NCBI GenBank assembly: GCA_963556145.1
Contig: OY744466.1
Location: 5,751,820-5,815,819, forward strand
Length of the DNA stretch: 64,000 nucleotides
Source: Hygrocybe punicea
Taxonomy: Eukaryota; Basidiomycota; Agaricomycetes; Agaricales; Hygrophoraceae
Reading direction: 5' to 3'
This document shows positions 1 through 64,000 of this stretch, piece after piece. The notes beneath the pieces were generated by a model. The model was not told the origin of the DNA and did not search any database. It saw nothing but the letters and a program-made list of their open reading frames with translations. The stretch's first letter is position 1. Every line of letters starts with the position of its first letter. The position numbers and the translations under genes were made by a program.

Positions 1-3000
1 CTTCATTCCAATGGTTGGCCCAAAGCCCCTCGACGGATTATTGACCTCGATCAATGTCTCTACATCATTGGCTACCGATATCAGTGCGGAAACAGTTCTT
101 GCAAAAAAACTTACCAAAGTTGGTCACCAGCTCTCCTTGCGGCGCTTCCCCGAGCACTCTCAGCACATTTTACACACCATCTGACCTACCGTAGTGGTCT
201 TACCGATCGTGTCGTGGCCATGATGCGTGCATCGTTCCTTCATGGAATAGGTCCTGTTCCATTTGCAAAAATAATACAGACAAACCACATTCGGCACTAT
301 GAACAACTACACCTACAATATCTTGAAATGATTTATGCTCGGCTTCACTCACCGTTTGCCAACATCATTGGGGGCCACCGTCCTTTTGGTTCATTTGATG
401 ACCGAGAAGGCTATGCTGGATTTACGCCTTCACCTAGATATTTCCGTGACTTCTATGTCAAATATATTTCCTCACATGCTTCGGAGATGGACCAATACAC
501 GTCAATGCTATCTGCAAAGATTCTCAGTGTTGACCATAGTTTTAAGGTACGTCTTCAACAAAGTTCAGGCTCTGCAATCTGTTGACCCATGAGCATCCCA
601 GGTTCCTAAGCATCTCGGGAAAATGAATGGTGTTCCTGTATTCAGTGCTTTACATACTGGAACCAACGAATACGGTGAAATTCGCTCAGCAGCATATACT
701 CCAACAAAAGCCCACAACCAGTTTATGCCAGCCCTGGCGGAGATACCCAACTCTCTCAAAACCTATGGCCATAGCCCACTTCAGATTGTCTTTACTGACA
801 ATGTGCGTGGTGACAAACCTGAACTCGAGAGAGTTTTCCCTGAGCTATTAGCTGGAGTGACACCTGTTCCTGACTCATCCTCATTGGTGCACCTTGGACT
901 TCCTGAACCAGGCTCTGGTTGTGATATTGTTATCCTGTCATCTTCCTTTCAAGTCAACACACGGCTCAATAGCATCATGGATGACATCTCTGGTGGAGAA
1001 GATGTATTTGTGGCTTTGGATATGGAGTGGCCAGTTGACTGTACAAATGGCATCCAGGGACGTGTTTCATTAATCTCGCTGACTTTTGGATGTGAGATCT
1101 TCCTATTGCCTGTGTGTTTCTCTTTCTCAAGACATTAGTCAATATAATCTGATATATTTCATTGTAGCTTGTGTCATATATTCGTGATGGATATCTCCAT
1201 CTCCCCCATGCTTTGCTGGCATTTCTCCGTGCACCTTACATACGCAAAGTTGGTGTCAAGGTAGCTGGAGACTTGACTAGGTTGTTCAAGGACTGTGGAT
1301 TCTCAACTCCCAGGGATGTGGCCTTTGCAGGCAGTCTGGACCTTGGGAGCCTTGCAAAAGAGAAAAATGCTTCCACAAAGGCAACAATTGGACTTGCAGA
1401 CTTGACAGCTTTGGTTCTCCGCCGGTACCTACCAAAAGACCCAGCAATTCGTATCAGCAATATGTGGGGAAACCCAATACTCACTCCTGACCAGATCAAA
1501 TATGCCGCTCTTGATGTCTTCGCTTCTTGGGAGATTTTCAAGGCCTTGGTGAAGACTCCCATTGGTCAACTCGTTGATTCTTCATCTCCTGGTGGTATTG
1601 AGGTGTCTCTCTTTTCTCCAGATCAATCTGTCATTGTCGCACATGGAAATATTGCCCTTGATAGGCCTAAGAAGTACCAGGGCATTAATGTGACGAAAAC
1701 TCGGGTCCTTGTTAATGTGACATCTATTCTCGTGCCAGGGTACATGGTCCCTGGTGAACTCCTTCCCTCACAAGACCCCACTCCATTTTCTGCCTTCCCT
1801 CCCCCTCCATTCCTATTGCTTTGTAAAGCCAAACATGTTCGGACACGATCCAAAGCAGCCATATCAGTGATTCCACAAGCCCTTTCCCTACCACCCCCAC
1901 CCCTGCAACTGGACAGTTCCAACAATGTGGCCAACGCTGCCTTCCCCACCTGTCAGCTTGATGACGCCGAGAATGCTCAAGCATGGTACGATGGGCTTGA
2001 TTCAATCGATGTGTCACACTCTGAACAAAGAGCTGAAGGATCTCTACGTGATCCACATGCTGAAGTACACGCTCACCGAGTTTTACATCTTGCGACAGAG
2101 AATGGTGCTGACCTTCTACGTTCTCGTGTTCTTGGGGACATCTGGCATCTTATGGACCAGTTTCCTATTTCAATGCACCATGGACTCCGACGCCCATTTG
2201 CTCGTGCTCTCCGGGATGCCTTCTTCTTGCCTGACCCAGAGGACAAAGCCATTATTGAAGCATTCTTATTCTCGAAGAATGTGACATGGGAGTATATGCT
2301 CCGATCTCATCCAACTTGGCTATTGCAGCGTGTTAAAAGATTTGTCCCACCTCCGGAACAGCTGCTACCCCGAGTTGCCAAGGTCATTCACTCATACGGA
2401 CCTCTCAAAGATGCTAAAACAGGGCTTCCGCTGTTCAATGATAAGGCATGGGAGGTGGCAGAGAGCGTACTTGAAAATATTCGACGAGGCTATTATTCAG
2501 ACCCTCCTGACATTCAACTCTACTTCACTCGTGGCCGTGACAAGTTTGGGCTGATGAGATATAGGTGTTGCCGAGGCACAAACACCATCGAAGGCGGTGT
2601 TCATCAAAATATCATCCGATGGTTTGGTGCATTCAACGCTGGCCCCGACTTTGCTATGGAGCTTCTTCGAGACTATATTTTATATCACAACCTCACGGTG
2701 AGCCGTGAAATTGTGCAACGGCATCAGAACAACTTGATACAGATACTGTAGGTCGGAATATTCAACCGCACCGGATCACGATACCGAGGCTCTTTTGATA
2801 TATGGATGAAGAATCAGATATCACATTTACTTGACGTAACGTCAAGCAAATTTGTATCTTTTCCACCTGGATTTGGTGCTGGAGGATGGGTCAACGGTGA
2901 TCAGTACATGCGATCAAGGGAAGTATTTGGAATACTTCCACTTCCTGAGACATTCAGGCGAAGCCTCGGGATGTTGGTTTACCATCCTAATTTTGCAAAA

Positions 3001-3862
3001 GAAAAGAGGATTCGACATCAATACCTTGCCATCAAGCAGAACACGCGAGTTGCTGTCTTACCGATACACACCAAGGCGGAGCGTGCCTTGTTCAAGCTGT
3101 TGATTGCTGATTTAAATGGGTTGTTTGCCGGGAAAAAGGAACCTGACTGGCAGGCGGTAGCTGCACGATGGTCTGGCCATGCAGATGGTGTTACAATCTT
3201 TTACAAGGTATAATCAACGAAATCTTATCTCAAATAGCAGCTGATTGCATTTGTACAGCTACCCGAACACCTGAAGAACTACTGGAAGAAGTGGGGAGAG
3301 AACGTGAATGAAAAAACTTCAATACAGCTGAATCAAGCGACGTACGACGATATCCAAGCCATCCTCTCACCAGATGGCCATTCTGTCACCATCCCACCTA
3401 TTCCTGCTGCCAACCCTACATCCGTGGGCGATCAACTTAGTGAGAACGCCCGCCGGCCCTTGAACGAACCGGTTTCTGGTTGGCATATTTCAAATCTACT
3501 TGGTCGCCATAGTATTCGTCAATCAGCTGTACAATATGTTTACGGGGAGGGCCCGCCGGCACCACTATCCGCTCACAAAGGGAAGAAACGGCAGTTAGAC
3601 AATGCAGAAGTGCCAATAGTGTCGAAACGGAAAATCCGCACCTGTACGCGATGTCACCGAGCAGATTGCGATGGCCGTTGGAACAGTAAGCCTTGTATAT
3701 TCATGGTGAGCACTTCAAATACTCCATACCGAGGTCAAGTGTTGAAAACTCACCTCACAGACAAACAACCAAAGTGACGGCCAGAGTGCTACTAATCACC
3801 TTACACAGCGCAGTCTCCTGGACACTTTCATGGACCAGAGGCACGCTAGCTCACCATCATGA
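1..3862 (+). CDS. DDE transposase-like protein with an embedded DEDD 3'-5' exonuclease domain (5' end outside window)
   Basis: Open from the first base, so the N-terminus is missing. Exons read as 1-546, 602-1111, 1168-2697, 2752-3207, 3259-3705 and 3809-3862; introns are 50-103 nt with GT..AG, and frame is kept throughout. The end is uncertain: acceptors at 3808 or 3813 give stops at 3862 or 3849. Residues ~30-350 look like a MULE-type transposase core, with a first acidic site in SVDHSFKV (~177) and a second in FTDNVRGD (~246). A complete DEDDy exonuclease follows: ExoI LDMEWP (~321), ExoII AGDLTRL (~386), ExoIII YAALDVF (~464). A candidate third acid lies in NTIEGGVHQ (~827). The tail has a small Cys/His cluster (CTRCHRADC) after a basic stretch. 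Family knowledge: such exonuclease fusions recur in Agaricomycetes. Whether it is an active transposase or a domesticated gene cannot be told here; no terminal repeats were found because the left side is off-window. Confidence 0.75.
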
Positions 3863-4112
3863 TGGAGGAACGAGAGCTACAGGACGAATTCGAGATGAGA
3901 AAACGAGACGTTGTCGAGCAAGAGATTGATGTAGAAGTAACTTACATACTCCGATGTCCCTGAGATTTGATAACGTCGTCGCTACGTCGCCCAGATTTCG
4001 TGGAGTGAACTACCTGCAAGTTAACTCTCGTGGCCGTCTTTTCCTCTCGATTTAATTTATTTAATTTATTTAATTTCTTACCAAAGTCCACACCTATAGG
4101 ATTAGGGCCAAC
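3863..4112. other. Intergenic stretch, no gene seen
   Basis: About 250 bases between the exonuclease gene and the palindromic repeat. It has a short AT-rich run of TTTAATTTA units near 4045-4075. No convincing reading frame was found. Confidence 0.5.
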
Positions 4113-4159
4113 TGAAGGGTTTTCCCGATGAGGAAAACCCTTCGTATGACCAAATTTTC
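4113..4159 (+). repeat. 47-bp palindromic dispersed repeat, copy 1
   Basis: Starts TGAAGGGTTTTCC and folds into a perfect 12-bp stem (GAAGGGTTTTCC / GGAAAACCCTTC) around a 6-nt loop, followed by a shared single-strand tail. An almost identical copy (one mismatch) lies at 54518-54564 in the same orientation. Sequence outside the 47 bp is unrelated. Both copies sit just upstream of a member of a multi-copy family, at a break in gene content. Confidence 0.85.
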
Positions 4160-4269
4160 AGGTAGGTAACGCGTGGATCGAGCACAATAAAAGTCAGAGT
4201 AAAAGATTTTCATTACTACTAGACAAATAGTACTATTACACTTGAACATTTGAACTCAAACTACACCTC

Positions 4270-5160
4270 CCAACCGGACGAGCTATTGTCCTCAATGGCG
4301 ATATTTTTTACTCTCCCACTGCTCGCGCGATATCGACGCTCCACCGCCACCACCCGATCACCGTGACCGTCATGTATCCAACATTTTCTTACCCACATCT
4401 CGAGTCCATCATTTCCACCGACCTCAGTGGTGGACGGCTCTTTTTGGATTCATGAGCTTCTTACCGCTCAAACCATCCTTTATTGGGTACCCGTTCGACC
4501 ACCTCGCACATATACCTCCCCTCGAGAAAGATAAGGACGGATTTTTCCTCAAGCCAGCGCTTGTAGAAAGTTGGGTGCGGCTGGAGCAGATGCTCGCCCG
4601 AGCAACCTGCCTATTGAATATCCGTTACCAGGTCACTCTACTTCGCCCATTCTACCCGTGCGCATGAGGTTGCCGCTTTCACTACAAGAATCCCAACATA
4701 GCCCGGCAACGAGCGGTGCTCTCCCGAGACTGGTTTGTGGTATGGATGACCATCCTTTCCTACCTAGCCGCAGTGGGACGCAATCATGCCGACGCAACCG
4801 GCCACGTCGTCCCGGGATGGTTCACAATCTTGGCTGACGCCGAGTGTGACGTCTGAATCGTGCTCGTAGACCACCTATCAAAAGCGCCCAGGTGTTTGAG
4901 TGGATCGAGAACGATGACGACCCTCCGCAGCTGGTGCGCACGGCGGTGCTTAAGAATGCGAGGGAGGACACACTGAGTAACTACGGCGACCAGCAGAAGT
5001 GATACGATCCTTTCTGGAACGAATGGGATTGCTGCGAGGCATTTGGGCCTCCAGCCGAGGACGGGGGACCCCATTTTTGGGACGTCAACTCGAACCCGGT
5101 AATGAGGACGAGGCTTACCAAGAGCAACGCATACAGGAGAAAATGGCAAGTGAAGCAAAA
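4270..5160 (+). pseudogene. Broken copy of the Agaricomycete family also represented by the gene at 8249-10885
   Basis: Translations in shifting frames match the layout of the family of unknown function seen intact on the minus strand at 8249-10885. 4452-4640 gives an FSFLPLKP-like and W..LE block. About 4670-4850 gives the conserved NPNIARQRAVLSRDWFVVW block. 4985-5100 gives NEWDCCEAFGPP, the counterpart of the REWDICTEFAPD region. Several frame changes and in-frame stops separate the blocks, and no single reading frame covers more than ~90 residues, so it is a pseudogene. Family membership is inferred from the order and spacing of these blocks; the function of the family is not known to me. 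Confidence 0.5.
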
Positions 5161-5274
5161 ATTCGGAGCACTTTAGAGACTGTGGAACGTACAGTGTGTT
5201 CTTATTCTACGATAGGCAAGTAGGTCCAAATCCAAACTCCTCTGTGGTTGATCCTTATTTTTGCATTGTATCAT

Positions 5275-6918
5275 AGAATATACCTTCAATCTACGTCGGA
5301 TGATGCATCCCACGACGAAACATGTAGCCGCACTCAACATGCTCGACCTCACACTTGAGCACCTTGATGTTCATGTCGGCGACGCAGGTCCGGAGCTGGA
5401 TCGCGTTGTCAAGGCCTGCGGCCGCAGTGAGTGCTGGCCAATTACCCTGGTGTCACGGAGTTGACGATTCATTGCATTTTTCAAGTGTTGAACCAATTGG
5501 ATTCGTTGCTGCCTAGTCCTGCGGACAAGGCAGCGATTCTTGTAGCAGCACACAAGGTCGTTGTGGGTAAGCAATGAGACACGTCTATTCCCATATTCGC
5601 AACCTGAATATTGGGATCTATAGACGGTCTTTCAAAGCTTTCGACAATTCGACTCAAGTCTGAAGCTGTGTCTGAGAAGAACCAGAATGGCTCAGGCACG
5701 GTGAATGCGTCTCCTGTGTCCAAGGCACCACATCCTTCTCAACTGAACTGGCTTGTGGATATGCCCATAATAAATCCTCCTTCCGATTTAGCATCACCCC
5801 CTGGTCCAATTCCTGGATTAGTAGTTCCAGAGGACGACAATATAAGTTCGACGTCGTCAAGTGTGCCAGATGAACACGATAGACAGCATTCAACACCAGG
5901 ATCGCCGCCTCTCGCTCCTCGCTCCCACTCACCCTCCGCGAATTCCAACCCCATATCCGGCGATATACTCCTTCCACTGATCATTTACTCCGTAGTCAAA
6001 GCTAATCCTCACCACCTCGTATCCCATCTGCTTTACACCCAACGATTCAGGAACCAATCTGTAGGCGGCGAGGAGAGCTATTGCCTCATCAATCTAATGG
6101 CCGTAGCGGAGTTTCTGGAGAATGTCGACCTCGCAGCGCTCGGTCTGGTTGATAGTGAAAATAAAGTCCTGAGGTTCGTTCGCATTTGCACCGGGGAAGA
6201 TGACTGGCTTACGGTGAACCCTCCCTAGCGCAGCCGCATTGACCCCGATACTACTCAATCTTTCCCCAATCAAGACCGAAACTCCTTCACCGGCGCAAGA
6301 CGGTCTACCCGGCAGCTTGCGAGGGCGTGTGGAACAACAGGTGGATGCCATCGCAGGTTCCGCGAACAAAGTGATATCAGGCGTTGTAGACTCGTTTGGC
6401 ATGTTGCGTTTGTTGTTGCCAAGGCAGGCGGGCAGCCCCGATCCCACGAGTCCTCCTGAGACCGCGTTCCAGAGCTCGGCACCTTGGAATGTCAATTCAC
6501 CGCAATTTGGCCTCCTTCAACGTGAAAGTGGCTTCTCGATCGCTTCTATAGCGGCGTCGTTGCATGGCGCTGGCGGTAGGACACACTTGAAGTCTATTCA
6601 CAGTGTCATGGAGGAAACCGGGCAGCCGCTTCTGGCGGTCTCGCGCCCCTCGTCGGCAAGGAGCGAGCGTACACACGAAGACCCAGACACGTCTGCTGAT
6701 AAGAACGATGAGGGGGGAGAGGGGCAGAAAGGCGGGGAAAACGACTTGGGTAGTGTCGATGATGGTGGAGATCATGATACCAGAAGTCTTCACAGCTTTG
6801 ATGAACGGGAAGAGTCGCGATCGTAAAGACGCCAGCACTCGAAAAAGCTTGTCAGACCGCCTCGCGAATATGTCTGGGTTGGCACGATTACAATATAAAG
6901 AACAGGAAACATCATTCA
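5275..6918 (+). pseudogene. VPS9-domain Rab5-type guanine nucleotide exchange factor, 5' part (gene split by transposon)
   Basis: Coding blocks 5275-5426, 5486-5566, 5624-6174 and 6229-~6818 join through short introns. The VPS9 core is clear: KHVAALNMLDLTLEHLDVHVG, LVAAHKVVVDGLSKL, then after a Ser/Pro linker LLPLIIYSVVKANPHHLVSH, RFRNQSVGGEESYCLINL and AEFLENVDLAALGL. Proteins of this type activate Rab5-like GTPases in endosome and vacuole traffic. The N-terminus before ~5275 is missing, replaced by the unrelated pseudogene upstream. Near 6815 the frame shifts by one base, then continues as KSLSDRLANMSGLARLQ up to 6918, where the 17.7 kb transposon enters. The missing tail is found beyond it at 24636-24930. 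The gene is thus truncated, frameshifted and interrupted. Confidence 0.75.
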
Positions 6919-7373
6919 CACATCAGGAGTTTCAACATTTAGTCAGGATCTAAAGTTATTTCTAAAGTTAGCGGCAAAATATAATCTTTAGATTTTCATT
7001 TAGGCCAAGTCTAAATATTGAATTTAAGTCACTGATAAAGGATTGTCTAAATTAATAATAAAAATTCATCTTTAGATTAGTCCTGCAATCAAAATAATTA
7101 TCAGTGCTAAATTGTGAAGGGAAGGTGTATTTTAGTTTCGAGTTTAATAACATTTGCTAGTCCAAATTTAGGCATCACTTAAAGGTAGGCTGGAATTAGA
7201 ACTTTTGGTAGGGCTTTGGTAGGGTCAAAATAATAAATTTAATGGATATCAAAATATATGATTTCGGCAGTTATCAAAATTCAAAATTTTCTGTCAGAAC
7301 TAAAGTTATTGCACGCTCGTCGCCCGCCCATCGCCCGCCCATCACCCAGCCATTGCCCAACCGTCGCCCACTC
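6919..7373 (+). repeat. Left terminal inverted repeat of the giant CACTA-like element
   Basis: 455 bp. The outer ~390 bp is AT-rich with many CTAAA/TTTAG motifs. The inner end is a run of CGCCCGCCCAT units (7320-7373). It matches the reverse complement of 24167-24632 essentially base for base, then similarity stops abruptly. Confidence 0.92.
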
Positions 7374-7916
7374 ACTATTGCCAACATGGGGCCACAAATG
7401 CCTGTGGGTAGGATTACAGGTTGTTAGGGATGAGGCGGCGGATCTGACGCCAGAACAGAGTCAGGTACACGCTAAAGCGGTGGGATCGCTGTTCAGGGTT
7501 AGAAGTGACGAGGACGGCGGACCTTCTGCCCTTGATCCCCTTGCCCTGCTCCTCCTGAGCAACACACCTCCTTTTACAGGTAGCTTTTAGCGTACCCGGA
7601 TGCGACGGAAGAGTGATTAGCGTGTATCTCAATATAGCAATGGGTGGAGGAGGGAGCGCCGGCTGACCAATGCTGAGCGTCTCCTCTGGAAGCCCAAGTG
7701 TTACGCTATTACCATGGCCTGGGCTGTCACGCCGTGCACGATTTACAACGGTAGATTTTGCCAGGCCTTTCAGAGTGACGTCAGGCAGAAGACTCAGGGG
7801 GATCTGCTTAACGGCACAGGTGAGGAAGGAGAGCAGATGGTGACAATGGGAGTGACCTGACCCACGAGATCAGGCGAACGATGGGGATCATGATCGGGGG
7901 CGACCGAGTCATCAAA
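7374..7916. other. Gene-free inner flank of the left terminal repeat
   Basis: About 540 bases between the left terminal repeat and the first subterminal repeats. No reading frame with recognisable features was found; the open frame at 7258-7590 runs out of the repeat and looks like chance. Confidence 0.45.
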
Positions 7917-7929
7917 GAGCCTCTCTTGC

Positions 7930-8115
7930 GGTTCTCAACGGTTGAGTCGCAGTCGTGGACACCTACTCGTCACCCTCTCAACAGCTGAGCCGCAGAGAAC
8001 TTACCTGGCGCCCCGTTTTCTCATCGGCTCTCTCAACGGTCACCTGACATCCCTTCTTTCTCCATCGGCACCCTCTGATCAACAGCTCAGCTGTAGAGAA
8101 CTCACTGTCGGTACC
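7930..8115 (+). repeat. Subterminal short-repeat array, left outer
   Basis: Three to four copies of a motif with core CTCAACGGCTGAGCCG followed by a TAGAGAACT.ACCTGGC tail. The core is itself palindromic (CGGCTGAGCCG). Copies in the left half of the element are in this orientation; those in the right half are reversed. Confidence 0.75.
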
Positions 8116-8248
8116 TTTACTCCATTGTTGTTTGCAGATATACGTGTCGGGCGGAATGTTTTGTAATATTATTCATAATATATACATAAAGGGGGGGCGG
8201 GGTCGGCATTGCAATGACAATGATGAAGAGCAGCCATCGAGACACACA

Positions 8249-10885
8249 CTAAGGAAAAACATGCCCTTTGAGAAATCGGCTCGCTGCATCCTCAAGTTTC
8301 TTGGCCAATCGAAGCGATCTTCCATGCCTCGGAAGCGTCTCATACCACTTCGCGGCAATCCTACACGATGCTTTGTTCAGTCGGATGAGTTCGAGACGTG
8401 TCTGGAACCAGTCTTCGGCAGCGGGACACCAGTAGCCAACGTTGAAAAGGCTCTTCTGCCACGTTGAGTGTTTTGGCCACCAAGAGAGATGGGAGACCTG
8501 CTTGCCCGATCCTATGTCATAGTTAGTATATGGCGGACTAAGTTAGAAAGAATAACTACCAGTATACACCCTGTATACGCCACAGATGAGATCAAGCTCG
8601 TCCTCATCGAGGCAGTCGTCAATGAAGATATTGTCCGAAGAACGAAAACGGAACACTTGTCCCCGTGCGAGGGCTGCATCAGAGGGACCAGTGAGGATGC
8701 ACCCGGGGCTGACGAACTCCATCGCGAGGCGCCAGATAATACCGCCCTTGAGAATGGCCGCACGTGCATGGGAAGAACGGAGGAAAGTGTCTCGAGCCGC
8801 TTTGTAAGCCGCATAATCAGCAGCATCAGGCTGATAGCCTATTGCGCACACACCGAGAGAAACGGGAAAGAGCGGAGGGTCGTGAATTGCTGAGTGTGGG
8901 GGGCAAGGGAGGAGGGTGTTGAAGGGGATGCCTCGTGCTGAAAGAAAATGGACAACATCTATGATACCCGTCATGCACGAGCGAGCGCACTGCAGCGCAG
9001 TGACTGGACTGTCCACTGCGAGCAGCCAGTCGATACTTTCGGCACCTTCGGCACCGTTTGCAGCACGAAGGAAATATATTCTCTGTGAGTTGCTCGTTTC
9101 GTGTGACTCAATTGCGACGTAATGGTCTAGTCTTTCGTGTAGCGGATAGAGACTCGACGAGCTCAGGTCCCATGGCAAGGGCGGGGGCACATCCACTGGG
9201 TCATTACTGATAAAACGTGCGACGAAGGAAGCTATCGGGCCTTTGTATGCATCAGCTACCTGAGAGTGAGCATCCTGTAAAACGTTGAGGGTTCGCTCCC
9301 ACTCAGCAACCGATGCCGGAGGACCCTCGAAGGGGATGGTGCCAGCTTCCCAATCAAATCCAGTGCGCTCATAAAGATTGGCGTCGAGGGAGTTTCCAAA
9401 ATTTGGAGCTGCCGCGGGGGTGTGGCGGTCGCCGACGCCATGGATGGAGAAGATATCTTGATGCCAGTGTTCAGCGGGAAGCGAAGCCGCGGCCACAGGT
9501 ATCGTTTGACTCTCCGAGTGCTCGGTGTCCATGGGACCAGTAGGTTGCATCAGCTCTCCTTCTTCCAAAGGATCATCGTATTCATCATTACCGAACGGGT
9601 CCTCGTAATCCACCGCATCAGGGGCGAATTCGGTGCAGATGTCCCATTCCCTCTCGAAGGCGTTGTACCGCATATGCTCCGTTGACCTGTCTTCCCACAG
9701 ATCCTCTATCTCTCGGTGGTTGACTCTCGTTCTCATGCGAAAGCCATCCACGTCCAACCAATGGAAGATGGCGGCCCCTCTCTTGCCTGGCGCACGGAAG
9801 TGCTCGCTTTCCTTCTGCCGAGCTAGGCGAGATGCCCTTTCTTGTTCAGTCTCCAAGGCGGCAACTTTCTCGTGGCGGGCTGTTTGCCGAACGAAAAATT
9901 CCTGCCACGTTTCCCCACGCTTTTGGCAGGAACCCAGGCTTGGCTGGGGAAGTTGTTGAGCCAGTGGAGGTGTCGTATTGTTAGGACCTGAGGGCGGCTG
10001 AGGGCTCCCTTCGGTAAAGGGCACAGCAGCCGACGCTAGTCGCTCTTCCCACTGCTGCTGGATCGCAGCCTGGACCTGTGCGTTGTTCGGTAAATATTTC
10101 TGTGCCTCGGGTTGGGGCGATTCATGTAAGGGCTTGTCGAGGGTGCTCCAGACGATCCATACTGGGATGCCGACCCTTATGAGTCTTGGCAAATGGATTA
10201 GCCATTTGCACGTCTGTATGTGTATGACTGTGCCAACTCTTGGATTGGCCTCATCGAACTGAGCAATTGGCGAGTCCTGCAGTTGCCGAACCCACTCGGG
10301 GTGGATTTTGGTATCTTTGACGAGTATTTTCACCCATGAGGGATCATCTCCGTATGGAACATCCTCAAAGGTGTGGTGCGAGATGGACATCGAGCATAAC
10401 GCCATGAGAGGGATGAAAGCGTCGCGAGATAGCATAGCACACTTCCTGGCAGTGTGTTCACGTTTATGGGAGTGGGAATAGCCGTATGTGTGAGGTATGG
10501 GGAAATGCTTGAAGTCGAGAGGGTAAAACCCACCAGGCGCTGTGCTCATTAGTTCCCGGGCAACCAGATGCAAGGAGTTCTCTAGGTCGCTCCACTTCTC
10601 ACGAACTACAGCTGCCAGTTGGAACTCATTACGAACACGTTCGAGAGGAATTGATTTGTAGTCGTAGACTAGGCGCTGTAGTAATGGGTGATTGAATCGT
10701 ATTGAGCGAGGCGCAAATGCCAGTTGCGGGAAGTCGTTGCAAGCCCAATTCAACTGGAAGCACCACTTTGGGTCGGGATCATCACATTCGAAGAATTGGT
10801 GGTTGGGGAAGTTCGTTAACGGTCCGGCATTCGGAGAAGTAATGACATAATTGTCAATGAGGAAAGTGGTAAGTGGGGAATTCAT
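8249..10885 (-). CDS. Agaricomycete family protein of unknown function, cargo of the giant transposon
   Basis: Coding sequence is 8560-10885 plus 8249-8511, joined across an intron at 8512-8559 (GTAGTT..ACATAG with a TACTAAC branch site). This gives 862 codons, frame exact. I recognise a recurring Agaricomycete family but know no function. Blocks: an N-terminal region with W.DLE (~90), HKREHTARKCAMLSRDAF (~145-165), PVWIVWSTLDKP (~240), a charged stretch with KRGETWQEFFVRQTARHEK (~330), then FHWLDVDGFRMRT and RYNAFEREWDICTEFAPDA (~375-425), and a C-terminal SWWPK..W..S.FNVGYW block after the intron. No signal peptide or membrane segment was seen. It diverges from the Tnp2 gene: both lie just outside an arm of the 1040-bp inverted repeat, so they have related upstream regions. 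A broken relative is at 4270-5160. Confidence 0.72.
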
Positions 10886-11118
10886 CTGGAAAGCTTGTGA
10901 GTTAGATGGAGTCTTGCAGTACGGCCAGAAAAACTACTGACCTCTTTACAGGCCAAGCAAACGGGGGAGGGGAAGGCGGACAAGGTGGACAATGAAGGCG
11001 GAAGAGATCGATGGGATTAAGGGGTCGATGGGGATGGCAGATGGGTGATCACGAAGGTAGGGGACCAGGAGGACCAAAAGGTAAGCTTGCTCGTACTTTG
11101 TACGGGCGAACGATGGCA

Positions 11119-12158
11119 GAGACCAGATGCGATGGGAGTGACCTGAACCAGTAGGGGACCACGAGGGAACCAGGAAGGGGACCAGGTAGGTGACCACGAG
11201 GAAGACCAAAGGTAAGCTCGCTAGTACTATGTACGGGCGAACGAGGGGACCTAGGAAGGGTAGTTGCTTGCTGGTACTTTGTACTGGCGAACGTTGAAGA
11301 AAAAAACATGACTAAGTCAGAAAACAATATGACTAAACTGACGCGTCAACAGGGACAAACATCCCAGCTCCTCACGACTGAGTCGTCAAAGAGCTCTCAT
11401 CCAGTTCTCAATGGCTGAGCCGTAGAGAACTTACCTGGCACCCGCCCATCTCCTCACCGTCGTCGTGTCGTACCTGGCGCTCCCATCTCATTATCGGCAC
11501 TCTCAGCGGCTGAGCCGTAGAGAATTCTGGGCGCTCCCGTCTCCTCACCGTCGTGGACTCCTCATCGTCGCCCTCTCAACGGCTGAGCCACAGAGAACTT
11601 ACCTGGCACCTTGTCTACCTGGCGCTCCCATTTCCTCATTGGCAGGCACTCGCTCAATACCCCACCTGGCACCCCTCCTTCTTCATCGTCACCTCTCCAT
11701 GGCTGAGCCGTAGAGAGCTTACCTGGTGCTTCCATCTCGACCTTAATGGCAGCGCTTTGGTTCCACTGTCCTGGCGCTCCCATCTCCTCATCGGCACTCT
11801 CAGCAGCTGAGCCGTAGAGAACTTATCTGGCGCTCCCATCTCCTCATCGGCCTCTCAACAGCCGCGCCACGCCGCGTTTCCATCAGTTCAGCTTAATCGC
11901 ACCCTTTTCAATTTCATGACCATTTCCGTCCTGCGGAATACATTATTCCACCACACTATGTACAGTATTATTCGACCACATTATGTACAGTATTATTCGA
12001 CCATCAGTTCCCTCCATACAAATTTCATCCTTGCTGGTTTCAGCACGCGTATAATATACTTGTCTGTCTGCCGGACGAGCCAGTTCTCATTGTAAAAGCA
12101 AGCGGGTAGCTCACAAACGGGATCGCGAACACTGACAGTGTTCCTACCGTCCCTTATC
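11119..12158 (+). repeat. Inner 1040-bp inverted repeat, left arm
   Basis: Reverse complement of 17921-18960. Both arms are exactly 1040 bp, with only scattered substitutions by eye. The arm holds the last ~165 bases of the minus-strand gene at 11993-14340, a subterminal repeat array and repeated CGTAC...GTACGGGCGAACG motifs. It ends where the upstream region of the 8249-10885 gene begins. Confidence 0.9.
11390..11865 (+). repeat. Subterminal short-repeat array, left inner
   Basis: About eight copies of the GGCTGAGCCGTAGAGAAC-type motif, spaced 40-70 bp, alternating with GCGCTCCCATCTCCTCATC segments. The open frames on both strands here are repeat-derived and not taken as genes. Confidence 0.8.
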
Positions 12159-14340
12159 CTGCAACACGGTTTAGCACCCCTGCGGGATTGCGTTCTTGCA
12201 ATCCTTTGGTACTCGTCATCAATGATCCTCATCTCGAGGTCCATGTTGCGTCACCAATGCATGGTCGTTGGGCGATATGCAATCTCGAGATCGTCATCGT
12301 CGGCGTCGCTGTCTTCTGAACTCATCCCGTCTTCTCCCAAATTTTCCATCACTGACTTTAACCACTCCCAATTGTCGACATCTGGTGCCTCCTCCTGTTC
12401 TTTGCAACCGATGGTCTCCTTTATGATAGTTAGCCGACGATTGAATTTCTGGGGGCGATTGTTTAGCTTGTTTTTTGTTGAAGATTTCCGCAGATGCACC
12501 GCAACACGTCGTTCTCTCCTCCTAGCAAACTTCAACTGCTTATCCTTGTGTGCGATTATTCGACCTTCCACTTGTGCCGGAGTTTCCAGTGTATCCGTAT
12601 CTGTCAGCTTTGGCTGACCGAGCCTCCAGGCGGCCCTCACCCGCTTGTATCTACCTTGCAGAATGTCGTGAAAGTAGGCCGTTGACCTTTCCGGCAACCG
12701 AAGTCCTGATTTCCTACAAGCTTTTCTCATCTTCTTCACCAAGATGTCCAAGATGGCAGCGTTCCATTCGCTGTTGGGACCAGCCCTCATGTCGAAATGG
12801 AGGTCCTTCAAATCAGGCTCTGCTCTTCCTTCCTTGTGCGCGTGAACAATTGCAGGGGTCGCAGACCTTTGTCCCATAAAGTCATCGTCGCCATCGACTT
12901 TGAAAACTTCCTTGAAAACTTGGCGGGATATATCCTGTTCAGAGGTCCGTCAATCAATAGCGCAGAATGCGACACACATGCACTCACCAAAAAAATTGAC
13001 GGGATTTCGGCAGTCTCCGCCTCCTTTATCGCCAGGACATCCTGATCAACGTTCGATTTTCGTCCTCGGCGCCTGGTAGTCTGTTTTGGTGGCCCGCAGG
13101 CGGCTTGCTGCAGTATTAATCGCAGCATGTCGAGGGCTTCTTCTCCTTTATGCTTCTGTCGTCTAGACGCCTTTGACCTATGGGGATACTTTCCTTTGCC
13201 CATTGTGCGTCCATTATCCTCACTCGATTCACCTTCTGTTTCCTCACTAGTTGAAGATGCAGTAGTATCCGACTTGGCGTTGCTCTCGCTTCCTGTGTCT
13301 GACGATTCAGAGTCCATTGTCTAGCATGCCATAAACTTTCTTGCATCGACAGGCAAATATCCAGCCGACGCACCTGTTCACGATTTCTTAGCACGGGAGT
13401 CCCTGAGCGGTTCTTGTGTTTTGATCGCAGTTCTGCCATAAATTTGCTGGTGGATGGAGTTGCTGCTCTGGATTTCGGTTTCTTGCTCACGTATGCTGGT
13501 CCCTTCGGTGTTTTCTTTGATTCACTCGCCTCCGGTGGATCACGGACGGGTTGCTGCATCTTGTTGGACCATCGGGCTTCCATAGCTGCGATTTCTTGCT
13601 CTTTCTCGGCCTGAGGGGTGTCATTCTAAATATGATGACTTATCACAATAATACACACCAGCGAGCGTCTCAACATCATGTCAACTTCTTTCCGGTGCGC
13701 TTCCTCCCTTGCTTGGACTCTCGCATTCAACTCCATCATAAGAGCTTCAAATCGTATTTCATATTCGTGGCGAGTTGCTTCTTCCTTTTCTTGCGCAAAT
13801 TTCTCTAATTCCTTCAATCTCGTCTCCAGTTTTGCCTCCATGTGTTGGACAGTGGTTTGATTCTTTAAACGAGTGAGTAAATTACACTTAGGACTTGTCG
13901 GGGACGAACCTTCTGTCTCAGTTTCCAGATTCTATACTGAGAGAACTCTAGCTGCTCTCGGAGATACTTCTCATCACGTGAGTATCTATCATCCTGTTTT
14001 TCCACGATTTGACGTTTATGCTGAATGCTATGATTAGTTTCGATGCTCCTTGAGATATTTGCCGCCAACGTACAGGACTGACAGTCTGATCATTCATCCG
14101 TACCAGCGTGAAGTTGTTGTCGTTCATCTCCTCATCCTCGTCATCGAAGCGGTCTTCTACTCCCAGGACTGGAGCATTTGTTGTCACCGAAACGTCCATC
14201 TCCACACCTGAAGCAGCCGGTGCTTCTTGACCGGAGGGAACTGAGTGAGGATCGGAGGGAACTGAGTGAGGATCAGAGGGAACTGAGTGAGGATAGAAAG
14301 ATGTGCCGTGAAGTTCTCCTGGACTCAGTCCATGAGACAT
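11993..14340 (-). pseudogene. Six-exon Agaricomycete family gene of unknown function with a nonsense codon near its end
   Basis: Exons on the minus strand: 14074-14340, 13910-14020, 13659-13862, 13374-13610, 12988-13320 and 11993-12934. All introns are 47-53 nt and phase 0, giving ~697 codons. Exon 1 holds three 21-bp repeats encoding PHSVPSD. Exons 2-3 form a charged coiled coil (MEAKLETRLKELEKFAQEK). Exon 5 is Ser-rich then basic (TRRRGRKSNVDQDV). The last exon has a conserved region, MGQRSATP to GMSSEDSDADDDD, and an ending FYNENWLVRQT..ELMVE. An in-frame TGA at 12251-12253 lies between MHW and RNMDLEM, where relatives I recall have an arginine, so CGA to TGA is likely. The family is common near transposons, but I know no function. 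The final ~165 bases lie in the left 1040-bp arm and are duplicated at 17921-18086. Confidence 0.68.
14234..14296 (+). repeat. Three 21-bp tandem repeats in coding sequence
   Basis: GGAGGGAACTGAGTGAGGATC-like unit three times; in frame with the minus-strand gene it repeats PHSVPSD. Confidence 0.85.
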
Positions 14341-14466
14341 GGTGTCGGGGTGTGGGATGGAGAAAGAAGACGATCGTCGGTCGGAAGGCTTTTAAGACTA
14401 ATGTAATTCTTGTTGAAAACAATAATTATTGAGGCATCTTCGACAATGACTCACTGACGCTCCGGT

Positions 14467-14690
14467 CGTGGAATAGAAATTATATTTATTGTTTTAATTC
14501 TCTGGCTCGGCGGTCTACGTGATAGCGCGCTTTTCCTAAATGCATCCGGTCATTTATTGTTCCAACTCTGACCCTGAAAAATAGAAATTATATTTATTGT
14601 TTTAATTCTCTGGCTCGGCGGTCTACATGATAGCGCGCTTTTCCTAAATTCTTCCGGTCATTTATTGTTCCAACTCTGACTCTGAAGGCG
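14467..14690 (+). repeat. ~107-bp tandem duplication
   Basis: Two head-to-tail copies of an AT-rich block containing TTATTGTTTTAATTCTCTGG and TCATTTATTGTTCC, with a partial third copy to about 14730. It lies in the spacer between the diverging genes at 14340 and 14989. Confidence 0.85.
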
Positions 14691-14988
14691 GCGGCCTATC
14701 TCGAATGATCGCGCCCTTCCTAAATTCCAGTTATTTATTATGATGACGATGCCTGACAATTAGTATGGCTACTATCCAACTCTGGCCTATTGTATGACGA
14801 TGCCTGACATCTTCCAATTGCCCACTCCTATCGCCCGGATGTTTTTTATTCATATCGTGTGGTCGCGCGCATTTATTTCCAACAATACAGTTAAATTGTT
14901 GAAATACACCTGCAATTGCCTCACATTGCCCGCTCTCATTGCCCGCTCCCATTGCCCTCTCCCATTGCCCTCTCCCATTGCCCCGTTC

Positions 14989-15830
14989 ATGGTTTCAGAA
15001 TCAATCCCCCCTTTCTTTGAGGCTGGGCCTCCGCCACCTTCATATCCCCTCCTTACCATCCAGGCCGACCTCGCCTATGTGTCCACTCCTGCTGTCCCTA
15101 CGATAACAGCTATGGAGGAACTCAGCCTGCGTAGAGGCCCGACTCCGACCAGTCGTGCTCCCAGTCGTGCTCCCAGTTGTGCAGCCAGTCGTGCTCCCAG
15201 CTCTGGCCCGAGTCGCACAGTCAAACGCTTACCGCCCCGCTCCTCATCTCCCTACGTCGTACCGGCGCCTAAGGTTAAACCAAAGGTCGCTTTCACTAAT
15301 GCGGATCTAGCGTCCAAATCGGCTGAGTCATCGTGCCTTTCCAATATTGATGAGTCGTCTGAGTCAAGCGATGAATTGGAAGATGGCCTCATACGAAAGC
15401 CTGCTGGTCAGGTTGGTCGGCCCAACAGAGGTGGATACAATCTTGAGGATGCCATGAATTGGCCACCAAAGACGTTTAAGAAATTCCAGGTGGGTGGAGA
15501 ACTTTCTGCTGTGTTGTGCCTGCTGACAGTGAATACAGAGATATGTGCACAAGCTCATTAACACTCACCTCGATACCACGCAAAGTTACCAACCACAGAA
15601 GGAGAATCTTCGCCAGGCTGTGCGAGATACGGTCAGCCTTTTTTTTCTGATTGTGAAAATAACTCTAAACATACAAACAGGCAACGGCAGCCTTTCCTGA
15701 ACTTGCAAAATACGAAGGCTGTTGGCCAGTGAATGACGTTATGATGTTACGTTTAAAGAATACATCACGATGTGAGAAATTGACGATACAGAAGTTGGCT
15801 GCGGGGACAAAAGGGAAGGGTCGGGAGTAA
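14989..15830 (+). CDS. Short three-exon gene of unknown function, cargo of the giant transposon
   Basis: Exons 14989-15489, 15539-15631 and 15681-15830 (247 residues), with clean GT..AG introns of 49 nt. The N-terminal half is low complexity, rich in Pro/Ser/Arg (SRAPSRAPSCAASRAPS). The conserved part spans the two introns: NWPPKTFKKFQ, then RYVHKLINTHLDTTQSYQ, then AFPELAKYEGCWPVNDVMM and LRLKNTS. I recall this module as recurrent in Agaricomycetes near transposases; function unknown. After LKNTS the normal tail seems to be replaced by repeat-derived sequence, because the stop lies inside a triplicated 90-bp block. The gene may therefore be truncated. Confidence 0.55.
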
Positions 15831-16048
15831 ATGCGTCGTTGCAATTGTCGTCGTAAATAATCAGCCGTCGCAGTGAATTGAGAAATTGATGATATGGAGA
15901 CAAAAGGAAAGGGTCGGGAGTAAATGCATCGTTGCAATTGTCGTTGTAAATAATCGGTCGTCGCAGTGAATTGAGAAATTGACGGTTGCGGAGACAAAAG
16001 GAAAGGGTCGGGAGTAATGCGTCGTTGCAATTGTCGTTGTAAATAATG
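15774..16048 (+). repeat. Three ~90-bp tandem repeats
   Basis: Three head-to-tail copies of a block with GAGAAATTGA, ACAAAAGGAAAGGGTCGGGA and TTGCAATTGTCGTTGTAAAT. The first copy supplies the stop codon of the preceding gene. Confidence 0.85.
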
Positions 16049-16261
16049 AGAGTCAGGCAGCCATGCAGGCGACAGGAGCATCAGTCGTGCTCTCTCGTCG
16101 CCTACTCTCATCGCCTAGAAACAAAATAGGTAGAACAATTAGCAGGAACAGAGACTTGCACCTACATAAAGGGCGGGTGTCTCTTGTTTCGCCACCCATA
16201 AAATCACTTGTTTGCGCAGGTCGCCCACTCCATCGTACTCGCTCACACTCCCTATCTAACC

Positions 16262-17909
16262 ATGTATCAATTGTTCCAATTGATCACATCGTTGTACACG
16301 CTTGTCGCACGTCTCAAAGGTCATACCGATGCTGTCTACTGGCTTGCAGTATCACCAAACGGCGACTTACTCGCCAGCGCCGGTGAGTAGTCATTAACGA
16401 CTTCCTAGTAAGTATATTTAATCTATGTGATGATAGGAGGAGATGGTGTAAGGATATGGGACTTACAAAAGCACCAACACACCTTGGTTTCCCAAAGCCA
16501 CATCCTGCGAGGACCTACCACTTGCATTGGGTGGGTCAGTGGTAAAGATGATTCGTCTGCAAAGGTATGTTACGGATCAGCATTGGGCTACCTCGTCGTC
16601 TGCCAAGTTCTTCCTGAGGTGTGTGCTGTGCCGTTCAAAATGTAGAAAAGAAACTCAGGCCCTCTAGACCTGGGAACTTTGCGCCAAGCGAATTGCAACC
16701 GGCCAGGAGATTATCTGTATGGCTGTAGGCGACATGTGCCATGATGGGTCTGTGCGTATCACCCTTGGCACCGGTGACAGGGTAGTCCAAGTCCTCAAGA
16801 CTGACTCCAAGGGCGAACTTCATTCCGTGTTCAGCATCCGACTGGACACCACAGTTCCGATTACTGTTGGCTTCGTTGATAACACTGCTAAAGATATTCT
16901 GATATTCAGCCTTTACGATGGCAAGATGTAAGTGATTCCTTACTCCTCTATTTCGATGGTAGATTTGAGTTTGTCATACAGGCACACATTAAGAGGCGAC
17001 AACGGGAAAGAAATTTCAACCATAGATCTTGGCGGTATGATGTGGGTACTCGCTCACCTCTTTTTGAAAATATCTCATCCAGGAACAGAGGTAGCGCTGC
17101 AGTCAGCTATGGTCAAAATCAATTTGTCGTCGACAGCGTTACGAATGGTTTCAATTTATATCAGCTCGACAACGGGCACTGGAAGCGCAATTTTCCAACT
17201 GGCACGCCTACCCGTAAACTTCCCAAACGTGTTGCCTTCGCAGAGGACACTGGGGTTGTCGTGGGTGGGAGCGATCACGGCGCCGTCTACGTGTTCGATA
17301 AGAGGACTGGTTCGCCGCTCCACATCCTGCATCACCAAGAGCATGGGATGGTGCAAACGATCACGGTAAGCATACGAATATTCAGCAGGATGACTTACGA
17401 TAACGTTGGTACAGACACACGACCGAAAAGACCGGAGCATGATAGCCAGCGCATCGTCCACCAGGTGCGGGGAAACCTCTATCTGCATCTGGGTGCGGAA
17501 GAATCGTCAGGCAAAACGTACGAAGCCAATGGAAGTCTCGACGGGTAATCACTTAATGCAATTGGTAATGCTGGTGGCGACCGTGCTATTCCTTTATCAA
17601 AATTTCATTGGACGTGATTTTCACCTCAGCAAGAGCATCCGCCGCAACGTCATAGACCCCTGGGTTCACAACGCCAAATGGCAGGTCCAGCAACCTGAGA
17701 CGGTCCATGGGAGTGATGAAAACTTGGGTGAGGCCATGGTTCCATCGATGGCTCCAAAGGTCCACAGGAACGGTGAGACTTTTAGCGAGGAACAGGTCGT
17801 TGCGATTATCAAGGGAATGCGGCAGGCTATCGCGAGAAAAGAGAAAGAGAAGAGGGATGATGAGCCGGTGACCTCCCTGATGGTACCTAAGGATGTGATT
17901 TACGTTTGA
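16262..17909 (+). CDS. WD40-repeat protein with a C-terminal transmembrane helix, cargo of the giant transposon
   Basis: Six exons: 16262-16382, 16437-16618, 16668-16927, 16982-17034, 17091-17365 and 17415-17909. The fourth intron could also be 17042-17082; either choice keeps frame and gives about 461-467 residues. WD40-like blades are visible: HTDAVYWLAVSPNGDLLAS, GGDGVRIWDL, HDGSVRITLGTGD, FVVDSVTNGFNLYQLDNG, VVGGSDHGAVYVFDKRTG, SASSTRCGETSICIWV. A hydrophobic helix near the end (LMQLVMLVATVLFLYQNF) suggests membrane anchoring with the propeller on one side; the tail is charged (KEKEKRDDEP). I recognise this architecture as common in Agaricomycetes, without a known role. All exons are open, so it looks intact. 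Its stop lies 11 bases before the right 1040-bp arm. Confidence 0.75.
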
Positions 17910-17920
17910 CTCAGACGAAT

Positions 17921-18960
17921 GATAAGGGACGGTAGGAATACCATCAGTGTTCGCGATCCCGTTTGTGAGCTACCCGCTTGCTTTTACAATGAGAACTGGC
18001 TCGTCCGGCAGACAGACAAGTATATTATACGCGTGCTGAAACCAGCAAGGATGAAATTTGTATGGAGGGAACTGATGGTCGAATAATACTGTACATAATG
18101 TGGTCGAATAATACTGTACATAGTGTGGTGGAATAATGTATTCCGCAGGACGGAAATGGTCATGAAATTGAAAAGGGTGCGATTAAGCTGAACTGATGGA
18201 AACGCGGCGTGGCGCGGCTGTTGAGAGGCCGATGAGGAGATGGGAGCGCCAGATAAGTTCTCTACGGCTCAGCTGCTGAGAGTGCCGATGAGGAGATGGG
18301 AGCGCCAGGACAGTGGAACCAAAGCGCTGCCATTAAGGTCGAGATGGAAGCACCAGGTAAGCTCTCTACGGCTCAGCCATGGAGAGGTGACGATGAAGAA
18401 GGAGGGGTGCCAGGTGGGGTATTGAGCGAGTGCCTGCCAATGAGGAAATGGGAGCGCCAGGTAGACAAGGTGCCAGGTAAGTTCTCTGCAGCTCAGCCGT
18501 TGAGAGGGCGACGATGAGGAGTCCACGACGGTGAGGAGACGGGAGCGCCCAGAATTCTCTACGGCTCAGCCGCTGAGAGTGCCGATAATGAGATGGGAGC
18601 GCCAGGTACGACACGACGACGGTGAGGAGATGGGCGGGTGCCAGGTAAGTTCTCTACGGCTCAGCCATTGAGAACTGGATGAGAGCTCTTTGACGACTCA
18701 GTCGTGAGGAGCTGGGATGTTTGTCCCTGTTGACGCGTCAGTTTAGTCATATTGTTTTCTGACTTAGTCATGTTTTTTTCTTCAACGTTCGCCAGTACAA
18801 AGTACCAGCAAGCAACTACCCTTCCTAGGTCCCCTCGTTCGCCCGTACATAGTACTAGCGAGCTTACCTTTGGTCTTCCTCGTGGTCGCCTACCTGGTCC
18901 CCTTCCTGGTTCCCTCGTGGTCCCCTACTGGTTCAGGTCACTCCCATTGCATCTGGTCTC
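17921..18960 (-). repeat. Inner 1040-bp inverted repeat, right arm
   Basis: Reverse complement of 11119-12158. 17921-18086 is a 3' fragment of the gene at 11993-14340 (IRDGRNTISVRDPVCELP ...). The rest forms the upstream region of the Tnp2 gene, which starts 36 bases beyond the arm. Confidence 0.9.
18205..18685 (-). repeat. Subterminal short-repeat array, right inner
   Basis: About eight copies of the CTCTACGGCTCAGCCG-type motif in the orientation opposite to the left half. It lies ~300-800 bp upstream of the Tnp2 start. Confidence 0.8.
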
Positions 18961-18995
18961 GTACGAGCCATCTCCTAGGTCTTCTCTCGTTATAC

Positions 18996-21900
18996 ATGCC
19001 CCGTCGATCAGCCGTTGTATACTGCACCTGTTTGGAGTGCCGCCGCATCAATGTGAATGGCCTTCCATTCTCCTCTTCAGTCGAGAGGACTGCACATCTG
19101 GCTCGTATCAGATTGGAACTCGACGCTGATGCAGCCCTGTCAGGACCAGATACAACCCTGGATCCCGAAATTTACGCTGCGCAGGTTCTCACTTCGACCC
19201 TTTTGGATCCGGCACCTGATCCATTTAACCAGCCTTCAAAACTTTGGACGTCCCGCATGGCTTTCCAGGCAGAGAGCAATCAGGTTACACCCGATCTTCA
19301 TATCGATGACATTATTGATGGTGTGCGCCGTCTCAACTTGACGACTAGTGTCCAACCTCCTGCATCCCTTTCTGTCTCCCCCTCAGCTAATTTGCAGCTT
19401 CCTACGGAATCCTCTCAGCTGATAAATGCTTTCACTCGTCTAAACATATCTGCTCCCCCACCGACCGCAACCCCTGCATTACCGGATTTACCCACTTCTT
19501 CTTCGGCACGTCGACCTCTTCGCCGCACCGATCGCAAGACCACAAAATCCCTCGACATATTGCAGAACATACGTACACGCCTATCCCTTACTCTGAAGAG
19601 TTTGTCTGCGCCATCTCACCAGATCCTCTGCAAAGCTGAATCGGAAATCGACATCCTCCGTGAAGCCCTGGAGAAAGTCAATTGTCGCCACCCACTGGTG
19701 GTACAGTCGAAACAGGAACTTTCCGCAAAGCTTGAGACATTAACGACACGGGCCAGCGAACTACGATGCTCTTTTCCTCGACCCCATACTCCCATGATCT
19801 TTGATTCTAGTAAGAAAATTCATCAAATTTCCCTTGGAATATGTATTCACGGTGCTACAGGTCATCATTACGAGTGTCTTGTCGATGAATGCACTACTGC
19901 TGCCCAGGTTTCAATGTTTCTTGGTGTTGTCTGTTGCGTCATCATGGGAGTCAGCCAGCGCGCAGGGGATCTCATCATGGGCCTTTTACGTCTGGTTATT
20001 CGCCTTCTTTCTGCAAAACCTGACGGAAGCATGGATCCACTACAAGCCCGTACTATGCGGCAAGTCCCTCGCTCTATCAAGGAAGCCCTCGTGAAGTTCA
20101 ACCTAGTTAGTCGAAGTACCATATACGCAGTATGTCCTGCATGCCATGCCACCTATCCACCTCTTGCAAAGCCGGATAATGCTGGTTATCCGGAGCGTTG
20201 CACAAACCGACCTATCCCCAAAAACGGCCCTTGCGACACGCCATTACTTCAGGATGCATTGGGGGATGGTCAACGAAAACCAATCAAACCATTTGTCTAT
20301 CACCATTTCGCTGACTACCTGGCAGGACTGCTATCACAATATGAGGCTGTGATGGACAAGTCATGCAATGACTGCTTCAAATCTGTTCGGCAATCCTCAA
20401 ACCCCAATCCAATCAGAGGCGTATTTGATGCCAAATTCATTCGGAGTTTTGAGGGGCCTGTTCCTGGCCACTTGTTCATCCAGCGCCCAGGTGATGAAGG
20501 TCGTTATCTTTTTGCCCTAAATGTTGATTTCTTCAACGTCGAGGGGTTGCGAACACGGGGTTCCGCTACTTCGTGTGGAATTATATCTTTAGCCTGCCTG
20601 AATTTACCTCCCGAAATTCGTTATAAACCCGAAAATATGTACCTTTCGTTAATACCTGGTCCAACTGAACCACACCTCACGGAACTCAATCATTACATTC
20701 GTCCTTTGGTCAGTGATATGGTAGTTGCTTGGGATGATGGAATATATATTTCTCAAACCCCCAGATACCAGAAAGGTCGCCAAACTTGTAGCACTATTGC
20801 CCTTGCTGTCAATGACCTTCCTGCTGCTCGCAAAATTGCATCATTGGCATCTCACAACAGCCACTTTTACTGCTCCGTGTGCCAGTGCCATCACCTAGAT
20901 ACTCGTGGCTCGACAAATTTCAAGGACTGGCGAGTTCGCGATCATAAAGAAATGAGGAGACTTGCGGAATCCTGGAGGGATGCTCCAACTTCTGTCCACC
21001 AAACCAAGATTTTCCAGGCTTGCGGTATTCGGTGGTCAGAACTCTGGCGTTTACCATACTGGAATCCAACTCAGCAGCTTGTCATCAATAGCATGCACTG
21101 CATACTTGAGTGTATTTCTTCATACCATTCCCGAGATGTACTTGGTCTATCAGCTGCCGCTGCCGCTGAAAAACTACCAATTGTCCGACCTTTCTCCTAC
21201 AAATTCTCTAATCCTACCTCAGATGCAATGAATGAACGCTGCTCCCAACATGTTCACGAAATCCATTCTCTTCTTACTGCTCCTATTACGCCTGAACAAA
21301 CTTTAGAGAAACTCTCAGAGCGACTGCAGAAAAAAAATTTGCCCGCAATACGATTTGTTGTGGATGACCTTGGCCTTACTGTTGAGCCTGATCCCTCAGA
21401 TACACGGGCAATTGTTAGGAAAAGGGATTTCGTTAAGTCTCTTGTGAATTGGGTATGCAACACTCGCACCTGATAGTGTTAATCAACTAACAATTTACAG
21501 CGGCAGGAGAAACCTTTCGAAGCGCCAAATCAGCCCATCAAAGTCGTGACACCTCAAGTTCTCCAATGCGTTCGGGATGTTATCAAAGATACAATCACAC
21601 CATCCTGGGTGAGGTCAGTTCCGTACAACTTTGGAGATGCGGCGGCAGGAACTCTAAAGGCTGATGAATGGCGAACCATGTACACGATATATCTTCCAAT
21701 TGCTCTTATTAGTTTGTGGGGGGTTGACAAGCTGCATCCATCCACCAATGCTGCACGACAAATGCGTGCAATACTAGATCACACCATGGCTCTCGTCTCT
21801 GCTATCACTATTTCGTGTTTGCGGACAATGACACCGATACGGGCCACATCATTCCGCTCTCATATTGTTGCATGGATAAACGATCTCAAGAAACTCCACC

Positions 21901-22712
21901 CCCATGCCAACCATCACACATATCACCATCTGGCTGTTCACATCTACAATTTCCTCCTCCTCTTTGGACCAGTACAATCCTGGTGGTGTTTCCCATTTGA
22001 ACGTCTTATCGGTCTGCTGCAGTGTTTACCCCACAATCATAAGTTTGGTGAGCCACTGTTTACGATTACTGGTCCAGCTTTAAGTAATCTCAATTTATGG
22101 CTAGGTCAACTAGAGAGTAGATTGACTGAAGCCTTCATGCAAGGAGCAAGGCTCAGATGTTGGATTGGAAGATCGGATAGCCCTCCCGCAATCCAGGAAT
22201 GCAAGGTACTTTTCCGAAAGGCATATGGTTCTGATCCGCGCCAATCCATTGATGGGGATAACGACGAGGATGATCTCGAGGAGAAACAAGAAGTCTCAAC
22301 ACCTACCACCCTCCAGACTGTTGTTAAAAGTAAAAACGTGGTTTTGCGTGCACGATTCAAGCATCTGGGAGTTGTTTATGCACGATCATCTACTCATCTG
22401 GGAAATAGTCTGATCATGTACTACCCAGGGGTCAGCAAATCTTTGGCACCGGTACCTGGGAGTATCCAACACATATTTGAAAGGGAGGGTAAAACTATGT
22501 TCGCTATGAGGAGATATCTCCGAAAACAACCCAACGTTATTGATCCCTTCAGCTCTTACCACGATTTTCCGGCGCAGCTCTGGTCTTCTGAGATGAGAGA
22601 TGAATTGGAACTTGTGGATCCTGATTCAATTTTCTGTCACTTCGCCTGCAGGAAATGGAACGCTGGACATGTTGTTGTCCTCTCACTCCCTAAGGTCCGC
22701 ACTGAGCAATAA
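18996..22712 (+). CDS. tnp2: Tnp2-family (CACTA/EnSpm, fungal Plavaka-like) transposase
   Basis: Exons 18996-19809, 19861-21452 and 21501-22712 give 1205 residues, frame exact. Intron 1 is 51 nt without a stop, so retention would add 17 residues. The start ATG gives MPRRSAVVYCTCLECRR, with a Cys pair typical of these N-termini. The Tnp2 core is clear at ~490-620: ALNVDFFNVEG, CLNLPPEIRYKPENMYLSLI, PGPTEPHLTELNHYIRPLV, then FYCSVCQCHH, a Cys/His pair. Near 950 is the block LLFGPVQSWWCFPFERLIG, matching the DUF4218-like region that follows the catalytic part in CACTA transposases. It would cut and join the element ends (CAC..GTG) and make 3-bp target duplications, as seen here. It is open throughout, so the element may still be autonomous. 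Its upstream region is the right 1040-bp arm. Confidence 0.88.
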
Positions 22713-24166
22713 CAGCCAACAATGTACTAACCTCCAGACAGTACTAGGTTGCATGGAATTGAAGGTTGAATAACTATTGTGTATAATAATTCAAAACAAT
22801 GAATGTATCGACAATGGAGCCTCTGCAGTTGAGTCACTGGGATGACGGTAAAGTTCTCGGGTGCTCAGCCATTTGAGAAGTTCCAATGTCAGGCCACAAC
22901 GGCGGCGAGAATATGAAAGCAGCGCTAAAGTGCAGTGGTGTGCCGATGATGAGAGGAAAGGGTGCCGAGATGGAAGCGCCAGGTAAGCTCTCTGTGGCTC
23001 AGCTGCTGAGAGTGCTGATGAGGATATGGAAGCGTCGTTGAGAGTATGGGAGTGCCAGGTAAGTACTCTGTGGCTCAGCTGTCCGGAGGGTGACAATGAG
23101 GTGTCCACGACCAGAGTTCTCTATGGCTCAGCTGTTGAGAGGAGAGGGTTCTGATAAGGAGATGGGAGCGCCAGGTATTACAGTTCTGTATGACACGGCG
23201 ACGGTGAGGAAATGGACGGTGTAGATGCGGGTTCTTGGTGGCTTCGGAACTATATAAAGAAATAAATAAAGATCCTAACCAGAGGGTGTCAGCGTAGAAG
23301 TGACTGGATAAATCAGTGTCGGGAATAGAAGTAAAAAGAAGGGAATGTTAGTAAAAGTAAAGCCGCCGCGTAAAACTGGACTAATAACAACGAAGCCGGC
23401 GATGAACGGAGTGAAAACGGACAAATAATAAAGAACCCGACGATGCCGACGATGTCGGGTATGGCGGGTCAGGTCGGGTTGGGTCGGAAACGATGAACAA
23501 ATATACGGGAACAATGATAAAGTCGACGAAGTGAACTATAAAAAGCTAAGGATCTACGTGGACGAGCATTTGAAGGGATTAAAACAATTCTGACTATGAG
23601 GGAAACGGGGACTAATGGTATGTTATTTTGTGCAGTCGTCGGGGACCGTTTTTATAGTACAGGAAACAGTAATCTACTTTCGGACATGTCTACTTCGGCC
23701 GATGGTAAGCTACAAAGAAAGGTTGGAATGGGGATATGGAAAAGGGGGGTTGCAAAGCAACGAAGACAGGAAATGGAGGGGAAAACGAATATGCAAGGAA
23801 AAGATCTAGAAAGTCCTACATATCTCCGAAAAGACGAGGGGATGCATAATTAAGGTAAATCCGAAGTCAGGGATTGAGTCCGAAGAGATCCATCTCCTGG
23901 AATTGGAACTCCGAGGCGTTTGAGGCTGCCGGATTTAGCCCAAAAGCGGCCGTCACAAAGCGGCATGTGTCGGGTTACGTCGGTCACGTCGGGTCACGTC
24001 ACGTCACGTCACGTCGGGTTACGTCGGGTTCGAATGCAAGTCGAATGGCGGCAACGGGTTGCTCCGGATTCGTGATATATCGATGATACGGACTCAGAGG
24101 GATGTCGACCCTCTACAACGGGTGCCAGGAAAGTTCTCTACAGCTCAGCCGTTGAGAACTGGATGA
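22713..24166. other. Non-coding 3' region of the giant transposon with subterminal repeats
   Basis: Five reversed copies of the CTCTRTGGCTCAGC-type motif lie at 22840-23165, and one more at 24130-24160 abutting the right terminal repeat. 23940-24030 has GTCGGGTTACGTCGGGT-like short repeats. Open frames at 23596-23853 and 23615-23809 have no recognisable features. Confidence 0.6.
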
Positions 24167-24632
24167 GAGTGGGCGACGGTTGGGCAATGGCTGGGTGATG
24201 GGTGGGCGATGGGCGGGCGATGGGCGGGCAACGAGCGTGCAATAACTTTAGTTCTGACAGAAAATTTTGAATTTTGATAACTGCCGAAATCATATATTTT
24301 GATATCCATTAAATTTATTATTTTGACCCTACCAAAGCCCTACCAAAAGTTCTAATTCCAGCCTACCTTTAAGTGATGCCTAAATTTGGACTAGCAAATG
24401 TTATTAAACTCGAAACTAAAATACACCTTCCCTTCACAATTTAGCACTGATAATTATTTTGATTGCAGGACTAATCTAAAGATGAATTTTTATTATTAAT
24501 TTAGACAATCCTTTATCAGTGACTTAAATTCAATATTTAGACTTGGCCTAAATGAAAATCTAAAGATTATATTTTGCCGCTAACTTTAGAAATAACTTTA
24601 GATCCTGACTAAATGTTGAAACTCCTGATGTG
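24167..24632 (-). repeat. Right terminal inverted repeat of the giant CACTA-like element
   Basis: 466 bp, reverse complement of 6919-7373 plus one extra 11-bp GATGGGTGGGC-type unit. It ends CTCCTGATGTG and is followed by the TCA duplication. Confidence 0.92.
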
Positions 24633-24635
24633 TCA

Positions 24636-24930
24636 GGGTGAATAATGTCTGATTTTTTTTTTTTGCGGATTCCCCAATAGCCTTAACATTCAGTGTTCAT
24701 AGTTATTCTCGTCGTCTCTTAAGCCTTTCGCGCCATCCACACGCCCCGGAAGCCCTGGATCGTCTCGGCCCCCGTTGCCAGCTTCAATCGGTATAGCGCC
24801 ACCAAATCCACGCTTCTTAGAGTGTACCGAGGATGAGGATGACATCAAGGTCTCGGAAGTGGGTGAGCTGCTGCAAGAGTATGAATGAGTTGTTGAGGCT
24901 CTACGTGCCTCTGGTGGATTTGAGGACTGA
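24636..24930 (+). pseudogene. 3' end of the VPS9-domain gene, displaced by the transposon
   Basis: After the TCA duplication comes GGGTGAATAATG, a plausible intron donor, then a T-rich tract. From ~24710 there is an open frame: LFSSSLKPFAPSTRPGSPG, then PRFLECTEDEDDIKVSEVG and ELLQEYE. A TGA at 24886-24888 follows, after which VVEALRASGGFED runs to a stop at 24928-24930. The acidic KVSEVGELLQEY ending and its place right after the element fit the missing C-terminus of the gene at 5275-6918. The internal TGA probably replaced an arginine codon (CGA). The match to the VPS9 tail is from memory of the family, so the link is an inference. Confidence 0.55.
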
Positions 24931-25029
24931 AAGTTCTATGGGTCTCAAAAGTGTCTCTATATTGAGTCATAGCGCCGTATACTAGAATACGCATCTAACA
25001 ATATAGTATTTCTGTTTGAGGAACTGTGC

Positions 25030-25411
25030 AACTTATCCTTGTTCGTCTCACGGGCGGCAATAAGTTTTACACAGAACTCCTTCTCCACCCAACGGCTTGC
25101 AAGCAGCCACAAAGGGCGTCATCGGATATCTTGACCTGGGAAAGTGAGTTGTATGACCATGAGATTTGTTGAATGACGCTATGGGACTCACGTAAGGCAT
25201 CAGACATGTATACCAGAGAGAAAAGTCACACACTGCCCATTCGGGAGGTGCAGATAGAATGCCCAAGGCGCCGACGCCACGTATTGATACCAAGTACCTC
25301 CGGCATGGCCTTAACCCCGGATTCACCGAACCCAGACTGACGCCAAGCATGTTCGACCTCACGGAGGATCGCTACTCTGAACCAGAAGCCACACCGCTTC
25401 TGTCAGCCTGA
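25030..25411 (+). pseudogene. Possible 3' exons of an unidentified host gene
   Basis: A short open block (NGLQAATKGVIGYLDLGK, ~25085-25142) can be spliced at a GTGAGT donor to a second block. The second block begins HVYQREKSHT and ends DLTEDRYSEPEATPLLSA before TGA at 25409-25411. I do not recognise the protein. No complete gene can be built upstream, so it may be a remnant. 25412-25690 holds nothing convincing. Confidence 0.25.
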
Positions 25412-25689
25412 GACGCCTATGTTGATCGCTCGCCCCACGACCAAAAAAAGCACAAGTTCACACCGGCATTGTCTGAGTCAACCCTCCCCCAACAAAATAC
25501 ATCCTCGTTTCTCAAACATTGAATGTATTGCAGATATGCGTGTCAAAAGGTGAGATAAATCGCAATTCTTTTCAGAAAAACGTTGGGTAAATCATCAATG
25601 AATCAGGGATGCGCAATCGTACGAGGTGTGAATAGTTGGGAATGAGAGGGGGAGGTGAGATCTACCACTAGAGTTTGGCTGTTTCAAAC

Positions 25690-25905
25690 AACCTAGGACT
25701 TGGGACTTGAAGTAGAAATCTGTATGCCATTAAACACTAAGCCGATGAATGTGAGCGCCATGCTCAGCGCCCCAACAATGACACCAGCTCTCATCTTCAG
25801 ATTCTTCCGGGTTGACCGCCCCAGTCGGGATATCATCGACAGGCGGACATCCATCGGGATACCAGTGAGGGTTGCACAAGCGTGTCAGGCCGAGCAATCA
25901 TGCAA
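25690..25905 (-). other. Short membrane-segment ORF remnant, unidentified
   Basis: Minus-strand translation gives STRKNLKMRAGVIVGALS followed by MALTFIGLVFNGIQI, a likely transmembrane stretch, before a stop. It may be the end of a neighbouring gene or part of the ATPase 3' region. Not identified. Confidence 0.2.
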
Positions 25906-27137
25906 ATAAGCAGGGGTGGGGCTGGAGATGTTGGTGCATCCCCAGATGCTAAGAGACGATGACGTAGTATGGCGTTCTCGAACTCTGTCGATGGCAGTAC
26001 TCCATCGGGGCCGCACCAGCGGCAAAACTTCAGGCATCGGGTATAATCGCATGGATATGAACAGGATTTCGAAGGGAGGGGAGCAGGCGAACAAGAGCAC
26101 CAATGGGGAGTGATGCTGTGCCCAAGAGAATGGAAATTCCCCATTCCTGTCCACCGAGTGGGACGACCTGGAACCCGGGACCATCAAAGAACACAATTAA
26201 AATCTGGACAGCGATTTCTAACAAAAATGTGATTCAACCTCAAGGTGTCGAAGCAAGAAAGAGAGAGAAAGAGAGAGAGATATAGAGAGAGATCACACAC
26301 ACCAATTGATATGATGGCGAGAAAATAGTAGTTGCGCATGATGCCTTCAAAAATGTTCAACATCTTGTCCAGTCGTCGACAATTGATAGAGTTGGAAATT
26401 AGAGCGAACACGAGTGAGTTGAAAACCAGAGTTTGAACTATGAGTTGATGGCGTTCTTGCGTTGTTTGACCGGTAGGGAAGTGCCGGTAACTAAAGTGGA
26501 GCGTGAGGATGAAGACAACCTGATAGATGGACTGGGAAAAAATCTGCTTATACATATCTACACTGAATAATGTTGCCTTTTTATTGGGTTTGAGGTACAG
26601 AAGTGTCTCAGGAGCAGGATCTGCGGTGAAAGCCAGTGCTGCGAAAACATCCATGATGATGTTGATCCAAAGCAGTTGAACGGGGGACAATGGGGGTGAT
26701 GCTCCAGAGGAGGTGAAAACTGCGACAAGAGTGATGATGATAGCAGTGACTTGCGTTGAGATATGAAACTGTAGAAACCTGCACACACAACCATTTAGGC
26801 AACGGCCCCACATTATACCCTTGACGATAGAAGCAAAGTTGTCGTCCACGAGGGCAATATCAGAAGCCGCCTTGGCAACCTCGATTCCAGAACTGCCCAT
26901 CGAGAAGCCAACGTCGGCAGTTTTGGGCGCAGGCACGTCACTGGCACCATCTCCCGTAACCCCAACGACTTTGCCCAGCTCCTGCAATTTCTCCACAAGG
27001 ATCATCCTGTCCTCAAGGGTCGACTGTACCAAGAACTGCAGATTCGGCACAACTTCCAACATCTGCCGCTCATCAAGACTTCGGAACACAGGGCTTTCCA
27101 TGACAATACCACCGGCAGAGTCGATACTGGACTGTAC

Positions 27138-27221
27138 CACCTTAGGCAGGACTTCGGGGAGGTTCCCACGGCCTTCAAGGGGGGGTTCTTATGTGAGGGA
27201 GATGTGGCCTTAGAGGCCTGG
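27138..27221 (+). repeat. Left terminal inverted repeat of the 4.3 kb element
   Basis: 84 bp, matching the reverse complement of 31394-31478 with two differences. The GACTGTAC duplication precedes it. Confidence 0.9.
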
Positions 27222-29704
27222 CTCTCGAGAGCTTCTGCAATACATTTCCCGATCAGTACTAATTTGTGCCTGCCGGGTCACCTTTGCACCTCCTGGTTGC
27301 CCCCCCGGAGGCTCGGGCAATGTTCCTCGTATGTATGTATGCACCAATTGAATGCAATATTAATATTACATCCTTGTCAAAAAATACGATCTGAACCTTA
27401 CCCCCACCACCACCAGGCATTACTATCCAAGGCAACAAAACAATCCAGATGCGCTCCAGTCGGGCGTGAGAGAGCGGGAAGAGAGGGAGGGAATGGGGAG
27501 CAGGAAGAGAGAGTGGAGAGAGGGAGGGAGGGGATAGAGAGGGACCAGGGACCGGAGAGGGAGAGAAAAGGGAGTGGGCCAGAGTGGCCAACTCCATACC
27601 TGAACCCTCGGAAACCATACCTGGAGTGGGTCTTGGGCAACCCGACCGTTCGGGCACAGTTTCATGGCCCAACCGCAGGTGGGGGCACACCCACCGATTA
27701 GGCGTTCCATTACCTCGCGAGGGTGGCCGGCCATGTCAATTGACAAGGGCCTGGCCCTCGCGAGGTATGTTTTGCCTTCCTCACCTCGCGAGGGTGGCCG
27801 CCAATGTCAATTGACGTGGGCCCGGCCCTCGCGAGGTACTCGGGGGTGGTGCCAGCGCTGGCGCTGGTGCTGGTGCTGGTACTGGTGCTGGCCCCTCTTC
27901 GTTACCCTCATTGCCATCACCTCAAAGGCACAAGACGCACATCATTCGATGTGCGCTTGTGTTCACGAGGTACCGAGGAGGAGGAGGGAGTAAGTGGATG
28001 GCAAAAGTAGATAGAAAAAAACATACCTGGGCTGGAGTGTGGGCGCACCACACCTCCGACCCAGTTTTCCATGCTCCCCGTCGTCGTTATCGGTGTGGTC
28101 ATTGTCGTGGCAGTTGTTGATCGGAGAGCGGAGAGGGAGACAGAGTGGAGGGAGCGGGGAGGAGACAGTGTGGGGTGAGGAGAGAGAGGGGGCAGAGGGT
28201 TGAAGAAATGGTGGGGAGGAATTGAGAGCGGGGAGAGGGATGGAGAGAGAATGTGACAGTGGGGAGTGGAAATGCAGAGGAGAGGGGATGGAGAGAGGGA
28301 GAGTGCTGGTGGGGGAGGTGTAGTAGAGGTTTCGGGTGAAGTGTGGGGAGGTGAATGGGAGGGAGAGAGAGGGCGGGAGGAGGGAAAGTGTGTGGGACCA
28401 AGGCGAGAGTGTGTTCTTGTCGTCGTCCTTTCCCTCCTTGTCGTCTCTGTCACCATCGGTGTCATCCTCTTTTTTCTCGTTGTCTTGATTGCCTCGTCAT
28501 CCTTGCTTCCACTGGTTGTGTTCTCAGAAAAAAGCGAGTGGGGGTGTGGTCGGATGAGGGTGCAAACAAGGAAGTGAGAGGTAGAACACGAGAGTGGAGA
28601 AACTCACCGAGCAAATATTTGTCGTACTAGTACCTGTAATAGGCTAACTTGAAGTTCAGTCACGAGTTTGGTTAGAGACCATCGGATGCACTAACCTACC
28701 AATGTCACGGAACCTCCAAGTAATATCCACGAAGATTGAGTGCAAGTGTGAGTGGCAGTGAGTGCTGAATGTCTTGGTATTTTTCTCTTGATTTTTGATG
28801 CAGTGGTTGTTGTATATGTGAATTTTTACATTCAGTGCACCATTAAACGAACTCTCATTGGTTGATCATCACCGCCGATCTCTGACACCTCTCCCGGACC
28901 TCTCCCAGACCTCTCCCAGACCTCTCCCCACCTCTAGCTGCTATACATTGCAGTCAGTCAGGTGATCAATGTCGATCAACGATCAACAAACTGCGTCGCG
29001 TTCTCTTCTTGTCACACCTCTCTCTTTCACCTTCTTGTAAGTCCCTTTCGCCTTTCAATCCTTCTGCCAAAACTAATGCCTGAAAAGAGGTTTTCAGAGG
29101 CAAGAGGATGGCCATGATGAGGACACCATGGAAGAAGAGGACAACAATGAGGACGACGACGACGACAAAGAGGAGGAGGATGAGCAAGGAGGAACACAAC
29201 GGCCAGTTCTCCCCGTTCTCTCTATTTCTCCTCCCCGTCTCCTCCACACACACACTCCCCATTCCTTCTATATCTCCCTGCTCCTCCACTCCCGCTCTCT
29301 CTTCCCTCCCCACCCTCTCTCTCCATCCTCCCCCCACACACCGTCTTCTCTCCACGCTCTCTTTATCCTCCGCGCTCTCTCTTCCCTCCCTTCTCTATCT
29401 CCCTGCTCTCCCTCTCTCACTCTCCCCGATGCCTCCCTCTCTACTCCTTCCCACTCCCTCCCTCTCCACTTCCTGATACCTCCCTCTCTGCTCTCTGTCC
29501 CCCAGTCCCTCTCTGTCCCCTCCCTGTCCCCTCTCTGTCCCCTCTCTGTTCCCCTCTCTCCCCTCTCTGTCTTTCTCTCTGCTCCCTCTTCCCCCTCCCC
29601 ATTCCCTCTCTCCTTCCTGCTCTCTCCTCTCCTCTCTCTCCCCTCCCCGTTCCCTCTCTCCTCCCTGCTCTCTCTCCCCTCTCCGTTCCCTAGACTGTCC
29701 GTGG
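27222..29704. other. Low-complexity interior of the 4.3 kb element
   Basis: No gene recognised. 27470-27570 and 28120-28400 are purine-rich (GAGAGGGAGG-like); 29200-29690 is pyrimidine-rich (CTCTCTCCC-like), so the two can pair as a loose long inverted repeat. 28870-28935 has tandem CCTCTCCCAGA units. Open frames on both strands here are compositional. Confidence 0.5.
27712..27837. repeat. Two nested-palindrome units
   Basis: Each unit (27712-27766, 27783-27837) has an outer inverted pair ACCTCGCGAGGG / CCCTCGCGAGGT and an inner GTCAATTGAC palindrome (27735-27744; 27805-27814). Related units occur at five other places up to 37866. Confidence 0.85.
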
Positions 29705-30913
29705 TAGTGTTGCCGTAGTTCGGTTCCGAACCTAGCCGAACCCGGTTCAAACCCCGAACCGAACCCTAAGTTCGGTCTAAGTTCAGCCAAGTGCTGAACC
29801 GGACCGCGGGTTCAGTTCCGGGTTTCGAGGCCTGCCGGATTTCCTGAACGGCTCCAAACCGCGTTCAAACCGCGAACGCGGATATTTTTAAGGTATTGAT
29901 TTCATTTGTTTTTCGTATTTCTTTACTTACTATTTCGTGTTAAACGGCATCATGTGACCGACCGTGACCTTTCACGCAACACAGCAACTTCAACGCGGGT
30001 TGAACACAACACAATTTGTGTTGTGTTCAAAGGTAAGTTTCCATTTTTTTCTTAACTTTACTAATGTTATTTGCGGCAGGCAACTCGACTGCGACCACAT
30101 CGCAACCACATTGGCACAAGATGAATGCCAACGCCAACGCAATGCCAACGGGCGCGGGGCAGCCGCAACACCACCACCACCACCACCACCACCAGCGGCG
30201 GCAACGGCAATGGCAAAGGCAACGGCAACCAGGCAACGACAACGGCAACAGCCAGCAGCAGCAGCAACAGCGGAAGCAGCAGCGCCGGCAGCAACGGCAG
30301 CAGCAGCAGCAGCAGCGGCAGCGGCAACAGCCAAAGCCATCCAACATCACCACCAGCGGCGGCAACAACAACGGCAACCACAACTATGACGGCCAGCAGC
30401 AGCAGCAATGCCGGCAGCAGCAGCAACAGCAACAGCAGCAACAGCGGCAGCAGCAACAGCGGCAGCAGCAACGGCCATGACAGCAGCAGCAGCAGTGGCA
30501 GCAGCAACGGCGACGGCAGCAGCAGCAGCGCCGGCAGCGGCAGCAACGGCAGCAACGGCAGCAGTGACAGTGGCGGCAGCAACGGCAGCAGTGACAGTGG
30601 CGGCAGCTACGGCAGCAGTGACAGCGGCGGCAGCAGCAGCGCCGGACGGCTCCCCCGCAGCCCAACTACCTCACGAAGTGTAGCGCCGTATCGATTGATA
30701 CGTGCCTGCCATTCACGAGGAGAACGGAGCTCATGGGGTGAGCCCACCTCGGTCCGAGGTTCAGACCGCGTCTGAACCCAGACCGAACACGGAGAAACGG
30801 TTCAATGCCGTCCGGGTCCAGGTTTGGCCATGCGCCAAACCGGACCCGAAGTTCAGTTCGCGGTTCCGCCAAAAAGGGTCGGAACCAGACCGAACTGAAC
30901 TTCGGCAACACTA
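29705..30913. mobile_element. 1.2 kb non-autonomous hAT-like element, copy 1 (nested in the 4.3 kb element)
   Basis: 1209 bp with ends TAGTGTTGCCG(T/A)AGTTC in inverted orientation, flanked by the 8-bp duplication GTCCGTGG (29697-29704; 30914-30921). Near both ends GAACCG/CGGTTC hexamers are repeated. The body has a splice-like cassette (GTAAGT at ~30032, branch-like CTAATG, GCAG at ~30080) and long CAN/CAG trinucleotide runs. It is a sister of 33110-34293; the last ~270 bp are near-identical. No transposase. Confidence 0.88.
30125..30660 (+). repeat. Trinucleotide (CAA/CAG/CAC/GGC) low-complexity tract
   Basis: Open in most frames on both strands, encoding runs of Q, S/G or A/T on one strand and L, A or C on the other. 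Best read as expanded trinucleotide repeat rather than coding. Confidence 0.8.
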
Positions 30914-30972
30914 GTCCGTGGTATGTTCGACGCAACGGGTGTCGCGAGGTGCGAGGGCTGGAGGGCATCCGG

Positions 30973-31083
30973 CACCTCGCGAATGCCGCCTTCACGTCAA
31001 TTGACGTGATGGAGGGTGTCTCGAGGTGTGAGAGAAGAGGGGGCACCCTGCAAACGCCACACCCACGTCAATCGACGTGGGGG
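30973..31083. repeat. Two nested-palindrome units
   Basis: Unit 30973-31028 has CACCTCGCGAA ... TCGAGGTG around CACGTCAATTGACGTG. A second, weaker one at 31056-31083 has ACGTCAATCGACGT. Confidence 0.8.
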
Positions 31084-31393
31084 TATCGCTAGGCTCCGAG
31101 TCCCCGTTCCCTCTCTTCCCTCCTTGCTCTCTCTCTCTCTGCCATGTTCTCCCTCTCCCCTCCCCGCGTTCCCTTTATCATATCTGCATAGTCAATAGAG
31201 AGCTTGGAAAATGATATGGCAAAATGAAAATACTCAAAAGTGACATCTAGAGAGGTTCGAAATAGAGATTTATATAATTGCAAAACATGGAAATGCTCAG
31301 AAAACATATCTAAAATACATGGCGGTGACATCAACAGAGGTTCATATACTCTAACAAGAGGTTGGCCAATTTTCGGGGGGAGCCTCCCAAGAC

Positions 31394-31478
31394 CCAGGCC
31401 TCGAAGGCCACATCTCCCTCACATAAGAACCCCCCCTTGAAGGCCGTGGGAACCTCCCTGAAGTCCTGCCTAAGGTGG
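31394..31478 (-). repeat. Right terminal inverted repeat of the 4.3 kb element
   Basis: Mirror of 27138-27221, ending CCTGCCTAAGGTG and followed by the GACTGTAC duplication. Confidence 0.9.
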
Positions 31479-33109
31479 ACTGTACTGCGATAGAGCAAGC
31501 AGTGAGGATACTGTCATAGGTGCACATCCTGACGCTAACCCCGGCCTGGCGAAATTTCTCCACCATGTCCCGAATGCCCTGTCTGAGCGGGTCTTCGATG
31601 GCCGCGATGCCAATGAGTACCAGATCCCTGCAAAGATCTTCATACGGTACCTGCAAAACAATGCACGTCAGTCTGCATGGTCCCCCGTCCTTGTATACGA
31701 CGGTAAAATTTACTTCACACTCGATACCAACATGAGGGTAGGGAGGTGGCCACGACTTAAAATCTCGATAACATAAAGCAACCATGCGAAGTGCCCGATG
31801 CATATAACATGACCGTGCGTTGAATATTATCCATCGCCATCCCATCAATCTGGGCCGTCTCAATCTCCTGATCATTCACGCCAGCCGTGCAACTCTGGGC
31901 TTGAGCGTCTGTGTTGATGACGACGTGGCGGGCACAATTCCTGGTCAATATCTCGCTGGGGCCCTTCAGGTAAAGCCTGTATCTGCCGCCGGGGAGCTTG
32001 ACCACGGCACCCATAGCCTTCCGTTCACTGGAGAACGGGATGGACTGCACCGCCTCCCGAAGCTTCTTGCTATGATCCGGGCAACTGAGACCCCTCGCAA
32101 ACTGGACGAGGGCTGTCTCTATCCTGCTGCTGACGACCACCTCGCCATTCTCTGAGCTGATATTGATGGGACAGACACAAATCGCATCACTGAATAAGAC
32201 TCGCAATTGCGGCGACAAGACGGCATTGAGCTGAGCCTGATCATCAAAGAAAAAATAATCTCGGTAACCATGGTGCTCATCTGCGTCGCTCCGTGCGTTG
32301 TTGTCGGCGAGATTACGAACAAACTTGGCATAGACCCCTACAGAGCCCGCCACAATAGTCATGCCGCCCGACCTGACAGTCTTGTCTGTGCAGACGAGAA
32401 CCGAGACATTGGCCATCGTCTCGCAAGAACCGAGTTAACGGACGAGTAACTTGTCTCACGTCATCCGCTTCGTGATGAACGCCAGAGCGGGCGAGACGAT
32501 GCGCGGAAAACCTAAGAATACAGTGCGGATGATGGATCATAAGAGTACCGTCCCCCCCTTGTCAGGAAATTTAATTCCACGGACCGTTGGGCACAGCCAA
32601 GACAATCAAGGTTAACGAAATGATGACAATGTCGGCCAGTTCCATCCCGATCTCGATTGGCGTTCTGATAGAATACATGAGTATTTATGGAGAAATGGTA
32701 ATAGATATTAGCCAGAGGCTCACTGTTTCTGTGCATCCTTGCAAAGCTTGACAAAGAACAGGATCGTGAGCACTGTGAAGAGAAGAACGCCTGCTATTTG
32801 GCCAATTTTGGCATATATTTCAGCAAGGTTAGTGAGCTTTCGCTACAAAGGAGTGTGCTTCGTGTCGGCGTGAAGCGCTATCAACAAAGCCACTTGTAAG
32901 CACAAAGGGCAACCAAATGAGGCAGAGACACTAACCCATCATGATCCTGCCATTGCAGCTCGTTTGACCAACGGCGACCACGATGTAGGTGCCGAAGCCA
33001 TCCAAGACCTTACTTCCGCTAACAATGAAGCAGTCTGTACATCCAGCTTCCAGGGCACTCGCACCACTGGCAGCGCGTCCTCGCTTTGCCAAGCACTCAG
33101 TATAGGTTG

Positions 33110-34293
33110 TAGTGTTGCCGTAGTTCGGTTCCGAACCTAGCCGAACCCGGTTCAAACCCCGAACCGAACCCGGGGTTCAGTCTAAGTTCAGCCAAATGCT
33201 GAACCGGACCGCGGGTTCGGTTCAGGGTTTCGAGGCTGACCGGATTTCCTGAACGGCTCCAAACCGCATCCAAACCGCGAACGCGGATATTTTTAAGGTA
33301 TTTATTTCATTTGTTTTTCAGATTTCTTTACTTACTTTTTCGCGTTAAACGATATCATGTGACCATTACAGGTTTCTTCACGCAACAACGCAAGGCCAAT
33401 GAACGCGACACAATGTCGCGTTCGTGAATACAGGTAAGTCTCGTAAATACTCTTAACTTTACTAATATTATCTGCCACAGGCAACTTGACCGCGACCACA
33501 TCGCGAGCACACCACCACGGCACAACATGGATCCCAACACCAACGCCAATGGACGCGGGACAGCCGTTACACCACCACCACCACCACCACCACCACCACC
33601 ACCACCAGCAACGGCAACACCAACGACAACGTCAACAACGACGATGGCAACAACGACGACGGCAACGGCCAGCAGCAGCAGCAGCAGCAGCAACGGCGGC
33701 AACAGCAGCAGCAGCAGGTGCTGCATCAAGCCATCCAACACCAAGGAACCTCGCGAACACGAGCTGACGCGTCAACTGACGCGTGGACGTCGTTCGCAAG
33801 GTGTTCGCGAGGTATTCGGCACCAAGAAGGATAACGGGAGTGTGGGTGTACGCTCCCATCTCCACGGCGGCTCATCCAATGCCGGCAGCATCAGCAGCAA
33901 CAACAGCAACGGCGCAGCAGCAGCAGCAGCAGCAGTTGCAGCAGCAACGGCAGCAGCGCCAGTAGCGGCAGCAACAGCGACAGTGGCAACGGCAACGGCA
34001 GCAGCAGCAGCAGCAGCAGCGCCGGACGGCTCCCCTGCAGCCCAACTACCTCGCGAAGTGTAGCGCCGTATCGATTGATACGTGCCTGCCATGTGCGAGG
34101 AGAACAGAGCTCATGGGGTGAGCCCACCTCGGTCCGGGGTTCAGACCGCGTCTGAACCCAGACCGAACGCGGAGAAACGGTTCAATGCCGTCCGGGTCCA
34201 GGTTTGGCCATGTGCCAAACCGGACCCGAAGTTCAGTTCGCGGTTCCGCCAAAAAGGGTCGGAACCGGACCGAACTGAACTTCGGCAACACTA
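33110..34293. mobile_element. 1.2 kb non-autonomous hAT-like element, copy 2
   Basis: 1184 bp, same ends and layout as 29705-30913, flanked by ATAGGTTG (33102-33109; 34294-34301). It sits in the calcium ATPase between the KKAT and YTECL codons, so it interrupts an exon. It contains the same splice-like cassette (~33433-33480), a CAN-repeat tract (33540-34020), and one nested-palindrome unit. Confidence 0.9.
33747..33812. repeat. Nested-palindrome unit
   Basis: AACCTCGCGAA ... TTCGCGAGGT with an inner GACGCGTCAACTGACGCGT core. Confidence 0.75.
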
Positions 34294-35405
34294 ATAGGTT
34301 GCTTTCTTGATGGCATCCGATTCACCAGTTGCGCCTGACTCGTCACACTTGAGGTTGGACCCAGATAACAAGACACCATCACAGGGGACGATATCGCCCG
34401 ATTGAAGTAGCACAATATCGCCGACAACGACGTGCTTGGAATAAGGTCAGGCTCGACAATAAAGGGTCAGGTTGAAGCAATGGAAATACTTTTGTGTCAA
34501 TGACTTGCTCGATACCGTCATGGATAACTTTGACTCTGCGGTCCTCCTTCTTCGCATTCAGTGCGGCACAATGCCACTCTGTCTGCCAATCATTCAAAGA
34601 CCCCACGATCACCTATGGGAAGACCTGCGGTTAGATTACCTATAGAAAGAACGATGTGACGGCACGCACAATGACGAGAATAGCGACGAGAATGGCCACG
34701 CCTTCAATCCAATGTACAGCTGGCCCACTATGGTCCCACGCAGCACCAAAATCCTGATATAAACCCAGAGCTAGCGAAACCACGGCTGCTAATGAAAGCA
34801 AGATCTGAAACAAATTTGCTTCATGGAGAAGAGGGTTGACTCACCAAAATCTTGTCCTTGAATGCTGACCACATGAGCTGCAAAAGGGTCTTGCTGGGCT
34901 GTTGTGGAAGGATGTTCTCTCCGTAGACCCTTCGGCGGTCATCCAAAGTGGCATGGAAGGCTAGACCATTGAAGAACTCGTCATACTGCGATCTCCGTCC
35001 ACCACCACCACCACCACAGTCGCTGCAATCAAGTCTCTGGGATGGTTCAAGAGCAGTGGCGGCAAGTGGCTTGAGTGTTTTGATGCCATGAGCCATGTGT
35101 GACCCAAGACCCTTCAAGAGCGCGGAGGTGCCTCCAAGTACCGACAACGAGTCAAGATCCTTTGTGTCGAGTAAGCTTGCGAGCTCATGAGACCTAAACG
35201 CGAATGGCATCGGGTCAATGCATGTGTCCTGGTTGAGTATTGGTCTTGCATGGCCTGCCCTCTCATTATCTGAGATAGCAGAGGTACAAATGTCACAATC
35301 GCTGCCGCTGTTCGTTATTGGCGACTGGGGCCACGCGGGGACAATGGTGGAGTCATGGTCATAGCCATCCCATCGAAGGTGCTGTTGTTGGTTGGGATCA
35401 TTCTT

Positions 35406-36531
35406 ATGGATTGAGGTTGCCCAGTGGATGTGGGAGAGGGTCGGTGGGGGGAGTTCGTTTATAGTTGAGTCATTGACAAGTTGGAGGTGTCAATTGGTTT
35501 TGGAGAGAGCACTCCGAGGGAAACACGAGCTGGGCTTGGGGATGGCAGGGAGAAGCATGAGACTGGGGAAAGCAGAGAGATGAGAGGGGGTGAAGGGGGC
35601 TGTAAGAGGTGAGGACTTCGCAAAAGTGGGTCGGTAAAGGGAGAGTCATCGAAGTTTGTTGAAGATCCAGCAGCGATATGGCCAAGAGACAGAGAAATGG
35701 ATAGAGAGGATGTAGCAGACGCTCCGCCATCAGGGACGGGTGTCAGAGAAAGTGCCTGCGGCTTGTGGCCTGGATCCATCAGAATGAAATGTTTGGAGCG
35801 CACTGGCAAGAGACTTCGAGTCTGAGTGCATTTTATAACCGTTCAAGTCACTGCTCCAGTAATTAGCGAAGATAACCCAACTTGGCGTTCTCTGGTGAAA
35901 CACTAACTTGAAGACGATGAATATTGCAATGTCGATGTGATGATCGGTGCCCTCCAGATCATATTGTAATGTTATAGTCGTGGCTTTACCCATAATATAG
36001 TCCTGCCTAGCCTGATATGGCGAGATATTCCGGAATCACCATGTTGTGCCGTCGTGGTCATCGCCATTCCGTGAGATCGACTGAAAGGAATGAATCGATT
36101 GTTTTTATCTGTGCGGCTATTCTGGATGGGCTTACCGTTGCCTGCACGGGGCACGGCATAGCCAAGGGAGTTGCGGAGTGATTGGTAATCCCCAGCAGCT
36201 GGCAGTGATCTATTAGCTAGAAGGAGGTGGCACGAAATTAATAGGAGCCCAACATCAGAAAAGGATGAGGAAAATACCTAGCTGGGCCTACGAAGAATCC
36301 TTGGTAATGAATGATCAGTAGAAATCCGACGTACAGATCTGTGAGAGAGTTTGAACCTTGCACGCAGTGGCGGCTGTCCAACAGATTGACTGACAGGTTA
36401 ACGTTCAGGTTCGACACGAGGCTCTATCAGCAGTCGTCCCGCGCTGTGCTTCTCACGAGGAAAAAACAAAATGGAACAGTGGAGCAGAAGTTTGCAATGA
36501 TATCTCTCATCGACGAAACATTTGTCCATAG
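35406..36531. other. Upstream region of the calcium ATPase, no separate gene seen
   Basis: A Pro/Ser-rich minus-strand frame at 35459-35809 (SPHLLQPPSPPLISLLSP) resembles the disordered N-terminus of fungal PMC1-like pumps and may belong to the ATPase. 35810-36531 contains no frame I can support. Confidence 0.4.
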
Positions 36532-37269
36532 CTAGTGTTCCTTAATCGCAACCTTTCCCCCGTCCCACAGACGTAGGTGCCCTGGAAATATCAGGAGCCA
36601 CGAACGCTCCTTTTCTGTGGCTGTTTCCATGGCGAGATGGTTCTTCTGGTTGAGCGAACGGATGAGGTCCTGTATCTGGGGCTCGTCAAAGAAGACCCGG
36701 CACTGCATGGCGAGCTGGCGATCATCAAGCCGTGGCACGGCTGGTTCGGGCTCTGACGCCTGTGGAGGTGGCCATCTGGGATGCGATGCTATCTACTGTC
36801 CTTGCCTTCGATCTGGTGCTTGTTGGACCTGCGGGAAGTAAGCTACGGCGGAATCAATACATGCTAATGAAAGAGAGTTGTTGCTGCGCTCTGATGGGAA
36901 AGAACAACCTTTCTTACATATGATGTGAGCAACCTGGCAAGCAGGGATTTGAGCCAAAAGGTTCAGTAAGAGGGAGTAGGGATTAAAAATGCACCTGCTG
37001 CCATTCTCTGAGTTCTGCAAGAAGTTCGGGAGGATATGAAGAGAGGATCCAATCGATGAGGGAGGCTGGTTCTGGGTGCACAATGAGGTCGCATAATATA
37101 TCGATCTTGAGACGGAGGGATGAATGTCAGGTGCGGGTGCTGTCACGGTTGGACATCAAACATAGGTTTTGGTCAGGATGTTGGGGGATTGCTGCAGATT
37201 ATCTGGTGGTAAAATCATTGAGGAATGACAGTGGATCTCTGTCGGAGGTCCACTCACCTGGAGTATGCG
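36532..37269 (-). pseudogene. Unidentified host gene, 3' part (split by the 6.9 kb element)
   Basis: Minus-strand blocks are ILCDLIVHPEPASLIDWIL and SSYPPELLAELREWQQVH (~37020-37110), then VPRLDDRQLAMQCRVFF and EPQIQDLIRSLNQ, ending RLWDGGKVAIKEH at a stop at 36532. Introns separate them. The first bases of this part (GRILQ, then a GTGAGT donor) continue directly from the exon at 44225-44400 when the 6.9 kb element and one 8-bp duplication are removed. I do not recognise the protein. One in-frame stop near 36785 suggests decay. Confidence 0.45.
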
Positions 37270-37652
37270 CCGGTCATTAGTGTTGCCATGGCTCGGTCCG
37301 AAACCGTTAGCCGTTGGAGCCGGACCGATAATTAGCCGAGCCGAGCCGTTCACTCGGCTAACGGTTAAACCTCGGCTTAGCAACGGCTAGCCATTATTAG
37401 CCGTTACCAAATATCCAAATTAGGAAATTTAGGTTTCCAGCCTGTTTGCTGGCTTCAAATAACCCCTCTGCTGCCTCCCACACCTCACGAACATGTATGG
37501 ACGCATTTCGCGAGGTTTTCAAGTGTTGATAACCAGTATGTGCACTTCTTTTTGCATATCTCCATGTAAACCACCTATGTACATGCATGTGAAAAAAATG
37601 AAATATACCTACTTACATATGCACCTTCCGAGGCTCCTGTGAAAGGGGAACA

Positions 37653-37707
37653 CCCCGTGAATGCCGCGCACACGTCAATTGACGTGGCCATATATATTCG
37701 CAAGGTG
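37653..37707. repeat. Nested-palindrome unit
   Basis: CGTGAATGCCG ... ATTCGCAAGGTG around CACGTCAATTGACGTG. Confidence 0.75.
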
Positions 37708-37809
37708 GGCTGGGCAGCAGGGAGAGGGGCAGACTCGTCCTCAGTTGCTCCTGCCCTGTCCGTCGTCATTGGCCTCGTCAGCTGTCGTCATCGTTATGGT
37801 CCTTGTGTT

Positions 37810-37866
37810 CACCTTGCGAATGCCGTGCACATGTCAATTGACACGGCCGTACCCATTCGCGAGGTG
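37810..37866. repeat. Nested-palindrome unit
   Basis: CACCTTGCGAATG ... CATTCGCGAGGTG around ATGTCAATTGACA. Confidence 0.8.
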
Positions 37867-38071
37867 GTGGTTGGCTCGGGGAGGCAGTGGGGCAGGGCTA
37901 CAGGTAGAGGGTGGGGACTTCTCGTCTTCGTTCCCCCTCACTGTTGCTCTTGCCCCATCCATCCTGGGTTGTCGCCATTTCCCGTTGACGTCGATGTCGC
38001 CATCATTGTTGCCCGCCCGGTCATAGTCGTGGTTGCTGTTAGTACAAGTCGGATGGTGATGGACTGGGCAC

Positions 38072-41000
38072 TCACCTGTCGTCGCACTGGATCTCACCAG
38101 GGCACAGTTGCCGTAGAAGCCCCACTAGGCGGTGCAGCGACGGAGCGAGTCGTCCATGCCAATGCCGCAAGACACCCCGCAGAAATGGCTCTGCATCGTC
38201 GTGCGGATTGAATCGGTCTTGCTCCCCTTGCGGCGCAGTCGGGGAGTCTGTAGGCAGAACAGCACGTGAAAAACGCAGGTCGAAAGAGCCACCGGATGGA
38301 GACAACTGGTCTGTGCAGGTTATGGACACCATGTAGTCCTGCAACCACAGAATCGGTGAGAAAGACAAGGCGTGACAAGAAAGCGTGCATACAGCAGCAT
38401 AAGCAAATTCCACAGTCTGCAAATCAAAAGAAAGGAGCCAAACGTCACCTCATTCCTTATCTTTCCCCATTTGAGCAACTGCGAACTGGATATCAGAACC
38501 TAATCAAGTTTGTCACGACCACAAAAATACCCACCCTCCCGAGCGATTACGACCACCTTCGACACTCGCGCCCACTCCTCCAAGAACTCGTCAACGCACA
38601 TGTCCACTTCTTCCGAAAGGAACGAGACAACAGCCTCGGTCGTGTCGTATATTATCCGCTTCGATGGCCGTATAATGGCACTTGTTCCTGCCATCTTCCC
38701 CATCGGCTGCTGCACATACTTCAATTTCGCATAGGTCACCACCTACAGAAGCACTTAGTGAGCCACCAGCACAGAAATCCATGGAATAATACCTACCTTC
38801 GCCTTCTTGTCAGATCACCAATTTAGCGGGATGACACGGATGTTGGACATTGCTGCCTGTACGCAACACGTGCGCTGGAGAGGTAAGGCACGTGGTGTCT
38901 GGAGATAAAGATAAGGCTAGACTCACCAACAGTATGCATACAGCTCCCGCAAGACTTGAGTCTCCAGATTAAAACTAGTCGTCGCTCAGTCATCAGTCGC
39001 AAAATGCACCCTATGTACACACCTGCCCGGATTAAACATCTTTCGCTGTTACGATTCCAACTCCGCTTCCAACCCCGATGCCCATTCCGATACCCACCAT
39101 GACGATTCTGCACTGCACACCTTCCTTTTTCATTTCTTTTTGTCCTTTGTCTTCCTTTCAACGTCATTGTTTCTTCATTCGGACATCCTTGTATTTTCTT
39201 ATTCTTATTCTCTTTTTGTCCCTTCTTCTAGAACAATCCAGACCGACCATGGACATATCCCACGTGACCTTGTTGTACCCGAATAGTCTCCTTGCCGATG
39301 GACGTCACCAACATTGTCTTTTCCCTTCGATATCTTGTTTACGCTATCCCACGACAAACCGATTCACAATGGCTGTACTCCCGACACAGCTCATTACCGT
39401 AATTGTTATTGGCAGCATTGCCATCACCTTCCTGATCGGTTTCTACTTTGTTATGATCTATCTTTGGCATCGGCATCGAAACCCTTCCGCCATTGATACT
39501 TCTGACTTCCACCTCAACAATATCTCGACACGTAATTGACAATTGCCATTCCCGGATATATGGTTTCCACTTTCGTATTCTGTGCCTACCATTATCCTCC
39601 CTGACGATCCGATGACATTCCTCACCTGCACGCATGCCCTGGACAATCCTCGATCACGGGACATTTCACTGTTCTCTCTAATCCGACCATTGCCGAAGCA
39701 CATTCTTTTGGACTTCGACCACAGACCATACGACTTCCCAAACAGTGAACCAACCCCTATCGCATATTGTTCGCACGACACCGCTTCAATGCAGTACCCG
39801 ACGACTTGTTCCCACAGCTTGTCACTCGTGCCATGACTCGAAACCTGGACCCACATTCATTTAACCTTTTCCATCTATAACCTTGATATCTCCCACACTC
39901 GTTTACAATGATACCCTTTCTTGGACGAATACCGACATCAAGTGGACCTTCTTGTTCCACAAACAGGACAAGACATCGCTCCTCGATACGTCATCAACAC
40001 AGACATCGTCATCCGGTACAGCTTGTGCTGTTCACATGTCTGACCTCGACTAGCCCACCGTCCTAGTTGGTTTTCCTTCCACACATTCCTTTGTTTTCTT
40101 TCATGCAAACCTTGCCACTACATCCACACCACCTCAAGACATTCTCATCACCAATCCCACACTGGATGATACCCATCTTCGACCCGACCGTGCAATGCAC
40201 TTGCCAGATTGCACACTTGCTTGTTACAGCAAGTGTAGACCCCGAATAGGCAATTCTGCACATCACATGATCCGATGACAAATCATCCGAGTCATCTGGA
40301 CCTCACCTCTCCCTCAATGACACCCGGGCCTCCAGTTGGATCGCGAGAACATCGACATGAGGACGCCTCATGTGCGCCTCATGGTGAACACATGATAGAG
40401 TTGGACATGTTATGGCTTCATGGTTGTATTTCTATTTACCTCCCCTCAAGACCAGTCACTATATATACTGTTCTTGTTGTTGGTTCGGACTTTTTCTTCT
40501 TTTCCTTTCTTTACGTTTAGTCTGGTTCTTGGGGCAGACTCATCTTGTTTTGGGTAACCCCCACGGCTCACAATGACATTAGACCTTGACCCCCCCTTCT
40601 TAGCAGTGTTGTCTTAGCTGTAAGCAACAATGAAAGCTGCTGTTCTCTCCTCTGGAAGCCGATCCCCTGTTAAGTTGATTGTTGCCGGAGCCCGCTGCAG
40701 AAGCGATCCGTAACATTCGCCCCATTTCCGTTGCCCCATCATGCTCACCCTCCTTCTTCCTCTTCAACCCGGCACCAGGCACCAGAGGTTCGCCTAGGTC
40801 CGTTCGAGCCACAAAAGAAATGTCTTCACCATGGATATGTCCCAAATCCAGCCACGCAATATCTTCCATGACCATATTGTTGTACATGCTTTTGGGAACA
40901 ATGCTGACCGAGATGAGTGCATATCGGAACTCATCATCTGTGATCACGAGCACCAAGTAGTGTTTGAGAAAGTTAGTGAGCTGGATGTACACAGTTCCAC

Positions 41001-43861
41001 GTGCCGTCGGTCCCAGCTGCATCAGTTCTATAAGAAGGGATACATGACATTAACAGAGCCTCGAAGACAGTGAACAGCACGAACGTTCTTTGGAAAAGTT
41101 ACGATGTCGGAAGCTTCGTAGACTGAGGTAGTGAGCCTTTTGTTGCACAAGGCCCGCAATAGTCTGCAACCAACGTAAAAAAGAAGCAACCACGGGTAAA
41201 ATAGTGGTTGACCCACGTTCGGTCGCAGTCCCACGAGCGCATCTAACAACACTGCAGGATTTTCGACGAGCTTCTCAGATATTGCGGCAAAACATGGCCC
41301 CCGTCCCGCTGCTGCGAGGTCACCCGTGTCTCTCAAGTTGAGACGACCGGTTCTGGGGTCGACGGTGACAATCACTAGCTCATCGCCACATAAATGCACC
41401 CGAAGTGCAGGCATCCGCTCTGCCAAGACAGTGAGCTGAATATCCCGGTATTCAGGTGGAAAAAAAACCACGACGGACCGTCTACGACCAAAGCAACCTC
41501 GCCTGGTATTGAAAAAACTGTACGTTTGGCACCACGCTGGAGCTGGTACTGAAACACCTTCAAGATAGCTGTTGTATGCTTCTCAATGACTTTGCGCAAC
41601 AGTGAATCAAAATCTAGGTCGTTTGCATCCTGTTTGGATCGTTAGCATACAAAGTGGCGACATCACGCATAGCTCACTATAATTAACTCGCCGGGAGCCA
41701 TCGCAGAATCCTCGGCAGAGAAGACAACACCCAATGCACCTTTTGTAGGTTCCCATTGAACCTCGAACTTCAGCCCCTTGACTTCGTCGGACGGTCGTCC
41801 CGTCCCGAGCTTAGCCTTTTGCTGCAGTTCAGCAAGAATACGTGCTTTTGAAGACCGCGCCGGTCCGCCGCCTGCTTGAGGTGGCGCCTGCGCTTCGATG
41901 ATGGATATTGTGAGCATCCCGCCCAGTGTGGGTAACTTCAATCTGCTAGATGGTGGTTGTGGGCGCCCGGGTACAGTTGGGGGCGGTTGACGACTAAATT
42001 GATGGTCGAACGTCAGTAGGCGGATGATGATGTACCGAAACAGCACGGACATCCAATACGAGGCTGTTAGCGTTTTGCGGTTGTTGGTCATTTCAATTTT
42101 CAGATAATCTGCCCACCCAAGGGAGCGCATTCTCTGAGCCTGTAGGAAGATTATTGGCACCATGCAACGTCCGAGTCGGGTTACACATACTTGGTACCAC
42201 AAGATCTCCAATTGATAAGATAAACACATTATTTCTGTTGTATGTTAGAAGCATTGCAGTCACTTGATAGAGGGCACGTACGAAGAAAGTTGTATAGCCG
42301 AACAAGAGGTGTATCTACCAGGCTATCAGGTAACTGTGGTCTTGGCGGGATCTCAATTCCAGGGGGAGGCACATCGTCTGGCGGTAATGGAAGGTAAAAC
42401 GCAAGCCTTGCGTCCGCTTCATCAGTGATATGACGTTTCATGAGGCTTGTTGGCTCCCGAGGAAATTCTACTGCGTCAATTGGCCTATGGGTGACAACAA
42501 CCTGTGACTTCGTGCGTACCCTGCATGCCAGTCATATCCCCTCCGATACTGATGAAAAATTCGACATGAACAAAAAACCAACCATCGTCCTTCCATGCAC
42601 CTCGAAGACACAGCGAAACTTCAAATAACTTTGAGACGGTGAAGTAAACTCGACCGTTTGCTATATCCTTAATGTCAATGCTGTCGGGAGACTACAGAAG
42701 TGTGCGATTACCAATCCGATGCCGAGACATTTCAACGGGGATAATCTCTGACATGCAAAGTCGGTATCGGATAACGCCCTCCATGTCCTTTAAGGTCTGG
42801 TCCACCTCTTTGTTTGTCAATGGTGCTGGGGATATGATCAATTTCTAGTGAATATGGATGAGCTCATGAAATGGAATCCAACGAGGGAATGATACCTTGA
42901 TCCTGGTAGGCAGTCTCCGATATGAACCAGTTGTTAAGACATCCAAAGACGTCAGTAAGTTGTGGTTGCGGAGTCTAAGTATATTGGTCATGGTGTGAAG
43001 GGGCGTCAAACAAGGTAGCAACAACCTACCTGGATGGATCCAAACTTTGCTTTGTGAAAGAAAGGGCGGTGATGGCATCCTCAAATTGTTGATTTTGATT
43101 CATAAGAAACGTGGTTATGTTCTGTGCTGAACCCATGAGTTCACGATAAAGTACACATAGAGTCCTGCTGATGAATGCACCATGCATTTTTGAACAGTGT
43201 CCGCGTCCTGCGCCCACTTCGCCACTGCGTACAACTTGACAACTTGTTTTTTCGTCTTGACCACCCAGTCAGCTAAAGTACATTTGCGAGTACTGTCCGA
43301 CATATTTGGCATGCTGTGAAGGATCCATGTACATCAGATTGTGCAAATTATCAGTACACACACCATAAAAACGAACGTTTCCGCCAGCTCGCACAGCTCT
43401 GCATATATAGCCTGCACAACTGGTGAAAGCACGTCACCGAGCGGCACCTGACCATCATAAACCATAGGAAGTTCACGCTCGAGATCCTCGCCAGTGGGTT
43501 CATGGATGCCATTATTGAGCCCACCGTTCAACATGGCGGCGGAAGTTGTCTTTTCGAGTCCAGTGGCATCCAATGTGACGCCGTTAGGTTTCGAGTGCTC
43601 TGGAGAGATACATCGGCAGGTATCTGGGGAAAAAAGACGTAGCTAGACAGATCTTTGTTAGTAAAAGTAAAGAAAAAAAACCTTACCGATGCAGCAGAGA
43701 TGGGTGCACGACCCTCCGCTACATCTGGGACTGGCACGCGTGGCTTGTCGTCGCTGCTGGCACTGCTGTTGCCGTCGTTGCCACTGCTGCTGTTCTGTTG
43801 CCGTAACCGGGGTCATTGGTCGTTGCTGCTGCTGTCCGGGCTGCTGTTGCCTCGAGATCAT
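38072..43861 (-). pseudogene. MED14: MED14 (Rgr1), Mediator tail/backbone subunit, captured and decayed copy
   Basis: Recognised blocks from 43861 downward: a Gln-rich start; DLERELPMVYDGQVPLG (~43460); LADWVVKTKKQVVKLYAVAK (~43230); NHNLLTSLDVLTTGSYRRLP (~42930); MSEIIPVEMSRHRI (~42740); KRHITDEADARLAFYLPLPP (~42400); LKFEVQWEPTKGALGVVF (~41740); FDPRTGRLN-like VDPRTGRLNLRDTGDLAAAG (~41320); LGPTARGTVYIQLTNF and EDEF-like DDEFRYALISV (~40960); LETQVLRELYAYC (~38950); YVQQPMGKMAGTSAIIRPSK (~38690); ITCTDQLSPSGGSFDLRFS (~38310); LRHWHGRLAPSLHRLVGLLR (~38130). MED14 is the scaffold linking Mediator modules in RNA polymerase II transcription. The extreme C-terminus is missing. A TGA at 38815-38817 replaces a tryptophan (TGG to TGA), and ~1.6 kb of foreign DNA interrupts it at ~38990-40590. 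Confidence 0.82.
38990..40590. other. Foreign insert inside the MED14 copy, unidentified
   Basis: MED14 coding stops after the KRKKEGEHDG region (~40745) and resumes at LETQVLREL (~38970). Between them is a pyrimidine-rich stretch. A plus-strand frame (39078-39539) has a hydrophobic segment, AVLPTQLITVIVIGSIAITF; further broken plus-strand frames follow to ~40250. I could not find terminal repeats or a target duplication, and recognise no polymerase or transposase motif. Confidence 0.4.
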
Positions 43862-44224
43862 TTGTGCTGTAATCCAAAATAAGTTGGTAGTAATATAAAA
43901 AAAACAGACATAACGGGAGTGTCCGCTGCTTCCGTTGCCGCTTCATTCGCCCCTCTGCTGGTCGCCGTTGGGGTGCTGTGGCAGTGTGGCCTTTGTTTGG
44001 GGTCCGCCGGCGTTGTCGCGAGCTGGTGTGTGAGATTGGTGGTGAGGTTCGACCTTGACAGTGGTCGCTAGGCACTCTGCTATTTATTTCCTTTTTTGGA
44101 CGGCTAGCCGCGGTTTAGCCGTTGCCACAACAGTCCGGTCCGGCTAACAACCCATATATGGGTTAGCCGTTGTTAGCCATAGCCGAGCCGAGCCGGACCG
44201 AGCCGTGGCAACACTACCGGTCAT

Positions 44225-44400
44225 GATGAAGAAACTGGAGCTTGTAGGCCTGTCATCTGGAAAGTAAACCGGGATGACGAGTGGATGTTTTAGAGGAAAG
44301 ACAAATTCAAGGAGGCGATTGAAGATGCCCAAGATTGGAGAGGGAGCGACAAGACGTTGCCTCCACACGTTAACTTACGCGTACTTATGTTTTGTACAGT
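44225..44400 (-). pseudogene. Unidentified host gene, 5' exon next to the 6.9 kb element
   Basis: Minus-strand RQRLVAPSPILGIFNRLLEF, then PLKHPLVIPVYFPDDRPTSS and SFFIMTG, run into the element. They continue in frame as RILQ at 37269 after removal of one CCGGTCAT copy. Not identified. Confidence 0.45.
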
Positions 44401-45072
44401 TATGATGATGTAAGCAACGAATCAAAAAAATAATGTCTCTGTCATTGTCAAGAAATCCCTCTAGTGCTTAGCAGTCCTGCTATTGTTGAAACAAGCACTA
44501 GTATTTTGCCAAAGGAACAAGAAAACTAAGGAGAAATACATGAGTGGTTTTGGTTGTAAAAAGTAGAGGTGAGCGCACCATAGCCTGAGCCGCCCCGTTG
44601 TGGTTAGAATGACGGACAATGAAACTGCCAGTGACCCTGCAATCAGTCTTCTTATCTTCGTCCCTGCGATGTGGGTCCCACATATGGCCACACATTTTTT
44701 CCTTCAGCCGTCACTGCACGATAGATGCGCTATGTTGAGCTGAAGGAGCAAATTTGATGCTGCCTGTTGTAACAACAGCACCTTTTGTGCATTGTTGCAT
44801 GGCATGGCATAAAATGGTGCGGAATGGCGCAAACCCGGCGGCTCCAATGTGGCGCACGCGAGGTTTTTCTTAGAATTGTTTTCATGGCCATTGTCTCCGA
44901 TAACGTTTTTTTTTTACGCCAGAACTTTTCACGACTGAATAGTACTGAATTAGCGAAACCAGTGCGTTATCACGGGTACCTTTTTTGTCGCCAAGCTGAA
45001 CATCCTTTACCTAAAGCTCGTGATGCATATAAACCTGAAAGTCCCGCGAGAAGGACTCCTCCCAGCGATACC
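44401..45072. other. Intergenic region, no gene supported
   Basis: A hydrophobic minus-strand frame at 44461-44691 is the only sizeable ORF and shows no recognisable motif. 44780-44850 has ATGGCATGGCATAAAATGG-like short repeats. The last ~100 bases should hold the promoter of the next gene. Confidence 0.35.
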
Positions 45073-46266
45073 ATGGCATTCAACGATGACCAAGCGTACT
45101 TCGTAGCCTTCGCCGTGGAGGCTATGTTGTGGGGTTAGCGCTCTCGCTCCCGCTCCTGTCCTGCCCGTCACAACTAAACGTGTACCTCACAGGCAGTTAT
45201 TGTTTGCTGTTTTTCACCACAGTCAGGATCTTATTTAGATATAAAAAGTGCAACAAGATTCTTGTTGCGGCGATGATAGCCCTCTTCATGCTTTGCACTA
45301 CGCACTATGCAGTAGTTTTCACTAATGTTTACTGAGGCTTGGTAGGGTCCCTCGTTTTGACTTCGATCAATATCGTTTTATTAATAAAGTTTTATCTTGC
45401 AGATGGTGAAACACTTTGCGATTGGCGACGAAGACCACATGCTTGTCGGCGCTGATATGTTGAATTTCATTATTGACTGGCTTGGCCAATCGATACTGGT
45501 AAGATACATCATATATTTTTTGGTGTCCACAATATTCATGGCCGCTTGTAGATATATCGCTGTTGGTTTGTCTGGAATAACCGCTTTAGCGTCATTTTAC
45601 TCCCTCTCCTTTTGTCATTCACTTCGTTGTGTATGTCGCACATCGTAATTCAGGTCATCACGTCATTGCTCAATCTTCCCTTAGCGTGTGCTATCTCTAC
45701 CCTTGTTCTAATCCTTAAATTCCCCAATGTCTTACCCACCGATGGCGATGGCCAAGGCCAAACTATAGGGCTTTTGGTCCGTCTTGCGACTGGAATGCCC
45801 ATTGGTACCAATATTCTGCTGACGGGTCTGATCGTCGGTCGCATCTGGTACATCTCTCGCCGATCAGTCCAATACCGCCTTTCGGATGAGATTTCCAACG
45901 CTATTGCGGTGGTCTTTGAATCCGGAGCATTGGTCACCGCCACTCAGCTCATTCTTTCAATCTTAGTCTTAACTGGTCAATCCGCACAAAATATTTTGTT
46001 CTCCACGGCCGCACAAGTTTACGTTCGTGCACTTTTTCTCTCCTTGCGAATTCATTCATGACCGTTGAGCTTGGCAGGGTATCGCGCCAACCGTCATCCT
46101 TCTCCGTGTTGGATTGGGAAAAGCTATCGATACCACGATATTTAGCGTGACCACAATCAAATTCGCTACACAGGGGAAAGTTGCCGGGGAGCAACATGGT
46201 GCTGTCAATATCTCGCTTGAGCCATCTACTTCTCTCTCAGCGAGCAATTTTAAGACAGAAGTCTAA
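45073..46266 (+). CDS. Multi-pass membrane protein of an Agaricomycete family (intact)
   Basis: Exons 45073-45133, 45193-45326, 45403-45498, 45552-46022 and 46078-46266 join in frame to 316 residues. The sequence alternates hydrophobic helices and short loops, about seven segments: FVAFAVEAMLWG, ILVAAMIALFMLCTTHYAVV, WFVWNNRFSVILLPLLLSF, LACAISTLVLILKFP, IGTNILLTGLIVGRIWYISR, FESGALVTATQLILSILVL, then GIAPTVILLRVGLGKA, with a Ser-rich cytosolic tail. This order (IYRCW near the middle, GIWYISRRS-like, VIVESGA-like, GIAPTLI-like) matches a large family of predicted seven-helix proteins in mushrooms; the ligand or role is unknown. The exon 2 donor (GTTTAC) is the weakest boundary. It is one of the few genes here with no visible damage. 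Confidence 0.7.
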
Positions 46267-47849
46267 TAGAATTGTTAAATTGTCTTCCACTTTTTTGCGC
46301 TCAACCATAGCGCCCACACCGATGAGAACTTCTGCTTAAGAAACATGAATCTTTCATCAGTACAAAGGCCGCCCACGCAGCAAGTAGTGGACTTGTGCAT
46401 GGGAGGTCGTGGAGGTCCTCTGAAAGCGACTGCTAGTCCAATGTCGCGTTTAGTACCAACTCGGTCACTCCCTGCTCGGTGGTGGGGTGGATGGTGGCTT
46501 GGCCCCTTTGACGGGTGTCTCTAGGCACCAGCATTCCGTCAATCTCGTTGAACAGGTGGTCCCGTGAGGATTCAGATGGAGAGAAAATGGAAGCCTGGTT
46601 TGTGAGGGTGCCAGTGAATGTTGGCTGAGTATGTGGCCAAGTTTGGGCCTCTTGACTTGTCCCGTATCTTCGCGAGTGGCAAGGCGAGTTGCAGCGTGGG
46701 TGACATCGACGCACTTGTGGGCTGGGGAGTGAGAGCACCACTTCCCCAACCTCGTTCTCTCCCCTCCTCTCTAGATACACATCGCGTCTAGCTTGGATGC
46801 CGGCGTCTCATCTTCGAGGTCCCTGGACGCGATTCCATTGTCCGTGGGCATGTGGACGACGTCCCTTGTAATTTTTGGCATGTCGAAGTTGTTCATACAC
46901 CTCATTGCCATTCCCACTCTCTTAGATGCGTCGTTCCCGAAGGTGGCATTGGATGTGGGACGATCCTCATCCTTGGCAGTGGTAGCGGTAGAGGGCAGGT
47001 GAAATCATTGCATCTGTAATGGAAGTGCCACTTCCCCGGCCTCTTCCCTTCGCAAACGCCTGGACGTGGGCGTATCGTCCCTGAGCTCGCGAGGTAATTG
47101 GGAGGCCATATTAGTGTCGGCAGCGTTGGCTCAGCCATGTGGCCGTGGCTATTGACGTCCAAGGGGCAATGTGGGTGTTGTTGGCGGTTTCGCCGCTGCT
47201 GGGTCCAAGGGGCAGCGGGGACGTTGTTCTTATTTCCTCGTTGTCATTGGTCCACGGCGTACCCCTGCATTCTCATTTCTGGGTCCAAAGGTGGTGTAGG
47301 TGTTGCGGAGGATCCGGAGGCAACGTGGCCATCGTCAGTGAGTCCAAAGGCGGCCTGGGGAGGTGTCAGTTGGAGCGAGAGGGGAGAAAGCGTGTGGACA
47401 GCAGTAAGCAATTTGTGCGGGTAAGTACCTGCCACCCGTTGGAAAAGGTAGTGACCAGGAAGGCGAACGAGGCCGAAACAGGGTGGTCGTGGTGGTCGTG
47501 GACAATCTTTGAGATGACATTTTGACCACCTTTCACCGGAGGGCGGTGCAAAAATGTACCCAGCATTGCCCATCGGGGTAGTCCCAGCCTGAGAGAGTTG
47601 AGTTCGACAATAAGGTTGAAAACATACACCATAAACCGATTGTTTGGCGACAGAGACAAGTCTGTCGTTGACGTGATCTCCCGGTTTGAACCTCTCCCGG
47701 ACGTTCCAGGCAGGCAGATCAACCTTCTACCCATTGATGTCCACACCAGGTCACAACACCTTGCACAACCCCCATGACGACGCCGTGGACGCCGGATTGT
47801 TCACCTTCAAATACTCCGACATGACCTCCTTGGTTGCAATACAGAAATG
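46267..47849. other. Region without a recognisable gene
   Basis: Several open frames on both strands overlap in a GC-rich stretch (46800-47500), but none carries a motif I know. A minus-strand block around 47690 (PAWNVRERFKPGDHV) may be a remnant of the gene at 47850 or of another protein. Confidence 0.35.
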
Positions 47850-48400
47850 GCAGCTTTGCAAGAAGCTTCCGCGATGATCGAAAAATCCACGTTATTTTCA
47901 TTTTCCGCACCGCCTTGTCTGGTGAAGCGGGTGATCGTAGATCATGTATCATGCTTGGCAGGGGCAAGCGGACCGAATCTGGAGGGGGCGGGCTGTGTAC
48001 TCGAGATCCATGACTTTGCGCATGACTTTGCGCATGACTTTGCGCATGACTGAATACAATATCGCGTTCTTGGCCGAGCTGCCGCCAAAGAGTCAAAATT
48101 AACACCAAGGAAGGTTAAATGATACGTACTTTTACTCGGACCTGCTATAAACTTGCATCATGAACAGACGGCGTGAGCAACCTTTGTGGGACTTCATTCA
48201 TGTTGCCAGTGCATCGAACTGCGGCTTTCCTGTATCTTTTGCTGAGATCTTGTGCAATTTTGGCCAAGTCCTGGTCATCCAGTTCACGCTCTCATCTGTC
48301 CAAGCGTGCATGGTGACCGTGGTCAGCGGTACGACGGTGATTTTCCGAGTCCGAGTCCCTCGCCTTCGACCACCGTGGCAATGAACTCATCTGAAATTAG
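47850..48400 (-). pseudogene. SPT5: SPT5 transcription elongation factor, NGN-region fragment, decayed
   Basis: Read from 48400 down: DEFIATVVEGEGLGLGKSP; then after a frame change QDLAKIAQDLSKRYRKAAVR, GNMNEVPQRLLTPSVHDASL, TAG (48145-48147), QVRVK. A short intron (48082-48130) follows, then LGQERDIVFS, repeated MRKV units, MDLEYTARPLQIRSA. This is the start of the NGN domain region of Spt5, the NusG-like partner of RNA polymerase II. The TAG replaces the tryptophan of the usual HD..LWQVRVKPG motif (TGG to TAG). A 12-bp unit is triplicated in the coding sequence. Beyond RSA the frame breaks. The large remainder of SPT5 (KOW domains, C-terminal repeats) is not present, so this is a damaged fragment. 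Confidence 0.72.
48010..48051 (+). repeat. 12-bp tandem repeat (ATGACTTTGCGC) in SPT5 fragment
   Basis: Three to four head-to-tail copies; in the minus-strand frame they add MRKV units between DIVFS and MDLEY, where related proteins have a single copy. Confidence 0.85.
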
Positions 48401-48639
48401 GAAGAAATTTCGCTGGACTGGCCATTGTGTCTGGCGCCCTTGTAATAATAAAGAAAAAACTCACGGTGGGTGTTTGTGATACTTGACTTCTGTGTCGACT
48501 CGGTTGTCGATCTTCATGCGGATGTTGATGTTTCCTGCATTGTTGGAGGCTATGATAACCTCGGGGTCTAAGGTACCTGGGTTATGAACCTGAAAGTTGC
48601 CGTAGCCCAGTGACTCACGGTGTTCGGACTAGTAATACG

Positions 48640-50900
48640 ATCGCGCTGACGCCTGCCGCCATGTTGTCGCTTGCTTACCTAATGCTGGTCTACCCAAACC
48701 AGATCCGACATCCGACCAATCAATGCCAACCCCGTTATTTGCAAAATTCGCGACCACTTACCACCAAGGGAAACCGTCACAGACAAATTCTACTTCCCCC
48801 AGGTTGGTTGCGTCCCCTATGCTGCTATCCAATAATTCAAGGAGGAGGCCGGAGCCTGCTCTGCAACATTCGAGTATCGCTCCCGAGCGCATGGGTCTGG
48901 CGATGCGGGAGGTCGGGCGGAGAAGGACAAAGACAGCGATGCAAGGGGACGACTTGGAGCTTCGTCATCAGGAATCCTCGTCGTTCCGACGCCAGGGTTA
49001 GTGCCTTCGCCAAACGGCAATTCAAATCAACGTCAACCACGAAGCTCCAACTCCACCGCACACCCCAAACACGATCGACTCGCGAACTCTCTTACGAGAC
49101 CGACATCTCGTCCTTCGCTGGATAAACCGCTGCCCCATGTCAAGAATGACAATTACAATTCACTCCCACCACTATCTTCCAACCGGCACCGTCCACCCCA
49201 ACCCCCAACCACAACCACAACCACGAGGCATTGCCAGCGTCGAGTTACGCAGATAAGCCACTTCCCCAGCCATCAGAGTCAGTGCCGCCCACCAAACTGC
49301 ATTCGGCCCAGCGAGAAGCAGAGCAGATACAGAAAACGGGTTTCCGCCGTGAAATGTTCATGTTATCGGGCGCACAGACGACGTTGCGTTCCCATCTGTC
49401 CCGATTAGACACGGCCCAGCTTATTCCCTTATCACAACAAAAGCAACCGATTCCACCAGCTAGCGTGCCACTCCAGCCAGACAAAGAAATACATCCAACG
49501 CCAATTCCGATAAACCATACAACAAACCAGCCAGAGAAATCCTTCTCCATACTCACAACCTACTCAGCCTACGCCCAGCACACCTTCACACACCGCAGAC
49601 AGCCCGCTGGTGTTGAGCCAAATTCTGTTGAACAACCGCAAGACATGGCCCGTATCGATACGGCCAGTAGTCGCGGAGGGTGCACTAAGCCGTACTACAG
49701 GACAGTCTCCTCGCGACCCGTGCCGTGGCTAGCTGGTCCTGTCATGTCCCCACTGAGCCAGGTAATGTTAATGTTTCTTGTTTTGGTCCCGGAAGTTGCG
49801 CTCAATCTCCGGATTGGGACGTCAAGGTTGTGTTCCGATCAACGTTCGGTGGTTCTTTGACCAGAGTCTCTTAATTTACCTTGTTTTTGTTTTTGTTTTT
49901 TTCCCTTTGTTCAAATTATCTTAATGGCGATCTATTTGCAGGATTATGACGACATTAATATTAATATTCACTCGTCCCTCGACAACCCGCACACGCTCAG
50001 ACCAGACCGTCAGTTCGTCCACCAGTTGCTCAATCCCCTTACTCTCAGGCCTGGCTTGCTCTGCACACAGACGCCTTTCACCCCCACTCCAATCCTTCTC
50101 CAGTAACCCAGAACAGCAACCCTTCACAAACCAACGTGTCTCTAGGCCATTCCAACATGGGCAACAGCACCAGCTCACTCTCGTCCCCAAACCCAGTTTC
50201 TTCCCCTCCAACACCCCGTTCCAATTCTGGAAAATCTCGAGCACCCATCTCGCAACCTGGCCCTGAAGAAAACCAACGACGATCGCATCTCCAGAAACCC
50301 AGAGTCGGTATTCCAGCCAGTATTGCCTCTGCAGCCTCGCAAGGCGTCCAGTACAAGATCGACTAACAACCAGTACCATCGAATGACGCCCGTTCACGGC
50401 AAACCACTCATATTTGCTGCCATGGCGACGATGGTACACACAGTCCATGGCCAGTCAGGGCCATCCCCCGATTTCAATCAACAGGTATCCTATACTACAC
50501 TTCGTTTTCTTATTCCAAACACAACTACTGATACTGCCCTCAACGGCGCTTGCAGTAGTCGTCACAACCTTCTTCCACCACTCTTTTTCCACCTCGCGAG
50601 CATGCGCTACCGAGTCAATGTGATCGGCTTCCGCTATGAAAGGAGGTGCGAGGGTGGGCATACTCGAAGTCTGGGAATGGATGGGCCAATCAACCCCCGC
50701 GAAGGTACCCTGTCTCCTTCGCGGGCGCTTTGGCTAAGAATCAGACCACCACCCGCAAAGGTCGCTGGTGATGATTATGGGAACTTACGCCAAATCTCCG
50801 CTGCAATGCAAGTGTTTTCTTTTCTAACTCCCATTCCCCTACTCCGCCTCTCCTCTTCCCCATTTGCACCTGCCTGAGCCTGACTCAGACTCAGATTCCA
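48640..50900 (+). pseudogene. Ser/Pro/Gln-rich host gene remnant, unidentified
   Basis: Frames on the plus strand hand over from one to another: RLVASPMLLSNNSRRRPEP, then SSNSTAHPKHDRLANSLTRP, then PLPQPSESVPPTKLHSAQRE, a charged patch EAEQIQKTGFRREMFMLSGA, LRSHLSRLDTAQLIPL, FSILTTYSAYAQHTFTHRRQ, and from 50125 NPSQTNVSLGHSNMGNSTSS to ASAASQGVQYKID. Low-complexity spacers with one conserved-looking helix suggest a regulatory protein, but I cannot name it. The frame changes are not explained by good splice sites, so it is probably broken. 50640-50900 has no clear link. Confidence 0.35.
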
Positions 50901-50980
50901 GCGTCTAAGTTACTACCGGTATGCCTCGTGTTCTATGACAGGGAGAAAAATTATTATTATAATAAATAATAATCCTTCAG

Positions 50981-53081
50981 TTGCAGATCTCCGGGTCCTC
51001 TATGCCAACCAAACGCAGACATTGCACGCTCAGATCGAGGGTTCATCCAAATTTGCGCCTACAACTCCTGGATGACACGTCGTGATTGAGATGGATGGAA
51101 TCGTCGCGCTTAACACCGCCACATACAAAGTTGATCATGCTGTACGATTCGTCGTGCTGGATGATGCGGTACTCGTGGCAAGAAGACGGAGGACGAATAC
51201 GGTCGGAGAGCGTACAAGCGCGGCTGGGAGGACGGAACAAGGGAAGTTGATTGCAGAAAAGTGTTGGCCGCTCAATGAGATGTTAGTCCTGGATACAAAG
51301 GATTCCGCAAGTGCGTCATCCTCTCCGTTCCTGCCGGTTTTTGTTCCCATTTTCAGTCTTCAGGTATGACGAATGTATTTAAAATCCACCATGCAAAGGA
51401 GACGCACGTCTATCGCACCGAAGTTGCGGCAGACAAAAAAGCTTTGCTCACAAATGTCCGCCAAGTCGCAGAGGAATTGGCTGCAAAGAAACGCAAGGGG
51501 AGAGGAAGGCGAGTATGAGCGACGAAAGAGTCTGTGGAGTGGCGATGTAAGCATTTGCATATTTTTCCCCATTGCTCTTTCCTTCATGATTGTTGCAAGT
51601 GCCAATTCATGCCCTTTATTAGCGCAACACCGTCTCAGCCGATAGTGTCCCTCCAGTTCCTGATTGGATGGCTGATCTGAACCACAGGGCAGGCGGTGAT
51701 GACTCTGGTGCCAAGGAGAAGGCGGAGCGGGATGCTCGGTGGGTGGGTGAATGGAGTGACGAGCTGACGGTTGCGGTCGCACTGAGGGAGTGGGAAAAGG
51801 CGGTTGTGCTTGTTGAACAAGGTTCGTTCGTACCCGTTTTCCCCCTTGTGTTTCCGGTGCCCACATATTTCATAGGAAAAGCAAAACTCTCCACAACCCC
51901 TCCACTTGCATCCAAACTCTCCACTCTCACCGCTGTTGACCACCTCCCTTTTGCAATCACTTTCTTCCCTTACGAATCGTTAATCAGAAGTTGTTAGTCT
52001 CATATCTTGGCTGGTGCGGCTGCAAGCGGGTCCTGCGGCTCGAAGTACCTTCCTCAACGCCCGTTCGAAGGCCATTCATAAACATACGCGCGATCAGGTT
52101 TGATGGCCATATTGGCATGTACATCGGTGATTTAGCGATTGTGGTGTTCACAGGGATAAAGCATACGGCGGATTGTTTTTTGGCGAGCTTCAAGGAGAAT
52201 GAAGTGGCCAGTTGTGCGTTGGCTCATCTTGAATCCGGTGGCAAGCTTTTGACTTACTCAAAAACTTTCCCGGCTAGCGTTTATTGAATGGACAAAAAAG
52301 CAGCTAGAAGATTACGCCGAGATGTTCAGGAAACAAGTGTATAGCTCGGGTGTGGACACAAATACCGTGGATGAAGCTCTCAAGATTACTCATAGTCAGA
52401 GTAAAAAGGTCTGTAACTGTTTTAAATAATTACCTCATCTCATTCTCCGTCACGCAGCTCTTGCAAGAATATGGGCCCGACTTCCGCTTCTTCTTGGATG
52501 ACCTCCTCACCAGAAGCTGTGGCATCACCGCCAGCATTTAGCCTTCGCGCGTATCAGAATCCCGAGCCGATACTTCTTCAAACTCCATCAACGGAATCAT
52601 TTATGTCGCCGGTCCCCAATTCCGCTCGTCTCGGCACCCCAATGTCCGCTGTACCCAATGTTCGTCTTCTCTTCTGCGGCCACGCCTGGACCCTTTACCT
52701 CACGCTTCCGATCTCCACTTCCCACCCTGGCCACGCCCGCCACTGGCGACTCGGACATTCCTTCCGCCTTCGCACTTCCTTCCGCGCCACTTTGCTCCGC
52801 GCTGCGCACCCCAATGTCAGCATTCCCACCGCCGTCACCACCCACATCGCCCATTTCCCAAGTCGTATCACCCATCCCGAGGCGCACGCGGTCGCCGCCG
52901 CCCAGTGCCTATGCACTGCGCAGTGTGACACCGGGCTCGATAAGTCGCCCACCCAGACCTCCGTCAGGTAGTTCGGCTCCGCGCGCCAGCAGCCCTGCAC
53001 CCCCTCCACGGTCTACCAATAGACCTGGGAGCGCGCATCGACCGCCTCCAGTCGCCGTGCCCAAGAGACGGCATGTTCTGA
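50981..53081 (+). pseudogene. EXO84: EXO84 exocyst subunit, C-terminal two-thirds, decayed
   Basis: From the acceptor at 50980: ADLRVLYANQTQTLHAQIEG, TGA (51073-51075), VIEMDGIVALNTATYKVDHA, the PH-domain block RFVVLDDAVLVARRRR, EKCWPLNEMLVLDTKDSA, NVFKIHHAKETHVYRT, FLASFKENEVAS, MFRKQVYSSGVDTNTVDEAL, then LLQEYGPDFRFFLDDLL, a one-base shift, PEAVASPPAFSLRAYQNPEP. A second shift near 52645 leads to a Pro-rich tail ending at 53081. EXO84 is part of the exocyst, tethering secretory vesicles at growing tips. The N-terminal exons are absent upstream. Nonsense codon (arginine CGA to TGA likely) and at least three frame breaks make it a pseudogene. It converges on the MCC1 remnant, 82 bases away. 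Confidence 0.8.
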
Positions 53082-53162
53082 ACAATGTCTTCAGGACCAC
53101 TCCGTTTGGCACGTGGAGGCCCGATAGCGCATTTAATTAACTCTGTAAATAGACAAGTGATC

Positions 53163-54432
53163 CTACGATTCTGCATCTTCCTTGACGTTGACAAGCTCCC
53201 TACCTTCCTCTACCATATCTCCCTTCGTGCAGCCAACAGCCATCACCACGCCAACCACATCAGCCCTCAACACGGTCTCTGTCTTCATGCTCTCCAAATA
53301 CCACAATGGCTTGACCCTTCTCGACCCTGTCACCGACCTTCACCCATACGTCCACGATTAGACTTGGCATAGGGGCTTTGAGCACACCTTTACCTGCGGC
53401 AAGCACGTCCCCGCCTATAGAGAGCAGCCATTTAGGGGATGGCAATAGGAAGGTCATCTTCACACCGCCAGTAAACACATGGAGACGCTCCATAGTGCTG
53501 GGAGATGAAGAGGGTACGCTAAGTTGTGGCAGTTGCGAAACGATGGTAGTCCGCCGATGCTCGCTATTGAGGGTTACTGCCACGGTTGTCGGGAGGTGGG
53601 CTGCGCGAGTACACATGGAAACGAAGTATTTGATGTTGGCGTGCGCACTGTGACGTCAAAAGTATGAGATGTGGTAGATTTAATGAGGACGGTGATAAGT
53701 TCTCCAGAGGCTTCGTCTTGTAGAGTGATGACTCATTCGTGTATGTCTCCACCAAAGCGACGGGAAAGGGGGGAAGACCAAGGTGAGGGAGATGTCGTCG
53801 TTTGGTCCCGGAGGACTACGAATATTGCAGCTTGTGCAAGAACTTCAAGGGACGCCGTCTTTCAACTCATACGTATATATGCGCAGAATCACACTGCTGA
53901 CCTATTTCCAGCTATCTCTGAGGAGACTGTATAGAGAACGGATGACGTACCGTAATAAACCCTGTCTCGACCTCCCCATCAATGAACGCCTGATTACCCG
54001 CCAAGGTCCTCAGGAATTCTACGTTGGTAGCAACACCCACAACTCTATACTCATCTAATGCCTTGCGCAGCATTCGCAATGCTTCAGTGCGATCCCTGGC
54101 ATGCACAACGAGCTTTGCAATCATAGGGTCATAAAATACGCCGATCTGTGAACCTTCCGTGCAGCCTTGTTCGAGCCGCAAAGGTGATATTGTCAGGGCG
54201 GTGTCGTGGGAGGGTCTGAGGTCTGACTTGGGATGAGTGAAGAGGCTGACGGGAGTGAAGGAAAGGAGGGAGCGAATATTTGCGTGGGGGTGGGCGTGGA
54301 GAGGTAGAGAAGCGGCCCAGAGTCAGGGAGGAAGTTGTTGTGGGGGTTCTCGGCATAGATACGGGCTTCAAAGGCGTGACCGACGAGTGGAATAGCTGAT
54401 TGCGCCAAAGGCAGAGCATTGCCTGCTGCGAC
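53163..54432 (-). pseudogene. MCC1: Methylcrotonyl-CoA carboxylase biotin-carrying (alpha) subunit, 3' part, decayed
   Basis: From the acceptor at 54433: [40 protein letters not shown], a one-base shift at ~54190, RLEQGCTEGSQIGVFYDPMI, AKLVVHARDRTEALRMLRKA, a break, RRFGGDIHE, ITLQDEASGELITV, then the biotinyl domain KAPMPSLIVDVWVKVGDRVE. The biotin site ESMKTETVLRADV (~53275-53300) is in the +1 frame, after a single extra T. The end is VGCTKGDMVEEGRELVNV and stops at 53163-53165. The enzyme works in mitochondrial leucine breakdown. The ATP-grasp N-terminal half is missing: ~85 bases beyond the first exon lies the palindromic repeat and then an unrelated gene. Truncation plus frameshifts mean it is not functional as read. 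Confidence 0.8.
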
Positions 54433-54517
54433 CTGTGGAGGTGGCGACAGCTTGTATGCGGAGAGAAACAATGGAATCAAACAAAGGACCGCACCTCCAA
54501 TTGGCAACTTCGCCATA

Positions 54518-54564
54518 TGAAGGGTTTTCCCGATGAGGAAAACCCTTCGTATGATCAAATTTTC
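54518..54564 (+). repeat. 47-bp palindromic dispersed repeat, copy 2
   Basis: Same sequence as 4113-4159 with one change (ATGATC for ATGACC). It marks the junction between the truncated MCC1 gene and the serine protease gene. Confidence 0.88.
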
Positions 54565-54599
54565 GAATCAAGCGAGTTCTTTTATGTTTGATTGGCTTT

Positions 54600-56521
54600 C
54601 TTCTGTACTGACCTGCTCGTATACCCTTCTAGTCGATAAATGGTACGGCCATGTCCATTCCCAAGCCTTCGACGACGAATGCGATGAGGTTACAAGCGTC
54701 TCTCGTCCGGTTCTGAGTCCGGCGAATCCAAGCGTGCCAAGATCTTCCAGGTCGCCGACACTACCTACGACTCCGTACACGAAGTCTCAAAGCTCGAGAG
54801 GCTCCTTTATTACTTTGGTCTCAGCGGCAACGGACGACCTGGCCCTAAGCTCGTCTACAGGACGTCTACGGATGTCTTCACGCCTCCTACAGGGCCAGAG
54901 TACAACCTTCGCGTTATGCAGTTTCTCCCTGTCTATGATCACAGCAAACTTAGCAAGGACAACCTTTGGAACACGATTCGTGAGGAGGTACGTGATCTTC
55001 TCGGAGCGTAGCATTCTGCGGACTGACACTCGTTCCAAGGATGTGAAACTTCTCGACAAGCAACAAATCCAGCACACCTCCGTCGAACTCGCCCGCTTTG
55101 GGTGGGATGAGCAGAACGAGGATGGCGGCAGAAAGCCAGTTACCACTCGCGTTACTATCTGGGTTGGAGTGCTGCCAGACACCACCACCGGCGAGGCCGC
55201 GTTCAACTCCTCTCAGGACATCCTCGAACTCCTCAAGCAGCACAAGGTTGACGGCCTCGAAGTGGCGTATCGCGAATCGGTAGTCCATCCGCTCGCCGGC
55301 TCTGAGCTGTTCGCACCCGTGGACAATGACCATCAACTCAAGGACGTCATGGATTGCGTCACCACGTCCCTCAGCCTGCCCATCGCAGGCCTGAAGACTA
55401 TGCACAGGCAGGGGACCCTGGGATTCTACTTCCGAATCGGTAACGACCTCTACGGCGTTACGGCACGCCATGTTCTGTTCCCGGCGGAGGAAGGCAACAA
55501 ACCTTACAAACACGTCTGTACGTTCGTTTTCTCGCCAAAGATGAGCGCAGTTCTAACTACACCTACCTAGCCGCTGCGCGCAAGAAAAAGGTCGTCCTGA
55601 TGGGCACCCGAGCCTTTGAGGACTTCCTGGCATCCATCAAGGCCAAAATCGGCAACCTGAACAACACCGTCACCTTCCTGAAGAAGCGCGCTACGGCACA
55701 GAGGAAGAAGGCCGATCCTGGTCTGGCGGCCACCGAAGCCAACATCGAGAGCACGATCGAGGCGATCGAGGCCCTCAAGGCGTTCTTTACCACGATGAAG
55801 AAGGACGAGTGGTCGGATGTGAACAACCGGGTCATTGGCCACGTCGTCTGGGCCCCTCCGATCACTGGCAGCAATGCCCCCTACGGCTACACCAAAGATG
55901 TCTGCGTCATCAAGCTCGACGACAGGAAGTTTGCGGCGAATTTCAAAGGGGATGTGATTGATTTAGGAGCGTGCTGACCTGGCCTAACTAAAGGTGCACA
56001 ATCTAACTGTTCATATTCTAGGCACCAAAATCGAGGCCGGCGAGTTCATGTCGAGAATGTACCCTCGAGATGACGCGCCTTCCGAGTTCGACTACCCCGA
56101 CGATCGTCTTTACAAGCTCCAACGCATTCTCACCGCCGCTCAGATCAAGCAGCCCAACAGTCAGGACTTGAACGGCTATCCAGTGCGATACGTCATCAAG
56201 AACGGTCACACTACCGGCACGACGATTGGTCGTCTTAACGGGTTCGAGTCTCACGTGCGCCACTACGGCATCCTCGGCAGCTTCGACGCCATCGAAGCAG
56301 CTGTCTATCCGTACGATAACGACTCCGGTTCTTTCTCCAAAGGCGGGGACTCTGGGGCCGAAGTCGCCGGTGCCGATAACGAGTTCGGTCTCCAACTTAC
56401 CAGTGGTGCTGGTCCTACCGAATCGTCCGACGTCACTTACTGCACCCCAATGTTCTGGCTCTGGGACAGCGTCATCAAGCCCGAGTTCCCAGGCGCCAAC
56501 CTCCACTTCGACGCGATCTAG
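54600..56521 (+). CDS. Trypsin-like (GDSG) serine protease family gene, multi-copy in Agaricomycetes; possibly broken
   Basis: Blocks: LVDKWYGHVHSQAFDDECDE (54630-54690), a one-base shift, KIFQVADTTYDSVHEVSKLE, LLYYFGLSGNGRPGPKLVYR, then an intron 54988-55039. Exon 55040-55517 has TIWVGVLPDTTTGEAAFNSS and FYFRIGNDLYGVTARHVLFP, whose His is the likely catalytic base. After an intron at 55518-55566 come VVLMGTRAFEDFLASIKAKI, a coiled coil, and CVIKLDDRKF. The last exon, from 56022, contains FSKGGDSGAEVAG, with the GDSG nucleophile serine, and ends PGANLHFDAI. The catalytic His and Ser are present. Two defects: the early frame change near 54690, and no GT donor where the frame requires one at ~55962 (GAGCGT stands there). 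It may be a recent pseudogene. The start codon is uncertain. Confidence 0.6.
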
Positions 56522-56695
56522 GTTCATCTATTCCTCCTGTCTCATGCCCTCGTATCTATAGCTGACAACGTTACTAGGTGTCATTATTTATGAAAATTGC
56601 AATAAATTATTTATTTCGACGTTCGCTGCCTTAATCAAACTAAAAATACAAGTTTTTGATGGTTGCCCAAGATAAGGTGCCCTCTTTCGGCTTCG
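56522..56695. other. Short convergent intergenic gap
   Basis: Between the protease stop and the stop of the minus-strand ATPase gene. AT-rich (ATTTATGAAAATTGCAATAA at ~56590), suitable for 3' ends of both transcripts. Confidence 0.4.
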
Positions 56696-59600
56696 CTAAG
56701 AAAAACCATCTTCCTCGTCTTCCACGTCTGACAGGAAGACTCCTTCCTGAGCCTCAGACTGGACTTGTACACCGCTGAGTTCAGGACAATCAATCCAATG
56801 ATAGCAATTTGCGCCTCGACTCCAGAACGGTTTCATTTTTCGGAGAGCGGCGATGGAAGCATCATCTCCCCGAGCATGTTCTCCCAGAAAATCACGAGAG
56901 CGCAGTAAAAGCGCAAAACTTGCCCTTTGCTCTTCGAGGATTCCTCGGTACACAGTCGGGGAACAACCATAGGCTTTGATGCTGTAACGTGGATGGTCAG
57001 GACGAGGGTGATGATGAGTACCTGATTTCGGGATGACAACTTTAGACGGGGTACTGATTATAGTTTGAGTGAATCTTTTCACAGGCGTCGTGAGTTGTGC
57101 CGCTGGGCTGTGAGCAGGTTTTTTGGATGCGATATTTTGCGTAGTAGCAGGCTTCCTCTGCGAGGATGAGCTTTTGGTTTTCGTGACTGCATTTTCCGGT
57201 ATTGAGGTTTGCACACCAACCTCCATAATTAGAGTGATGTAGGGACGTGAATCCGGGTGAGGTTCGGGCTTATGATTTGGACAGCCTGAGCAGTTTGCCT
57301 TGGGGAAGAAGCCAACGTCTTTCTCGTCGATGAAGTATTTTCCTCCGTGCTTGCGCCGCTTAAATTGCACAAGAATACCCGACATAACCCACTCGCAGAG
57401 TTTTTTGTCCCAAAGAAGTACGGGAATCACACAATCAAGCGTTGGTTGCCCACTGCGGCATGTAATAACCATGCTCCTCATGAACGCTGCCCAGGCGGAG
57501 TACGTCGTCGTACCACTGTCATCCGCCATTTTCCTGAAGTGTGTGAAGCGTATTTTCGCACCCTGAAAGGCCTCCCGAAGTTTCTGAGGTTGGAGATCAA
57601 CGTTTGGGCCTTGGTTACGATTGTCGGGTCGGGAATCAAGGATGATCGTCGCGTGGGGTTCGGCAAACAGCATTTCTATGAAGGTGGTCAAGAGACATCC
57701 AGCGCTATAGTTGATACTGTCCTGAGCAGTAAGGTGCTCATGTCGTACGGCGCGCCGGTAGGCATCCCATATGAGTGCACGCCCTGCGAGTTCACCCATC
57801 TCGCCATAATTCAGCAGCCCGGATGTGATATTCTCGTTGACAATCTCGAGGAACGCGTTCGGCTTTTGCTCGGTCCGGGACGCAAGTTGTCTACAAGCAG
57901 CTTCTGCTATGATAGGCTCCGACGGATACCCCGATCGCAGGTACACAAGGTCTTTCGGAACGGAAAAGGCAGTCCGCATATGGCTTGCAACCAAGGAGGC
58001 CTCAGTCAATTGAACATTTTCTCGCCGGACTTCGAAATCTAGCATCAAAATGCAGTCCACCACAGCCAATTTCGCCTTGGGTGACACCGCAGGAAACTGG
58101 ATTTTGATATCGTGCGTGCCCAAAAGCTTCGCCTGCGCGAGTTCCATAACCTGAAGGCAAACAGAATCTTTTTTCAATCCGGCAGCCTGTATCATTGTCC
58201 AAAACCTACATGGGAGTCAGACAGAAGGAAAAACTTTGGGAAGGAAGGTACAGTTACACTCACAACGGCCTCCCAAATCGAGCTAAGTACTCTACGCTAG
58301 TAGTCTCTGCGAGAGACATTGTTTCCGGCCTGATCAGCATATCAGGGTAGCAGTCAAAGGGCGTCTCGGTAATCGGAGCATGAATCGTTGCTTGACCTTC
58401 GCGGATGCGAGCCGACCTGGCGAGGTTTCGAGGCGTGGCAAATTCGGCCAAATCACTATATGTGGAGAGGAATATGGCAAACACAGGGAACTTCAAAAAA
58501 ACATTTATGACGGAGCATAAGACATCATATAACGTCTTCTGGGTTTCGTTTTGTGGTTTGTGTGGCGTCAATGAATGAGCTTCGTCGAAATATATGACCA
58601 TTTCAATTGCGTATTCGGGTTTTCCGCTATACGACGCTCGCAGCTGCCTCAAAAGTCTTCCCAATTCACCCCTGGCTCGATTTTCCAAGGCAGTTTGCTC
58701 GACCTCATATATATTTTGATCTCTACTAGTAGATTGACGGGGGTTATCGGTCTGCACCGATCATGAGACCCGTTTCTATGACATGCTTCTTCACGCACCT
58801 TTGTAAACATGTCTTTCCCAGTGTCGTTGGCCACACGAGAATAAAGTTCCTGACGAATCTCAACTAGTTGCGTCGACCACCAAGCCGCGAACATACGGGA
58901 ATTCGCAAACGTTGGTTTATGTTTCTCCAGTTCGCTTCGAATACCTTCAAACAAGGATATGAAAAATCGAAGGTACATATTGGTGACCCCGTTCAGGTCA
59001 AGAACGCGAGTGAGACAGTTGCGGATGGTATCGTCAGCCGGTGGAAAGGCGAGATCTATTGGAAGATTCAGACTCGCAAAACGAAATTGAGTCAATGAAC
59101 AACTCACCTCGATCATCAAGGGCGGGTCGAAGGTTGAATGGAATAGTGAAAACTAATTTTGCTTGTTCGTGCACCATACGTGACTTGCCATAGCCGGAGC
59201 TCTGTATGATGGAAATTTGATTTCCGTAGAGTTCCGCTTTATTCAAGGCACAAATGTTGTTGAGCATCAGGACGTGAAGATCGCCGATATAGAGGTTATC
59301 CCACGCTCTGCCGAGCACTGCATCGCACAGATATGTTAGGCAACTCGACTTCTCCCAAGAGGGATTCCAATACCTTGTTCTAGACCAGAATAATCTTATC
59401 ATCAAGGAATGTTCAAAAGTATGTCAATGCTCACTTGTGACCTCTCTGTCTACGGTGGGTGGCAGACTCCTACGAGAGACACTGGGAGCATCCGGCCAGA
59501 GAAGGTCTGTGTAGTGTTGAGCCTAGGAGCTCAACGTTAGCAAGTTATGGTACGGCAAACACACCTATTCGTCGTACTTCCTTGAACGACCCTGCTTGCC

Positions 59601-60080
59601 ACGCGTTCCTTAGTACCCTTGCGATGGATGGTTCCCGATGAAGCAGTTGCTCTGCTTCGTCCGTTGAGAACGTTATTAGTCTGTTGTCCGCGGCGGTGAT
59701 GTTGACGAGAATTGTAGGCAAATCAGGTTCCTCATGGAATTTCCGGAATGCGCGAAATGCTTTCTCGATCTTCGCATCGAGTAGCTTGTGATCGTCATCG
59801 GTGAAGCCATCGCGCTCCTGCGATACCTTTCTAAGGGCGGAAGGTTCGGCGGAGGCATGTACATCGCCAACAGACAAGCGTGAAAAGTCGTTGGATCCAT
59901 GATAGTTGATGCCACGTGATCTTGGGCAAGACGAAGGAAGTCGTTTTGCAGGAGAAAAATGACGTTTCCTGCGTAGCCACCGGACGTTCAAGCTCAAGTC
60001 CCCTTCGAGTTCAACGCCCAACGCCGACGCCTTCCACCTTCTCTTCATCGTGGTGCCCATCCTTCCCTCATCACGGCCTG
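56696..60080 (-). CDS. Large P-loop NTPase of an expanded Agaricomycete family
   Basis: Exons, minus strand: ~60080-59560, ~59405-59108, 59055-58799, 58725-58264 and 58205-56696; the joins at 59107/59056 and 58263/58206 are clean and keep frame. Walker A is SSGYGKSRM (~59190), after NQISIIQ; Walker B is VIYFDEAHS (~58600); a sensor-like AIFLSTYSDLAEFATP follows (~58470). The long C-terminal region has VASHMRTAFSVPKDLVYLRS, NYGEMGELAGRALIWDAYRR, FRKMADDSGTTTYSAWAAF, PVLLWDKKLCEWVMSGILVQ, FKRRKHGGKYFIDEKDVGFF. I recognise this layout as a multi-copy mushroom family; its role is unknown, although the STAND/AAA-like core suggests a regulatory ATPase. No in-frame stop was found in the clear exons. 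The N-terminus is uncertain: the longest frame reaches 60180 and overlaps VTI1, so an ATG near 60058 is more likely. Confidence 0.65.
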
Positions 60081-60122
60081 TCTGCTCAACTTCCGCAGCT
60101 TTCTCGTGTTCCCAATTCCGAG

Positions 60123-61095
60123 ATGGATAATTCACCTGACAAGCTGTTTGATTCATACGACAAGGTGTCTTACTGGTCACCTGCCTCTGAAATCCTTTAG
60201 TTATTGATGCTGTTATAGTTTTTTCAAGACGTTTTGCAAAGCGTTCAAGACAAGCTTCATGGCAAAGGAAAAGATGAACGTAGAGGTTGGTCCTTGTGTC
60301 ATTAAATATTCATACTCCCCAATCAATAACCTGGGTGATTTAGAACGGAGGAAGACTTCGCTAAGAAGAATCGAGATGGAACTAGACGAAGCTGATGAAT
60401 GGGTTGGTTGTCATATTTCATCAGTGCAAGCTAAAGCTCTGAATGTGTCTGGGATTGCGCAGGTCTCAGAAATGGAAATTACAATTCAGGCCATACCTCG
60501 GTCCATCAAACGCAAGTATCAAGCACGTTTGAAAGCCATCAAGGCTGAACTGCTACGGTGCAAGAACTTCTCGACAGACTTGCATTCACAACTTGCTCGC
60601 TCCGTTTTGCTCGCTTCAGACACTAGGCTGGACGGCTCACCCAGCTCGGATGAACCTTACGGGTCCAGTGGTGATCGGGTTCGTTTGCTGAACGGAATGG
60701 ACTTCCTTGCATATGTCACGAAGGCTGATGGATTCACAGAGAATCTCTTTGGCAACAGAGGAACAAGGAGCGGCGGACATACTGAGATCTTTAAGAGAGC
60801 AAAGGGAAGAGATTGTGAATGCACGGGATACGGTACGGACATCATTATCAAACAAATATTACTTACCGGAAATTGAACCCTTGACAGCTCCGCACTGCAG
60901 ATACGTCAATTGACAGTGCTTCTGGTATGCTCAAGACGATGTTTCGACAGTATGTTTGCATTATTTGATCCTTTTCGATGGCGAGTTCTGATGCAAATCA
61001 TAAGCATGTATCATCAGCATGTCGTAATAGCCGGCATCGCTGTTGTCTTGGTGTTATTGATTGCCCTCGTCTTCTGGTTTAAACTTGTTCAGTAG
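60123..61095 (+). pseudogene. VTI1: VTI1 Golgi/vacuolar v-SNARE, nearly intact but frameshifted
   Basis: Exons 60123-60164, 60219-60285, 60344-60402, 60463-60832, 60888-60949 and 61005-61095. They read MDNSPDKLFDSYDK, FFQDVLQSVQDKLHGKGKDE, RRKTSLRRIEMELDEADEW, SEMEITIQAIPRSIKRKYQA, CKNFSTDLHSQLARSVLL, RVRLLNG, RLMDSQRISLATEEQGAADI, LRSLREQREEIVNARDT, LRTADTSIDSASGMLKTMF, and a C-terminal anchor VVIAGIAVVLVLLIALVFWF. This is the Vti1 layout: N-terminal helices, SNARE motif (ILRSL..QREEIVNARDT) and tail anchor. It takes part in fusion at Golgi, endosome and vacuole. A ~2-base deletion near 60720 shifts the frame within exon 4, between RLLNGMDF and RLMDSQ. Otherwise the gene is well kept, so a sequencing error is possible. 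It is head-to-head with the ATPase gene at 56696-60080. Confidence 0.8.
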
Positions 61096-61210
61096 TTGAC
61101 CCAATGATCTTACAGAAGTGTATGGTTGAATAATTTAACATCAAAAAAGTTCCTCTTCTATCAACCTCTCCTTCAACAGCTGGTGGGCAGTTGGCATTTT
61201 GTATGGAATT
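61096..61210. other. 3' flank of VTI1, nothing seen
   Basis: AT-rich flank leading into the repeat block. Confidence 0.4.
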
Positions 61211-61560
61211 ATATATAGTGTTTTGTAGAACAGTTAGGCTAAGACTAGTGTTTGGCTTGTGAGAAATGGAAATTACCACATACCACATGTATGTTTTTGG
61301 CCCTGTGAATGCTGTGTTGTACACGGTGGAAACATATGCGCAGGTCGAGCTTACTCGACCTGCAGAATCAAGCTATAGCATTCTGGAATTATTTGCCCAT
61401 ACTTGGATTGCAGGCATCTGCATTTGGTGCATCGAACACACTCAATGAATAGAAATATATTAAGTATGTCTTTGTATGATACATCTGAGATTCCAACAAA
61501 CCTAGGATGCTTACCTGGTGAACATGGCAGCCGCAGGTCGAGCATGCTCGACTTGTGGAC
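61211..61560 (+). repeat. ~350-bp duplicated block, copy 1
   Basis: Starts TTATATATAGTGTTTTGTAG and runs into the minisatellite. It contains a short inverted pair GGTCGAGCTTACTCGACC (~61343). Copy 2 at 63433-63785 is nearly the same with scattered changes, and a degenerate third start lies at ~63290. Confidence 0.85.
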
Positions 61561-62335
61561 CAGTAAGCCATGACTCGAGCATGCTCGACCTGCAGACGTA
61601 CACATTGGTCGCTGCAGACATGAAGCCACAGGTTGAGCATGCTTGACCCGTGGACCAACAAGCCATGACTCAAGCGGGCTCAACTGGTGGAGAGACAAGC
61701 TGCAACTTGAGCATACATGACTCGTGGACCAACAAGCTGTGACTCGAGCATGCTCAACCCATGGACATACAACACTCGTGGACATACAAGCTGTGACTCA
61801 AGCATGCTTGACCCACAGACATACAAGCCATGACTCGAGTGTGCTTGACCCACGGACAGACAAGCCATGACTTGAGCATGCTTGACCGGTTGACATCCAA
61901 GCCATGACTTAAGCATGCTCAACCCATGGACATACAAGCCGCGACTTGAGCATGCTCGACCCATGGACAGACAAGCTGCGACTTGAGCATGCTCGACCTG
62001 TAGACAGACAAGCCACGACTCAAGCATGCTCAACCCGTGGAGCAACAAGCCATGACTTGAGCATCGGAGCAACAAGCCACGACTTGAGCATGCTCAACCC
62101 GTGGACAGACAAGCCATGACTTGAGCATGCTCAACCCATTGACATACAAGCCATGACTTGAGTGTGCTTGACCCATGGACATACAAGCCATGACTTGAGC
62201 CTGCTCAACCCGCGGACATACAAGCCATGACTCGAGCATGCTCGACCCACGGAGCAACAAGCCATGACTTGAGCAAGCTTGTTTCACAGATAAACACGCC
62301 GTGACCCGAGCATGCTTGACCCGCGGCACCCTGGT
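61560..62335 (+). repeat. 37-bp minisatellite, ~21 units, built on a GAGCATGCTC palindrome
   Basis: Unit of 37 bp: GACATACAAGCCATGACTYG then AGCATGCTYGACCCRYG. The palindrome TCGAGCATGCTCGA recurs in most units with transitions (C/T, G/A). The period is not a multiple of three, yet frames stay open because stops are absent from the unit on the minus strand. Confidence 0.88.
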
Positions 62336-63432
62336 GGATTGGTGGATGTGATTCTCGTGGTCATTTTAAGCTGCGGATCATGCAAAATGGACAAGTATTG
62401 AATGAGATATGCACAAAACACTTGTGTCTAGTGTTTTGAGAATACCTACCTGTGGACACTGAGAGTTGATGAAGTCTATATTATATAAACTGACACAGAG
62501 CCATGCATGGATGGAGGGGCATTGTAGTGGACATATTTATGTCTGCAGGTTGAGCATGCAACCAATGCATACGTCCACAGGTCGAGCATGCTCGAGTTGC
62601 GGCCTTTTGGTCCACAAGTCAAGCATGATTGAGTAGCGGCTTTATAGGGATAGTGAGTGCAGAGTCGAAATTTTGAGCACCAAAACTTTGTGGGATTTAA
62701 GGCCCCAAAAGAATCTCCCAGTCGACAGCTTTCCAACGGTGCCCCATTGGTTGAAATTGGCGGAGCGGTTGTGGAGAAATGTGGCTGAGAAGTTGCGGTG
62801 GCGGCCAAGCCCAGCCACAGGGTTAGGGTTGACCCCAGTCTAGGGTTGCATGACCAACACTTGCCATTCTTGGCAATTCGGTCTTGGGGCTGCATCAGAC
62901 ACTGAATCTGCACAACCTTTCCTTGTTTCACTCTTTCTTAACATTTCATCTCACACAGCTTGTTTTTTAATATAGTCTACTTACCATTTACAGTACACAC
63001 CATCAAATTTTCACAACGTAGACTCTTAGTTCTTTCATTGCACTCTTTTTTACTGCCGACTGCACCTCTGGAACCAGTTCCGGTTCCATTTAGCCATATA
63101 GACACCTTCCCAAGTTAGTTTTCTTTTTTTTTTTTTTTTTTTTTCACTTTTATAATTTCCTGGTGACGACCACTAGACCTTTACCCTGCAATGTATGTAT
63201 GTTCCCATCCATATCCGCCCTCTCTTATGCTGCATGTAATTCAGTGAAACTTGTATTACTGAAATTCGTTAACAAAGCCAGCTTCACGGTATTATATATA
63301 CTGTTTTCTAAATAAGTTGGGCTAGGCTAGTGGTGGACTAGCCACCAATGTAGATTTTGACCCTCAAACAGTTTGTATTCACATGCCTGCGATGGATTGA
63401 CATTGTGCAGAATATGGTGCGCGCGTTGAGGA
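62336..63432. other. Spacer between repeat blocks
   Basis: Isolated GGTCGAGCATGCTCGA copies at ~62575 and a related one at ~62610. A ~24-base T run lies at 63123-63145. A 63290-63340 stretch resembles the start of the 350-bp block. The minus-strand ORF at 62476-62931 shows no recognisable feature. Confidence 0.5.
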
Positions 63433-63785
63433 TGCTTGTATTATATATAGTGTTTTGTAAAAGAGTTAGGCTAAGACTAGCGTTGGGCTTGTGAGAAATG
63501 GAAAATGTCACCCACTACGCGTATGTTTTTGGCCCTGTGAATGCTGTGTGGTACAGCGGTGGAAACATATGCGCGGGTCGAGCTTACTCGACCCGCGGAA
63601 TCAAGCTATAGCATTCTGCAATTTGCCTGTACTTGGATTGCAGGCATCTGCATTCGGTGCATCAAACACACTCAATGAATAGAAATATATTAAGTATGTC
63701 TTTGTATGATACATCTAAGATTCCAACAACTCGAGGATGCTGACCCGACAGACATGGCAGCCGTGGGTCGAGCATGCTCGACTTG
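63433..63785 (+). repeat. ~350-bp duplicated block, copy 2
   Basis: Direct repeat of 61211-61560, including the GGTCGAGCTTACTCGACC inverted pair (~63575), again followed by the minisatellite. Confidence 0.85.
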
Positions 63786-64000
63786 CGGACTAATAAGCTG
63801 CCACTCCAGCATGCTCGACCCACAGAAGCACACATTGGATGCTGCAGACATGAAGCCACAGGTTGAGCATGCTCGACCCACAGACCAATAAGCCACGACT
63901 CCAGTGTGTTCAACTGGTAGACAGACAAGCTTTGACTCAAGCATACTCGACTCATAGACATACAAGCTGCAACTCAAGCATGCTCATGCGGCGACTTGAG
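63760..64000 (+). repeat. 37-bp minisatellite, second array (continues past window)
   Basis: Six or more units like those at 61560-62335, cut by the window end. Confidence 0.8.

Follow-up and report, generated by a model that had tools for sequence, protein, structure and literature searches.

A five-gene CACTA/EnSpm-type transposon of Hygrocybe punicea whose further genes look like long-term residents

The window, a 64,000-nucleotide stretch of the genome of the agaricomycete Hygrocybe punicea, contains a CACTA-type DNA transposon that spans 17,714 bp at positions 6919-24632. The element is flanked by two copies of a TCA target-site duplication (6916-6918 and 24633-24635); the original prediction of a 17.7-kb element at 6916-24635 was correct as to the element, but its span included both TCA copies. 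The left terminal inverted repeat, which starts CACATCAGGAG, occupies 455 bp on the forward strand (6919-7373) and its right counterpart 466 bp on the reverse strand (24167-24632). The two are 98% complementary over 453 bp aligned without gaps, in agreement with the predicted near-identical repeats, and the sequence confirms CACATCAGGAG ends in inverted orientation with TCA on each side. Terminal inverted repeats of CACTA elements are normally short, and those found here, at ∼460 bp, are unusually long, as had been proposed. The ends read CAC...GTG, with T as the first base in a duplicate of the element on contig C39. A genome search for a 26-bp end pattern, allowing up to two mismatches, gave 172 occurrences versus zero for the reversed pattern used as a control.

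The transposase gene (18996-22712, forward strand) is open, as predicted, and comprises two exons (18996-21452 and 21501-22712) encoding a Tnp2 protein of 1,222 amino acids that matches the Pfam family Transposase_21 (E 2.4e-9; 37.1 bits, cut-off 28.6). Its conserved D511, D607, C626, C629, and E705 are candidate D-D-E residues and CxxC motif of a Tnp2-type DDE transposase. The CAC...GTG ends, 3-bp duplications, and Tnp2 together bear out the assignment to the CACTA type. Tnp2, a DDE transposase by homology, would recognize the long terminal repeats, excise the element, and insert it elsewhere with a 3-bp stagger.

All four of the further genes that had been predicted are present. Gene A (8543-10885, reverse strand) is a single exon encoding 780 amino acids, gene B (11993-14340, reverse strand) has seven exons encoding 685 amino acids, and gene C (14989-15830, forward strand) has three exons encoding ∼242 amino acids, all three of unknown family. 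Gene D (16262-17909, forward strand) has six exons and encodes a 466-amino acid WD40 protein with one C-terminal hydrophobic segment. Pfam matches in the element's proteins are confined to Tnp2, WD40, and a DUF4218 match below its cut-off; genes A and C have no match in Pfam and gene B one match at chance level. An AlphaFold model of gene A from seven sequences is of low confidence (mean pLDDT 54.5, pTM 0.36), and a Foldseek search of the PDB with it returned no matches at E <= 0.001.

The element belongs to a family found at six independent loci in the genome, and the 3 bases outside one end match those outside the other at each of the five loci that retain both ends, so that the anticipated further copies with the same ends and duplications were recovered. 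The end matches and duplications at 5/5 loci, with 172 versus 0 end patterns, are more than chance would produce. The entire element, uninterrupted and 99.7% identical, recurs on contig C39. This argues against an assembly break within the 17.7 kb, one of two findings named beforehand as fatal to the prediction. The other, terminal repeats scattered as solo copies, was not encountered as far as seen: related terminal repeats, 81% identical, are common in the genome, and the one complete case read is a two-ended 2-kb element with its own ACA duplication, which fits, as expected, a non-autonomous relative. Empty sites were sought by matching the joined flank pairs of three loci (C2b, C1, and C34) against the genome. 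Only the C1 pair matched across its junction elsewhere in the genome, in uninterrupted paralogs with a single TGA (3/3 paralogs read, of four rows spanning the junction), and the C2b and C34 pairs gave no such match. The proposed empty-site check succeeded for one family locus. The left flank of C34 has many matches, being a repeat that ends a few bases short of the insertion.

A new finding is a pair of internal inverted repeats of 1,040 bp that bounds a 5.8-kb centre holding genes B, C, and D. The left arm (11119-12158, forward strand) contains the outward leader of gene A, five palindromic sites, and gene B's last exon, and is 99.3% identical to the right arm (17921-18960, reverse strand), which contains the outward leader of Tnp2, five palindromic sites, and a spare copy of that gene B exon. 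The centre lies in the opposite orientation at 3/6 loci. Arm identity within copies is 95.8-99.3%, against a between-copy mean of 95.0%, and the within-copy values of C2a (95.8%) and C7 (95.9%) fall inside the between-copy range of 94.0-96.1%. Recombination between the arms would invert the B-C-D centre and homogenize both arms. Every gene should come through the flip whole, since both arms provide a leader and gene B's last exon. The palindromic motif has 17 matches in the window, all within the element (0.10 expected). Judged as subterminal repeats of the EnSpm/CACTA kind, 4/17 lie towards the ends, at 7983-7998 (forward strand), as two motifs within 22989-23133 (reverse strand), and at 24135-24150, and 13/17 lie in the internal arms, where they would adjoin the outward leaders of gene A and Tnp2. 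A protein of the element likely binds these motifs, both in the arms and near the ends. The outer arm edges were checked as transposon ends and rejected, as they carry no duplication.

The 1,040-bp arms raise the possibility of a composite, in which a simpler Tnp2 element received a second mobile unit, the part between the arms (11119-18960), and a place at 3.788-3.807 Mb on C40 has both arms with genes B, C, and D and no scored gene A or Tnp2. This composite origin is nevertheless highly improbable, given outer arm edges without duplication, arms at the same position in every family copy read, no long arm match outside family copies or remnants, and the pairing of gene D with Tnp2 in other lineages too.

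One part of the element is a later arrival. A 900-bp segment (23220-24119) with TGTAGA...TCTACA ends and an ACGG duplication is absent at the same junction in C2a, C2b, C1, C34, and C7, and, as a correction to the original prediction, is a later insertion rather than an original part of the element. The insertion of the window copy predates the C8/C39 duplication, and the copy carries this nested segment, so the predicted recent insertion is not upheld, despite the copy having the fewest private changes of the six (79 versus 144-229 in the five others). Most mutations in the family are CpG transitions, the pattern of methylated transposons, and the host appears to methylate the element. The suggestion that the element is possibly autonomous agrees with genes A, B, D, and Tnp2 all reading open, only in the window copy and its C39 duplicate. 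There is nonetheless a substantial chance, somewhat short of even, that the window copy is no more functional than the others and that its frames are open by luck, since Tnp2 has stops or frameshifts at all five other loci and the window copy itself shows CpG decay and has the insertion near its right end; its few private changes and four open genes, shared with the C39 duplicate, weigh the other way. Such a relic would be compatible with the best explanation of the element's nature.

The original prediction regarded the further genes as host-type genes moved as cargo, and comparison of the copies does not sustain this. Gene content, which would be expected to vary among copies of a cargo transposon, is constant here, with genes A to D at 6/6 loci. 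In the same genome, relatives of genes C and D that share ∼25-60% identity with them occur close to diverged Tnp2 relatives at a rate far above chance. With near-identical copies left out and repeated places not being independent, relatives of D lie within 30 kb of a scored Tnp2 relative at 13/26 places (0.64 expected), those of C at 14/25 (0.62 expected), those of B at 3/11 (0.27 expected), and those of A at 2/49 dispersed places (1.2 expected); the search for B and C relatives covered the source genome. Gene C lies beside gene D at 19/25 places. At the other 13/26 places with D, Tnp2 was not scored inside the 30-kb limit, and some of these are short generic WD40 matches. In two species of Mycena, fused gene models join Tnp2 to a relative of D or of A. 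The pairing with Tnp2 relatives is clear for C and D and less clear for B and A.

The constant content, the C and D relatives near Tnp2, and the Mycena fusions make the further genes look like long-term residents of the transposon lineage rather than cargo acquired from the host. Residency is least certain for gene A, which in addition makes up a separate dispersed family and, with Tnp2 nearby at 2/49 places, also spreads without it. An ancestral CACTA element that captured genes A to D from its host and now moves them for or against that host, as a basidiomycete counterpart of Starships, would be consistent with the WD40 fold of D, common in hosts, with the lack of a transposition domain in A to C in Pfam, and with the dispersed family of A. 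It is unlikely in view of the constant content at 6/6 loci, the long-standing association of diverged Tnp2 genes with C and D, and the Tnp2-D and Tnp2-A gene models of Mycena, yet a very ancient capture from the host is possible. Starships, as described in the available part of PMC12134995, are likewise large multi-gene fungal transposons, but combine a tyrosine recombinase with accessory cargo where the present element combines a DDE transposase with constant content; they are reported in Tremella too (available part of PMC13066641).

In this agaricomycete, the element is most probably a CACTA/EnSpm-type transposon that moves by cut and paste and whose five genes form a resident set. Genes A to D would play accessory roles in the service of the element and be retained through transposition, and some, speculatively, may counter host silencing. 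A broader proposal is tentative, and we would put it at rather less than an even chance: that these are an undescribed clade of large mushroom CACTA transposons; that a WD40 protein of their own, anchored in the membrane, and as many as three other unknown proteins have travelled with them since before the Mycena split; that the proteins help transposition or counter silencing; and that the centre, flipping itself between near-identical arms, keeps the gene A and transposase leaders alike. If true, a eukaryotic cut-and-paste transposon can retain a multi-gene toolkit long-term, with a parallel in bacterial Tn7-like elements. Definite genes, the WD40 protein foremost, can now be tested for a role in transposition or escape from DNA methylation, and the element cautions against assuming that the additional genes of a large fungal transposon are cargo.

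A literature search combining Tnp2, WD40, Mycena, and transposon found nothing, and the portions of the sources available contained no description of a WD40 gene in a CACTA-type transposon. CACTA, EnSpm, and Tnp2 are mentioned zero times in PMC3411680, and the available parts of PMC9674265 and PMC4455052 held nothing further bearing on the element. A red alga is known to have enlarged CACTA elements with 4-5 ORFs, so that large multi-gene CACTA elements are not unprecedented; they resemble the present element in size and gene number, a likeness of description rather than of compared genes, in a very distant host. PlavakaB elements of Agaricomycetes have CATCA...TGATG ends, 2- or 3-bp duplications, EnSpm-like transposases, and, in some, TET/JBP genes (PMC12730594, available part). 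They resemble the present element in host class, in their short duplications, and in the EnSpm similarity of their transposases, but their CATCA...TGATG motif is outermost, whereas here it lies two bases inside the ends, and no TET/JBP gene was recognized here; the term WD40 occurs zero times in PMC12730594. In Cryptococcus neoformans, the active CMC elements CNIRT6 and CNEST are likewise basidiomycete transposons with DDE transposases, but the available part of PMC12810828 describes no conserved set of four further genes in them. The element resembles EnSpm/CACTA transposons (CMC or CMCT group) in its CAC...GTG ends, its 3-bp duplications, seen at 5/5 two-ended loci and with one empty site, and its Tnp2 (Transposase_21) with putative D, D, CxxC, and E residues, and differs from them in its ∼460-bp terminal repeats, five genes, and internal inverted arms.

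The element is a real, well-bounded CACTA-type (EnSpm) transposon of 17,714 bp that spans window positions 6919 to 24632. Both termini carry CACATCAGGAG, one inverted relative to the other, and each is flanked by TCA. Its terminal repeats, of 455 and 466 bp, are 98% complementary across 453 bp aligned without gaps, and re-reading the ends and repeats in the window bore out the coordinates and lengths originally predicted. The end pattern, with up to two mismatches allowed, has 172 matches in the genome (82 + 90), compared with 0 for the reversed pattern. A second end type, GACTTTC, forms the majority among the end matches listed, and its repeats are ∼81% identical to those of the window family. 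One complete short relative was read (L040:848-2892; 2,045 bp, ACA on both sides); neither it nor four partly read ones matched any of the five element proteins, and these short elements with 81%-identical repeats look like non-autonomous relatives. Such elements (∼2 kb where read) are numerous, lack matching genes, and are probably moved in trans.

Gene models, based on open frames and frame-keeping GT-AG junctions, predict five proteins: the Tnp2 transposase (1,222 aa, two exons), gene A (780 aa, one exon), gene B (685 aa, seven exons), gene C (about 242 aa, three exons), and gene D (466 aa, six exons), a WD40 protein with a single hydrophobic C-terminal segment (19-residue mean hydropathy 1.8). 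Named relatives of D and Tnp2 are mostly from Agaricomycetes, including Rickenella, Ganoderma, Trametes, Phlebiopsis, and Ramaria for D, and Mycena, Armillaria, Pleurotus, and Sanghuangporus among others for Tnp2, which makes a host of this class very likely. Across 75 aligned Tnp2 relatives, D511, C626, C629, and H701 are conserved in all, D607 in 97%, and E705 in 92%. The element described here is perhaps still working.

The genome (92.2 Mb, 42 contigs), in which the window lies at C8:5751820-5815819, was searched with the left repeat, and the best 40 of 288 candidates were scored, making the derived counts lower bounds. Complete or almost complete copies were found on contig C2 at 3.403-3.424 Mb (C2a, 20.5 kb) and 4.089-4.106 Mb (C2b, 17.4 kb) and on C1 at 1.574-1.590 Mb (16.6 kb); a copy on C34 at 1.132-1.171 Mb (38.7 kb) holds additional sequence, and one on C7 at 0.510-0.535 Mb is missing its outermost right end. 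Where they align, each shares 96-97% identity with the window copy. The right end of C2b recurs once with the same flank, 9.2 kb further (G000:C2:4106041-4115256), probably through tandem duplication. A further copy, on C39, matches the window copy on C8 at 99.7% identity, its flanks differ at 0/803 and 1/798 bases, and sequence ∼50 kb from the element is equally spaced on both contigs. It is an allele or segmental duplicate rather than a separate insertion, and the independent loci counted are therefore six. Large duplications are common in this genome, since window 56500-58500 matches 18 places, including itself, at ≥97% identity across 1.69 kb or more; some lie on small contigs or near contig starts, and this multiplicity looks like subtelomeric duplication. 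The three flanking bases are equal in all five two-ended loci (TCA, TCA, TTG, TGA, and TGA). When the flanks of the C1 insertion were joined, four rows spanned the junction at 88% identity, and all three of those fetched were continuous with a single TGA; this empty site is paralogous, not allelic.

The original prediction held that the element moves host-type genes, yet on this evidence it is not a cargo carrier, as C and D are paired with diverged Tnp2 relatives. Places were collapsed by hand from 77 D, 53 Tnp2, 70 B, 60 A, and 52 C rows, with seven near-identical copies excluded and same-family remnants making up 2/26 places for D, 2/25 for C, 2/11 for B, and 1/49 for A. A scored Tnp2 relative lies within 30 kb of 13/26 D places versus 0.64 expected, 14/25 C places versus 0.62, 3/11 B places versus 0.27, and 2/49 A places versus 1.2, although these expectations assume independent places, which related transposon copies are not, and only the best candidates were scored. 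D is found within 30 kb at 19/25 C places, 17 of them with a spacing of 1.4-2.0 kb, and at 7/11 B places. Remnants excluded, the relatives share about 25-59% (D), 31-70% (C), and 27-51% (B) identity with the window genes, indicating that these pairings are old. A sister locus with unreadable ends (C39:4.717-4.736 Mb) holds B, Tnp2, C, and D. Outside this species, two fused gene models among 198 collected proteins add support: P0179 of Mycena citricolor joins a D relative (24%) to Tnp2 (34%), and in P0184 of Mycena maculata Tnp2 (33%) is fused with a relative of A (31-32%). The longest contig is 9,202 bases for both of two metagenome relatives, P0118 (of A) and P0144 (of Tnp2), and one might guess that they share it. 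There is thus good support from these comparisons for C and D as resident genes, fair support for B, and moderate support for A, with the comparison for B and C covering the H. punicea genome alone. Relatives of gene A make up a high-copy family scattered over the genome, with 49 places outside the family copies; most are 58-67% identical, many have a ∼780-aa open frame, and the majority lie away from Tnp2.

CACTA families of 16-20 kb with four to five ORFs have been reported in Chondrus crispus (PMC6431247), and PlavakaB ends, as well as TET/JBP genes in fungal EnSpm and Plavaka elements, have been described (PMC12730594). Active CMC elements are known from Cryptococcus (PMC12810828). A search of openly licensed papers turned up no CACTA-type element with a WD40 gene. 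What makes this element new is its resident gene set, its long terminal repeats, and a flipping centre.

This 5.8-kb centre, which contains C and D in full and the greater part of B, lies between inverted arms of 1,040 bp (11119-12158 and 17921-18960), the left of which contains the last exon of B. Alignment matches place it one way in the window copy, C2a, and C2b and the opposite way in C1, C34, and C7. In all six copies, the two arms are more alike (window 99.3, C1 97.1, C2a 95.8, C2b 98.5, C34 96.5, and C7 95.9%) than arms of different copies are on average (95.0%; 95.01 for same-side and 94.90 for opposite-side pairs), though C2a and C7 lie inside the between-copy range of 94.0-96.1%; these values fit exchange between the arms. 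Trees of three element parts are nearly star-like with mixed support on inner branches and thus do not fix the number of flips. Long matches to the arms come in pairs at the family copies as well as at C40:3.788-3.807 Mb and are one-sided at C39:5.658 Mb; on C36, a few short matches sit directly upstream of dispersed copies of gene A. Duplication at the outer arm edges was looked for and not found. A palindromic motif has 17 window matches versus 0.10 expected, all within the element and 13 in the arms; the 17 correspond to 14 sites because some were seen on both strands.

The window copy carries 79 private substitutions, and each of the other five has 144-229. Of these substitutions, 70-79% are G:C to A:T changes, with 75-81% of the latter at CpG. 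Between C8 and C39, 42/47 differences within the element are CpG transitions, and its insertion predates their duplication. The CpG bias, as read from the element copies themselves, points to cytosine methylation. In a comparison of A, B, D, and Tnp2, all four reading frames are intact both in the window copy and in the C39 duplicate; at every one of the remaining five loci, stops or frameshifts interrupt Tnp2. The dN/dS values for these genes, window versus five loci, are 0.38-0.91; with CpG transitions making up most of the changes, this is a weak sign of constraint. A nested 900-bp insertion (window 23220-24119; TGTAGA...TCTACA ends, ACGG on both sides) postdates the insertion of the element lineage, given that the sequence is uninterrupted in C2b. 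Two relatives of it (92% identical) lie within the C34 copy; on the joined stretch they occupy 25792-26709 and 30322-31228.

Elsewhere in the window, 61633-62326 is a tandem array of ∼37-bp units (GACAAACAAGCCATGACTCAAGCATGCTCAACCC-like), and long CAG/CAC/CGGCAA-type repeats at 30169-30640 and 33570-34020 perhaps lie within genes. The genome is rich in other transposons, with at least 186 KDZ and at least 151 Helitron-domain matches.
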